A stretch of DNA of 40,121 nucleotides, taken from positions 1 through 40,121 of IMG/VR virus record IMGVR_UViG_3300009553_000010; one strand, written 5' to 3'. Under the pieces are notes generated by a model. It searched no databases and was not told the origin of the DNA. It was given only the letters and a program-made list of their open reading frames with translations. Position 1 is the stretch's first letter, and each line of letters begins with the position of its first letter. Shown here one piece after another: positions 1 through 40,121 of this stretch. The position numbers were made by a program, and so were the translations under genes. Source of the DNA: a virus.

Positions 1-123
1 TCATAAAAGCGGCGATCGCGAAAAGGCTAAAAATGAGTTTTTTCATGGGTTTTGCCAAAGCTCCTAGTTTTCTTATTTCGAGAAAAATCAAAAATTAAGT
101 TTGATACCAAAGGGCCCCGACGA
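1..123. repeat. Terminal direct repeat, left copy
   Basis: The first 123 bases are identical to the last 123 (39999-40121). This is what an assembler leaves when it closes a circular or circularly permuted molecule, so the window is most likely a full genome of 39,998 bp. It could also be a short physical terminal repeat, but it falls inside the start of a small secreted-protein gene and far from the terminase genes, which favours an assembly overlap. Confidence 0.93.
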
Positions 124-682
124 TATCCGCGGCCGCCCGCGTTGGGATCGCGAGGGCAACAAAGTCGAGATCGATCTTAGATCTCGTTTGCCTCGAGAGG
201 GCCAGCTCGAACGGGGCATTATTGTAAGCCTGATAAAGATGGAAAACGACAAACTTGGCCGGGTTTGCTTTGGTCGGGGCGATCGCCGCCACGCTTGTAA
301 ATGAGAGAGCCCCCTCGCCGATCGTCCAAGCCTTTTTGCCTACCGGGGTGAGCGGGGTACCGACCCCAACGGTTGCCACGCTCAAAAGATCCTCATCGAG
401 CACTTGTGAGGCCGCACATTTGATCGAGCCCCCGACCTGATCGAGATTTCTCTCGAGCGGATATTTGAACTCGTCAAACATTTCCTCGGTGAAAGTCTTT
501 GTGAGAGTGATCATGGCGCCCTGCTCAGTGAGGCCCACAAGCTTTCTCGCGGGGTTTTCCGTCGCATCCGGAGTGCCGTCAACCCCAATGGTCAAATACT
601 GCGCGGCGGCCGGGATCACAAGGCCGAACCAAATGCGGCTCGCGTTTTTCTGGGTTTTGGTGATATCGATCGTTGTTGCCAT
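95..682 (-). CDS. Major tail (tube) protein
   Basis: A 195-aa protein with an ATG start (MATTIDITK), likely the subunit of the tail tube. It has the size and mixed beta-rich composition of siphovirus tail tube proteins, and its place is right: it follows the tail terminator and morphogenesis genes and precedes the tail chaperones and tape measure across the window junction. The N-terminus has a K-N-A-S-R-I-W-F-G pattern seen in related tail proteins; no catalytic motif is expected. Assignment rests mainly on order and size, so a decoration or other tail structural role is possible. Confidence 0.7.
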   Translation of the reverse strand: MATTIDITKTQKNASRIWFGLVIPAAAQYLTIGVDGTPDATENPARKLVGLTEQGAMITLTKTFTEEMFDEFKYPLERNLDQVGGSIKCAASQVLDEDLLSVATVGVGTPLTPVGKKAWTIGEGALSFTSVAAIAPTKANPAKFVVFHLYQAYNNAPFELALSRQTRSKIDLDFVALAIPTRAAADIVGALWYQT

Positions 683-743
683 GATTTTCTCTCGCTTTTG
701 ATTATTTCAGAAACTTCGAACCGGCGAAAAATCGCCCTTTCGC

Positions 744-1133
744 TTACGATTTTAGCGATTTATAAAATTCGTTGATCCTCTTGCGATTCTCGACCGCGGC
801 CTTTTTATTTTCCTCGACCGTTTCCATTGCCGCGGCAAAGTGAAACTCGGCCTCGGGCAAGTGAGCAAAATCCTCGAGCCGGGGCTCTTGGATCTTTTCG
901 GGATCCGGCATTTGCAAACCGCCGAAGAGCGGCGATTTGAATTGATCCTCTTCGAAGTGCCCATGCCCGCCGATCTCGGCAACCTTGCGCAAAACCTCGA
1001 TCGCTTTATCTTTGCCAAAATACTGAACGGCCCGCGGATAAGTGAGGGTGCCGATCGACTCAACCGTTAATTCAGTCTTACCCGCCGCGGCGGTGCCGGT
1101 TTCGGTGCCGGATTTGTCTTTTTCTGTTGCCAT
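744..1133 (-). CDS. Small tail-region protein, unknown function
   Basis: A 129-aa protein; I chose the ATG giving MATEKDKSG because it is the first start downstream of the preceding gene's stop region, while the upstream extension would overlap that gene. The N-terminal ~25 residues are rich in Gly, Thr and Ala (flexible), and the C-terminal ~45 residues are a charged helix ending in N-K-K-A-A-V-E-N-R-K-R. It lies between the tail terminator-like and major tail protein genes, so it probably takes part in tail assembly. No family recognised. Confidence 0.7.
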   Translation of the reverse strand: MATEKDKSGTETGTAAAGKTELTVESIGTLTYPRAVQYFGKDKAIEVLRKVAEIGGHGHFEEDQFKSPLFGGLQMPDPEKIQEPRLEDFAHLPEAEFHFAAAMETVEENKKAAVENRKRINEFYKSLKS

Positions 1134-1153
1134 TGTATTAATTGCCTGCCTTT

Positions 1154-1663
1154 TTAAGAGTTTTCGCTTGCCGCATCGATCACCCAAGAAACTTTTGTTT
1201 GCGAGATCTGAATGAACCGGCTTTTAATCTTGCCCTGCACATCAAAAATGGTTTCCATACCGCTCAGAGTGCTAGTAATTGGAATTATAGAGCTCTCGTT
1301 TAGGGTTGTTTTCGGTACATTCGCGAGCATCGACTCGAGGGCCATCACATATTTAGGGGCCATTTCTGTCAGCTCATCCTGCTTACCGTGAATAAGGGCG
1401 AGCTCGAGCGTGAGCGAAAAAACGACAACCGCCACATCGCTATTAGTAAAAGCTTGCGAGTGATCGGTCTGCAAAAATGTGAGGGCCGGAAAAACGGAAG
1501 TAAGCCGGGCACTTGTATGAAATTTCTTTATTGGCTCGAGGCCCGCCCCTGCATTAGCCCATGTAAGAGCCTCGACCTGATTGGCCTTGAAATAGCCGAT
1601 CAAATTATCCTTGATCGCCCGCTCATCGAAAACCTGTATATGCTCGTCGGGGGGCCATGCCAT
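1154..1663 (-). CDS. Probable tail terminator/completion protein
   Basis: A 169-aa protein beginning MAWPPDEHIQ with a GAGG ribosome site about 11 bases upstream. Mixed alpha/beta sequence without membrane segments. In siphovirus maps the gene between the virion-morphogenesis (gp10-like) protein and the major tail protein is normally the tail terminator, which caps the tail and docks to the head; length and position fit. No diagnostic motif is visible, so the function is inferred from order. Confidence 0.6.
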   Translation of the reverse strand: MAWPPDEHIQVFDERAIKDNLIGYFKANQVEALTWANAGAGLEPIKKFHTSARLTSVFPALTFLQTDHSQAFTNSDVAVVVFSLTLELALIHGKQDELTEMAPKYVMALESMLANVPKTTLNESSIIPITSTLSGMETIFDVQGKIKSRFIQISQTKVSWVIDAASENS

Positions 1664-1670
1664 GATCTAT

Positions 1671-2174
1671 TTAACCTCGACCGCCCGGGACAACATACCC
1701 GACCCCGCGGCGAATCAATTTCACAAGTGAGCCCTGTATTGTTTTCATTAATTCGGTTCTTTGCTGATCCGAGAGATCGATCACTTTTCTTATCGGCAAC
1801 CGGCCGGCCCCAATATGATGAAACCGCCCGCGGGCAAGCGATGTACCGATGTTTATCTCGTCTTTTGAAGTGCGATAGACAGAATCACCGGTGTGCCCGG
1901 TAAGCGATTCTTTAAGGGCCCCGGTCGCCTCGAGGATCTTGAGCCCCGGGCCATATCGATCAATCTTTTGGGCGGCATATCGCTTACTGAGCTTTTTCCA
2001 TTTACCGCCGCGGCCGTCTTTGCCCTCGCTGCTAAACTGCTGCTCTTCGAACTCCCAAAACTTCTTTCTAACATCGGGCCAAATGGGCCTGAGATCCGAG
2101 ATCACGGCATCGAACCGATCAAACTCCCGATCGAATTCAACCTCACCCTCTACGATTAAAGAGATCCGGGCCAT
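1671..2174 (-). CDS. Phage virion morphogenesis protein (Mu gpG-like / HK97 gp10-like)
   Basis: A 167-aa protein. The stretch around residues 46-72 (FSSEG, then GGKWKKLSKRYAAQK) and the later L-E-A-T-G-A-L-K-E-S-L pattern followed by I-N-I-G-T are typical of the phage virion morphogenesis family, in which a small domain says 'replace sheet, W, L, Y' and then LxxTGxLxxS. These proteins act in head-tail joining and tail completion. It sits right before the tail terminator-like gene and 7 bases after a 42-codon zinc-binding mini-gene. The assignment is fairly secure at family level. Confidence 0.75.
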   Translation of the reverse strand: MARISLIVEGEVEFDREFDRFDAVISDLRPIWPDVRKKFWEFEEQQFSSEGKDGRGGKWKKLSKRYAAQKIDRYGPGLKILEATGALKESLTGHTGDSVYRTSKDEINIGTSLARGRFHHIGAGRLPIRKVIDLSDQQRTELMKTIQGSLVKLIRRGVGYVVPGGRG

Positions 2175-2181
2175 TCACTTT

Positions 2182-2310
2182 TTACTTTTCGGTTACCTTT
2201 TTACACCGGGAGCATGTTGCCTCGCCGGGATTTTCAGCAAACTTGAGTCGGTTCTTTTGCTTTTTCTGCCCACAAGCCGGCTTGCCTTTAATATCGATGT
2301 GAACTTTCAT
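2182..2310 (-). CDS. 42-aa zinc-binding mini-protein
   Basis: A short frame of 42 codons starting MKVHIDIKGKPACG, preceded by a strong GGGGGTG ribosome site seven bases or so from the ATG. Cys13 and a CSRC pair near the C-terminus (TCSRCKKVTEK) suggest a small metal-binding knuckle. It fills the gap between the connector gene and the morphogenesis gene with tight spacing on both sides, which supports a real gene. Function unknown; similar tiny Cys-pair proteins are common between phage head-tail genes. Confidence 0.7.
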   Translation of the reverse strand: MKVHIDIKGKPACGQKKQKNRLKFAENPGEATCSRCKKVTEK

Positions 2311-2329
2311 AATTCACCCCCTGTTTTTA

Positions 2330-2896
2330 TTACGAAAAATAGAGATTTGTTGAATATAACCCGCGATAGCGTTGCGTCGAAGCTTCGAAAGTAGGCGAAA
2401 ACATGGCGGTAACCGCGGCGGTCGGCACCCCCGAGAGATCCGCAAAGGCGAGATCCTTGCGCCGCCATTGGAAAAGACCTTGCTCGATGCATGCGAGCTT
2501 GATATCGGCGGCGATCTGAGCAAAGCCCCATCGGGCCGAAACGGTTACCGGGGCATTTTTCGCGATCGCGTAAGAGAAAATAAGAAAGTTTTCACGCTCG
2601 GCATACTCATCGGTTAGGGTTGGCACCGTTACCGGCGAACCGTCGACCGTAATTGCCGCGAGAGATCCCGGAATATAAGGGATAATCCTCAAATATTCGT
2701 GGCCCTCGCCCAAGAAAGTTTTTATGCTCGGGGCGGCATCGGCGGCCTTAAAAAATCCCTCTTCCACTTCGCACTCGCGATCGAAAAGCCTCGAGATCCC
2801 CTCGGCGAGAGTCTCCCAAGCATCATTGCCCGAGCTCTCAGTTTCCTGAGCGGCGGCTTTCAGATCGGCGGCGGTTGCGTAAAGTATCGGCGGCAC
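2330..2896 (-). CDS. Head-tail connector (gp6-like adaptor)
   Basis: A 188-aa protein starting MPPILYATAADLK. It has the typical build of HK97 gp6/phage QLRG-type connectors: an N-terminal helix with an xADLK start, a central beta hairpin part that deals with coordinates of the local peptide bond (GSLAAITVDGSPV), a middle VTVSARWGFA strand and a C-terminal helix I-K-L-A-C-I-E-Q-G-L-F-Q-W-R-R-K-D. These proteins form the ring below the portal. Position directly before the tail completion genes agrees. Confidence 0.75.
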   Translation of the reverse strand: MPPILYATAADLKAAAQETESSGNDAWETLAEGISRLFDRECEVEEGFFKAADAAPSIKTFLGEGHEYLRIIPYIPGSLAAITVDGSPVTVPTLTDEYAERENFLIFSYAIAKNAPVTVSARWGFAQIAADIKLACIEQGLFQWRRKDLAFADLSGVPTAAVTAMFSPTFEASTQRYRGLYSTNLYFS

Positions 2897-2937
2897 AAAT
2901 CGAGATTAAAGAATTTTGATCGAAGTTATTAAGCTCC

Positions 2938-3129
2938 CTAACTTCGCCGGGGCAAGGGCCCTTTTGCCGGCAAGACCAAAGCCCGGCGGCAATTCCCGCA
3001 AGTGACTAGGGCCCGATCCTGCGTGAGCTCGAGCTTACGTTTCCGGCGGGCCCCGAGCTGCACTTTAGAGGAGCAACGGCAAAGCGGCTTGCCGGGTGAA
3101 AATTCATAATGCGTCTTGAGCTCGCGCAT
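2938..3129 (-). CDS. 63-aa Cys-rich zinc-ribbon-like protein
   Basis: I chose the ATG at 3129 (MRELKTHYEF) because it lies just after the stop of the preceding gene and has GAGG seven bases upstream; a longer version starting at 3225 would overlap that gene by 82 bases. It has one CRC group and one CGNC group about 28 residues apart, a likely zinc ribbon, and a basic Arg/Lys-rich middle. It lies between two head-tail structural genes. Function unknown. Confidence 0.6.
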   Translation of the reverse strand: MRELKTHYEFSPGKPLCRCSSKVQLGARRKRKLELTQDRALVTCGNCRRALVLPAKGPLPRRS

Positions 3130-3142
3130 GCCCGCCCTCGGA

Positions 3143-3508
3143 TCAACCGCCGCCCTTGCTCTGCAAAACCCGCAAAGTGCTAAATGTTTCCTCTTCATTG
3201 CCCGGGAATTTTCGAATAGTTCCATCGGGCAGAGTGAGCTTTATCTCAACATCGTAAGTGTTCACAAGATCGGTAAAAGCCCCCTGCAAAAGATATTGCA
3301 CTTTCCCGGGATAGTTTACTTGATTCAAAATTGTCGCTGCCTGATCGATAAGCAGGGCCGGATCGGCATCGATCGTGATCTTTATGAGCGCCGCGGATCC
3401 GTCCGGAATGGGATATATCTCTTTCACCCCGGTAAGCGGATTTGTATGCTTGAGCGTAAAAACCAAAGGATGATTATGGTTTCCCTGCTTAACTATTGAA
3501 TCGCCCAT
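3143..3508 (-). CDS. Structural-module protein, unknown function
   Basis: A 121-aa protein beginning MGDSIVKQGN. It is mostly beta strand by appearance, with a pattern of alternating hydrophobics (LVFTLKHT, YDVEIKLTLPDG, TIRKFPG) resembling the small beta-sandwich proteins found with fibre or baseplate genes. Its start lies one base past the stop of the 617-aa repeat protein, so the two are translated together and may work together. No family firmly recognised. Confidence 0.65.
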   Translation of the reverse strand: MGDSIVKQGNHNHPLVFTLKHTNPLTGVKEIYPIPDGSAALIKITIDADPALLIDQAATILNQVNYPGKVQYLLQGAFTDLVNTYDVEIKLTLPDGTIRKFPGNEEETFSTLRVLQSKGGG

Positions 3509-3509
3509 G

Positions 3510-5363
3510 TTAATCGATCTCCAAGAAACTATCTCCGATCGAAGCCTCGAGAAACGCCTCGCCCGGGCTCAATTCTAAGAAACTTTCCCCGGTGCTAATT
3601 TCGAGCCAAAGCGGTTGAGAGGGCCGCATGAACGGGGCGATCACGGCAAAATTAGCACCGCCCCCGGTGTAGCTGAACACCCCGCCCGCGGCCGTGAGCA
3701 CGTATGAGCTCGCCACACTCTTGAAAAGATTCGCATCGCTGCCGGTGTAGACAAAGACCCCGGTTGCGGCCTCGAGGATCCTCGAGACAAGCAATGCGGC
3801 ATCGCTGCCCTGATAAGAGAAATCGCCCCCCGCGGCCGCGAGCACCCGCGCAAGAAAGAAATTAGCCCCGTTGCCAACATAAGAGAAAGTGCCCGCCGCG
3901 GCCGATAGCAAGCCCCCCTTTGAAAGATTCGCATTGCCGCCGGCATAACTGAACACCCCGGCCCCGGCCGGCATGAGCCGCTTATAGAGCAAATTGGCAT
4001 CGCCCCCGGAGTATGAGAAAGTGCCGGGATTTGCGGCCAGCGTATAGGCCCCGGGCGAGGTTTTGAAAAGAGAGGCATCGGCACCGGCGTAATTAAATAC
4101 CCCGGTTGCCGCGGCGATAAAGCGGCCGATCAAAAGATTCGCATTAGCCCCGGAATATGAGAAAGAGCCATTTGCCGCGGCGAGCACTCGCCCAAGCAAG
4201 AAAGCGGCATCGGCCCCGGTATAACTGAAAGCCCCGGCCCCGGCCGTGAGCAAATTCCCTTTCGAGAGCCCGGCATCGCCCCCAGAATACGAATAGACCC
4301 CCGCCGCGGCGGCAAGCACCCTGCTATATAAGAAATTCGCATTGCCCCCGGCGTAACTGAAAATCCCCGCGTCGACCGTGGCCCCAAAATTTCTAAAAAA
4401 GAAAGCATCGGCCCCGGAGTATGAATAGACCCCCGCCGCGGCTGCAAGCAAATGGCCCCAAAGCGTACCGGCATCGCCGCCGGTATAGCTGAAAATCCCG
4501 GCGGCCGCCGAAAGCACCCTGCTATACAGAAAATTGGCATCCCCGCCCGAGTATGAAAACCCCCCATTTGCGGCCGTGATCCCATACCCGCGGGCAAGCC
4601 CGGCATCACCGCCTGAGTATGAAAAACCCCCATTTGCGGCCGTGATCTTATACCCTCGAAAAAGTCCCGCATCGCCCCCGGAATATGAGAAAGAACCGGC
4701 CGCCGCGGTGATCGTTTGCCCGGTAGAGGGCGGGATAAACGCGAAAGTGTATGAGCGCCAACTTTGCCCGCCGCCGGAAAAGGTGCCCATATTGACTTGG
4801 GTTGTCGTAGTTGCCGCGGCTTCGGTTTTATAGATAGCATTAAACCCGGCGAGAGTACCGCCCGAATCCGTGAGATTAAAGGCGATCGTCCAACCTGAGG
4901 GCGGGTTTCCACTTGTAAAGAGATCATTGGTTGCATGGGCATCTACGGCAATTACAAGGCGATCGATACCGGTTGTCGTAATGGCCGAGGCAATTGGGGT
5001 TGCCGGATTTACACCGTTTGTAAAAACCCCGCCCTCGAACGGGGTGCCCGTAGTAACGCACCCGCGCACGACAAAAACAAAAGCCCATTGATCTGTTGAG
5101 CCGGCCGTTATCGCGGGCCCGGCGGTGCCGGCACCGGTTGCCCGTTTCCAGAAAAGGGCAAAACCATTGTCTACACCCTCGCCCGAGCTGCCGATCTTAG
5201 TCCAGCCCGATGTGGCGGTTGTCATAGTGCCCGCCGCCTCATTCCAAGAAACCGCGATCAAGATATCATCGGCTTGATGGGTTGGCGGGGTTGGCGTTGT
5301 CGACGCGCCGCCGCTTGTGTCGACCGCGATCGCTCCCGCTGAGATAAAAGTTGGGGCCGCCAT
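3510..5363 (-). CDS. 617-aa virion protein with sixteen 22-residue repeats
   Basis: A 617-aa protein. Residues 1 to about 215 form a non-repetitive, Thr/Gly/Ala-rich domain (MAAPTFISAGAIAVDTSGG). From there to about residue 575 it consists of 16 copies of a 22-residue unit with the core F-S-Y-S-G-G-D-A followed by a variable hydrophobic part and A-A-A-G; two copies are four residues longer. The last 30 residues hold three copies of a shorter G-E-S-F-L-E unit. Such regular beta-rich repeats suggest a rod or fibre exposed on the capsid or neck, possibly an adhesin. A terminator hairpin lies just before the gene, so it may have its own expression control. No enzymatic motif. Confidence 0.85.
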   Translation of the reverse strand: MAAPTFISAGAIAVDTSGGASTTPTPPTHQADDILIAVSWNEAAGTMTTATSGWTKIGSSGEGVDNGFALFWKRATGAGTAGPAITAGSTDQWAFVFVVRGCVTTGTPFEGGVFTNGVNPATPIASAITTTGIDRLVIAVDAHATNDLFTSGNPPSGWTIAFNLTDSGGTLAGFNAIYKTEAAATTTTQVNMGTFSGGGQSWRSYTFAFIPPSTGQTITAAAGSFSYSGGDAGLFRGYKITAANGGFSYSGGDAGLARGYGITAANGGFSYSGGDANFLYSRVLSAAAGIFSYTGGDAGTLWGHLLAAAAGVYSYSGADAFFFRNFGATVDAGIFSYAGGNANFLYSRVLAAAAGVYSYSGGDAGLSKGNLLTAGAGAFSYTGADAAFLLGRVLAAANGSFSYSGANANLLIGRFIAAATGVFNYAGADASLFKTSPGAYTLAANPGTFSYSGGDANLLYKRLMPAGAGVFSYAGGNANLSKGGLLSAAAGTFSYVGNGANFFLARVLAAAGGDFSYQGSDAALLVSRILEAATGVFVYTGSDANLFKSVASSYVLTAAGGVFSYTGGGANFAVIAPFMRPSQPLWLEISTGESFLELSPGEAFLEASIGDSFLEID

Positions 5364-5373
5364 AGGCTTCTTA

Positions 5374-5407
5374 AGAAAAATGCCCGGCCCTTATGCAAAG
5401 GCCGGGC
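5374..5407 (-). terminator. Rho-independent terminator between 5438 and the repeat-protein gene
   Basis: On the minus strand an 8-bp perfect GC stem (GCCCGGCC / GGCCGGGC, loop of 10) is followed by ATTTTTCTT. It ends or weakens the transcript from the capsid side just before the 617-aa repeat-protein gene starts. Confidence 0.8.
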
Positions 5408-5437
5408 CCATTCGGAGAAATATCAAAAGCAGGACAA

Positions 5438-5935
5438 CTAACTTGCCGCCGGCTCGGCCGGCACCGGGAGCAACTCGAGCCGGTTCTTTTCTTCGGCCCG
5501 CACATTAAGGCCAAATTTTGTATCTTCGACAAAATTGCCGGCGTTCCAATTATCGCGGGCCTCTTCGATCGATGTACCGCGGGCCGAATAGGATCGACGC
5601 ACGACCTTTGTTTTCTTTCCGTCGAGCTTTGCCGGGGCGGCAAACTCCCGATCGCTCGCCACATACACCGGCGGGCAAATTACACATCCGACCTCCCAAA
5701 CCGCGGGCACCTGTATGCCTACCCGGGAGTCAAAATAGGTGGGGGTTTTGAGCATGCCCACAACCTCATGGCCGCAGTTTTTGCACTTATCGGTACCCTC
5801 GGCAAGGTGCTCGCCGAGATCCTTGCGGATCTTTTTCACGAATTCAACCTTGCTCTCATCGAGCAAAGCCTCATCGATCTCTTCTTGCATCTTTGCGGCC
5901 TTAGCCTCGAGCTTGTTTACGTTAGTTTTTGCCAT
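5438..5935 (-). CDS. Cys-rich structural-region protein, unknown function
   Basis: A 165-aa protein starting MAKTNVNKLE. The N-terminal ~45 residues are a charged coiled-coil helix; a CKNCG group near residue 51 and a CVIC group about 35 residues later form a likely zinc-binding pair; the C-terminus is Pro/Ala rich. It lies between the small head protein and the repeat protein. The zinc ribbon and helix suggest a structural or assembly role, but no family is recognised. Confidence 0.7.
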   Translation of the reverse strand: MAKTNVNKLEAKAAKMQEEIDEALLDESKVEFVKKIRKDLGEHLAEGTDKCKNCGHEVVGMLKTPTYFDSRVGIQVPAVWEVGCVICPPVYVASDREFAAPAKLDGKKTKVVRRSYSARGTSIEEARDNWNAGNFVEDTKFGLNVRAEEKNRLELLPVPAEPAAS

Positions 5936-5975
5936 GCCTCTTTGCCCCTTTTTGAAAATCTGTGTTTATCGAAAA

Positions 5976-6395
5976 TTAGCTCGCTGAGATAAATCCGTTC
6001 GTACCGTCAAAGTCGACGGTATAAGTCTCACCATTGGCGAGCGTCACATCCGCGCCGTGATCGTAATGACCTACAAGCGGATCCGCGGGACTTGTCGGAG
6101 TATCGTTATAGACACCGACTCGCCGGAATGTTGCCACGGCACCGGTTGCCGTTAAAACAAGATCTGTGAGGATGAGCTTATATGTGCCGGTTGTTTGGGC
6201 GCTCGAGCTTGTCGTGATATTGCGAGTGCCTAGATTGGTGTAGGCGATCTGAGTTACTTCCGAGAGCAACCGCATGCCGGCCGTTGGGGCATTGGCGTTT
6301 GTCGTGAGAAACAAAACCAATTGATGAGAGGCAAAGTTGTGAACCCCCTCGAAAACATCCTCGATAAACGGTTGAAATTTTGTAAATGTAGCCAT
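5976..6395 (-). CDS. Phage structural protein, capsid-proximal
   Basis: A 139-aa protein beginning MATFTKFQPF. It resembles a widespread phage structural family that I recognise by the order: F-x-E-D-V-x-x-G-V-H-N, a short 'LTTNANAP' loop, G-A-V-A-T-F-R-R-V-G-V-Y-N, then a 'PLVGHYDHG' stretch and G-E-T-Y-T-V-D-F-D near the end. In other phages this gene lies close to the capsid gene and its product is found in virions, possibly as decoration. It follows a terminator and a gap holding an inverted repeat, so it may start a new transcript. Confidence 0.7.
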   Translation of the reverse strand: MATFTKFQPFIEDVFEGVHNFASHQLVLFLTTNANAPTAGMRLLSEVTQIAYTNLGTRNITTSSSAQTTGTYKLILTDLVLTATGAVATFRRVGVYNDTPTSPADPLVGHYDHGADVTLANGETYTVDFDGTNGFISAS

Positions 6396-6447
6396 TTAGT
6401 TTTGCTCCCGGGCAAGTCTCGCAAGTCTCAAATCAACTTAGGGGCAA

Positions 6448-6463
6448 TTCTAAAAGTTTAGAA
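6448..6463. repeat. Perfect 16-bp inverted repeat upstream of 5976-6395
   Basis: TTCTAAA-AG-TTTAGAA lies about 55 bases upstream of the gene starting at 6395, between the terminator at 6484-6521 and that gene. Next to it (6418-6437 region) the nine-base word GAGACTTGC occurs twice in a row on the minus strand. The palindrome resembles but does not match the TAACA-N5-TGTTA sites; it could be a promoter operator. Confidence 0.45.
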
Positions 6464-6483
6464 AATCGGTTGTTTTTCGGGCA

Positions 6484-6521
6484 CAAAAAGGCCCGCCAAT
6501 GGTTCGCAGTCACCGGCGGGC
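6484..6521 (-). terminator. Rho-independent terminator after the capsid gene block
   Basis: On the minus strand GCCCGCC, a 17-base loop and GGCGGGC are followed by CTTTTTGTG. It lies 45 bases after the stop of the 99-aa gene that follows the major capsid gene, where a capsid transcript would be expected to end. Confidence 0.8.
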
Positions 6522-6565
6522 AAGAGAGTATTCAATGCAAGTTTTCCTATTCGCCGAAAAGCTTA

Positions 6566-6865
6566 TCACTTTTCGCCGGTCTTTGCCGATTTATTCTCGC
6601 TCGGCGCTGCCCCGCGCTTCGCCGCGATCTTTTCGTTATAGGATGCCGCTGCATTTGCGGTATCTTCGCCGGCGGCAACCGCCGCTTTCTCGCTCGCGGT
6701 TTCGGGTTTCAAAAGGCCCGCTTTGAGGGCCTCGCCTCGAGGAATCGGCACCCCGGCAACCGCAACCTGTACCTTGCGGCCATCCGGATTATCCGGATCC
6801 GCATCCACCAAAACGTCCTTTTCCGGAACGAAAGCATCAACATTATTTGCTAAATTCGATTTCAT
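6566..6865 (-). CDS. Small Ala/Lys-rich protein after the capsid gene
   Basis: A 99-aa protein (MKSNLANNVD) with an N-terminal ordered part (V-P-E-K-D-V-L-V-D-A-D, then G-R-K-V-Q-V-A-V-A-G-V-P-I-P-R-G-E-A) and a low-complexity Ala/Glu/Lys tail. The 'VPIPRG' element is often seen in small phage proteins that follow the major capsid gene. A terminator lies right after it. Likely a minor head protein; function unknown. Confidence 0.65.
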   Translation of the reverse strand: MKSNLANNVDAFVPEKDVLVDADPDNPDGRKVQVAVAGVPIPRGEALKAGLLKPETASEKAAVAAGEDTANAAASYNEKIAAKRGAAPSENKSAKTGEK

Positions 6866-6959
6866 TTTCTTTTTCTCCCTGCTAAATAAAGCTCTTGGAT
6901 CTGATCAAGGGCGAGGCAATTGATATGCCCCGCCCATAGGTACAAGGCCCCGGTTGGGC

Positions 6960-8258
6960 TTAGAACCCGGTTGCTTTCTCGATCGCTTTCGGTCGAGTCA
7001 CCGCAAAAGCGGCCCGCAACTCGGCAAGGATTGCAACCGCATTCTGCAGGAAGAAATTACCCGGCTCACCAACCCGGATATTAGACTGCTCGCGATCCCA
7101 AAGCTTTGTGCCGATCTTGAATGCACCGCAAACGATAGTCCCGGAAGTCATGGCAACCGTTTCGCGAATCGGCTTACGCCAAACGCGCTGAGCGATCGGA
7201 TCGTAGACCATCACATAATGGCCATCCGAGCCTTTCTCGAGCTCGAGCTGCTCGCCCTGTGTCGGGTGAACAATAAAGCCATCGGCCTCATAAAACTCGA
7301 GGGCGATATCGGTGATCATGCGGCGCATGGTATCGGCAACCGTATCGGTTGCTGTGAAAGCCCGGCCCGAAACCTTATGCACCCGAGTTTGAATGCCCGA
7401 AGTGCTCAAGATCCCGGTAAAATTGTTACCCGTACCGTCACCGGTAAGGATCTGATTCTCGAGGGCAAACTCGATCTGATACATCAATTCGTTATCGATC
7501 ATCGATCGCAGATTCGGGGCATCCGAAAGGATCTGCCGCGATGCGGCAACCCATTCCGCAATGGTTTTCACGACCGCGGTTTTCAGATCGAAAGTGAGAT
7601 CGCCTTGCGGCTTATCACCGAACTTGCTCGAGAAATCACCCTCGCCCGGTGTAATGGCGGCATCCCATTCCGGCACAACCGCCGCGTTATTCGTGCGGGT
7701 TGCCATGAGGATGTACTCGACCGCGTCGACCGAGGTTTGCCCCACATTGATGAGATCGAGGATCGTAAACGGCCTCTGCCGGGCGATATCGAGGATCTCG
7801 GGCTCGCGATCCTGCCGAACCGCATAACCGCCCTGCGTGTCGGTTGTGTTAAAGATCGCCTTTTGGTTCTTTTGGGCGATCCGGGTGATGAGGTTACCAA
7901 CCGGTACGCTCCCCATCTTGCCGGCCGATCGATCCGCATTCTTGAACTGATCCGAATCGATAACCAATTGACCGTAAGACTTGCGAAGAGGCTGAGCCGC
8001 GGGGCCATCGCCGCCGGCCGGTGTCGGGTTTTTTTCGCCGCCCTTACCGCCCTCGGGCTCGGCGGTATATTCGAGCTGTGAATCGAGGGCCTCGAGATTC
8101 TCGATCTCGATCCTCAAAGCCTTACCGGCATCGATCATCGTACCCCATTTCGTGCGGTTATCATCGGTACGCAAGGATTCGTGCTCTTCCATATCGGCAT
8201 AGAGCTTTTTCGCATCATTGGCCAGCTTGGCCAACTCTTGCTTTTTCTTTTTAAGCAT
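6960..8258 (-). CDS. Major capsid protein, HK97 family
   Basis: A 432-aa protein with AGGAG about 9 bases before the ATG. Residues 1-63 are a charged coiled coil (delta/scaffold domain) and residues 64-95 are a Gly/Pro-rich linker where the protease would cut. The rest has HK97-fold marks: the R-Q-D-R-E-P-E-I-L-D N-arm region, an E-loop with T-R-T-N-N-A-A-V-V-P-E, the spine helix with A-V-V-K-T-I-A-E-W-V-A-A-S-R-Q-I-L-S-D-A, and a late I-V-C-G-A-F-K segment. It follows the prohead protease by 18 bases, the usual order. Confidence 0.95.
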   Translation of the reverse strand: MLKKKKQELAKLANDAKKLYADMEEHESLRTDDNRTKWGTMIDAGKALRIEIENLEALDSQLEYTAEPEGGKGGEKNPTPAGGDGPAAQPLRKSYGQLVIDSDQFKNADRSAGKMGSVPVGNLITRIAQKNQKAIFNTTDTQGGYAVRQDREPEILDIARQRPFTILDLINVGQTSVDAVEYILMATRTNNAAVVPEWDAAITPGEGDFSSKFGDKPQGDLTFDLKTAVVKTIAEWVAASRQILSDAPNLRSMIDNELMYQIEFALENQILTGDGTGNNFTGILSTSGIQTRVHKVSGRAFTATDTVADTMRRMITDIALEFYEADGFIVHPTQGEQLELEKGSDGHYVMVYDPIAQRVWRKPIRETVAMTSGTIVCGAFKIGTKLWDREQSNIRVGEPGNFFLQNAVAILAELRAAFAVTRPKAIEKATGF

Positions 8259-8276
8259 TTTCTTTTCTCCTGATCT

Positions 8277-9089
8277 TTAATTTTCGAGGTTTGCTAACTG
8301 AATGCCAGCGTGAGCGAACCAATTATCGGGAGAAAGTGCGGTGCTTTCGGCGGCCGCGGCTTTGCCCTTTTCCGGATCATCATCATCGCTTGAGCTCCCG
8401 GTATCACATACGGCCCCGAGAGTAACGGCCGAGGAATGGATCAAATCGATTAATTTTTGATCCGAATCACTATTGCGGCGGCCTGCCTTGATCTCATCCT
8501 GCAACAAAACAAGCTGCGAAGCTATCGCGGCAAGCGGCATCATTATGAGGCCCTTTGCCCCGGCTGCGATCGTGGCCGAATTGCACCCATAGAGCACATC
8601 GCTTGTATCGTAAAGTTTTAATTCCCGAAGCTCGCGCACATTGCGGGTTTTCTCGGGATCGCCGGGCAAGGGCTCTGTTACCGTTGTGCTTTGGATCGTA
8701 TCGTAAGCAAAGCTCATTTCGGTAATATCATCGGCATCGATCGCGTTGAGGATCCAATCGGCGAGCTCGATACCCTTGTAATAATCGCGATCGACAAGCA
8801 GGCCCCCGGTTGCCTCGGGCGATTTTTGAAGTACCTCGAGGGGGAGCTCGGCCCGAGTAAGCTCGCGCAGTTCTTTGATCGATGCGATCGGCGGGTGCTG
8901 CCAAGAGTGATTCCAAAGATGTTTGCACCGCGGGGCCCCTTCGGAGATAGTTTTCGCGAAAGCCCCCGGGATAATGCGATCGCCGATCTCATCGACGTTA
9001 CCGAAAACCGCCGCGATACCAACCCGCCGGCGGCCCGATGCCTTTGCCTTGATATTGGTAAAAGCGAGCTGTTTGGTTTCGCGACTCAT
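8277..9089 (-). CDS. HK97-type prohead maturation protease (serine, S78-like)
   Basis: A 270-aa protein. Family signs are an early G-D-R-I-I-P-G-A-F (residues 36-44), the catalytic-histidine motif L-W-N-H (His61) and the serine motif E-M-S-F-A-Y (Ser126), followed by a L-Y-D-T-S-D-V strand. It removes the capsid delta domain during head maturation. The C-terminal ~60 residues are an acidic, low-complexity tail that the protease probably cuts from itself. No Shine-Dalgarno-like sequence is seen upstream; the leader is pyrimidine-rich (TTTTTCTTTTTTC). Directly upstream is the only rightward gene. Confidence 0.92.
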   Translation of the reverse strand: MSRETKQLAFTNIKAKASGRRRVGIAAVFGNVDEIGDRIIPGAFAKTISEGAPRCKHLWNHSWQHPPIASIKELRELTRAELPLEVLQKSPEATGGLLVDRDYYKGIELADWILNAIDADDITEMSFAYDTIQSTTVTEPLPGDPEKTRNVRELRELKLYDTSDVLYGCNSATIAAGAKGLIMMPLAAIASQLVLLQDEIKAGRRNSDSDQKLIDLIHSSAVTLGAVCDTGSSSDDDDPEKGKAAAAESTALSPDNWFAHAGIQLANLEN

Positions 9090-9154
9090 TGAGATTGAGA
9101 ATAGAAAAAAGAAAAATCAGTTATTTCTCATCCGAAAGTGAACAACCGCCCGCC

Positions 9155-9379
9155 ATGATCACACATAAGGGCATGAAAGCAAATAATCACATCGAACTAA
9201 CCGCAACCCAAACCGAAAACTTTATCAATGATGCCATGCTCGCCACGGCCGAGGCCTTTGATGCGATCGCCCGAGGTGATGGGCGAACCGCTGCCCGGTT
9301 GGCCCGCCGAGCCTACTATTGTGCATACCGGGCCCGTTACGGGGTGCCGGAATCTCGTCCCGATAACTTCCCCGGATAG
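9155..9379 (+). CDS. Only rightward gene: 74-aa protein, unknown function
   Basis: A 74-aa frame on the plus strand (MITHKGMKANN; the second Met at 9173 is an alternative start). Its codons match those of the phage's leftward genes (GCC, ATC, GAG, CGG dominate), which a chance frame opposite non-coding DNA would not show. Predicted all-helical, with an Arg/Ala-rich amphipathic stretch (T-A-A-R-L-A-R-R-A-Y-Y-C-A-Y-R-A-R-Y-G-V). A terminator hairpin follows 17 bases after the stop. It is divergent from the protease gene. No strong ribosome site. Real gene likely; function unknown. Confidence 0.6.
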   Translation: MITHKGMKANNHIELTATQTENFINDAMLATAEAFDAIARGDGRTAARLARRAYYCAYRARYGVPESRPDNFPG

Positions 9380-9395
9380 TGTTTCGCCATGAAAC

Positions 9396-9420
9396 AAAGG
9401 CCCCAAAATCGGGGCTTTTG
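9396..9420 (+). terminator. Terminator of the rightward gene
   Basis: GCCCC-AAAATC-GGGGC with flanking A/T pairs is followed by TTTTG on the plus strand, 17 bases past the stop at 9379. On the minus strand the same hairpin is followed by CTTTGTTT, so it may act weakly in both directions. Confidence 0.7.
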
Positions 9421-9427
9421 CCTTATC

Positions 9428-9442
9428 TAACAATATTGGTTA
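9428..9442. promoter_or_regulatory. Operator-like inverted repeat (TAACA-N5-GGTTA)
   Basis: Member of the genome-wide TAACA-N5-TGTTA set with one mismatch (TAACA-ATATT-GGTTA). It lies right after the rightward gene's terminator and about 340 bases upstream of the protease gene. On the minus strand it ends in TTAGATA, a possible -10, but no good -35 is seen. It may control a late transcript or the antisense direction. Confidence 0.5.
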
Positions 9443-9508
9443 AGTGTAAGGGTTTAGGGGTTTTATTCAAAAGGTATGCCCTCTCGCGCCCCTCTTCGGC
9501 GGCCCCTT

Positions 9509-9596
9509 GTAAAATGTTGATTCTACGGCCCCTTATCGAAAGGGTAAAAAGGTATTTCCTATATAGAGACAGGCTTTACCCTTTCACCCGTGAAAC
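9509..9596. repeat. Long intergenic repeat, copy B
   Basis: About 88 bp that align, at roughly three quarters identity by eye, with 38747-38837 in the same orientation. Shared blocks are TGTTGATT, GGTAAAAAGGTATT, CCTATATAG and a final GTGAAAC. Here 11-bp perfect arms GAAAGGGTAAA (9538-9548) and TTTACCCTTTC (9575-9585) flank the TATATAG core. The arms differ from those of the other copy on both sides together, so base pairing or dyad symmetry is kept. Confidence 0.75.
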
Positions 9597-9638
9597 ATCG
9601 CACCGCGCGGCCCCGTTTCGCCGGCAAAAACCAAAGCG

Positions 9639-9660
9639 GCCCCGGGCTCTCACCCGGGGC
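9639..9660. repeat. Perfect GC hairpin in the non-coding stretch
   Basis: GCCCCGGG (9639-9646), six-base loop, CCCGGGGC (9653-9660). No T-run follows on either strand, so it is not an evident terminator. Confidence 0.5.
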
Positions 9661-9737
9661 TCGCTCTGCTTTTATCGTCTATGCGCCGCGGGCGGGTATT
9701 GGCCGCCACGTAGAGGCAAACACATCTTAACACACAA

Positions 9738-9783
9738 AGCGGCCCGGTGATCTGCGTAGCTACTGCGAATCGTCCGGGCCGCT
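9738..9783 (-). terminator. Probable terminator after the portal transcript
   Basis: Ten-bp perfect arms AGCGGCCCGG / CCGGGCCGCT separated by 26 bases lie 16 bases past the stop of the gene at 9799-10248. On the minus strand the stem is followed by TTTGTGTGTT, an imperfect T-run; on the plus strand by CTGCCTTTT. It could end the terminase-portal transcript. Confidence 0.6.
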
Positions 9784-9798
9784 CTGCCTTTTGCCAGA

Positions 9799-10248
9799 CT
9801 AGGCTTTTACTATATCAAGTTTTTCTTTTTCACGTCCGTCGACAATCGCCTGCTGCCGGTTGTGTTGCTCGAGATCGGTTTCGGCCAGCTCGGCCGCGGC
9901 AATATCCTCGGGATCGCCACTATTTCTAGCGATGCGGCGCAAGGCGATCGCGATGATTTTCTTTTGAACCCCCGACCCCGAATTGACTAAAGTATGGATC
10001 TTGTCGAGCTTTTCGGTGTCGGCCCGGTTCGTTGTCTCAAGCGTCTGCCTGACAACCTCGACTTTCCCGGCCGCCTCTTCGACCTTTTCCGCGGTTTCGG
10101 CCTGCTTGAGTAATTGAAAAAGGCTAGTGCAAATAAGCCCGCAAAAACCCAAAAACGGCACCACGCTTTGAGGGGCCCAAATCACCCCGGCAATGCCGGC
10201 AACTACGGTTGCGGTTACAACTAACAAAATTCGATTATGCGAAATCAT
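9799..10248 (-). CDS. Two-segment membrane protein with coiled coil, after portal
   Basis: A 149-aa protein (MISHNRILLVV). Two hydrophobic segments (about residues 7-26 and 31-46) are followed by a long charged helix with heptad-like A-E-K-V-E-E-A-A-G-K-V-E-V pattern. This build is seen in small holin-like or phage membrane proteins. It directly follows the portal gene (8-base gap) and precedes a terminator. A holin role is possible but the lysis genes are elsewhere; alternatively a moron acting at the membrane. Confidence 0.65.
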   Translation of the reverse strand: MISHNRILLVVTATVVAGIAGVIWAPQSVVPFLGFCGLICTSLFQLLKQAETAEKVEEAAGKVEVVRQTLETTNRADTEKLDKIHTLVNSGSGVQKKIIAIALRRIARNSGDPEDIAAAELAETDLEQHNRQQAIVDGREKEKLDIVKA

Positions 10249-10256
10249 AAGCCTCT

Positions 10257-12488
10257 TTAATTCTCGCCCCTAACGTAAACGTGAAAGCACCGGCACCGAT
10301 CGCCGCCCTCGCAATCCGGATTCGGGGCCGCGGGTAAATCTTCCGGATCATCGGCCTCGAGCCCATCGGCATCGCCGCAAGGGTTGCAAGTGTTAGCGTC
10401 CAAGATCGCCGAATAGATCACCCTATCCCAATCGCCCGAACGGGCCTCACCCTCGGCCGCCCGGCCCGTTTGGATCGCCGCGTTAGTTGTCGACCCCGCC
10501 AAAGCATCGATAAACTTCGCGCTCTGCGTAACCAAAGCATCTTTGAGAGTCTCGAGTGCATAGCTGCCAAGCAAATAAAGCTCGAGAAACTCCGCAACCG
10601 CCCGAGAGCCGATCTCATTGATCATGCGCGAGATCAACCCATCGGTAAGCTCATCGAGAAATTCGAGATCATCATCATCGAGGGCTTTCGAATCGAAAAC
10701 AAAGGTATTTTGGCCGAGCTGCTTACCCGAGGCTTGGGCATTGAGCTCTTTCACGATCTGAGCCCGCCCCCGGTTAAATGCGGCCTTGATCGCCTTAGCA
10801 AGTGAGGCCCGCGTTTTTGAGCTAGGGATAAGCTCGAGCGTGTGGGCGGTTTTCGGCTCGAGATCATCGAGCTTATCGCACGACTGATCTATCAGCTCAA
10901 GACGGAAAGATCCGAGAATGCTCGCGACTTTCTCACGCTCGCTTTCGAAATCCTCGACCATGCCCTTTAGATCGAGCATTGCCTCGATTTCCGTGGGCTC
11001 GCGTCTAAGGGTTAATCCGTCTAAGTCAAAAGTTTTTTTTTCTAGGAATTCTCTGAAAGCGACTTTACTGGGATCCTCATCATCCGGATTATCCGGATCT
11101 TTAGCGAGATCCTCATCATCATCGCCCCCGGCCGGGGGTAATGCGGGATTAAGAGCCGGCGGGATCACCGGTTCATTCTCGGCCTCTTCGGCCCGCCGCT
11201 CGGGCGAGATCGCGATGAGGGTGCTCGGCTGCACATAGTAATCATTACCGGCCTTATCATCCGGAGAAAGGCCGATCGCATCGCGGGCCTCATTAAGCTT
11301 GATCAACCCGGCCTTAAAGTTTTCGCGGGTGCGTTTGTGGATATTGTCGATCTCTTCCTGCAGAAAAGCAGCCTGAGAAATATCGAAACCTACCCGGATC
11401 TGCTCGGCCTGTATCTTGCCGATCTCTTCGAACTCGGGCAAAACGAACCATGTGAGCCACTCGCGCAGGCTCGCGAGCTCGGGCGAGATCTTGTTATCCC
11501 AAAGGTTTCGAAGCTCTGCTTTAGCCGTAGCATTGGCCGTAACATGCACAAGGCCCACATAAGCCCCGACCAAATTGGGGGGTACTCCGAAAACCGCGCA
11601 TATACGCGACTCAAAGCGGCCGGTGAGACTTTCATTGTCGAGCTCATCGAGATTCGAGCCGATCTTTTGATATTCGGCATTCTGATCGAGCACCGCCACG
11701 CCCTTTTGGTTCGAACCGCCGCGGGAATACTTGCGCCGCCAATCCCTTTGCATGGCCTCGCGTTTCGTTTGGTTCACCGTCATGTTGAGGATCTTTAAGA
11801 TCCCCGAGGGAGTACCATCATTCTCGAAAAACGCATCAACGTAATCGGTAAGCCCAAGATCGGAGTTTATGCTCTTGAGCGCCGCCTCGAGCGGGGCAAA
11901 CCCGAGATATTGATCAAGTAGATCGGCCCGCCGCCGGATCAAGAGATCCTCGGGCTTGATCTGAACATGGCGGCCATCTTTACGGGTGTATTCGTAATAG
12001 AGGATTTTGTCTTTCGCCCGATCATACTCGGCCCGGATCCTCACCGGGTTAAGAGCCGTGAGATTTACCGGGATCCCGGCTTGTGATCGCTCGACAAAGA
12101 GGCAGAAACGCCCAACCGATTGCTCACTCTGCACAAGCAACCGCCTGAGATCCCGACCGGTTTGCTCTCGATTCGGCCGGCGAAAGAGCCCGGTAAGCAA
12201 ATGACCGTCGACCTTTTCCCATTCCCCTTTTGCCGATTTCTTTTCAACTATGATCTCCGCATCATTCATCACATCGGCGATCTTATTGATGCAGGCATAA
12301 ACAAGCTCATGCGATCGGTACGCTTGAAAGGCCGAATTTGAATCGTAGAAAAGCCGGCTCGACTCTCGCCGCTTGAGACTCCAATGCTCCCAAAAATCCG
12401 GGGCGGTAAGTGCAAACTCGGCCTTGCGCTCGAAAAGGGTGCCGGTGATCTTTGTGATTTGATCGCTAAAGCTTGATAAGAGCCGCAT
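10257..12488 (-). CDS. Portal protein fused to a MuF-like head morphogenesis domain
   Basis: A 743-aa protein, much longer than a usual HK97 portal (~400 aa). Residues 1 to about 430 are a HK97-type portal (Y-A-C-I-N-K-I-A-D motif near residue 70, then L-N-P-V-R-I, then A-V-F-G-V-P-P-N-L-V-G). An acidic D/E-rich linker follows (about 450-480), and the C-terminal ~250 residues are a Mu gpF-like domain ending with the Cys-rich signature D-A-N-T-C-N-P-C, then C-R-C-F-H-V. In most phages these are two genes. The start ATG overlaps the terminase stop (TAATG). Portal forms the DNA entry ring; the MuF part is a minor head protein. Confidence 0.9.
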   Translation of the reverse strand: MRLLSSFSDQITKITGTLFERKAEFALTAPDFWEHWSLKRRESSRLFYDSNSAFQAYRSHELVYACINKIADVMNDAEIIVEKKSAKGEWEKVDGHLLTGLFRRPNREQTGRDLRRLLVQSEQSVGRFCLFVERSQAGIPVNLTALNPVRIRAEYDRAKDKILYYEYTRKDGRHVQIKPEDLLIRRRADLLDQYLGFAPLEAALKSINSDLGLTDYVDAFFENDGTPSGILKILNMTVNQTKREAMQRDWRRKYSRGGSNQKGVAVLDQNAEYQKIGSNLDELDNESLTGRFESRICAVFGVPPNLVGAYVGLVHVTANATAKAELRNLWDNKISPELASLREWLTWFVLPEFEEIGKIQAEQIRVGFDISQAAFLQEEIDNIHKRTRENFKAGLIKLNEARDAIGLSPDDKAGNDYYVQPSTLIAISPERRAEEAENEPVIPPALNPALPPAGGDDDEDLAKDPDNPDDEDPSKVAFREFLEKKTFDLDGLTLRREPTEIEAMLDLKGMVEDFESEREKVASILGSFRLELIDQSCDKLDDLEPKTAHTLELIPSSKTRASLAKAIKAAFNRGRAQIVKELNAQASGKQLGQNTFVFDSKALDDDDLEFLDELTDGLISRMINEIGSRAVAEFLELYLLGSYALETLKDALVTQSAKFIDALAGSTTNAAIQTGRAAEGEARSGDWDRVIYSAILDANTCNPCGDADGLEADDPEDLPAAPNPDCEGGDRCRCFHVYVRGEN

Positions 12489-13912
12489 TAGATTGTTACG
12501 CCCAAGTTGTTACTGTTCATTACCCCGTATCTGAAAGCATCCGGGTGATCATCGCCGCCCTCGCCATTTTCGTCACAATTGACCTTGAGCACATCCTCGG
12601 GATTTTTCGGATCATGCATAAGGGCCGGTAATCGCTCGATAAGCCCGGTGCACTTTGATGAGATTTTAAGCGATGGCTCGATCCCTTGTTTCTCATCGCC
12701 AAGCAGATCAACGATTTTGCCCCAACCCGGCCGCCTCGAGGCATTGGCGGCCCTGAGATAGATCCCATGCTCGGCAAAGTTATCCGCAAAGCTTTCGCCG
12801 GAATCGCCCTTTGTGGCGAACACATCGGGCCCGGCCACGGCGTTAATAAGATCCTCGACCTCGAGCCCCCATCGAGCGAGCATTTCCTTGATCCCCTCGC
12901 AATTCGAGCTTATGAGCTGATTTCGGGCGGCGAACTCATCGAGGCAGTATATGATCCCATCGAATTCGGTGAAGAGATAACAAACAGTCCAATGGCGATA
13001 ACCGTAATCGATCGCGATCCAAAACTCGCAACCCGCGGCCGCAAAATCAAAGAGATCTCTCGGCTCGATAACGTGCTTATCATGCCGGAACTCTTCGAAG
13101 TATTGCCCGGCGAATATATCCGGATCCCCATCGAGCCACGCTTTGCGTTTCCAGCCTGTCAAAGCTTGCAGCTTGGCGAGATAGAAACGATCGACCCGCC
13201 GGTTATCGTAAACCGTGGCGGGTATAAACCGGGTTGAGGTTTCGGCCCCGGCCCGGTAAGGCTCGAGAAACTTCTTTTTTAGAAAGGCATGCGAGAGGCC
13301 GCCCCAGTTGAACGTGTAATACATTCGGGGCTTAAAGCCCTCGATCGATGTGCGGTTTACGGTTTTGATATCGGCCAGCTTTGATTGTGAGAGCTGCTCG
13401 GCCTGCTCGATAAAGATGACGTCATACTCGAGAGAAAGGTATTGATTGATATCTTTTTCATACTGGAAGTGCCCGACCTTGATGCTCGAGCTATTCGGAA
13501 AAGAGATAACAGTTTGGGTTGGGCGGTGAGGTACCCGGGGTAAAACTTTGGTCGAGAGCTTTGAGATCGATTCGAGAGCCGAGCCGCTCTTTTCGCGTAA
13601 GAATAAGACGCTTAAACCATTAAACTTTTGGCAATCATCAATGGCGATCTGAGCGAAACCGCAATGGGTTTTACCGCCGCCGCGGGCCCCGCCATAACCG
13701 ATATCCTCGAGCTCATCGATATGATCGGCGGCTCGAGCGATCGCGTGAAACTCCATTTGCTTCGGTTGCGGAACGTAACCGGCAAGCAGAAATCGCTCGA
13801 GCGAGTCTTTAGGGATCCCCGAGGCTTTCGCCGCTTGGATCATCCTCATTGTAGAGGGCGGTACCCGCATGCGAGGGGCCCGAGCCGGCGGGGGTATCGG
13901 TATCATCACCAT
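12488..13912 (-). CDS. terL: Terminase large subunit
   Basis: A 474-aa packaging motor ATPase/nuclease. Walker A is G-G-A-R-G-G-G-K-T (residues 74-82), Walker B Y-D-V-I-F-I-E-Q (163-170), and the RNase H-like nuclease begins with A-I-D-Y-G-Y (Asp302) with a later G-P-D-V-F and D-D-H-P-D-A-F-R-Y near the C-terminus. The start is unsure: the long version overlaps the small terminase by 104 bases, and in-frame ATGs at codons 15, 22 and 24 are alternatives; no clear ribosome site supports any of them. Works with the small terminase and portal. Confidence 0.95.
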   Translation of the reverse strand: MVMIPIPPPARAPRMRVPPSTMRMIQAAKASGIPKDSLERFLLAGYVPQPKQMEFHAIARAADHIDELEDIGYGGARGGGKTHCGFAQIAIDDCQKFNGLSVLFLREKSGSALESISKLSTKVLPRVPHRPTQTVISFPNSSSIKVGHFQYEKDINQYLSLEYDVIFIEQAEQLSQSKLADIKTVNRTSIEGFKPRMYYTFNWGGLSHAFLKKKFLEPYRAGAETSTRFIPATVYDNRRVDRFYLAKLQALTGWKRKAWLDGDPDIFAGQYFEEFRHDKHVIEPRDLFDFAAAGCEFWIAIDYGYRHWTVCYLFTEFDGIIYCLDEFAARNQLISSNCEGIKEMLARWGLEVEDLINAVAGPDVFATKGDSGESFADNFAEHGIYLRAANASRRPGWGKIVDLLGDEKQGIEPSLKISSKCTGLIERLPALMHDPKNPEDVLKVNCDENGEGGDDHPDAFRYGVMNSNNLGVTI

Positions 13913-14318
13913 AAACTTTATCGATCGATGCCTGCAGGCCTACGTCGAGAGAGCCGGCCATATTGGCCGAGAGATCGAGCCGCTCGCGGTATTTCTCGGG
14001 CCGGTTGCCTTTGAGAAAGAACTCGAGCAACCGATCGCTTTTCTTGCGAATGGTGCCGACTATCTCGCCTTTGTAATATACGGGCTCGCGCCAACCTGTT
14101 ACCCCTCGCACGTGCAGCTCTTGCTCGGCATCGTCTACGATCGCAATCTCTGTTTGATCCCAAGCCTCTTTGAAATCGGCATCGCTCTTTTTGTGATCAT
14201 AGGCAACATTACGAGAGATCCCGGCGGCCTTGCAGGCTTTCGACACATTCCCGCGGGCCGAGCGAAGCCTCGCGAGAAACTTTTGCTTCTGATCATTTGA
14301 AAACGGTACCCCCTGCAT
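13809..14318 (-). CDS. terS: Terminase small subunit
   Basis: A 169-aa protein starting MQGVPFSNDQ, with AGGA eight bases upstream. Residues 12-45 form a helix-turn-helix of the terminase small subunit type (R-G-N-V-S-K-A-C-K-A-A-G-I-S-R-N-V-A-Y), followed by a K-K-S-D-A-D-F-K-E-A-W helix, a V-R-G-V-T-G-W-R-E-P-V-Y-Y-K-G beta part and an L-K-G-N-R-P-E-K-Y-R motif, all common in this family. It recognises the packaging start. The upstream gap of 46 bases holds an operator-like site and a TGTCA-N3-TGACA palindrome. Confidence 0.92.
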   Translation of the reverse strand: MQGVPFSNDQKQKFLARLRSARGNVSKACKAAGISRNVAYDHKKSDADFKEAWDQTEIAIVDDAEQELHVRGVTGWREPVYYKGEIVGTIRKKSDRLLEFFLKGNRPEKYRERLDLSANMAGSLDVGLQASIDKVYGDDTDTPAGSGPSHAGTALYNEDDPSGESLGDP

Positions 14319-14332
14319 AAGATTGTCCTATA

Positions 14333-14345
14333 TGTCATTGTGACA
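14333..14345. repeat. TGTCA-TTG-TGACA palindrome upstream of terS
   Basis: A 13-bp perfect inverted repeat 15 bases upstream of the terS start codon, next to the operator-like site at 14348-14362. It could be a transcription factor site or part of the packaging recognition site. Confidence 0.4.
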
Positions 14346-14347
14346 CA

Positions 14348-14362
14348 TAACAATTTCCGTTA
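14348..14362. promoter_or_regulatory. Operator-like inverted repeat upstream of terS (TAACA-N5-CGTTA)
   Basis: One-mismatch member of the TAACA-N5-TGTTA set, in the 46-bp gap in front of the small terminase gene. On the minus strand a TATAGG element follows, so a late packaging promoter may start here. Confidence 0.5.
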
Positions 14363-14364
14363 CC

Positions 14365-15036
14365 TCATTTTGACTCATCCGTTTCGTAATCGACTCCGAC
14401 AATCTCTTTATCGCAAGCTTTATGAATCCATCGCCGGCGGCCGTAATCCGTTAGCCGCAGATCAACATCGGCGATATCCGGCAAAGAGCATTGACATATC
14501 TCCGCGGCGGCCTCGATCGCCGGTTTCGAAACGGTATGCTCTTCGATGTATCGAATTGCCTCATCGAAAGCTTTCACCCGGCCCGACTGAAAGGAATCCC
14601 GCTGCCCATTCGAAAGGCCCTCGGCATCGGCCCGAAGCTCTTTCAAGTGATCGAGAAAATCGAGCACCCCAACAAAGGCAGGCTTTGGAAATATCCCGCC
14701 CATATCCTGCCGCTCGCCGGTACCGTACCAAAGCAAAAAGCTCTCGGCGGCCTCGCGGAGCTGCAAGAGGTTATTGGCCGATTCGTGAGATCGAGAGCCC
14801 CCCATCGGGCCCGGCATTGCGACCCCCTCATAAAAATTAAGAATGAGCCGGCACAAGACCCGGCAAAAGATCACCGGATCTTTGAACCCCTCAACGATCG
14901 CCGAGGGCCCGAGATCCTCAACATCGGCCATCTTACCGGGCTCATCCTGCCCGATCGATACCGGCTCAAAATCCCCGACCGGGCCAGCGGTTGCGGTAAA
15001 CACTTTATCCGGCAATATTTTCTTGTATTCGCTCAT
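14365..15036 (-). CDS. Early-region protein, unknown function (223 aa)
   Basis: Starts MSEYKKILPD with GGGGG eight bases upstream of the ATG. Mixed sequence: an N-terminal beta-rich part, then helices (A-I-V-E-G-F-K-D-P-V-I-F-C-R-V-L-C-R-L-I-L), a central Q-L-R-E-A-A-E-S-F-L-L-W-Y segment and a C-terminal part with two Cys (I-C-Q-C) and ending Y-E-T-D-E-S-K. Last gene of the early operon before terS. I do not recognise the family. Confidence 0.65.
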   Translation of the reverse strand: MSEYKKILPDKVFTATAGPVGDFEPVSIGQDEPGKMADVEDLGPSAIVEGFKDPVIFCRVLCRLILNFYEGVAMPGPMGGSRSHESANNLLQLREAAESFLLWYGTGERQDMGGIFPKPAFVGVLDFLDHLKELRADAEGLSNGQRDSFQSGRVKAFDEAIRYIEEHTVSKPAIEAAAEICQCSLPDIADVDLRLTDYGRRRWIHKACDKEIVGVDYETDESK

Positions 15037-15038
15037 TT

Positions 15039-15350
15039 TTACCCCCTTTTGGCCACATTTTTGATATATCGAGCAACCGCCGCGAGCATTGTTTGCACCC
15101 TCCGCGGTTTCGGTGCCCGGGCCTGCCATGCTGCCACTCGGGCAATAAATTCCCGGCCTGCCGCCGTTACATCCTCGACAATGATGCAATTATCTGCCCG
15201 CCATTCGCAGACAAGTTTGCCGCCCGGGAAAACGGCATTAAAAGTCTCGCCATGCAAGAGCTGCGCGTTTACATGCATATCGCCCACGGCGGCAAACTTC
15301 AAAACTGAACCGCCCTCATTCTCCCCAACAAAAGAAACTTTCTTTGCCAT
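15039..15350 (-). CDS. Early-region protein, unknown function (103 aa)
   Basis: MAKKVSFVGENEGGS is preceded by GGGAG and an A-rich stretch, the standard leader in this phage. The N-terminal half is beta-rich (S-V-L-K-F-A-A-V-G-D-M), the C-terminal half a basic helix (A-K-P-R-R-V-Q-T-M-L-A-A-V-A-R-Y). Two bases separate it from the next gene. Unknown. Confidence 0.65.
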   Translation of the reverse strand: MAKKVSFVGENEGGSVLKFAAVGDMHVNAQLLHGETFNAVFPGGKLVCEWRADNCIIVEDVTAAGREFIARVAAWQARAPKPRRVQTMLAAVARYIKNVAKRG

Positions 15351-15352
15351 TT

Positions 15353-15673
15353 TTATTTTTCTCCCTCGAGGGCCCGCCAAGCCTCGCTCATCCTTTGGAT
15401 CGCGTCGAGCTCATGGGGCCGATCGGCCTCGAGAGCTTCGGCGATCGGTATCAATTCGCCATTACGGGCGATCCAAGCCGGCTCATCGCCCGAGCTCGAC
15501 CCGGCCGGCACCGCCACATACTTAATACCGCCCTCGATGATCACCGGCGGCAATCGACTAACCGAACCGACCCCCGGCAAGAATTTTGCCGGACGCATGG
15601 GCACATCTTCACCGTTAAACGTAAAGCTGCCCGGCTCGGCGATGAGGGGTTTTGATCTTGATAGTTTTGCCAT
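15353..15673 (-). CDS. Early-region protein, unknown function (106 aa)
   Basis: MAKLSRSKPL start with a short A/T-rich leader after the previous stop. The N-terminal half is beta-rich (G-S-F-T-F-N-G-E-D-V-P-M-R-P), followed by D-E-P-A-W-I-A-R-N-G-E and a C-terminal helix. The F-x-F-N-G-x-D pattern hints at a nucleic-acid or protein-binding beta domain, but no family is recognised. Confidence 0.65.
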   Translation of the reverse strand: MAKLSRSKPLIAEPGSFTFNGEDVPMRPAKFLPGVGSVSRLPPVIIEGGIKYVAVPAGSSSGDEPAWIARNGELIPIAEALEADRPHELDAIQRMSEAWRALEGEK

Positions 15674-15675
15674 TT

Positions 15676-16119
15676 TTAGACTACCTCGGGAGTGCGGGCT
15701 CGAGAGCTCTTATACATGAAATATTGGCGATCTGATCCCGGGATAAAGCGGGGTACCTGATAAAGCATTTGTTGCTCGAGCAAGAGCTTGAGAATGGGTT
15801 TTACCACGACCGGGGCGAGCCGTGAATCTTCGCAGATCTCCGAGATAGTAGTCGCCCCCTGCTGCTCGATCGAGAGCAAGACAAGCTCTTGCATTTGCGT
15901 ATCGGTGAAACGTGAGATCGATCGCAGGCTTTCGAGGCAGGCATTTATCTGAGTGATGCCCCGCTCTTGGCCGAGCCCGGCGAGAAACCGGCGAGCTTTT
16001 AAGATCGCGTCTATTGCCCGGCGATATTCCCGATCGGCGGCGGCCCGAATCGGATCCGGCTCACCCATATCAAAAAGAAAGGGTTGGGTTAGATCCTGAG
16101 CTTGGGAAAGTGTTGCCAT
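15676..16119 (-). CDS. Winged-helix-like DNA-binding protein
   Basis: A 147-aa protein (MATLSQAQDL). Residues 1-60 are two charged helices; the C-terminal ~70 residues look like a winged helix: T-I-S-E-I-C-E-D-S-R-L-A-P as helix-turn, V-V-V-K-P-I-L-K-L-L-L-E-Q as recognition helix, then M-L-Y-Q-V-P-R-F as wing. It could be the late gene regulator, being close to the end of the early operon. Inference from pattern only. Confidence 0.6.
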   Translation of the reverse strand: MATLSQAQDLTQPFLFDMGEPDPIRAAADREYRRAIDAILKARRFLAGLGQERGITQINACLESLRSISRFTDTQMQELVLLSIEQQGATTISEICEDSRLAPVVVKPILKLLLEQQMLYQVPRFIPGSDRQYFMYKSSRARTPEVV

Positions 16120-16135
16120 TTTTCTCGAGAGGCTT

Positions 16136-16291
16136 TTAAGATTTATCTTCTTTCACTTTGTAGAGGGCCCCGGCCGGGCATCGCAGGCAATTGCGCCGGG
16201 TTGTGCTTTCGTAAATATGCCCGCAGGCATTGCATTTTTTCTTACACCGCATCGATCTCTTTTCTTTTGATTCCGGCATATCTGCTTTCAT
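16136..16291 (-). CDS. 51-aa zinc-ribbon mini-protein
   Basis: A 51-codon frame (MKADMPESKEKR) with GAGG about 10 bases upstream. It contains C-K-K-K-C-N-A-C-G-H and C-L-R-C 16 residues later, a plain zinc-ribbon layout, with a basic N-terminus. It fills the gap between two tightly packed genes. Probably nucleic-acid or protein binding; function unknown. Confidence 0.75.
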   Translation of the reverse strand: MKADMPESKEKRSMRCKKKCNACGHIYESTTRRNCLRCPAGALYKVKEDKS

Positions 16292-16309
16292 TATCAAGTT
16301 ACCTCACAT

Positions 16310-16840
16310 TTATAGTTTTTCTAAACGAAAACTGTTAGCCCCGCGTTTTTCTTCCAAAAGCCGGATAAACCAAGCCTGCATTGCATTGCAAATAACCGAT
16401 TGCTCACCGCGGCCCCGATCTTCCGGCGTAAAGTACATGGTATATAGCTCGGGGCGGGCCCATTTAGTGAAATCGCCTTTCTTATTCGTCCGGGGCCCCG
16501 ATGGGTGATAGATCCAAATGTGCGTATGCAAGAATTCGGTAAGCAATACGATCATCACGGGATCGCCGATCTGCCCCCGGGCATGCTCGAGGATCCCGTT
16601 GCAGAGCTCGATCTCGGCCCGGTAAGCGGCGAGTGTAGGCATCGCGAGATAGATCTCCTCATGCTGCGTAGTTTTCGACCATGCTTTCTCTACGTCGAGA
16701 TCTGAAAATTCTTGATAGAGGGGGAAGAGATAATTGATCACCCGCTCACGCGAGGCCCGGGCCTCTTCGCTTTTGAAAGTGGCGATGAGATCGATCTCAC
16801 TCGCCCGAGCAAGCGGTTTTTGCGGTGTTAAGCTCGGCAT
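16310..16840 (-). CDS. Early-region protein, unknown function (176 aa)
   Basis: MPSLTPQKPL start, overlapping the previous gene's end by 13 bases. Mostly helical with a central I-V-L-L-T-E-F-L-H-T-H-I-W-I-Y-H segment and aromatic-rich Y-T-M-Y-F-T-P-E-D. No membrane segment or motif recognised. Confidence 0.65.
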   Translation of the reverse strand: MPSLTPQKPLARASEIDLIATFKSEEARASRERVINYLFPLYQEFSDLDVEKAWSKTTQHEEIYLAMPTLAAYRAEIELCNGILEHARGQIGDPVMIVLLTEFLHTHIWIYHPSGPRTNKKGDFTKWARPELYTMYFTPEDRGRGEQSVICNAMQAWFIRLLEEKRGANSFRLEKL

Positions 16841-17244
16841 TCTCTCCCGTTACATATAGGGCAGGCATGCCCATACATTTTTTTAATGCAAAGCCCCGCG
16901 GCCGCGGATAAACCATGCTCACATCGCAAACAAATCTCTTCCTCGGGGATCGCTCTTTTACCTGTCCAAGCCTCTTCACCGGGATCTGACATATCGAGCG
17001 CCGTTTTCAAGGGATCCTCGCCCTCATCATCCTCGAATACTGGCGGCCCGAAAAGATCCTCGACCGCCTCGCATAAAAGCAGCCATTCGGGCGGCCAAGC
17101 AACCGAATTCGAATTTTTAGACCTTTCAAACCCTTCCCAATTCTCGGGCTCATGCACAAAAGCCCGGGCCAGCTCGGCGAGCTCGCTAACTTTCGAAAGG
17201 GCCTCGCCAAAAGTGAGCTCTCGCTTAAATTTATGATCTGCCAT
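16828..17244 (-). CDS. Early-region protein with C-terminal zinc ribbon (138 aa)
   Basis: MADHKFKREL start. The first ~95 residues are mostly helical (F-G-E-A-L-S-K-V-S-E-L-A-E-L-A-R-A), with W-P-P-E-W-L-L-L-C-E-A in the middle. The last 40 residues carry C-L-R-C-E-H-G and then C-P-I-C-N-G-R-E-C, two Cys pairs about 20 residues apart. Unknown function; the zinc ribbon suggests nucleic-acid or protein contact. Confidence 0.7.
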   Translation of the reverse strand: MADHKFKRELTFGEALSKVSELAELARAFVHEPENWEGFERSKNSNSVAWPPEWLLLCEAVEDLFGPPVFEDDEGEDPLKTALDMSDPGEEAWTGKRAIPEEEICLRCEHGLSAAAGLCIKKMYGHACPICNGRECRA

Positions 17245-17249
17245 TTTTA

Positions 17250-17501
17250 TTATTTCCCCTGTGAAGTGATCCAAATCTCGGCATCGCGGGCCGCAGCAAT
17301 GTATTCCGGCGAGGGATCGCCCCGGATCTCTTGCCCGGGTTGATAGGCTGCCCAAATGCGCCGCTTGAGATATTGGGGGAGCTGCATCCAATGCTCGCGA
17401 CACCCCCACTTTGCCGGCGGCACTTGTTTCGAGCACCCCGGCCAGTGGCAATGATGCCGCCGGGTTTGCCTCGCCGATCGCACATAATCGGCTTTATTCA
17501 T
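17250..17501 (-). CDS. Conserved phage zinc-binding protein (83 aa)
   Basis: It starts MNKADYVRSARQTRRHHC and overlaps the previous stop by four bases (ATGA). The order H-C-H-W-P-G-C, V-P-P-A-K-W-G-C, H-W, L-P-Q-Y-L-K, I-W-A-A-Y, P-G-Q-E is one I recognise from small hypothetical proteins in many proteobacterial phages and prophages. Cys/His residues probably bind zinc. Function unknown. Confidence 0.78.
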   Translation of the reverse strand: MNKADYVRSARQTRRHHCHWPGCSKQVPPAKWGCREHWMQLPQYLKRRIWAAYQPGQEIRGDPSPEYIAAARDAEIWITSQGK

Positions 17502-17686
17502 GGCCCCACTCGAATATCATGGTTAAAAGCGATCTCGCCGCATTTCGAGCATGATGCCGAATCCATTCGGCCCGCCTCATCGCGAAAGATCGGCCCATCC
17601 CAAACATGCTCACAAGGCCCCTCGGGGCAATTGCATGTACAGTTCCCCGGCGGCGGGCAAATGTTCATTGTGATTTCAGTTTCCAT
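17498..17686 (-). CDS. Cys-rich metal-binding phage protein (62 aa)
   Basis: METEITMNIC start, with AGGGG and an A-rich stretch upstream. Eight cysteines in 62 residues, including C-T-C-N-C, C-E-H-V-W and a C-terminal C-S-K-C-G-x-x-x-F-N-H-D group. The last group recurs in small phage proteins. Metal-binding; function unknown. Confidence 0.72.
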   Translation of the reverse strand: METEITMNICPPPGNCTCNCPEGPCEHVWDGPIFRDEAGRMDSASCSKCGEIAFNHDIRVGP

Positions 17687-17688
17687 TT

Positions 17689-18018
17689 TTATTTTTCCCC
17701 TATTAGATCCGGCCATTCTTTCGCCTCGAGGGCCTCGGCCCGGGGCGGGATCGGCATATCATCGAGCGCGAACTGTAGACCGTGAGCGGCCGCGGCATCG
17801 GCAACATTTTGCAAAGTGGCATCGGCCCATTGCTTCGTTAGATCGGCCCGCTCTTTTTCTTTTTCGGCCTCGGCCCGCCATATCCCGGCGGCCTTTTCCC
17901 AATTGATAAGGGCCTCTTTCGCGAGTTTGCGATGCAGCAATGCGCCGATAACAAAGCCAAAAAAGGCCCCGCCGACAAAGATGCACCAAAAAACAAAAGG
18001 CCCGAGTAATAGCATCAT
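17689..18018 (-). CDS. Single-span membrane protein with coiled coil (109 aa)
   Basis: MMLLLGPFVFW start overlapping the previous stop by four bases. Residues 3-27 form a strongly hydrophobic Gly/Phe-rich membrane segment, then a charged helix K-E-K-E-R-A-D-L-T-K-Q-W-A-D follows. Early-expressed membrane protein; role unknown, possibly in host takeover or exclusion. Confidence 0.7.
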   Translation of the reverse strand: MMLLLGPFVFWCIFVGGAFFGFVIGALLHRKLAKEALINWEKAAGIWRAEAEKEKERADLTKQWADATLQNVADAAAAHGLQFALDDMPIPPRAEALEAKEWPDLIGEK

Positions 18019-18239
18019 TTTTTCAGCATCCCGCCGAGCTCGCGAAAATATCCCGGCACCGCTCGAAAGCCCTCGCTCATCGCCCTTTTCTTTTCCGCGG
18101 GATCGCTAACCATTAAAAACGCAGCCCAACACTCGGCCCGGTTTGGCCGAAAAGTGTAAAGCTGAATGCGGCCTTTCGCATCGGCGATCACATAACCGTA
18201 ACCAACCGCCTTTTTTCTTTCTTGCTTAATTTTCGCCAT
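18015..18239 (-). CDS. Small basic early protein (74 aa)
   Basis: MAKIKQERKK start, overlapping the previous gene by 14 bases. A Lys/Arg-rich N-terminus precedes Y-G-Y-V-I-A-D-A-K-G-R-I-Q-L-Y-T-F-R (beta hairpin) and a helix with E-C-W-A-A-F-L. Unknown function. Confidence 0.65.
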   Translation of the reverse strand: MAKIKQERKKAVGYGYVIADAKGRIQLYTFRPNRAECWAAFLMVSDPAEKKRAMSEGFRAVPGYFRELGGMLKK

Positions 18240-18798
18240 TGAGCTCCCCCTTTACCGCGGCCGGGCCCGCGGTGAGCTGCTTATTAACAAGATCGAGGGT
18301 TGCGAGCGAATCGGCTTGAGCGATCACGCTCTCAAGAGCTCTATCGCTGCCGATATTCACTTTGAGCAAAACGGTGTCGCGCACATTCGCAAGGGCCTCG
18401 AGATCGGCCTCGATTTGTTTTTCGTTTTCTTCCCATGCGGCAAGCCGATCGAGATAATCTTGCGGGATCCAGAAAATCTGCTCGGCCTCGAGAGTTACCG
18501 AATGCGAGCCGCTTGCCGGAACGTAAACATATCGCCCAAGTTTGCGATCCCATCGGCGGCCGCTCTCATCCTCGAAAGAAACGAGAGCATCATCTTTGCC
18601 CATTTCGAGCACCCGCTTTTGCACATAGGCCCCAATCTCTTCGGTTGATTTGATCTTGAGCTCGCCCCGCATCGCAAGAGCGACAAGGTAATTATTCAGC
18701 ATCGGCCGCTCATACCGCCGGGCCTCGATCGCCTCTTGCTCTTTGCTGAAACCCTTATCAACCCAATCGGTTAAATATTTTCTTTGGTCTTTATTCAT
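18226..18798 (-). CDS. Early-region protein, unknown function (190 aa)
   Basis: MNKDQRKYLT start, overlapping the previous stop by 8 bases. N-terminal half mostly helical, with E-A-I-E-A-R-R-Y-E-R-P; a middle beta part R-R-W-D-R-K-L-G-R-Y-V-Y-V-P; a long C-terminal helix E-K-Q-I-E-A-D-L-E-A-L. No family recognised. Confidence 0.65.
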   Translation of the reverse strand: MNKDQRKYLTDWVDKGFSKEQEAIEARRYERPMLNNYLVALAMRGELKIKSTEEIGAYVQKRVLEMGKDDALVSFEDESGRRWDRKLGRYVYVPASGSHSVTLEAEQIFWIPQDYLDRLAAWEENEKQIEADLEALANVRDTVLLKVNIGSDRALESVIAQADSLATLDLVNKQLTAGPAAVKGELNGEN

Positions 18799-19240
18799 TC
18801 CCGCCCCCGTTTTCATTGCCCGCGGTGAGCTGCTTTTGCTTGGCCTCTTTGAAGAGGGCAAAAGCATTTTGCCCCTTACCGTCAACCGCAAAACCAAAGA
18901 AAGCTTGGGCGAGCTCAACTTGCTTGATGCTCACCGCGGCGAGCTGTGCATCGATGAGATCTTTCATAATTCGCCAACCGACCCGGAAAGCCTGCTCGCG
19001 GCTTTGGTATTTCGGCGGGGCCCCGCCGGTCTTGAGCACCCCAAGCACCGCCTCGACGTTACAATCCAAGTGAAACCATTGCGGCTGCCCAAGCAGGAAA
19101 GCGGCAAACTTGATCCCGGTTGCCTGTCCTTTGTCATATTCGATTTGGATCGAAGTGATCCCATGCTTAGCTAAGATCGCTTGGATCTCGCCGACCGTCT
19201 TGCCCGCGTCGACTTCGGTTGTGTAATTTTTCAGTGCCAT
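18791..19240 (-). CDS. Conserved phage protein of unknown function (149 aa)
   Basis: MALKNYTTEV start with AGGGG in the leader. The order G-K-T-V-G-E-I-Q-A-I-L-A-K-H-G, a short I-E-Y-D strand, F-x-L-D-C-N-V-E-A-V-L, then R-x-G-W-R-I-M-K-D-x-I-D-A-Q-L-A and V-E-L-A-Q-A-F matches a small protein I recall from many proteobacterial phages and prophages. It has no assigned function. Its start overlaps the upstream small gene. Confidence 0.78.
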   Translation of the reverse strand: MALKNYTTEVDAGKTVGEIQAILAKHGITSIQIEYDKGQATGIKFAAFLLGQPQWFHLDCNVEAVLGVLKTGGAPPKYQSREQAFRVGWRIMKDLIDAQLAAVSIKQVELAQAFFGFAVDGKGQNAFALFKEAKQKQLTAGNENGGGNE

Positions 19241-19463
19241 TTTTAACCCCTGCGACAAACCGGTTTACCCCTTCGGGGCCCTCGGCCTTATAGATCTCAG
19301 TAACTTTTTCGGCGAGAGCTGCAGCAATGCGCTTTGCGAACTCAACGACCCAAAGACTCATGCTCACGGCAATATTGAACATCGCCTCATCGTAAGAGCC
19401 CGGGGCGATCGCCGGCCGGGCCCGGTGTTGCTCCCAAAAAAGAATGTGATCGCAAAGCATCAT
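19167..19463 (-). CDS. Small early protein overlapping its neighbour (98 aa)
   Basis: Begins with two ATGs overlapping the MazG-like gene's stop (ATGATG), so translation is probably coupled. The first ~70 residues are helical with S-L-W-V-V-E-F-A-K-R-I-A-A-A-L. The last ~25 residues overlap the next gene out of frame and look low in order (Arg/Asp/Ser rich). Either the overlap is real or the natural stop has been lost by a small frameshift. Unknown function. Confidence 0.55.
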   Translation of the reverse strand: MMLCDHILFWEQHRARPAIAPGSYDEAMFNIAVSMSLWVVEFAKRIAAALAEKVTEIYKAEGPEGVNRFVAGVKNGTEKLHNRSRRGQDGRRDPSDLS

Positions 19464-19753
19464 CGCTCGAGCTCTCCGCACTCTCGAGCGTATTCCATAA
19501 AGTGCAAGACCTTTTCCTTTTTCGCCTTGAGATCTTGGGTTGTGCCGCCAAAGACCGGCACCCCCTCGGCATATAAGAGCTCGAGCACCGCAAGCAGATC
19601 GGTAACCTCGGCGGTGAGCCGGGTACCGTTATCGAGCTCTTGCCCGGGTTGGATCTCGCCGATCCCAAAGCGCAGGATCTTAGTAACCCGTTGCTGAACT
19701 TCGGCGCACTCTTCGGCGAGACAAATCAGTAAATGCTGCGTTTTATTGATCAT
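19460..19753 (-). CDS. MazG-like nucleotide pyrophosphohydrolase (97 aa)
   Basis: All-alpha protein with the MazG metal-binding pattern: E14-E15-x-x-E18 in the first helix (A-E-E-C-A-E) and E49-x-x-D52 (E-V-T-D) in the third, 30 residues later. Such enzymes hydrolyse (d)NTPs to the monophosphate and pyrophosphate, and phages use them to tune nucleotide pools or lower ppGpp-type signals. It lies between the vWA gene and a small unknown gene in the early operon. Family fairly secure, substrate unknown. Confidence 0.75.
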   Translation of the reverse strand: MINKTQHLLICLAEECAEVQQRVTKILRFGIGEIQPGQELDNGTRLTAEVTDLLAVLELLYAEGVPVFGGTTQDLKAKKEKVLHFMEYARECGELER

Positions 19754-19757
19754 CGAT

Positions 19758-20339
19758 CTATGCCCCCGAACCGATCAATTTAGTGATATTGTCCGAAAGC
19801 TTGCCCTTGCCGAGATCCGCGGCCGGATTAGTGATCGAGAGGCCGCCGGTTGCCCGGGCGAGCTTATAGAGAAAGTCCCGGCCGAAACCGCTCTCGGGCC
19901 CGATAAAGATAGTGTCGATCTTGCTCGAGAATTTGCCGGCCTCTTTGAGAGTACCCGCCTGATCATCCGGGCAACCGTCACTGATCAAGATGAGCCGGAT
20001 TCCACACCCATCGGCCATCTTGAGCATGCGAAGAGCGGCGATCATATCGGTACCCGATCCTAAATATTGAGGTACCCCGCCGGGGCAAAAGATCGCATGA
20101 TCGCTAAAAGAGCAAACGGCGATCTTGCCCGCATTCTCGGCCTGTAAGCGTTCAAGCTCGCGGCAAGCCGCGTTGTATCGCGTATCATCGCCCTCGGCGT
20201 CATGGGCCCCCATAGAGCCCGAAGTATCGACCATTGCGACACACTCGACGTTAAGAAAGCTCGAGGCAAGCGTTTCGTTATTCTTTTGAGCAACCGCCCC
20301 GAGGCTGCCCGCCACGATCGACTGATTTTTATTCGCCAT
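19758..20339 (-). CDS. Von Willebrand factor A domain protein (193 aa)
   Basis: I chose the ATG giving MANKNQSIVA, with GGAG upstream. The vWA fold is marked by the complete metal site (MIDAS): D38-T-S-G-S42, T97 (G-T-D) and D121 (I-S-D-G). The body reads as a stand-alone domain with no membrane segment. vWA domains usually bind partners through a metal ion and often work with AAA ATPases, but no such partner is next to it; the neighbours are a small zinc protein, the J-domain protein and MazG. Confidence 0.85.
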   Translation of the reverse strand: MANKNQSIVAGSLGAVAQKNNETLASSFLNVECVAMVDTSGSMGAHDAEGDDTRYNAACRELERLQAENAGKIAVCSFSDHAIFCPGGVPQYLGSGTDMIAALRMLKMADGCGIRLILISDGCPDDQAGTLKEAGKFSSKIDTIFIGPESGFGRDFLYKLARATGGLSITNPAADLGKGKLSDNITKLIGSGA

Positions 20340-20532
20340 TTTTAAGATCTCCATTATTAAAATGCTGAGGTATTCGCGCAGAGGCCGCGCATCCTCTTGC
20401 TATCCCCCACCGCCGGCCGCAAACCGAACAAATGATCCAATCGCTGCCAATGTTGCGAGGCTCGACTAAATCCACGGCAAGCCTAGACCCTGAGCACCGC
20501 CGCTTTCCTTTATTGCTCTTTCTCGTTCCCAT
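20329..20532 (-). CDS. Small Cys-containing basic protein (67 aa)
   Basis: Start at MGTRKSNKGK just past the J-domain gene's stop; an alternative ATG four codons upstream would overlap that stop. Very basic N-terminus, then D-W-I-I-C-S-V-C-G-R-R-W, a metal-binding or nucleic-acid-binding pair. It overlaps the vWA gene's start by 11 bases. Function unknown. Confidence 0.6.
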   Translation of the reverse strand: MGTRKSNKGKRRCSGSRLAVDLVEPRNIGSDWIICSVCGRRWGIARGCAASARIPQHFNNGDLKNGE

Positions 20533-20534
20533 AT

Positions 20535-21425
20535 TTACACCCATGCGATCGCGTGAGCATCGCCCGCCCAATAAGAGATCATTACCTGTCCAAATTGATT
20601 CTCGATATCGTTCCACTCAAGAATTTCTTGCACAATCAAGCTATTCAGCTCGCGCGTAGCTTTCACCCGAAGCATGCCGCATCGAAACATCGGGATAAAA
20701 TATTTTGAGGCAAACCGGGCCCCGCCCCGGCCAAAGCTTTTCGCCTGAGCCTCGAACATTAAGCCCGCGTTATACCGGGCCCGCCGCATCGGATCATTGA
20801 GGATATCGAAAGCCTCTTTACACTTCTCGAACATTTCCCGGGCCTCGGGCTCTTTGCAGATATCCGGATGCCATTGCCGGGCGGCTCGCTTATAGGCTTT
20901 CTTGATATCGATCGCCAAAGCCTTTTGGTCGACCCCCAAGAGCCCGTAATAAGTTGCCGGGGCCGAGGTATCGACTTGCTTGAACCATGAGCGCAAGACT
21001 TTCTCGGGGATCTTTGCCGACCATGAGCCCCCGGAGTGTACGCTCGCCGCGTTACCATCGCGGCAACTGCCGATATAGTCAGCTTGAAAAGTGATCTCGA
21101 AAACCTCGGGGGCCGGTGCAATTACGGTAGGCATTTGCACATCCCCACCATAAGCGGCATCGATAAGCATTTTCAGCTTGTCGGCATACTGAGGGGAGAC
21201 AAGCCAGCATTTGCTCGGGGCATCCCATGAGCGCCCGGTTGTCGGAATCTCGATCTTGAGCCGCGAAACAAAATCGGCATTGTAGGGGGTTTTAACTTTG
21301 AGCCCGCCGGATTCGGCGGTAACTGAAATGCTGCTATTGCGGGGGCCGCTCGAGCGGCCTCGAGAGCATGCGAATCCGGTGAAAGCTTGCCCGGTATCCG
21401 GATCGAAACCAACAAATTTTGCCAT
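20535..21425 (-). CDS. J-domain (DnaJ-like) co-chaperone with N-terminal extension
   Basis: A 296-aa protein (MAKFVGFDPD) with GGAG in the leader. Residues 158-220 form a J-domain: Y-Y-G-L-L-G-V, helix II K-A-Y-K-R-A-A-R-Q-W, the HPD signature at 186-188, and helix III with A-F-D-I-L-N-D and a R-A-R-Y-N end. No Gly/Phe region or zinc finger follows, so it is not a whole DnaJ. Residues 50-92 resemble the short HARP-like module of SNF2 helicases (R-L-K...S-W-D...W-L-V). The phage probably uses it to direct host DnaK to a specific client, for example in replication. A strong hairpin (21453-21472) lies in its leader. Confidence 0.85.
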   Translation of the reverse strand: MAKFVGFDPDTGQAFTGFACSRGRSSGPRNSSISVTAESGGLKVKTPYNADFVSRLKIEIPTTGRSWDAPSKCWLVSPQYADKLKMLIDAAYGGDVQMPTVIAPAPEVFEITFQADYIGSCRDGNAASVHSGGSWSAKIPEKVLRSWFKQVDTSAPATYYGLLGVDQKALAIDIKKAYKRAARQWHPDICKEPEAREMFEKCKEAFDILNDPMRRARYNAGLMFEAQAKSFGRGGARFASKYFIPMFRCGMLRVKATRELNSLIVQEILEWNDIENQFGQVMISYWAGDAHAIAWV

Positions 21426-21452
21426 TTTTCTATACTCCAAAGGGTTTTGATC

Positions 21453-21472
21453 GAGGGGCCGCGGGGCCCCTC
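21453..21472. repeat. Strong hairpin in the leader of the J-domain gene
   Basis: Eight-bp arms GAGGGGCC / GGCCCCTC with a four-base loop, 28 bases upstream of the start codon. No T-run on the minus strand, so it is more likely a leader structure than a terminator. Confidence 0.5.
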
Positions 21473-21576
21473 TCAAAGCACCTACCGCGGATTATTTGCA
21501 TCAAATCCGTTTCGACGACTGGCCGGCGAGTCTTGCACGTAGAGATCAAGCGGCATCGCCAGCGTAAAGAGCCCCG

Positions 21577-22023
21577 TTACCGGGGTACGATCTCGAGCAA
21601 ACAATACTCGATCGACTCATCTGTACCGCCGCCGAGATCCGGATCGCTAAGGCCCCACATATTTTTGAGCCGCTTAACCCGCCGGTAACCGGTTGGAACC
21701 TCGAGCCCGGAACACCGGCCCGCAATAAATAAATGCGTTTCGAGGGTACCGCCGCCTTGAGGCAGGATATAAACGATCGAAGCAACAAATGTAAGATTGC
21801 CCTCGGCATCGTAAACCCCTGACTTGCCGTGATAGGAAGTAGAGCCCGCCGGCACCGTTGCGGTAACGATCGGGTATCCGGTCGAATTGCTGCCCGCCGG
21901 AATAAAGAACTGAGCGAACCCGCTACCGCCCTGAGCCGAAGTGTTACATGTTAAGCATGCGATCATGCTCACGAAAAGGATCACTAAGACCCCCAATTTA
22001 ACCCAAACTTTATAACTGATCAT
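21577..22023 (-). CDS. Secreted or lipid-anchored small protein under an operator promoter
   Basis: A 148-aa protein with a clear signal peptide: M-I-S-Y-K-V-W-V-K then a hydrophobic core L-G-V-L-V-I-L-F-V-S-M-I-A-C. Cys23 could be a lipobox cysteine, or cleavage may follow T-S-A. The mature part is beta-rich (Y-P-I-V-T-A-T-V-P-A-G) with a Cys pair. It has its own promoter with a perfect operator-like repeat in the spacer, 70 bases upstream. A surface-exclusion or envelope role is plausible; family not recognised. Confidence 0.7.
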   Translation of the reverse strand: MISYKVWVKLGVLVILFVSMIACLTCNTSAQGGSGFAQFFIPAGSNSTGYPIVTATVPAGSTSYHGKSGVYDAEGNLTFVASIVYILPQGGGTLETHLFIAGRCSGLEVPTGYRRVKRLKNMWGLSDPDLGGGTDESIEYCLLEIVPR

Positions 22024-22088
22024 TTTGATTTTTCTCCATTTCTTAAACTTTTAACTGCTATTGCCCTTTGTCGCGAATCGACTCGAAC

Positions 22089-22117
22089 AACCTAACATTA
22101 AATGTTAGGTAAGTCAA
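22089..22117 (-). promoter_or_regulatory. Promoter with TAACA-N5-TGTTA operator in its spacer (for 21577-22023)
   Basis: On the minus strand TTGACT, 17 bases, TAGGTT. The spacer and -10 hold the perfect 19-bp palindrome CCTAACATTAAATGTTAGG (22091-22109, 9-bp arms, single centre base). A bound dimer would block RNA polymerase. This is one of the two most symmetrical members of the set. Confidence 0.75.
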
Positions 22118-22120
22118 TCC

Positions 22121-22471
22121 TCATTTCTTAATTTGCTCTTTTGCGGTTCGAGCTTTTGTTTCCGCGAGCTCGAGATCGATCATGATCTGCCTCAGTCTCG
22201 ACCGATCCCGCTCGGCTTGGGCCGATTGGATCGCCTCGATCTCGCGCTGGAATTGCTGCCGCTCACCGGCCCGCCGCCCCGCCATGCCGATCCAAAAGCC
22301 CGCCCATAAACACACAAGTAAACCCATCGCCCCGATATAGATATAGATCGAGAAAGGTAAATCCGATCGCTCTTTCTTGCCCTTTCGCCTCTTGATCTCT
22401 TGAGGCTCTTCGCACTCGCAAAACCATGTGGCATGCTCGGGGCATTGTTTGCTGATATTGAACTCGCGCAT
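22121..22471 (-). CDS. Membrane-anchored protein with coiled coil (116 aa)
   Basis: MREFNISKQCPEH start. An N-terminal cytoplasmic-like part with four residues able to bind metal (C-P-E-H...W-F-C-E-C), a basic stretch, one membrane segment (about residues 42-64, Y-I-Y-I-G-A-M-G-L-L-V) and a charged helix of about 50 residues. Five bases after the prim-pol/helicase gene. Might anchor replication to the membrane; function unknown. Confidence 0.65.
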   Translation of the reverse strand: MREFNISKQCPEHATWFCECEEPQEIKRRKGKKERSDLPFSIYIYIGAMGLLVCLWAGFWIGMAGRRAGERQQFQREIEAIQSAQAERDRSRLRQIMIDLELAETKARTAKEQIKK

Positions 22472-22476
22472 AGTTT

Positions 22477-24468
22477 TTAATCCTCTTTCTCGTCGGTATC
22501 AACATAATTTCGGGCCGGCGGCATATCGCCCGGCACCGCGGCCGCTTTCGGCTTGGCCCCGCAGTATTGACCATGTGAGGGCTTCTCGAGAAACCCATCT
22601 TTGAAAAGCTCATCAACCGCTTTCTTGATCGCATCCTCTTTGAATTCGGCCTCAAAGAGAGTAATGAGATCGGCCTTTGTAACGGTTTCCGGATATTGCA
22701 CCGTTACCATGTGCCGGCGAATTGTTTTGTATGCCGTTAGCTTTTCGGCCTGCACGTAATGGGTTGCATGAAACCATCGATCGGCCTCGAGCTTAAAGAC
22801 CCGGGTATAGTTTTGCCCGCCATCGGTCTTACGCTTGGCGCACTCGACTGTTACCGGCTCGCCTTTCGACACATCGCCAAACATATTTATGACGGTACGA
22901 GAAAGGGCCTGCAGGGCCGAGGCCCCGCGGCCGGCATGCACCCCGGCATGTTCGAGCTCATTTTTCTTTTTGCCGTAATGGTGAGCGAAGAGAAAAGCGC
23001 AGTTACCGGTGTAAGCCATTTTTAAGAGAGGCTTGATAACTTTTTTCGTTACTTCGGCATTAGAGTTTTCGTCGTTAAGATCATAGGCCGCGGAAACATT
23101 GTCGACAATAATAAACTCGACCCCGTTTTTCTCGATGAGCTCATTTGCCCATTTTTCATGGGTATTGAACTGAAAGAGCTCCCCGCCCATGAGGCCTTTT
23201 GGGATCACAATATAATTTTCTTCTAGCTCTCGAACCTCGCCCGGGGTAAACACTGTGAACATTTGCCCGAGATCCCTTTGCACATCCTGCGCGTCATTTT
23301 CAAAATCGAAATACGCGATCTTTACCGGCCTCATACCCTCATAAAAAGGCTCGAAAGGCCGGCCGGCCGCCATGCACATTCCGATATTTCTCAAGAGCGT
23401 AGTTTTGCCGGCGTTTGTTGCGGCTTGGATGATCGCGATATCCCGCTTGCCAATGTGAAAACCTAAAATTTCTTTCTCTTCGAAAACCTGAGCCATGAAA
23501 TCGCGGAATAGATAGGGCCTGAGCGTGTTTTCGTGATCGGGCGGGGCATTCGGATCAAGAGGGTCCGCGGCGGGATCGATCGGCGTTTGCGGGGCATATC
23601 GCCCGACTGAGAAAGCGATGTGCCGGATCTCATCATCCCCGAGCGGCGGGGTACAAACCCGCTGATTTTCGATATTAAGGGCCGCGTAGATCGCCCCCTC
23701 GCTTAGCCCGCCATGCCTGAGCCGCCCGGCCACGCTTGTCAGCGTTTGATTGCGCGAGCCCTGCGATATTGCATCCGGCATCACAACCCCCGGCGGGGGC
23801 GGCGGTACAACGAAAGACGCGGGGCCCGCCGCTGCTACCGGCCCGGTGCCGTTACTCGCGCCGTTTGCCGTTGTCGATACCGGGGGCGGGGCTTGGGCCT
23901 GCAGTTTATCGATCCAATCTTTCGGGAATTCGGCGAGCTCCGAATGCGAGTTTTGAAACTCATATCGCTTACCGCTCGCATGTATCGAGGGCGGGGCCAC
24001 TACATAACCGCCATCGCCGCGCACATCGATAAAAGGCCCGAGCCTCGATGCCGAGTTTTTGATATCGATCCCGGCCGGGTATTTGTAATAGAAGTGCAGG
24101 CCCGCCCCGGTCTTTACTTTCGGTGTCGTGAAAATCGTTAGATCCACATCGCCAAAGATAAGGCTCGAGCTATGGGCCCCTTTCGCCATATCAACATCGA
24201 GCACGACTATGCCCGACCCGGGGCCGGTTGCGATCCCGATATTCGCCTCGGGCCATTGCTTAAACCATGCCTCGATCTGAGCAAAATCCTTGCTCGCGTC
24301 GAGGCTGCCGTTTTTTGTAAGAGGGTGTTTACCGGGGCTTGGGCAGTCAACTTTTCCACATGTGCATTTTGCGTCTGATCCGATCGAGTGAAGAGGCATT
24401 ACGGCCCAACCCCATTCACTCACATAATTAAGAGCGAAATCGAGATTCGTAAGCACTTGAGTATTCAT
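22477..24468 (-). CDS. Bifunctional primase-polymerase / helicase (replication protein)
   Basis: A 663-aa protein starting MNTQVLTNLD; the long upstream extension is shadow frame. Residues 1-190 are a prim-pol (N-terminal bifunctional DNA primase/polymerase) domain with V-L-D-V-D (Asp91, Asp93), G-L-H-F-Y-Y and D-V-R-G-D-G-G-Y-V-V-A-P-P. A Pro/Ala-rich linker follows, then a RecA-like helicase/ATPase with Walker A A-T-N-A-G-K-T (350-356) and Walker B F-I-I-V-D-N, and a small winged-helix-like C-terminus. This is the only recognisable replication enzyme; the phage must borrow a host polymerase. Confidence 0.92.
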   Translation of the reverse strand: MNTQVLTNLDFALNYVSEWGWAVMPLHSIGSDAKCTCGKVDCPSPGKHPLTKNGSLDASKDFAQIEAWFKQWPEANIGIATGPGSGIVVLDVDMAKGAHSSSLIFGDVDLTIFTTPKVKTGAGLHFYYKYPAGIDIKNSASRLGPFIDVRGDGGYVVAPPSIHASGKRYEFQNSHSELAEFPKDWIDKLQAQAPPPVSTTANGASNGTGPVAAAGPASFVVPPPPPGVVMPDAISQGSRNQTLTSVAGRLRHGGLSEGAIYAALNIENQRVCTPPLGDDEIRHIAFSVGRYAPQTPIDPAADPLDPNAPPDHENTLRPYLFRDFMAQVFEEKEILGFHIGKRDIAIIQAATNAGKTTLLRNIGMCMAAGRPFEPFYEGMRPVKIAYFDFENDAQDVQRDLGQMFTVFTPGEVRELEENYIVIPKGLMGGELFQFNTHEKWANELIEKNGVEFIIVDNVSAAYDLNDENSNAEVTKKVIKPLLKMAYTGNCAFLFAHHYGKKKNELEHAGVHAGRGASALQALSRTVINMFGDVSKGEPVTVECAKRKTDGGQNYTRVFKLEADRWFHATHYVQAEKLTAYKTIRRHMVTVQYPETVTKADLITLFEAEFKEDAIKKAVDELFKDGFLEKPSHGQYCGAKPKAAAVPGDMPPARNYVDTDEKED

Positions 24469-24509
24469 ATTGAGTGAAATTTTCCTAGTGAGCTTTAGTA
24501 ACCGAATCA

Positions 24510-24540
24510 ATTGCCCGGAGATCCTCAAGCCCCGGGCAAT
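24510..24540. repeat. Intergenic hairpin before the prim-pol gene
   Basis: Nine-bp perfect arms ATTGCCCGG / CCGGGCAAT with a 13-base loop in the 91-bp gap between the SSB-like gene and prim-pol. No T-run on the minus strand; may attenuate or separate the two messages. Confidence 0.5.
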
Positions 24541-24559
24541 CCGTTCGATCACTAAAAAA

Positions 24560-25150
24560 CTAGAAACCGATCGCGGGATCCGGCACCGCCGAAACGGCCG
24601 GGGCCGCCGGCGTTGCAACTTGCGGCTGCGCGGCTTGGGCTTGCGGATTCGCTTTTTGCTGCTCGACCCATGCCTTTTTGCTTTCGTAATCGAGGGCCTC
24701 GATCGCCGGCATGTTCTCCATGAGCGGCATGATCGCCCCGATGTTGGCATAAGTCTTATCGCCCGACTGAGCATGTACAACCGAAATGATCGCGTTGCGG
24801 CCCGTAAGATCGATATCGACCCCCGGGGGCTTGAGCTCGGCCTCAGTAAGATCATGGCCCCGCCACGCGAGCAAGAAAGCCCTTAGCCCGCTCTTCTCGC
24901 CGAGCGTCATGGCATTCAGCTTTTTCGAGCGAACCTCATACCGCTTGCCGGTTTCGGGATCGACCTTATTGAGCTGAAAAACGTATTGAATGGGCCAGAT
25001 CATGCGGGGCTCATCCTTTCCCGTTTTGTCGTTTTTGTAGATCTGCTCTTGATGCCCCCAATCGAGCAACTCGCAACAGATCCCTTGATATTGCCCAACC
25101 GGGGCAAGCACGAAATTGCCCGTTTCCTTGTGTTCAACGTGAAAACTCAT
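24560..25150 (-). CDS. SSB-like / DUF669-type replication-associated phage protein
   Basis: A 196-aa protein (MSFHVEHKET) with AGGAG 13 bases upstream. The order Y-Q-G-I-C-C-E-L-L-D-W-G, a middle P-I-Q-Y-V-F-Q-L beta part, K-R-Y-E-V-R-S-K-K-L-N-A-M-T-L-G-E-K-S-G-L-R-A-F-L-L-A-W-R-G, then an acidic/Pro/Ala tail is typical of the phage family that is often annotated as a single-stranded DNA-binding or recombination-associated protein and lies next to the replicase. The OB-like core plus disordered tail fits an SSB. Placed directly before the prim-pol gene. Confidence 0.65.
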   Translation of the reverse strand: MSFHVEHKETGNFVLAPVGQYQGICCELLDWGHQEQIYKNDKTGKDEPRMIWPIQYVFQLNKVDPETGKRYEVRSKKLNAMTLGEKSGLRAFLLAWRGHDLTEAELKPPGVDIDLTGRNAIISVVHAQSGDKTYANIGAIMPLMENMPAIEALDYESKKAWVEQQKANPQAQAAQPQVATPAAPAVSAVPDPAIGF

Positions 25151-25213
25151 TTTTACTTTTCTCCTATTTTTATTCTGATTTATCGGGCCTCGCGGCCCCG
25201 AGCACAACGGTTA

Positions 25214-25332
25214 TTTTGTTTGCTCGGCCGGTGCATGTGTGTGTTCACCCTTTGGAAAGTGAGAGGGCAACGGGTTGCCGCCGGGCGGCGGCCCCTCTCG
25301 AAAAAACACATACACCGGCACAACAAACAAAA
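25214..25332 (-). ncRNA. Nested ~119-nt hairpin: structured leader or small RNA
   Basis: Four nested stems face each other: TTTTGTTTG / CAAACAAAA (25214-25222 / 25324-25332), CCGGTGCATGTGT / ACACATACACCGG (25228-25240 / 25306-25318, one non-Watson-Crick pair), GAGAGGG / CCCTCTC (25261-25267 / 25293-25299) and GCCGCC / GGCGGC (25277-25282 / 25287-25292). The odd pair is G-U on minus-strand RNA but C-A on plus-strand RNA, which suggests the minus-strand transcript is the folded one. It begins just after an operator-controlled promoter and ends 64 bases before the SSB-like gene, so it is either a leader or a stand-alone RNA. Confidence 0.6.
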
Positions 25333-25346
25333 CCGGGGCTTACAAA

Positions 25347-25372
25347 ATTATCATACCTAACAGAATTTGTTA
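25347..25372 (-). promoter_or_regulatory. Operator (TAACA-N5-TGTTA) and TATGATAAT promoter element
   Basis: TAACA-GAATT-TGTTA (25358-25372) overlaps the last codons and stop (TAG) of the upstream zinc-finger gene. Immediately downstream on the minus strand is TATGATAAT, a good -10 for a transcript starting near 25340. The -35 is weak. This would drive the structured leader and the SSB/prim-pol genes. Confidence 0.6.
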
Positions 25373-25725
25373 ATCAGTTTGTGCCGCTCGAAATGCTTTC
25401 GCATAAAATTATCGAGCACTTGCTCGGGCGGTACCCCGCCGGCACCGGGGTCGATCACCCCGCGGAGCTCTTGCACTTCCCCGCACTCGATACAGGTAAC
25501 GGTGTCGGCCTCGCCGATGAGGCTTACCCGCACATGCTCGCTCACCTTTTGCAGCTTTCGAAGCCTCGGCCAGCTCGGCACTTTTGGATTTAGCACTTTG
25601 GCAAAAACCTTGCCCCGAGCATCCCGATGCTTAGTTTCCACATGATCGCTCACGGCCTTTTTCTCGGGGGCGGTAAACCCGCAAGAATTGCATCGAAAAT
25701 TCGGATTTATCTGTAGCTCTGCCAT
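25357..25725 (-). CDS. Zinc-finger protein with two metal sites (122 aa)
   Basis: MAELQINPNF start. The first site is a C2H2-like finger: C-N-S-C-G-F then V-S-D-H-V-E-T-K-H (residues 12-33). The second is C-I-E-C-G followed much later by H-F-E-R-H near the C-terminus. The middle is basic. Likely DNA- or RNA-binding. Its stop codon lies inside an operator. Function unknown. Confidence 0.7.
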   Translation of the reverse strand: MAELQINPNFRCNSCGFTAPEKKAVSDHVETKHRDARGKVFAKVLNPKVPSWPRLRKLQKVSEHVRVSLIGEADTVTCIECGEVQELRGVIDPGAGGVPPEQVLDNFMRKHFERHKLINKFC

Positions 25726-25731
25726 TTTGTT

Positions 25732-25908
25732 TTAATCGCGATCGCGATCGATCGCCGCGTTAAGATCCGCATCGAACCGCCGATCTTTGATCTCTCGAGG
25801 TTTCGCATCGCGTTTCTTACGGGCGGCCCGGCGAGACTTCCAAACCCCTCGGCGGTGCTTATATCGAAACTCTTGAGCAAGATCTCGGGGAAAGATATAG
25901 ATCGGCAT
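25732..25908 (-). CDS. Very basic 58-aa protein
   Basis: MPIYIFPRDL start; about 20 of 58 residues are Arg or Lys (R-R-G-V-W-K-S-R-R-A-A-R-K-K-R-D), ending in an Asp/Arg repeat. Packed between two early genes with 6- and 8-base gaps, which supports it as a gene. Possibly nucleic-acid binding; no family recognised. Confidence 0.6.
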   Translation of the reverse strand: MPIYIFPRDLAQEFRYKHRRGVWKSRRAARKKRDAKPREIKDRRFDADLNAAIDRDRD

Positions 25909-25916
25909 AGATAAGA

Positions 25917-26126
25917 TTATCGGCCCATGCTAAAAAGCAGGCTGAACAAAAAGACCGTGATCGCCATCATCGCGAGCCCGGCCAGTAAAAAGTAATGCCG
26001 AACCGGTGAGCCCGGTTGCAAAGCTCGCGAGAAAGGGCTTATCCGGCAATGCGAGCACTCCCCCGGCTCGCTCGGCAAGCCACAAGTCGAACATTCGAAA
26101 TCGTGAAAATTTAAGATCTTTGCCAT
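25917..26126 (-). CDS. Zinc-ribbon protein with C-terminal membrane anchor (69 aa)
   Basis: MAKILNFHDF start with GGGAG in the leader. C-S-T-C-G and C-S-H-C (residues 13-28) form a zinc ribbon; residues about 45-66 are a membrane segment (Y-F-L-L-A-G-L-A-M-M-A-I). A tail-anchored zinc ribbon is an unusual design for an early phage protein. Function unknown. Confidence 0.7.
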   Translation of the reverse strand: MAKILNFHDFECSTCGLPSEPGECSHCRISPFSRALQPGSPVRHYFLLAGLAMMAITVFLFSLLFSMGR

Positions 26127-26193
26127 TTTGAAAATCTCCCGTTTAGAATTGAACCGGGGCGAGCCGTACACTCTCGCCCCGACCGTGAGGCAG

Positions 26194-26778
26194 TTAAACC
26201 GCCTCGCTCTCAACCGCCCCTTGTTCGCTAGTCTCTTCGATCGGTTCGCCCGCGGGCACCGGCAAAACCGATGCGATCACCGCGGTATGATCCGTTTCTT
26301 TCTTAACGAAATCGAGATTTACCTTTTTATCTTTTGCATATTTCTCGAATTGCGTTTTCGCCACGATCAACATAAACGGGGCCTCTTTCTTGGCCCAATC
26401 GGTTGCCGCCGCGATCTCATACTCGAGCTTGACCGTATCGCGCACGCTCAAATGTTCATCGAAAGTCTTTTCGCCGGTTGCGATACGAAAATCGATAAGC
26501 TCGCCCCGCAAGGCCGCATCGGCAACCTCGAGGGCTTTCTTTGTCCGCTCATGCTCGGCGATCACAAGAGTATTTGCTCTCTCCCATTGACCCCGCACAT
26601 CCTCGAGCTCGAGGATCAAAGTTTTGTATCGCTCACCGTAAGCGGCCTCGGCCCCGGCCGCAAAGTGCCGGGCCCGAGCGAGTTTAGTTTTGAGTGCGAG
26701 AATATTAGTCTTTTTCGCCTCGATCGCGGCCGGATCCTCGCCCCCGGTACCGGGAATTGATTCTTTGCTATCTGCCAT
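26194..26778 (-). CDS. Coiled-coil early protein (194 aa)
   Basis: MADSKESIPG start with GGAG in the leader. Residues 10-85 are mainly one long helix with heptads; the C-terminal half has L-S-V-R-D-T-V-K-L-E-Y-E-I-A-A-A-T-D-W-A-K, then A-P-F-M-L-I-V-A-K-T-Q-F-E-K-Y-A-K and V-K-K-E-T-D-H-T-A-V-I-A. I recall similar C-terminal segments in phage hypothetical proteins but no function. Confidence 0.68.
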   Translation of the reverse strand: MADSKESIPGTGGEDPAAIEAKKTNILALKTKLARARHFAAGAEAAYGERYKTLILELEDVRGQWERANTLVIAEHERTKKALEVADAALRGELIDFRIATGEKTFDEHLSVRDTVKLEYEIAAATDWAKKEAPFMLIVAKTQFEKYAKDKKVNLDFVKKETDHTAVIASVLPVPAGEPIEETSEQGAVESEAV

Positions 26779-26826
26779 TTTTAGAATCTCCAAAAGCCGC
26801 AATGCCCGGCGGCCGCGGGCAAGAGC

Positions 26827-27114
26827 TTAAAGGGCCTCTACGGCCGCCTTGCGGGCCTCATACAGCTTGAGCCATCCCTCGGCGGCTGCTTTCAACTCGG
26901 GGCCCGTTGCCGGATCCGCAAGGGCGGCCCGGTAAGTGTTCGCCTGCTTATCCCGGATCGGCTTTTTCGCATGCCAATCAACAAAAAGCTCTAAATTGCC
27001 GGTTGCCACGTTTAGCTTGTCCTCATCATCGATCACGGCCTCGGCCGCGAAATCGAGGCTCTCATAATTGCCGAGGTTCGTCTTTTGGGCGAGCCGGATA
27101 GTGGTAATTTTCAT
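26827..27114 (-). CDS. Early-region protein, unknown function (95 aa)
   Basis: MKITTIRLAQ start, overlapping the stop of the micro-gene upstream (ATGA). N-terminal beta-rich part, then L-F-V-D-W-H-A-K-K-P-I-R-D-K-Q and a helix K-A-A-A-E-G-W-L-K-L-Y-E-A. Translation is probably coupled to the micro-gene. Unknown. Confidence 0.62.
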   Translation of the reverse strand: MKITTIRLAQKTNLGNYESLDFAAEAVIDDEDKLNVATGNLELFVDWHAKKPIRDKQANTYRAALADPATGPELKAAAEGWLKLYEARKAAVEAL

Positions 27115-27200
27115 TGCGTTAAAAGAGCCGCGATAGTGCCGGCGGCCGCGGCAAGAATAAGCATCGAGAGAAAGAAACCGGCGATCTGTAAGCGGCTCAT
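27111..27200 (-). CDS. 29-aa single-span membrane micro-protein
   Basis: MSRLQIAGFFLSML with a hydrophobic run to residue 27 (I-L-A-A-A-A-G-T-I-A-A-L-L). Both ends overlap the neighbouring genes by four bases (ATGA), a classic sign of coupled translation, and the membrane segment is well formed. No function known. Confidence 0.6.
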   Translation of the reverse strand: MSRLQIAGFFLSMLILAAAAGTIAALLTQ

Positions 27201-27634
27201 ATCCAAACACCCCCGCAGCTTTCACGCTTGCGCTCATCCTCGGGCTGTAGATACGGCATCGCCTCATCGCCCGGATCGAAATAGCCCGAAGTAAAGGGAT
27301 CGAGCATTGCGGCCGTATAGAGAGCGATGAGCCGCTTGGCTGCCTTATGCCAGCAAACGGCCCCCTGCAGCTCTGCCATACAACCGTGGCGGCCATCGGG
27401 GCCGAGCTCATAAACAAGGTTCGAGCTTTGCGACCAAATGAGAAAGCGATCCGCGGCCGGCTCATAAGTCATAAACTCGCCCTGCTCGCGGATCCTGATC
27501 ACAGCTTTCGAAATCGCATTTATCACGCTTTTTTTGTGGGCCTCATTGAAATTAAAGGCCCGGTTATGCTGCACTTTCTCGATCGACTCGCTCACGATCG
27601 CAGCAAATACGGTGCGATTCTCGATCGCGATCAT
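27197..27634 (-). CDS. SWIM-like zinc-finger protein (145 aa)
   Basis: MIAIENRTVF start, overlapping the previous stop by four bases. The middle reads W-S-Q-S-S-N-L-V-Y-E-L (residues 67-77) followed by H83-G-C85, eight residues, C94-W-H96 and K-A-A. That is the layout of a SWIM finger (CxC-xn-CxH) with the first Cys replaced by His. SWIM fingers bind DNA or proteins. The N-terminal 50 residues are helical. No enzyme domain attached. Confidence 0.68.
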   Translation of the reverse strand: MIAIENRTVFAAIVSESIEKVQHNRAFNFNEAHKKSVINAISKAVIRIREQGEFMTYEPAADRFLIWSQSSNLVYELGPDGRHGCMAELQGAVCWHKAAKRLIALYTAAMLDPFTSGYFDPGDEAMPYLQPEDERKRESCGGVWI

Positions 27635-27864
27635 ACCGGTACCTCATGGAATTTGAGCCAGAAAGGCTGACTCGCCTTAAAGGTTTCGGTTTCGGCGGTA
27701 ACGATCTCGAGAACATCACCGGTTGAAAACCCTTCGCGGGCGGCGAATATATCAACAAGCTGCCATGAGTGCCGATCTAAAGTTTTAACATCGACCTTGC
27801 TAAACATGCCGGTGCATCGGTTGCCGTGTGGGGTGCGATAAAAAATCGCGATATTGCTGCTCAT
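27631..27864 (-). CDS. Early-region protein, unknown function (77 aa)
   Basis: MSSNIAIFYR start (the longer frame begins inside the previous gene). Overlaps both neighbours by four bases. Beta-alpha mix with L-D-R-H-S-W-Q-L-V-D-I and W-L-K-F-H. The N-terminus resembles that of its upstream neighbour (N-I-A-I), perhaps small paralogues. Unknown. Confidence 0.65.
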   Translation of the reverse strand: MSSNIAIFYRTPHGNRCTGMFSKVDVKTLDRHSWQLVDIFAAREGFSTGDVLEIVTAETETFKASQPFWLKFHEVPV

Positions 27865-28013
27865 GCCTGCGCCCCCTCGGCGGGGATCGCTATAACCCAT
27901 TCTTGCGATCCCGCCGAAAGATAGCGATTAGCTATCACTCGCAAGCCCGCTCGAGTCAGTGCGTTAAAAAGCCTTACCGCATCTTTCGTATTCACGATAA
28001 TTGCAATGTTCAT
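27861..28013 (-). CDS. First gene of the early operon (50 aa)
   Basis: MNIAIIVNTK start with GGAG in the leader and a CCCTTTGGAG leader motif shared with the J-domain gene. Beta-alpha layout (N-I-A-I-I-V-N-T, V-R-L-F-N-A-L, L-R-V-I-A-N-R). Stop overlaps the next start (ATGA). As the first product of the operator-controlled early transcript it may act at the switch from host to phage functions. Unknown. Confidence 0.65.
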   Translation of the reverse strand: MNIAIIVNTKDAVRLFNALTRAGLRVIANRYLSAGSQEWVIAIPAEGAQA

Positions 28014-28073
28014 TTTAATTTTTCTCCAAAGGGTTTTTGAATTTTGGCGGCCGTTACCCCGCCAATGAGAAAG

Positions 28074-28102
28074 AGCCTAACATAATATGTTAGGCCCTGC
28101 AA
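28074..28102 (-). promoter_or_regulatory. Early promoter with operator in its spacer
   Basis: On the minus strand TTGCAG, 17 bases, TAGGCT. The 21-bp perfect palindrome GCCTAACATAATATGTTAGGC (28075-28095, 10-bp arms around one base) fills the spacer and -10. It lies 25 bases past the repressor gene's stop and drives the early operon beginning at 28013. A repressor dimer here would shut the early genes. Confidence 0.78.
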
Positions 28103-28126
28103 GCGAAAAGATTTATTTTGAGAAAT

Positions 28127-28339
28127 TTATTTTGCCGGCTCGGCGAGCAAGATCTCCCGGATATCGAGCCCGATAAAATTACACATTCGGAGCAAGAGCT
28201 CGTAAGAGACTTGCTTGCCCTTTTCGGCCCGGTTCACCGTCATTTCAGAGATCCCGAGCTCGGCGGCGATCTCTTGCTGCGTGTGTTTCTCGGCCCGTTT
28301 CTTGGCGAGCTTTTGGTTGTCGTAATGTTGGGCGTTCAT
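28127..28339 (-). CDS. XRE/Cro-family repressor (70 aa)
   Basis: MNAQHYDNQK start; the ORF reading continues upstream but out of the gene. Residues 16-66 are an XRE helix-turn-helix domain: H-T-Q-Q-E-I-A-A-E-L-G-I-S-E-M-T-V-N-R-A-E-K-G then L-L-L-R-M-C-N-F-I-G-L-D-I-R-E-I. No separate C-terminal dimerisation or peptidase domain, as in Cro-size proteins. TAACA-N5-TGTTA operators sit at both ends of the gene, so it very likely binds them and controls itself and the early operon. Only about 6 bases of leader are predicted, as with lambda cI from its maintenance promoter. Confidence 0.88.
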   Translation of the reverse strand: MNAQHYDNQKLAKKRAEKHTQQEIAAELGISEMTVNRAEKGKQVSYELLLRMCNFIGLDIREILLAEPAK

Positions 28340-28352
28340 AATTGCAGGCTTG

Positions 28353-28381
28353 AGCCTAACATTTTTTGTGAGGATGAGCAA
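28353..28381 (-). promoter_or_regulatory. Promoter of the XRE gene with operator
   Basis: On the minus strand TTGCTC, 17 bases, TAGGCT. The spacer and -10 hold CCTAACATTTTTTGTGAGG (28355-28373), one mismatch in the right half. Only 13 bases separate the -10 from the XRE start codon, so the message would be almost leaderless. The broken half-site suggests weaker repression than at the early promoter. Confidence 0.7.
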
Positions 28382-28394
28382 AGATTTCCGAAAC

Positions 28395-28715
28395 CTAGCA
28401 CCGGGCCAGCTTATCGGCGAGATCTTGATCGAGGGCCGCGATATCCTCTTCGGTTGCCTGAGTGACGGCATTGGGCCCGATCGCCGTTTCGAGATTCTCG
28501 ACCGCCCCCCAAGCCTCGGCCTGAGCCTCGGAATACCCCCCGGCATCACCCGGAAATTGATATAGCACCGCCTTGCCCGCCGTGAGGTTATCGAAAGCGG
28601 CCTCGGATGCCGATCCCTCAACCGGGGGTGATGCGTCGAAGAGGGCAATTACCCGATTCGCGAGAATGATCAAGATCTGTTTGATTCGTTTTTTGTTTGG
28701 CCTTGCTAAACTCAT
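28395..28715 (-). CDS. Small protein at the end of the lysis module (106 aa)
   Basis: MSLARPNKKR start with AGGGG upstream. The N-terminus is basic and amphipathic (K-R-I-K-Q-I-L-I-I-L-A-N-R-V-I-A-L-F), the rest acidic and Ala/Gly-rich. It could bind the membrane through the amphipathic helix. Function unknown. Confidence 0.65.
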   Translation of the reverse strand: MSLARPNKKRIKQILIILANRVIALFDASPPVEGSASEAAFDNLTAGKAVLYQFPGDAGGYSEAQAEAWGAVENLETAIGPNAVTQATEEDIAALDQDLADKLARC

Positions 28716-28720
28716 TTAGA

Positions 28721-29164
28721 TTATTTCCCCTGATTTAAGAGCTCGAGATCTTTGGCCGCTTGGGCCGCTGCTTTACTATCCTCAAGGGCTTTGTTTAGTT
28801 TGTCAATTTCGGCCTGCTGCTGATTCATTCTCTCGCGCTGCGTAGCCCGCTCATCGCCCGCTTTTTCGCCGAGGGAATAGGCAAAATAAATACCGCCGAA
28901 GATCGCCCCGGATATCGTAAAGATCGCGACAATGACCGCAACCCATGCGGTGATCATTGTGGTATTCCAATACGGCTTTGTGGGGGTGTCGCCGGGCATT
29001 GTTTTTATCTTCAGATCGAGTGCCCGCCGCTCCCAAAAAGATAGCGCAGCCTGATCGCTCGGCGGTTCGATCGCTGCAGTATATCCCGGGCCGGCCTTAA
29101 CATTACCGGCGGGCAAAAGAACTGTTTGGGCGGCGGTTGCTGCATTGTTCATGCTTCTTCCCAT
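28721..29164 (-). CDS. Membrane/coiled-coil protein of the lysis module (147 aa)
   Basis: MGRSMNNAAT start with AGGAG nine bases upstream. About 70 residues of flexible N-terminus, one membrane segment (W-V-A-V-I-V-A-I-F-T-I-S-G-A-I-F-G-G-I-Y-F), and a charged coiled-coil C-terminus. Candidate holin or spanin-like protein by position; the N-out/C-in layout with a coiled coil is not a typical holin. Confidence 0.65.
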   Translation of the reverse strand: MGRSMNNAATAAQTVLLPAGNVKAGPGYTAAIEPPSDQAALSFWERRALDLKIKTMPGDTPTKPYWNTTMITAWVAVIVAIFTISGAIFGGIYFAYSLGEKAGDERATQRERMNQQQAEIDKLNKALEDSKAAAQAAKDLELLNQGK

Positions 29165-29199
29165 GTTTGTGATCTCCTTGCTTGGGGGAAATCACGGAT

Positions 29200-29628
29200 C
29201 TACTGAACACAGATTATGCTATAACATTTCTCCCGGCCATTTTTGAGCATAAAATCAATGATCGCGGTGAGCCGGGTAACCATTGCCTCGGCCCCGATCA
29301 ACTGCCCGGTTTTAACGGCAAGCTCGCTCTCGGTTTTGCCGAGCCGCTCTTTTAGATCGGCCTCATTCTTTCGGGCCGCCTCGCGGATCTCGGCCGTGTT
29401 CTTATCTTTCTCGATGAGAGCGGCCTCGAGGGCCGCGATCTTTTCTTTCAAGAGGGGGAGCTCTCGGGCATTGGCCCCGCAAAGATTGGCGGCCGCTTGC
29501 GAGATACATATTTTGGGCTCATCCGGGACAACTTGACCAAAAGACAAGACCGCCGCGGCGATGAGGATGATCACCAAAAGCATGATCGCCTCAAAGATCA
29601 ACTGCAATTTTCGGGTATTAGTAAACAT
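29200..29628 (-). CDS. Spanin-like membrane/coiled-coil protein (142 aa)
   Basis: MFTNTRKLQL start overlapping the upstream gene by 31 bases. One N-terminal membrane segment (residues 13-32), then a periplasmic coiled coil L-K-E-K-I-A-A-L-E-A-A-L-I-E, and a short Cys-containing C-terminus (C-Y-S-I-I-C). The layout matches an inner-membrane spanin (Rz-like). The neighbour at 29598-30026 has the same layout. Confidence 0.65.
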   Translation of the reverse strand: MFTNTRKLQLIFEAIMLLVIILIAAAVLSFGQVVPDEPKICISQAAANLCGANARELPLLKEKIAALEAALIEKDKNTAEIREAARKNEADLKERLGKTESELAVKTGQLIGAEAMVTRLTAIIDFMLKNGREKCYSIICVQ

Positions 29629-30026
29629 TCTAATTCCGGGCCGGTGATATCCCGGCCTTGTGTTTTTGCCTCGGCGATCTTTTGATCAACCGCTTTAATT
29701 TTCTCATCAATAAGCCGGTTTCGCTCGATAACATTGGTTTCGGCGATCGCGGTGCGATTGTCTACGGTGCTCACCACATCGGCATTATCCTCGATGATCT
29801 TTTGTAGCTCTTTCTTTCGATCGGCCTCATTCGCCTTATTGATCTTTTCGATCTGCTCGAGATCGATCTTTGCCTCTTTCTTAAAACAAGAGCGCAAGCT
29901 TAGAACCAAAAAGAGCAAGACAAGGGCGGCGATCGCGATAAGCCCGATGATCACGATCTTTTGGGCCTTTATTATATCGACCCCAAAAAAACGGTTCAGA
30001 ATGTTTTTAGCGATCCAAAGAATCAT
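29598..30026 (-). CDS. Spanin-like membrane/coiled-coil protein (142 aa)
   Basis: MILWIAKNIL start, overlapping the upstream lipoprotein's end by four bases. A membrane segment near residues 24-45 (V-I-I-G-L-I-A-I-A-A-L-V-L-L-F), a Cys at the membrane edge, a long charged coiled coil, and a C-terminal Cys. With the upstream lipoprotein it may form an i-spanin/o-spanin pair, though the o-spanin would be unusually large. Confidence 0.62.
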   Translation of the reverse strand: MILWIAKNILNRFFGVDIIKAQKIVIIGLIAIAALVLLFLVLSLRSCFKKEAKIDLEQIEKINKANEADRKKELQKIIEDNADVVSTVDNRTAIAETNVIERNRLIDEKIKAVDQKIAEAKTQGRDITGPELECLLIPENCS

Positions 30027-30754
30027 TGCCCCGCCCTCACATAGACCGGGCCCTCAGTACCGACCGGGGCGCAAGCTATCGGTTTCGATGCAACAAGGCC
30101 GCGGGCCTCTTCACCGGGCGGCATTGACCAATGAGGATGTATATCTCCCTCGATCGCCTTAGCGAGAAAGACCCCAATTGCGTTTGTGTATTCGATGGCA
30201 TGCTCGCCCTCGTTTCGGGCCGAATTCTGCAAATAGGGCCAATAATTCTCATTATCGAAACTTTCGGGTTGGGGTAACACGATATAAAGCGGGGCCCGCT
30301 GAGTGCCGTCGCTCCAAGTGTTTATAACGGTGCCCGCGGTTTGAATGCCGCTTGTGATAAGTGCCGGCGTTCCGTCTTGATTAGTCGCCTGCTTTTTTAT
30401 CATCCAAACATTGTAATGGCCGGTTGTCCCGTATTGGCCCCAAGTCGGATTATGGTATTGGGCCGAGCGAATGGTTTGAGTGAATCCCGCGATCACCCGC
30501 TCGGCGATCTTGCGCCGGGCTTCGGGATCGGTGATGCCTGTCTCGAGAAATACATAGCCCCCATCGGATCGATCGATCTGACAATCCGGGCCGCAACCCA
30601 TTTTCGGCAAGCAGATATTTTGGGCGGTTGTGCCGGCATGAGTCGGCGGGCATTGCGTCCCGCCCGATCCGGTGCTCGAGGGGGTTTTCTCGCCCCCGCA
30701 TGCGAGCAATAAAACAATGACGATAAAAACACTGGCCGTGATCAAGATTTTCAT
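30023..30754 (-). CDS. Lipoprotein of the lysis module (243 aa)
   Basis: MKILITASVF start overlapping the endolysin stop by four bases. The signal sequence ends in a good lipobox L-L-A-C (Cys19) followed by Gly-Gly, so it should be lipid-anchored in the outer membrane. Mature part: Ser/Thr/Gly-rich linker, Cys-rich segment (C-L-P-K-M-G-C-G-P-D-C), then a globular domain with N-E-G-E-H-A-I-E-Y-T-N-A. That His/Glu pattern resembles a metal site, but no family is recognised. Candidate o-spanin or cell-surface protein. Confidence 0.75.
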   Translation of the reverse strand: MKILITASVFIVIVLLLACGGEKTPSSTGSGGTQCPPTHAGTTAQNICLPKMGCGPDCQIDRSDGGYVFLETGITDPEARRKIAERVIAGFTQTIRSAQYHNPTWGQYGTTGHYNVWMIKKQATNQDGTPALITSGIQTAGTVINTWSDGTQRAPLYIVLPQPESFDNENYWPYLQNSARNEGEHAIEYTNAIGVFLAKAIEGDIHPHWSMPPGEEARGLVASKPIACAPVGTEGPVYVRAGQ

Positions 30755-32076
30755 TCTATTACCTCGTTTGTAGTTTTTACCTCGCTGCCGGTTTTCTTGA
30801 ATTCAACCGTATTATGATCTTGCGAACCGGCGAGATCGGCCTTTTTTAGATTGAGCTTGTTTGCCCGCTCGGCCGATCGATCATATATCCAAGCCCCGGC
30901 GGCAAAGACCAAAAGGGCAAAAACAAGCCCGGCAAGTATAAGGCCCAAGACCAAACCGAAACTTGCAAGATCCGACCGATCGGCCCCCTCAACCACTTTT
31001 TCGGCCCCTCTTTTTACTACTAAATTGGCAACCTCATTGCCGCCGCATGTGGCGGTGATCGATGCCACGACCCCGCCCACTAAAGTAAAGATCCAAGTGA
31101 TCACCCGGGCGAAAGTGCTCGGCCGCTCTTTGTCGAGCAATTGCGGGCTTAACTGATTATTGCTCGGGGTTGCTCCCGGAGCCGCCCCGCTCGCGAGATC
31201 GGCGGTTTTTCCGGCCTGCATGGCCTCGAGATCCTCGGCGGTTGTATCATGGGCATGAGCATCGGCGGCGGTTGACTGTGAGCCGGAAATAGCGGCGCTA
31301 GCATGATCATCGAATGTTGCTGAATTGGGGAGAGCCCCCGGGTTTTGCGGGGCCGCCGCCGAACTGTTTACCGGGTGAGCCGAGCCGCCCGGAAATAAGA
31401 TTGCATCGGTAAGCTTAAAACCATGCACATCGAGGGGCAAAGTAAGATTCCAATTGAGCCGCTTGATCTGATCAAGAAAAAATTGGGTGCGATACGCGGT
31501 TTTCTTGAGTCGAGCGGTGCCGGTAAGCCATGCATGCCGCTTTTTTACATAAGCGGTGATCCATTCCCGCTCATACTCTTCGGGCTTGATCGAGGCCGGG
31601 AGCTCGAGCTCGACACGATCCCGGATCTTGCCATAAGAGCCGTGATTCATTGAGTCATAAATCACGGCAAGCGAAAGGGCACAAACGAAATTCGAACCCT
31701 CGCAAGCGTCGAGGGCCGGCTCGAGATAATTCTCAAACGCGATCTCTCTTTGCGCGAGCTGCATCAAGGGATCATCGCCGAGCTCGGCAAGGGCTTTTTT
31801 AAGGGCCTTATGATTGCCTAGCCTAGTGATGTTTATTTCAACCTCGAAATCGGGCATCGCAAAATCCACAATGCGAGGCAAATCACCGCCAAGCTTTTCA
31901 AACCGCTTGAGCACCGCATAAAGCGAGCCCGATTTGTGGGTAAATTGTGAAGTGCCATAAGAGATCCCGGCGCCATCATCCAAGACGGCAACCGCCGAAT
32001 AATCCCCAAAGGGCTTACTTGTTTCGAAGATCTTAACGATCGCGAGGGCAATGGTTTTTGCTCTTTCGCTAAACAT
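30751..32076 (-). CDS. Endolysin with two C-terminal membrane segments (441 aa)
   Basis: Residues 1-215 form a lysozyme-superfamily domain, most like GH46 chitosanase/muramidase types: Glu18 in I-F-E-T-S, then D-D-G-A-G-I-S-Y-G-T-S-Q-F-T (33-46) and an S-G-S-L pattern. A Ser/Ala/Pro-rich linker follows (230-320). Residues about 325-344 and 373-397 are hydrophobic membrane segments separated by a short charged loop, and a polar tail ends the protein. Endolysins are normally free or carry an N-terminal anchor; two C-terminal segments suggest a holin-like or membrane-tethered form. The operator at 32086-32104 lies just upstream. Confidence 0.82.
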   Translation of the reverse strand: MFSERAKTIALAIVKIFETSKPFGDYSAVAVLDDGAGISYGTSQFTHKSGSLYAVLKRFEKLGGDLPRIVDFAMPDFEVEINITRLGNHKALKKALAELGDDPLMQLAQREIAFENYLEPALDACEGSNFVCALSLAVIYDSMNHGSYGKIRDRVELELPASIKPEEYEREWITAYVKKRHAWLTGTARLKKTAYRTQFFLDQIKRLNWNLTLPLDVHGFKLTDAILFPGGSAHPVNSSAAAPQNPGALPNSATFDDHASAAISGSQSTAADAHAHDTTAEDLEAMQAGKTADLASGAAPGATPSNNQLSPQLLDKERPSTFARVITWIFTLVGGVVASITATCGGNEVANLVVKRGAEKVVEGADRSDLASFGLVLGLILAGLVFALLVFAAGAWIYDRSAERANKLNLKKADLAGSQDHNTVEFKKTGSEVKTTNEVIE

Positions 32077-32085
32077 GGGAGAAAT

Positions 32086-32104
32086 GCTAACCCAAAATGT
32101 TAGC
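32086..32104 (-). promoter_or_regulatory. Operator in front of the endolysin gene
   Basis: GCTAACCCAAAATGTTAGC, TAACC-N5-TGTTA with 6-bp outer arms. The minus-strand TAGCAT it ends in is a possible -10 only 7 bases from the endolysin ATG, so a transcript would be leaderless; no clear -35 is present. It sits in the 38-bp gap between tail hub and endolysin. Confidence 0.55.
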
Positions 32105-32114
32105 CCGTTATTTC

Positions 32115-33812
32115 TCAGGGCTCGGTGATGATAGGGATCTCGAGCTCATTAACTGAATCGTCGTAATAGGTATTGGCAAACTTTCGAGCGGTAAACATCA
32201 CTTTAGGCAATCCCGCCCCTACCGGATCGAGCTCGATATCCTCGATCGATACCGGAAAATTGATCACCCCCGAGCTCGCATCGGTGATCGCCACAACATC
32301 AAACTCTTCGAGCAAAAGGGATTCGCGCGTAGAGTGCCATTTGTAAAAGAAATCGGCATCGCGTCTAACTGCCAACTCACCGGCCCCGATCCGGTAAGCT
32401 TGAAAATAATTGTCGATATCCTGCCCATTGATCGGGAAAGGCTCAACTTTTTTAATCTTGTCGATATGGGCATCATTCCGGATCCGCAGCTCGACCCGCC
32501 GCCAATCCTCGCCCGAGTCGCGATATTCGAGATCTACCCGGTTTACCGTTTTTTCCCGATTTCCAAGATCCCATTCGAAAGTGCCCTTGATCACATTTGC
32601 CCGGCCCACATTCGAACGAACCTCGCCCCGATCCGAGATTACGGCTTTTACCCGCATCACTTCGGTGCCGGTACGATTCAGATCCGGCGGCAACGGGGCC
32701 GAAAGCCTCGGAAGATCGCCGATATCATCGATCACAAAGCTTGCCCCATTATTCTCGCTCTGATAACGCAAAGCGTCTGAGTTTTTCTCGGGCACTACAT
32801 ACCAAACAACCGATGTACCCCCCGGCGGCGAGATCGCCGATATCGTGATCTTTTGGTTAGCCGTGAGCGTGATCGCTTTATAGGGGGAAAGCAGGGTTTG
32901 GCCATGCTCATTCCGGTAAGCGTAAGCAACCCGATATTCGCCCCCCGGCAAGGAGCCTGAGCCCGCGGTTAGCGTCGGGGCCGCCGCCGGGTTTGTCACC
33001 GGGGCAACATGAGCAAGCGAAAGCGGTGCGTTTACCGTAAGGGTACCGAACCGGGCAGTAAATGAAACCGTGTCTACCCCATTCCATTCGGTTTTGAACT
33101 TCCGGGCGAGATTCGGATGCCCGCGCAAGGCCCCGGCGAGAAAGCTCGAGATCGAGGCAACCGAATCGCCGGCCGAGGGAATAAATTGGATCGGCACCCC
33201 ATCGAGTGTAACGGTGTACGTTGTCGACGCGGTAAAACTGTTTACCTTTACGCTTGCGGTTGCCGGGGTATTGTTCCCATCGCATCCCGAGAAACCGGTT
33301 ACGGTAAAAGCGGTGCCGGTGTGCGATGTGGTAAGGGTTGTACTATTTTGAGCGCCTGGATAATTCGCATCGGTAACAACCCGGATCTCTGAATCGTTAG
33401 TGTGAGGATCGATGAGCAAGAAATATTTTTGATTCGAGATCCATGCCGAAACATCATCGAGATCGAGCACCGTATCGCCGATAGGAAAAGACGCGGTGCC
33501 GAGGCCCCAATCGACCGGCCTTTTATTGTGCAGCCGGATCTTACCGTTAGCCCCCTGCGTCATGTACATACGCGAGGCAGGAAACAAGACCTCATAGAGA
33601 AAATCGATCGCCGGCATCTGCTCGACAATCGCCACATTCGATGTATAGCGGGGCCTCAGATAGCCCGCAAGGCCCGGCAAGGCTCCCGGCGGGGGCTCGC
33701 CCCCGCCCCCACCGCCACCACCGCCCCCGCCGCCATCGCCATCGATCGGAATGGCCGCAAGGATCCGGCTCTGCAATGCAAGATTTTGAAAATAATTAGC
33801 CCGCATCGACAA
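32115..33812 (-). CDS. Tail hub / central fibre protein, C-terminal half (565 aa)
   Basis: MSMRANYFQN start (a second Met two codons on is equally possible), overlapping the previous stop by 17 bases. A run of 12 glycines at residues 27-38 follows the first ~25 residues, then P-P-P-G-A-L-P-G. The body is beta-rich with fibronectin-like or Ig-like segments (Y-R-V-A-Y-A-Y-R-N, L-S-P-Y-K-A-I-T-L) and ends in a K-V-M-F-T-A-R-K-F domain. Together with the upstream gene it forms the tail tip that lambda makes as the single J protein. Structural, probably baseplate hub. Confidence 0.72.
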   Translation of the reverse strand: MSMRANYFQNLALQSRILAAIPIDGDGGGGGGGGGGGGEPPPGALPGLAGYLRPRYTSNVAIVEQMPAIDFLYEVLFPASRMYMTQGANGKIRLHNKRPVDWGLGTASFPIGDTVLDLDDVSAWISNQKYFLLIDPHTNDSEIRVVTDANYPGAQNSTTLTTSHTGTAFTVTGFSGCDGNNTPATASVKVNSFTASTTYTVTLDGVPIQFIPSAGDSVASISSFLAGALRGHPNLARKFKTEWNGVDTVSFTARFGTLTVNAPLSLAHVAPVTNPAAAPTLTAGSGSLPGGEYRVAYAYRNEHGQTLLSPYKAITLTANQKITISAISPPGGTSVVWYVVPEKNSDALRYQSENNGASFVIDDIGDLPRLSAPLPPDLNRTGTEVMRVKAVISDRGEVRSNVGRANVIKGTFEWDLGNREKTVNRVDLEYRDSGEDWRRVELRIRNDAHIDKIKKVEPFPINGQDIDNYFQAYRIGAGELAVRRDADFFYKWHSTRESLLLEEFDVVAITDASSGVINFPVSIEDIELDPVGAGLPKVMFTARKFANTYYDDSVNELEIPIITEP

Positions 33813-35022
33813 AAATGAAATCGCTCAAGCTTGTGTTAAATATCTGCTCGGCATTAAAAGTATGAGTATCGAAAAAAGTAGGATCATCGACCCAGCCGGG
33901 ATCGAGCTTAAAATAATCGGGCGATGTGATCACAAATCGGGTATGCGCCGCCCCGTTGTTTGTCCAAGCAAAATCTGACCATACCCCGCCGCTCGTCGGC
34001 ACCGTCATTTTTCGGCCCACTATCACGGCGGCAATATCCGGGGCCGCGTCGGTAACGTCCATCGCCGAATTGGTGATAACTGCCCGGGTGTGGGCGGTTC
34101 GAGAATAATATGAAGGATAATCCGGAAAAGTCGGATCATCCGGCCCGTTTGCCGTTCCCACTAATCCCAAAAACTCGGCAATAAAAGTTAAGGGTAAAGT
34201 TGCATCGGTCGACCGTACATTTTGAAGATCCTCAATCGGGCCCTCGCAAAATGCGGTGCGGATCTTTAGATCGACCCCGATATCAACATAAGCGATATGC
34301 GAGCCCAAAACCTGAGCTCGCCCAAAGACCTCGGGCACATCTTTATTTGCATCGAGATCCGAGAAAGAGCTCCATTGCATTGTTTGCGTAACGGTTTTCT
34401 TGAACCCGAAAAGCCCGAGGATCCCGCCGGCCTTTTTTCTGACAGAGTATGCCGTGGTGCCGTATTGCGGAATATAGAGAAAGCCCTCGAACTCGGGATC
34501 GCTTGCCGGGCGGCCCGCCTGATCATCTTTCGAGAACTTGCGCCGGGGAATGTTTACGGCCGAGATCGAGCCGCCGAGAATAAACTTGGCCGATACGCTT
34601 AGCGTGTGTCGGTTGCCGCTCTTGGGCTTTTCGCATCGGCCGGTAAATTCGATCTTCGAATCCGTGAGGGCAATCGATCGGGATCTCGAGATCAACCGGA
34701 TCACTAAAATAAGCCCCTCAAAGCCTTTGGTCGGATCAAATTCGAATTGCGATATCTGATTATCGATATTCGAAAAATCGACGCTCGCCGAGTTTGTTTC
34801 TTTTCGGAGTGTTCTTTTTATCCGGCCAAACTTCTTGACCAATTTTTTGTAAGATCGCCCCCGGAAAGTGATCCCGCTCACCGCGGCAAAGCAATCGATC
34901 GCATCGGCCGGATCGAGCCCATCATCGCCGGGCACCGCATCGGATGCATAGATCTCGCACACCGTAGAGATATCGGTTGCGGTGCGCAGGATCGACTCGA
35001 GGGCTTCATTTTCTATCGCCAT
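33796..35022 (-). CDS. Tail hub protein, N-terminal half (408 aa)
   Basis: MAIENEALES start. The first ~160 residues match the layout of phage tail-tip proteins of the DUF2163/gpL kind: F-R-G-R-S-Y-K-K-L, S-A-S-V-D-F-S-N-I-D-N, F-E-G-L-I-L-V-I-R, then an R-C-E-K-P-K beta part. The remainder resembles the start of J-like hub proteins (I-P-Q-Y-G-T-T-A-Y, V-F-G-R-A-Q-V-L-G-S-H-I). It is followed by an overlapping second hub gene, so the hub is split. Confidence 0.7.
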   Translation of the reverse strand: MAIENEALESILRTATDISTVCEIYASDAVPGDDGLDPADAIDCFAAVSGITFRGRSYKKLVKKFGRIKRTLRKETNSASVDFSNIDNQISQFEFDPTKGFEGLILVIRLISRSRSIALTDSKIEFTGRCEKPKSGNRHTLSVSAKFILGGSISAVNIPRRKFSKDDQAGRPASDPEFEGFLYIPQYGTTAYSVRKKAGGILGLFGFKKTVTQTMQWSSFSDLDANKDVPEVFGRAQVLGSHIAYVDIGVDLKIRTAFCEGPIEDLQNVRSTDATLPLTFIAEFLGLVGTANGPDDPTFPDYPSYYSRTAHTRAVITNSAMDVTDAAPDIAAVIVGRKMTVPTSGGVWSDFAWTNNGAAHTRFVITSPDYFKLDPGWVDDPTFFDTHTFNAEQIFNTSLSDFIFVDAG

Positions 35023-35025
35023 GCC

Positions 35026-36048
35026 TTACGGGTACTTAACAAGCTTAAACTCGATATTATTCTCAAATGATTTATGGGCCTCATGGGCCCGGTTATAATC
35101 CTCGATCCGCACATCTGACCATTCGATCGATCGCCCATCGCGATGAGTCTCGAGAAAAGTAAACGGGTGAGCAATGCGGGCCTGATTCCAAAACTCATCA
35201 AAGATCACGGTTTGGGCCGCGGTACGCTTTCGGTATACATACTCCCATTTACGCGGCGGGGCATCGGCGGCCTCGTTGAACGTCCGACCCCGATCCTCGA
35301 ATTCAAAGAAATCGGTTGTATCTTTGTATTCGGGCGGGGCCGAATAGAACCTCGAGCGGCGAAACTGCATTAGATCATCGCTCGGAAACCGCAAAGGCAA
35401 GCCCACTTTCCACTGTGAAAACTTGATATTGAAATACAGCATTACCCGCTGCCTCTCGGTAAGGGTGAGCACCCGATCAAAGATCAATTGCTCGAAAAAA
35501 TACCCTTTCCAAATACGGCCGGCAAGGTTCTTTTGCTTACCGACTTGAATACCATCGAGCCCAAGCCCCGTAGCGTTTGAGACTTCCAAGAGGGCCGCGG
35601 CCCCGTTCATTGGGGCTTTTTGATTGCTCTCGGCCCATGCAGCATCGCTCTTGCGGTACTCATTGCCTAAAGCCAAATTGAAAAACGTATCGCCCGAGCT
35701 ATTCGAGGCCAAAACATCGCCCGATGTTTCACCGCTCAAAAGCCCGCGGTTTGTCGTAAAAGCGGCCTCATCATTGCTCGCAAGAATGAAAACATGCTTG
35801 ATCCCGGCGGTACCTGTCCAATTGAGCGGTACCGTGTTTACACCGTCGAAATACCAACCCGGCTGCCCGTATAAAACATTGGCCGTAAGAATGGGTTGAT
35901 TAGTGGCAGAGCTGTCAATTGTCCGACCGTTTCCGGAATAGTCGAATATCACGTTATGCCCCGAAACGGCCATTTCGTACATGTGCCAAGCGAAAAGGCC
36001 CGATGTAGGGATCAACCCCGTATTTTTCCACTCTTGCGCGGTTACCAT
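35026..36048 (-). CDS. Distal tail protein with inserted LamG/concanavalin-like lectin domain (340 aa)
   Basis: MVTAQEWKNT start. Residues 10-215 look like a concanavalin A-type (LamG) beta-sandwich: F-D-Y-S-G-N-G-R-T, L-Y-G-Q-P-G-W-Y-F-D-G-V-N, and a late E-Q-L-I-F-D-R-V-L-T-L-T-E-R-Q. The last ~110 residues resemble small distal/minor tail proteins (I-F-D-E-F-W-N-Q-A-R, H-P-F-T-F-L-E, I-E-F-K-L-V-K). A sugar-binding domain on the tail tip suggests host receptor or capsule binding. Comes directly after the tape measure. Confidence 0.72.
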   Translation of the reverse strand: MVTAQEWKNTGLIPTSGLFAWHMYEMAVSGHNVIFDYSGNGRTIDSSATNQPILTANVLYGQPGWYFDGVNTVPLNWTGTAGIKHVFILASNDEAAFTTNRGLLSGETSGDVLASNSSGDTFFNLALGNEYRKSDAAWAESNQKAPMNGAAALLEVSNATGLGLDGIQVGKQKNLAGRIWKGYFFEQLIFDRVLTLTERQRVMLYFNIKFSQWKVGLPLRFPSDDLMQFRRSRFYSAPPEYKDTTDFFEFEDRGRTFNEAADAPPRKWEYVYRKRTAAQTVIFDEFWNQARIAHPFTFLETHRDGRSIEWSDVRIEDYNRAHEAHKSFENNIEFKLVKYP

Positions 36049-36057
36049 AATTCAGAT

Positions 36058-38679
36058 TTAAGCGTCTTGCACCGTTGTCCTAAGCTTGCCGTGGCCGGTG
36101 ATATTCTCATGCACGACCTCGACAATAAAGGCATCTGTCGGGCGAATATCGAGGGTTACCCGCGATGCCGCCGGGGCTGCCTGATTTATGCCCGAGTCAA
36201 CTATTGTCACTTCATCGCCGAAGCTACTAAACTGCCGGCCCTGAGCCCCGGTGCTTTGATTTTGCCCGGAGCCGGAGCTGCCGGCCGATCCGAAACCGCC
36301 GCTTGTTTCGCTCTTAAAGCTGTTGCCGGCGGTTGCCCGGCCCGCGATCGCGGCAACCCCGCCGATAGCCCCAAAGATCGCCGCCGAGATAAAGTGCTCG
36401 GTTGCTGATTTATAATATTTCGGATCATTGGTAAACCAACCCATCGCAAGCATGGCGAAACCCTGAGCGAGCTCGAAAAGGGCTTGCACGATTGCCATTT
36501 GAGCGAGCGAGGCCAATACCTCGGCCGCAAACTTTCTAAACGACCCGCCGGCGGTACCAAATAAAACAAACGCGCGAACCGCGGCCCCGACCCCCTGCGC
36601 GACTTGCTGGAATGTACTGGCAAGCATGCCGCCGAGCTTCGTAAGAATATCGACCGGCTTGAGCATTTCCTCGACCGATATGCCGAGCTCACCGAAGAGC
36701 CCGCCCATCGCCCCGCCGCCCATCGAGTCAAAGGTTTTTTGCTCTTGGGTAATACGCTCTTTTTCCGCGGCCTCGGCCCGCCGCTGCTGCAGCTCATCTT
36801 CTCGAGCTTGGGCCTCGGCAAGATGCTCGATATACTCGCCCCATCGCTTTTTGCGTTCGTTATGCCGCTCTTTTTCTTCGGCGTCGAACTTTCGGAGATC
36901 CTCGCCATTCTTAACAATCTGCCGGTTTATCTCTTCCTCGATGAGCTTTCTTTGAGTCGCATCGGTTGTGAGCTTTAAGGTGCTTTCCAAGAGGCTGAGC
37001 CGCTCTTTGCCAACCGCCTTGATGTAATCCCTCTCTTTGAGGATCTTTTGATCTTTCTCCCTCTCGAGAAAAGCGAGCTGCGTTTCGGAGATCGCCCGCA
37101 TGATCGAGATCTTGTTTTTGGCGGCATCCTGCTCGATCTTTGTGCGCTCATCGGCGGCCTTTTTCTCGTTTTTGGTTGTCAGCTCCCGGGCACCGTCGAG
37201 CCGCTTGCGCGAATCCTCATTAATCTTTTCAATCGCGGTACGCTCTTCGATCTCGATCGCCTCGCGTTCCGTTTTATTTGCCGCGGCGGCAAGCTTACTC
37301 GCAAAGCTTTCTTGGGTGAGCTGAATGAGCCGGGCGGTAAATTGCCGCTCATTCTCGACCATATCGGCATGGAACTTATCGGCCGAGACTAACTGATCTT
37401 CATAATTCTTTTTCGTGATCGCTTGCAACTCGGCATAAGCCTGCTCGATGCTTTCTTTTTGGGCTTTATTGAGCCGCTCTTGAGCCGCGAGCTGCTCTTT
37501 GGCGGCCTTTTCCGCGGCGGCCGATTTGAGCCTCGCATCCTCTTCGGCCTCTTGCTGATCGGCCCGGCTCACAACCTCGGGGGCCCCAATGGTGTAATCC
37601 CCCCTCAAAGTTACGGGTGAGCCGGCGGTTGCTCCCGGCGGGGCCCCGGCTCGAGCTCGAGATCGGGCATCCTCGCCGATCGCATGGCCCAATTGATAGG
37701 CCGGATTTACTCGATTTACCCCCGCCAAGAACCCGCCCGTTGCGGCCGAAACATTGTATTCATCGGCCGCTTTCTTGAGGGCTTGCCATTGCAAGACAAG
37801 CCCCTCGAGCGTGAGCGCGAGATTGTTGCCCCATGTGCGGATATTGTCTTTATTTTCGCTAAGAAAATTCGAGAGCCCCCTCGCCATATCGTTAAAGAAC
37901 GGCATGAAAGAGAAACCGATCGCTCGACCCGCCGCCCCCAGTTGATCATTGAGGGTATCCATTTGATCGCCGAACTCATCGGCGGCGGCGGCATCCTCTT
38001 TGCTGAGCGTGAGCCCGAGCTTATGGGCTTTCTCAATAAGAGCATCGAGATTCCCATCGAAAGATTTTATAAACGGTAAGAGCTCGGCCCCCGACTTGCC
38101 GAAAGCATCCATTGCAAGGCTGTTTTGTTTCCAGCCCGCCGGGGCGGCGGCAATCGTCTTTAGGGCCTGCTTGAAAGCGGTTTCCGTATCGGTCGAAGTA
38201 ACCCCCAACCGCTCGAGCTTTTCTTGGGCCTGAGCGGATCCCCTTGTCGCCTCGGCAAGTGTTTTTGAAAACTTGGCGGTTGCACCGGTAACGGCCTCGA
38301 GCGAGCTGCCCAATTGATCCGCGGCAAACTTCATTGCCGAGAGGGCCTCGGTGCTCAAACCTGTCTTTTCGGATGCGTCGAAGATCTCGGCCCCGTATTC
38401 GGCGGCCGCGGTTGAAAGCTTGAAAAGGGCGATCGATGCGCTAACGGCCGCGGCGGCCACGACCATGATGCCGGCACCCGCCGCCGAAGCGATCCCGGTA
38501 AGCGATGTGAACTGCGTAGCAGAAAGGCCCGCCGAATGTGCGAGCTTATCAAAACCGCCGCTTGTAGATTCGGCCTCATCTTTTAGCTCTTTTACTTCTT
38601 TTTTGAAGTCTTTGAACTCTTTGCGGGCTTGATCGGTGTTGCCTTTGGCGGTGAAAATTAATTCGGCTGCCGATGCCAT
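36058..38679 (-). CDS. Tape measure protein
   Basis: The longest gene, 873 aa. N-terminal ~60 residues charged helix, a hydrophobic segment A-G-I-M-V-V-A-A-A-A-V-S-A-S-I-A (about 69-84), tail tape-measure-like repeats of helix through the middle (long Glu/Lys/Gln-rich coiled coil from about 370 to 640), and a hydrophobic, Gly/Ser-rich C-terminal part. At ~0.15 nm per residue it predicts a tail of roughly 130 nm. It follows the chaperones and a 173-bp non-coding gap with the second long repeat. Confidence 0.93.
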   Translation of the reverse strand: MASAAELIFTAKGNTDQARKEFKDFKKEVKELKDEAESTSGGFDKLAHSAGLSATQFTSLTGIASAAGAGIMVVAAAAVSASIALFKLSTAAAEYGAEIFDASEKTGLSTEALSAMKFAADQLGSSLEAVTGATAKFSKTLAEATRGSAQAQEKLERLGVTSTDTETAFKQALKTIAAAPAGWKQNSLAMDAFGKSGAELLPFIKSFDGNLDALIEKAHKLGLTLSKEDAAAADEFGDQMDTLNDQLGAAGRAIGFSFMPFFNDMARGLSNFLSENKDNIRTWGNNLALTLEGLVLQWQALKKAADEYNVSAATGGFLAGVNRVNPAYQLGHAIGEDARSRARAGAPPGATAGSPVTLRGDYTIGAPEVVSRADQQEAEEDARLKSAAAEKAAKEQLAAQERLNKAQKESIEQAYAELQAITKKNYEDQLVSADKFHADMVENERQFTARLIQLTQESFASKLAAAANKTEREAIEIEERTAIEKINEDSRKRLDGARELTTKNEKKAADERTKIEQDAAKNKISIMRAISETQLAFLEREKDQKILKERDYIKAVGKERLSLLESTLKLTTDATQRKLIEEEINRQIVKNGEDLRKFDAEEKERHNERKKRWGEYIEHLAEAQAREDELQQRRAEAAEKERITQEQKTFDSMGGGAMGGLFGELGISVEEMLKPVDILTKLGGMLASTFQQVAQGVGAAVRAFVLFGTAGGSFRKFAAEVLASLAQMAIVQALFELAQGFAMLAMGWFTNDPKYYKSATEHFISAAIFGAIGGVAAIAGRATAGNSFKSETSGGFGSAGSSGSGQNQSTGAQGRQFSSFGDEVTIVDSGINQAAPAASRVTLDIRPTDAFIVEVVHENITGHGKLRTTVQDA

Positions 38680-38852
38680 TGGGTTTTAATGTAACGGTTT
38701 CACCGGCCCGTTATCCCGAGCGAATCGGGTGAAACAGGGTAATTGCGTAAAGTGTTGATTTTATGGCGGGATACGGCAAAAGGTAAAAAGGTATTCCCTA
38801 TATAGCAGATACCTTTTTACCTTTTCATGCGTGAAACGATTTTTCGAGCGGT
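38680..38852. other. Non-coding gap between tail chaperones and tape measure (173 bp)
   Basis: Unusually long for this tightly packed genome. It holds an outer inverted repeat GTTTCACC / GGTGAAAC (38697-38704 / 38728-38735), the second long intergenic repeat with a 17-bp-armed palindrome (38778-38825), and a further GTGAAAC. No gene. It may be a late promoter/operator or an origin- or recombination-type site. Confidence 0.6.
38747..38837. repeat. Long intergenic repeat, copy A, with 17-bp palindrome
   Basis: Direct-repeat partner of 9509-9596. It contains AAAAGGTAAAAAGGTAT (38778-38794), a 14-base loop with TATATAG, and the perfect reverse complement ATACCTTTTTACCTTTT (38809-38825). Such dyad symmetry suggests a protein binding site or cruciform. 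Confidence 0.78.
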
Positions 38853-39215
38853 TTATAAGACGTTTGGATCATCATCCGGATCGATCGGATCCTCGCCGCT
38901 CTCTTCTCTTTCCTGCTCAGCCCGGGCCTCGGCCCGGATCCTTTCGATAAGGGCTTTCACATCGCCGCCCAAAAGTCCGGTGCTCATCACCGCGAGGCTC
39001 TTGATCAAAGCATCGAGCCGGGCGAGGGCCCGTTTGTTTTGAAATTTCAAAACCTCTTTCGCCGCGGCGAGATCGAGATCCATCGCGAGCTGACTATGAT
39101 CTGCGATTTCTAAGAGCTCGCTTGGCCTTTTTCCGAATAGGTGACCCGTTATGCCGAGGCTTAACAGATTGTCCCGATTCGTTACGAAACTCCGCAAGGC
39201 TCTCGCCCTGCTCAC
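38853..39215 (-). CDS. Tail assembly chaperone, frameshift (gpT-like) part
   Basis: A 120-aa frame beginning with GTG inside the C-terminal part of the upstream chaperone and in a different frame. No ribosome site precedes it and a stop lies just upstream in its frame, so independent translation is unlikely. It overlaps the upstream gene by 122 bases and is the +1 (equally -2) frame. A run of six G at 39215-39220 (minus strand GGGGGGT) marks the likely slip site. This is the usual tail-chaperone arrangement, giving a fused product of about 252 aa that guides tape-measure assembly. The mid part is helical, the end acidic. Confidence 0.72.
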   Translation of the reverse strand: MSRARALRSFVTNRDNLLSLGITGHLFGKRPSELLEIADHSQLAMDLDLAAAKEVLKFQNKRALARLDALIKSLAVMSTGLLGGDVKALIERIRAEARAEQEREESGEDPIDPDDDPNVL

Positions 39216-39612
39216 CCCCCGACCAAATCCAGCGCATTATCGCCTCAAAATCCTCGGGCAAGATATCCTCGGGCGAGAGCTCATCATCGGCGGGCCCGCG
39301 ATCCGGTTCGCCCGGTTTCTCGATAAAGATCTTGGGCTCGAGGCAACAATACTCGAGCATGCGCCGGCCCATGTTTTGAGAGTCGACAAAATCTTTCTCG
39401 GTGTAATGCTTGAGCACTATCTCATTCGCCTGAGCTTTATCGGCCTGAGCAACTAATTGCATCTTGGCGGCGAGCGAGGCCGGCAAGAGGCCCGTAGTTG
39501 TCCACTGTTGAATTGGGGCGAGCCGCATGAGAAAGACGGCCCCCGAGGGCAGGGCGAGCGATTGGGTGACTTGTTTTTGCTGAGCTTGTTTCCTGTATTC
39601 GTTTGCTTTCAT
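39094..39612 (-). CDS. Tail assembly chaperone, zero-frame (gpG-like) part
   Basis: A 172-aa protein (MKANEYRKQA). The N-terminus is short and Gln/Lys-rich, then F-L-M-R-L-A-P-I-Q-Q-W and helices; the last ~45 residues are basic and overlap the second frame. It lies directly before the tape measure gene, where tail chaperones always lie. An operator-containing promoter precedes it by about 20 bases. Confidence 0.75.
   Translation of the reverse strand: MKANEYRKQAQQKQVTQSLALPSGAVFLMRLAPIQQWTTTGLLPASLAAKMQLVAQADKAQANEIVLKHYTEKDFVDSQNMGRRMLEYCCLEPKIFIEKPGEPDRGPADDELSPEDILPEDFEAIMRWIWSGGEQGESLAEFRNESGQSVKPRHNGSPIRKKAKRALRNRRS
39214..39220 (-). promoter_or_regulatory. Probable programmed frameshift site (six G)
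   Basis: On the minus strand the zero-frame codons read TCG GGG GGT GAG; a +1 or -2 slip on the G run moves ribosomes into the downstream frame, which opens there. Phage Mu is known to use a -2 slip on a similar G-rich run in its tail chaperone genes. Confidence 0.55.
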
Positions 39613-39627
39613 AGGTTCTTAATTTAG

Positions 39628-39657
39628 AGGCTAACAGAATATGTTATTTCAAGACAA
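39628..39657 (-). promoter_or_regulatory. Promoter with operator in front of the tail chaperones
   Basis: On the minus strand TTGTCT, 18 bases, TAGCCT; the spacer holds TAACA-GAATA-TGTTA (39632-39646), a perfect pair of half-sites. The -10 is 15 bases from the chaperone ATG, so the leader would be very short. It follows the terminator at 39655-39705. Confidence 0.65.
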
Positions 39658-39705
39658 AAAGAGAGCCTCGAGAACGGCAAAGAAACTCGAGGGCTCTCTT
39701 TTTTC
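39655..39705. terminator. Bidirectional rho-independent terminator
   Basis: AGAGAGCC(C)TCGAG and CTCGAGGGCTCTCT form a 13-bp stem with one bulge and a 13-base loop. Minus strand: followed by TTTTT (ends the small exported gene's transcript). Plus strand: followed by a run of six or seven T. It separates the exported protein gene from the chaperone promoter. Confidence 0.85.
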
Positions 39706-39735
39706 TCACGGTACAATGGGCAACCGCGCAGCAAA

Positions 39736-40041
39736 CTAAATACATTCTCGCGGGTGAGGCCGCGGGGCTCGCGTATATCCGGCCAGCTCTTTGATGGGCT
39801 CAAACCGCGGCGGTTCTGAATTCAATATCATTTTACCGATAGCGGGCGAGATCCATTGTCGAGTTTCTTGGATAATCCCCAAAGCGATCAAAGGCTTTAG
39901 ATCGGTGATCGGCGGGCTCTGCCGGCTCTCACCGGCGCCCGGGGCCGCCCGAGCTATATCCGGCGCCCGAGGGATATCACCGCCGAGAAAGATCATGCTC
40001 ATAAAAGCGGCGATCGCGAAAAGGCTAAAAATGAGTTTTTT
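39736..40041 (-). CDS. Small exported protein (101 aa)
   Basis: I chose the ATG giving MKKLIFSLFA because it gives a textbook signal peptide (Lys-Lys, then a hydrophobic core to F-M-S-M-I-F-L-G-G); a TTG 16 codons upstream is an alternative. The mature part is Pro/Arg-rich with P-P-I-T-D-L-K-P-L-I-A-L-G. It is transcribed after the major tail protein through the window junction and ends at a strong terminator. Likely a moron acting in the envelope, for example in exclusion. Function unknown. Confidence 0.65.
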   Translation of the reverse strand, partial: KKLIFSLFAIAAFMSMIFLGGDIPRAPDIARAAPGAGESRQSPPITDLKPLIALGIIQETRQWISPAIGKMILNSEPPRFEPIKELAGYTRAPRPHPRECI

Positions 40042-40121
40042 CATGGGTTTTGCCAAAGCTCCTAGTTTTCTTATTTCGAGAAAAATCAAAAATTAAGTTT
40101 GATACCAAAGGGCCCCGACGA
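39999..40121. repeat. Terminal direct repeat, right copy
   Basis: Exact copy of bases 1-123. It contains the start of the small exported protein gene (39736-40041). The transcript of the major tail protein gene (95-682) therefore runs through the junction into this gene. Confidence 0.93.

Follow-up and report, generated by a model that had tools for sequence, protein, structure and literature searches.

Genome and cro locus

On the minus strand of a phage genome from the IMG/VR collection, a short gene for a 70-residue XRE-class repressor stands between two copies of an inverted repeat, each accompanied by promoter-like sequence elements. The whole stretch of DNA analysed (IMGVR_UViG_3300009553_000010, positions 1 to 40,121; 40,121 nt) is called the window below, and G001 and G004 are two related phages described in the next section. 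The features of the locus, from cro promoter to early gene, are as follows:

28376..28381, minus strand: putative -35 element (TTGCTC) of the cro promoter, at 17-bp spacing
28357..28371, minus strand: predicted operator 5' of cro (autoregulation), TCACAAAAAATGTTA; 19.0 bits with the relatives' matrix
28353..28358, minus strand: putative -10 element (TAGGCT) of the cro promoter, at 17-bp spacing and overlapping the predicted operator
28127..28339, minus strand: cro, the 70-aa XRE (HTH_3) repressor gene; Pfam HTH_3, E = 2.4e-9
28097..28102, minus strand: putative -35 element (TTGCAG) of an early promoter 3' of cro, aligned with TTGCAT in G001 and TTGACA in G004
28078..28092, minus strand: predicted operator 3' of cro, TAACATATTATGTTA; 24.1 bits, aligned with G001 2507 and G004 2911
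28074..28079, minus strand: putative -10 element (TAGGCT) of the early promoter 3' of cro, aligned with TAGGCT in G001 and TATATT in G004
27197..27634, minus strand: 145-aa early gene 3' of cro, common to the window and both relatives, where it occupies the same place; 44% identity to G001 2006-2407

The first 123 bases of the window are identical to the last 123, and the record is therefore most simply read as complete, a circularised genome of 39,998 bp (~40 kb), siphovirus-like in character. The called genes lie on the minus strand and include the packaging, head and tail functions expressed by terminase subunits, portal, protease, major head protein and tape measure, along with a Prim-Pol, a DnaJ-domain protein and a GH46-type lysin. 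By our own gene calls, which are not a curated annotation, 8.8% of the genome is non-coding. The DnaJ-domain protein (20535-21476) and a VWA-like protein (19758-20354) lie between the replication and packaging genes in all three phages. A 617-aa protein (3510-5363) consists mostly of a ~20-residue repeat (AAAGxFSYSGGDANLL) and has no PHROG match. The 709-bp gap between the portal and protease genes (9090-9798) holds no convincing gene, has terminator-like hairpins on both strands, and is matched in G001 by a short gap only.

A genome-wide search for integrase-family matches detected none, no HTH_3 match beyond the 70-aa protein was found in six frames of the window, and no PHROG match among the remaining ORFs points to a lysogeny function. 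Neither Rfam families nor tRNAs were found. INPHARED holds no near DNA-level match (20 kb queried) and no match for the XRE protein; single-protein scans with the XRE protein and TerL returned no matches, and a genome-contig scan gave one weak XRE match only, in a bacterial MAG.

The cro product is a small single-domain protein with one HTH by both Pfam and a structure model, the latter placing its XRE fold close to CylR2, the DNA-binding domain of ImmR, and 434 Cro. Over 70 residues it shares 53% and 49% identity with the corresponding proteins of G001 and G004, and its start codon was set by a conserved MNA start. In all three phages the cro start (28339 in the window, 2771 in G001, 3174 in G004) lies closely 3' of the predicted -10 with no evident ribosome-binding site, which suggests that the cro mRNA is leaderless or nearly so.

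Two related phages

One relative, G001 (IMGVR_UViG_3300043639_000040), was reached through a viral-contig scan for CCTAACATNNNATGTTAGG, and the other, G004 (L028; IMGVR_UViG_3300023267_000006), through alignment of the Prim-Pol; further scans yielded no third. Many structural and replication genes are syntenic between the window and both relatives, with amino-acid identities to the window mostly of ~50-69% and of 33-45% for some, the tape measure among them. G001 and G004 are closer to each other than to the window. Each begins, in its first ~600 bases, with a gene containing short tandem amino-acid repeats, which is probably an assembly break.

Both relatives look temperate. On the strand opposite cro, each carries genes for a CI-like XRE protein, a short secreted protein, an ImmA-like protein and an integrase, identified in G001 by Pfam (HTH_3, Peptidase_M78, Phage_integrase) and in G004 as homologues of these. 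Genes for the CI-like XRE protein, the ImmA-like peptidase and the integrase were not detected in the window as recognisable families, and the relatives' proteins themselves gave no significant match there. The window's XRE gene is thus orthologous to a gene that, in syntenic temperate phages, diverges from cI. Since no opposing CI was found, we call its product a Cro orthologue and not half of a working switch; in this comparison, which covers two sister phages and no outgroup, it would most likely be Cro from a former CI/Cro switch.

Each relative has four operator-like sites in its immunity region, at 2507, 2529, 2807 and 2856 in G001 and at 2911, 2933, 3211 and 3260 in G004, and in both phages dyads stand on either side of cro. 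The outermost base pair is broken as C/A, uncompensated, at three of the four sites in each relative, and the 5-bp spacer is kept. The other G001 match at no more than one mismatch, at 30570, scores only 5.0 bits with the matrix described below. The window sites at 28357 and 28078 belong to the immunity region, as their counterparts do. In all three phages the site 3' of cro falls at aligned positions inside TTG-N17-TAnnnT, which ties 28078 to a putative conserved promoter-operator; the G004 version, TTGACA-N17-TATATT, has 11 of 12 consensus bases. The 28357 site occupies the same region as the relatives' cro-proximal sites but stands at a different distance from cro. A second perfect dyad, GTTGGGTTATCCAAC, lies in the cI-cro gap of both relatives and is absent from the window, and is a candidate CI site.

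The dispersed dyads

A preliminary description of the window, made from the sequence alone, reported eight TAACA-N5-TGTTA dyads, four of them perfect (22093, 25358, 28078 and 39632) and four with one mismatch (9428, 14348, 28357 and 32088), and our scan recovered every one. At up to one mismatch the eight copies compare with 0.45 expected (Poisson p = 3e-8), and the four exact copies with 0.012 (p = 9e-10). Among all 5-mer half-sites combined with spacers of 0-12 in this genome, 13,312 dyads in all, this one ranks first in over-representation; the p-values are small against that number of tests, so the enrichment survives correction for the search.

The same description placed the dyads in or at the edge of gaps between genes, with two of them flanking the XRE gene, and this too is borne out: seven of the eight are wholly intergenic by our gene calls, 25358 runs into the final bases of ORF 25357-25725, and 28357 and 28078 lie upstream and downstream of cro, respectively. 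It had also paired a TTG-type -35 with a -10 around four of the dyads. We find TTG and TAnnnT on the coding strand at all four, spaced 17 bp apart at 22093, 28078 and 28357 and 18 bp at 39632, against a background of 1.9% over intergenic positions (p = 9e-6, in a test chosen after the claim had been seen). The remaining sites (9428, 14348, 25358 and 32088) have no convincing promoter in register. Whole-genome consensus promoter scans gave no excess of sigma-70-like sites, and the promoter assignments accordingly draw on orthology and on how the elements are phased with the dyad.

The sites beyond the immunity region are the following:

22093..22107, minus strand: predicted dispersed operator, strongest of all; 28.8 bits, in the spacer of TTGACT-N17-TAGGTT, upstream of a 148-aa gene (21577-22023)
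32088..32102, minus strand: predicted dispersed operator, 11 bp 5' of the GH46-type lysin gene (30751-32076); 15.9 bits
9428..9442, minus strand: predicted dispersed operator, with a terminator-like hairpin after it, in the 709-bp gap that precedes the protease gene (8277-9089); 14.7 bits
39632..39646, minus strand: predicted dispersed operator; 14.2 bits, in the spacer of TTGTCT-N18-TAGCCT, upstream of a tail-region gene (39094-39612)
25358..25372, minus strand: predicted dispersed operator that runs into the end of ORF 25357-25725 and precedes gene 24560-25150 and the primase gene by ~200 bp; 13.5 bits
14348..14362, minus strand: doubtful operator 5' of the terminase small subunit gene (13809-14318); 10.5 bits, background level

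The bit scores come from a symmetric matrix that was trained solely on the eight sites of the relatives and then run on the window. Its top seven window matches are seven of the eight reported sites, which, together with the occurrence of the same motif on both sides of the orthologous gene in two relatives, upholds the proposed association of the dyads with the XRE gene. In a check with 300 simulated genomes the expectation was 0.16 matches per genome reaching 13.5 bits, and the reversed genome gave none; 25358 falls just below the 13.5-bit cut in this count, so that six window sites are counted. The eighth site, 14348, ranks tenth, at a score where about one random match per genome is expected. 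Set against the simulated background, then, support is good for five dispersed sites and lacking for 14348. The layout first proposed had the repressor acting on packaging, early, replication, lysis and tail transcription; the early, replication, lysis and tail neighbours hold up, but packaging depended on 14348, the weakest site, and is not supported.

Conservation in relatives that keep the gene is similarly divided, extending to the immunity-region sites but not to the genome-wide spread, bar one or two candidates in G004. One of these, at 24053 (17.8 bits), is an extra strong candidate located in the portal/protease gap, the same gap as window 9428; the other, at 15832 (14.5 bits), falls within a gene orthologous to the one behind window 39632. 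These coincidences are suggestive only, and the matrix scan gave no extra dispersed candidates in G001. The dispersed sites were also considered as debris of an old immunity region, an idea we rejected because they are scattered over several distinct gaps and G001 has none in those places. A rough count of dispersed sites against lineage-specific genes gave no significant link.

What reads the dyads

It is probable, in our judgement, that the Cro of a lineage in which the relatives have a complete CI/Cro switch reads the dispersed dyads and acts as a phage-wide brake or timer. Most likely a Cro dimer would bind TAACA-N5-TGTTA within or next to promoters and block initiation; where the predicted operator stands between -35 and -10, a bound dimer would stand in the way of polymerase. 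At 28357 Cro would limit its own synthesis and at 28078 it would dampen the early operon, while at least five further sites (22093, 32088, 39632, 9428 and 25358) would put replication, lysis and tail units under its control. By matrix score, 22093 and the sites around cro stand highest and those of the lysis, tail and replication units lower, a gradient that invites the speculation that replicating genomes titrate a small autoregulated pool of Cro and so free the weaker sites of late genes. Several points count against the Cro model: TP901-1 operators of similar layout are read by CI (PMC7250872), the dispersed sites are nearly absent from both relatives, four sites (9428, 14348, 25358 and 32088) have no convincing promoter in register, and repression of lysis and tail genes is unusual for a Cro protein.

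The strongest competitor, which we nonetheless think unlikely, holds that the dyads are CI operators left behind when CI was lost, that Cro reads some other sequence, and that the main effect of the sites now is sensitivity to the CI of a related prophage in the host. D29 reportedly remains sensitive to the L5 repressor. The relatives carry sites on both sides of cro, the TP901-1 operators OR, OL and OD, one of them in distal mor, are read by CI and not by the Cro-like MOR (PMC7250872), and D29 has kept its sites with no repressor of its own (PMC5712189). Leftovers, however, would not be expected to outnumber the sites of relatives that still have CI, and the dyad that does disappear along with CI is a different one, GTTGGGTTATCCAAC in the cI-cro gap. 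With Cro alone remaining in the window and the sites nonetheless more numerous there, we favour Cro over CI as the reader, by inference.

Somewhat less probable again is the reading in which only the two immunity-region sites matter and the dispersed ones are chance occurrences or have no effect. The near absence of dispersed sites from the relatives would fit, as would the background score of 14348 and the several sites that have no promoter in register. Against this, scores of 13.5-28.8 bits are reached by five dispersed sites, compared with an expectation of 0.16 matches, the dispersed sites are intergenic, and the strongest site in the genome is itself a dispersed one, 22093, set in a promoter-like spacer.

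A host regulator as the owner of the sites would be in keeping with the host-type promoters, but it is very improbable given that the motif flanks cro in three phages and is almost confined to the immunity region in the relatives. Least probable of all are RNA hairpins acting as terminators or processing sites in place of DNA operators: the 28078 dyad does extend to a 12-bp stem (-16.3 kcal/mol), but five of the eight sites fold at only -1.7 to -3.4 kcal/mol, T runs are mostly missing, and the relatives break the outermost pair with no compensating change and keep the spacer.

Returning to Cro as the reader, a further step is conceivable, and we would put it forward only tentatively, as rather doubtful. 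After CI and integrase were lost, Cro may have been promoted from local switch protein to phage-wide regulator of a lytic phage, its operators spreading to replication, lysis and tail promoters, with titration timing the late genes in place of CI or a dedicated late activator.

Comparison with known systems

The window protein is small, single-HTH and Cro-type, like its counterparts in the CI/Cro (CI/MOR) switches of 434 and TP901-1. The relatives also resemble TP901-1 (OR, OL, OD) in having a divergent CI gene and operators both in the cI-cro gap and behind cro (PMC7250872). The window departs from such switches in that CI, ImmA and integrase are missing and the operators are genome-wide.

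The preliminary description had seen a stoperator-like scheme rather than a cI/Cro switch, and on this point it needs revision, the protein being orthologous to the Cro of a conventional switch, of which this phage lacks the CI half. As in the cluster A mycobacteriophages (L5, TipsytheTRex), the sites are spread across mostly intergenic positions of the whole genome. The L5 stoperators, however, are 13-bp, asymmetric and oriented, number more than 20 and are bound by a two-domain monomer (PMC9283540), whereas the window has eight symmetric sites and a single-HTH protein of 70 residues, not a two-domain repressor of ~180. The arrangement is one of dispersed-operator repression, not a true stoperator system.

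D29 is a deletion derivative of an L5-like temperate phage that lost its repressor and kept the sites (PMC5712189). The window is similar in its synteny with temperate phages, its missing lysogeny genes and its repressor-type sites. Unlike D29, which retains a working integration system, it is without CI and integrase and keeps Cro, and it has more sites than its temperate relatives. Dispersed operators are also known for the P1 C1 repressor, with 22 (PMC8546580), but there the sites are 17-bp and asymmetric and C1 is a lysogeny repressor, not a Cro. MrpR of SP-beta recognises a 15-bp SPBRE in about ten promoter regions of one phage (PMC10516654); it has a tyrosine-recombinase fold and maintains lysogeny, whereas the window has an HTH_3 protein, no integrase-family match and no recognisable lysogeny genes. 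The window thus differs from the dispersed-site precedents in site symmetry, in protein family and, above all, in having the Cro half without the CI half; in the part of the literature covered, no such Cro-only case was found described.

Should binding be confirmed, the window would hold a Cro repressor that has survived the loss of its switch and acquired a genome-wide regulon. Relatives that are temperate and have immunity-region sites, set beside a CI-less phage with dispersed ones, would then offer a direct comparison bearing on how phage control is rewired after lysogeny is lost, and would raise the question of whether one 70-aa repressor is enough to time a lytic cycle.

Similar palindromes occur elsewhere. 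In L005 one site is present, and no XRE match was found there. L007 (IMGVR_UViG_3300044638_004509) is an 8-kb fragment of a different phage, with terminase and portal genes of its own and no relative of the XRE protein found on it; four perfect TAACATC[AT]GATGTTA palindromes, at 456, 572, 1119 and 1765, are arranged there around two small genes.
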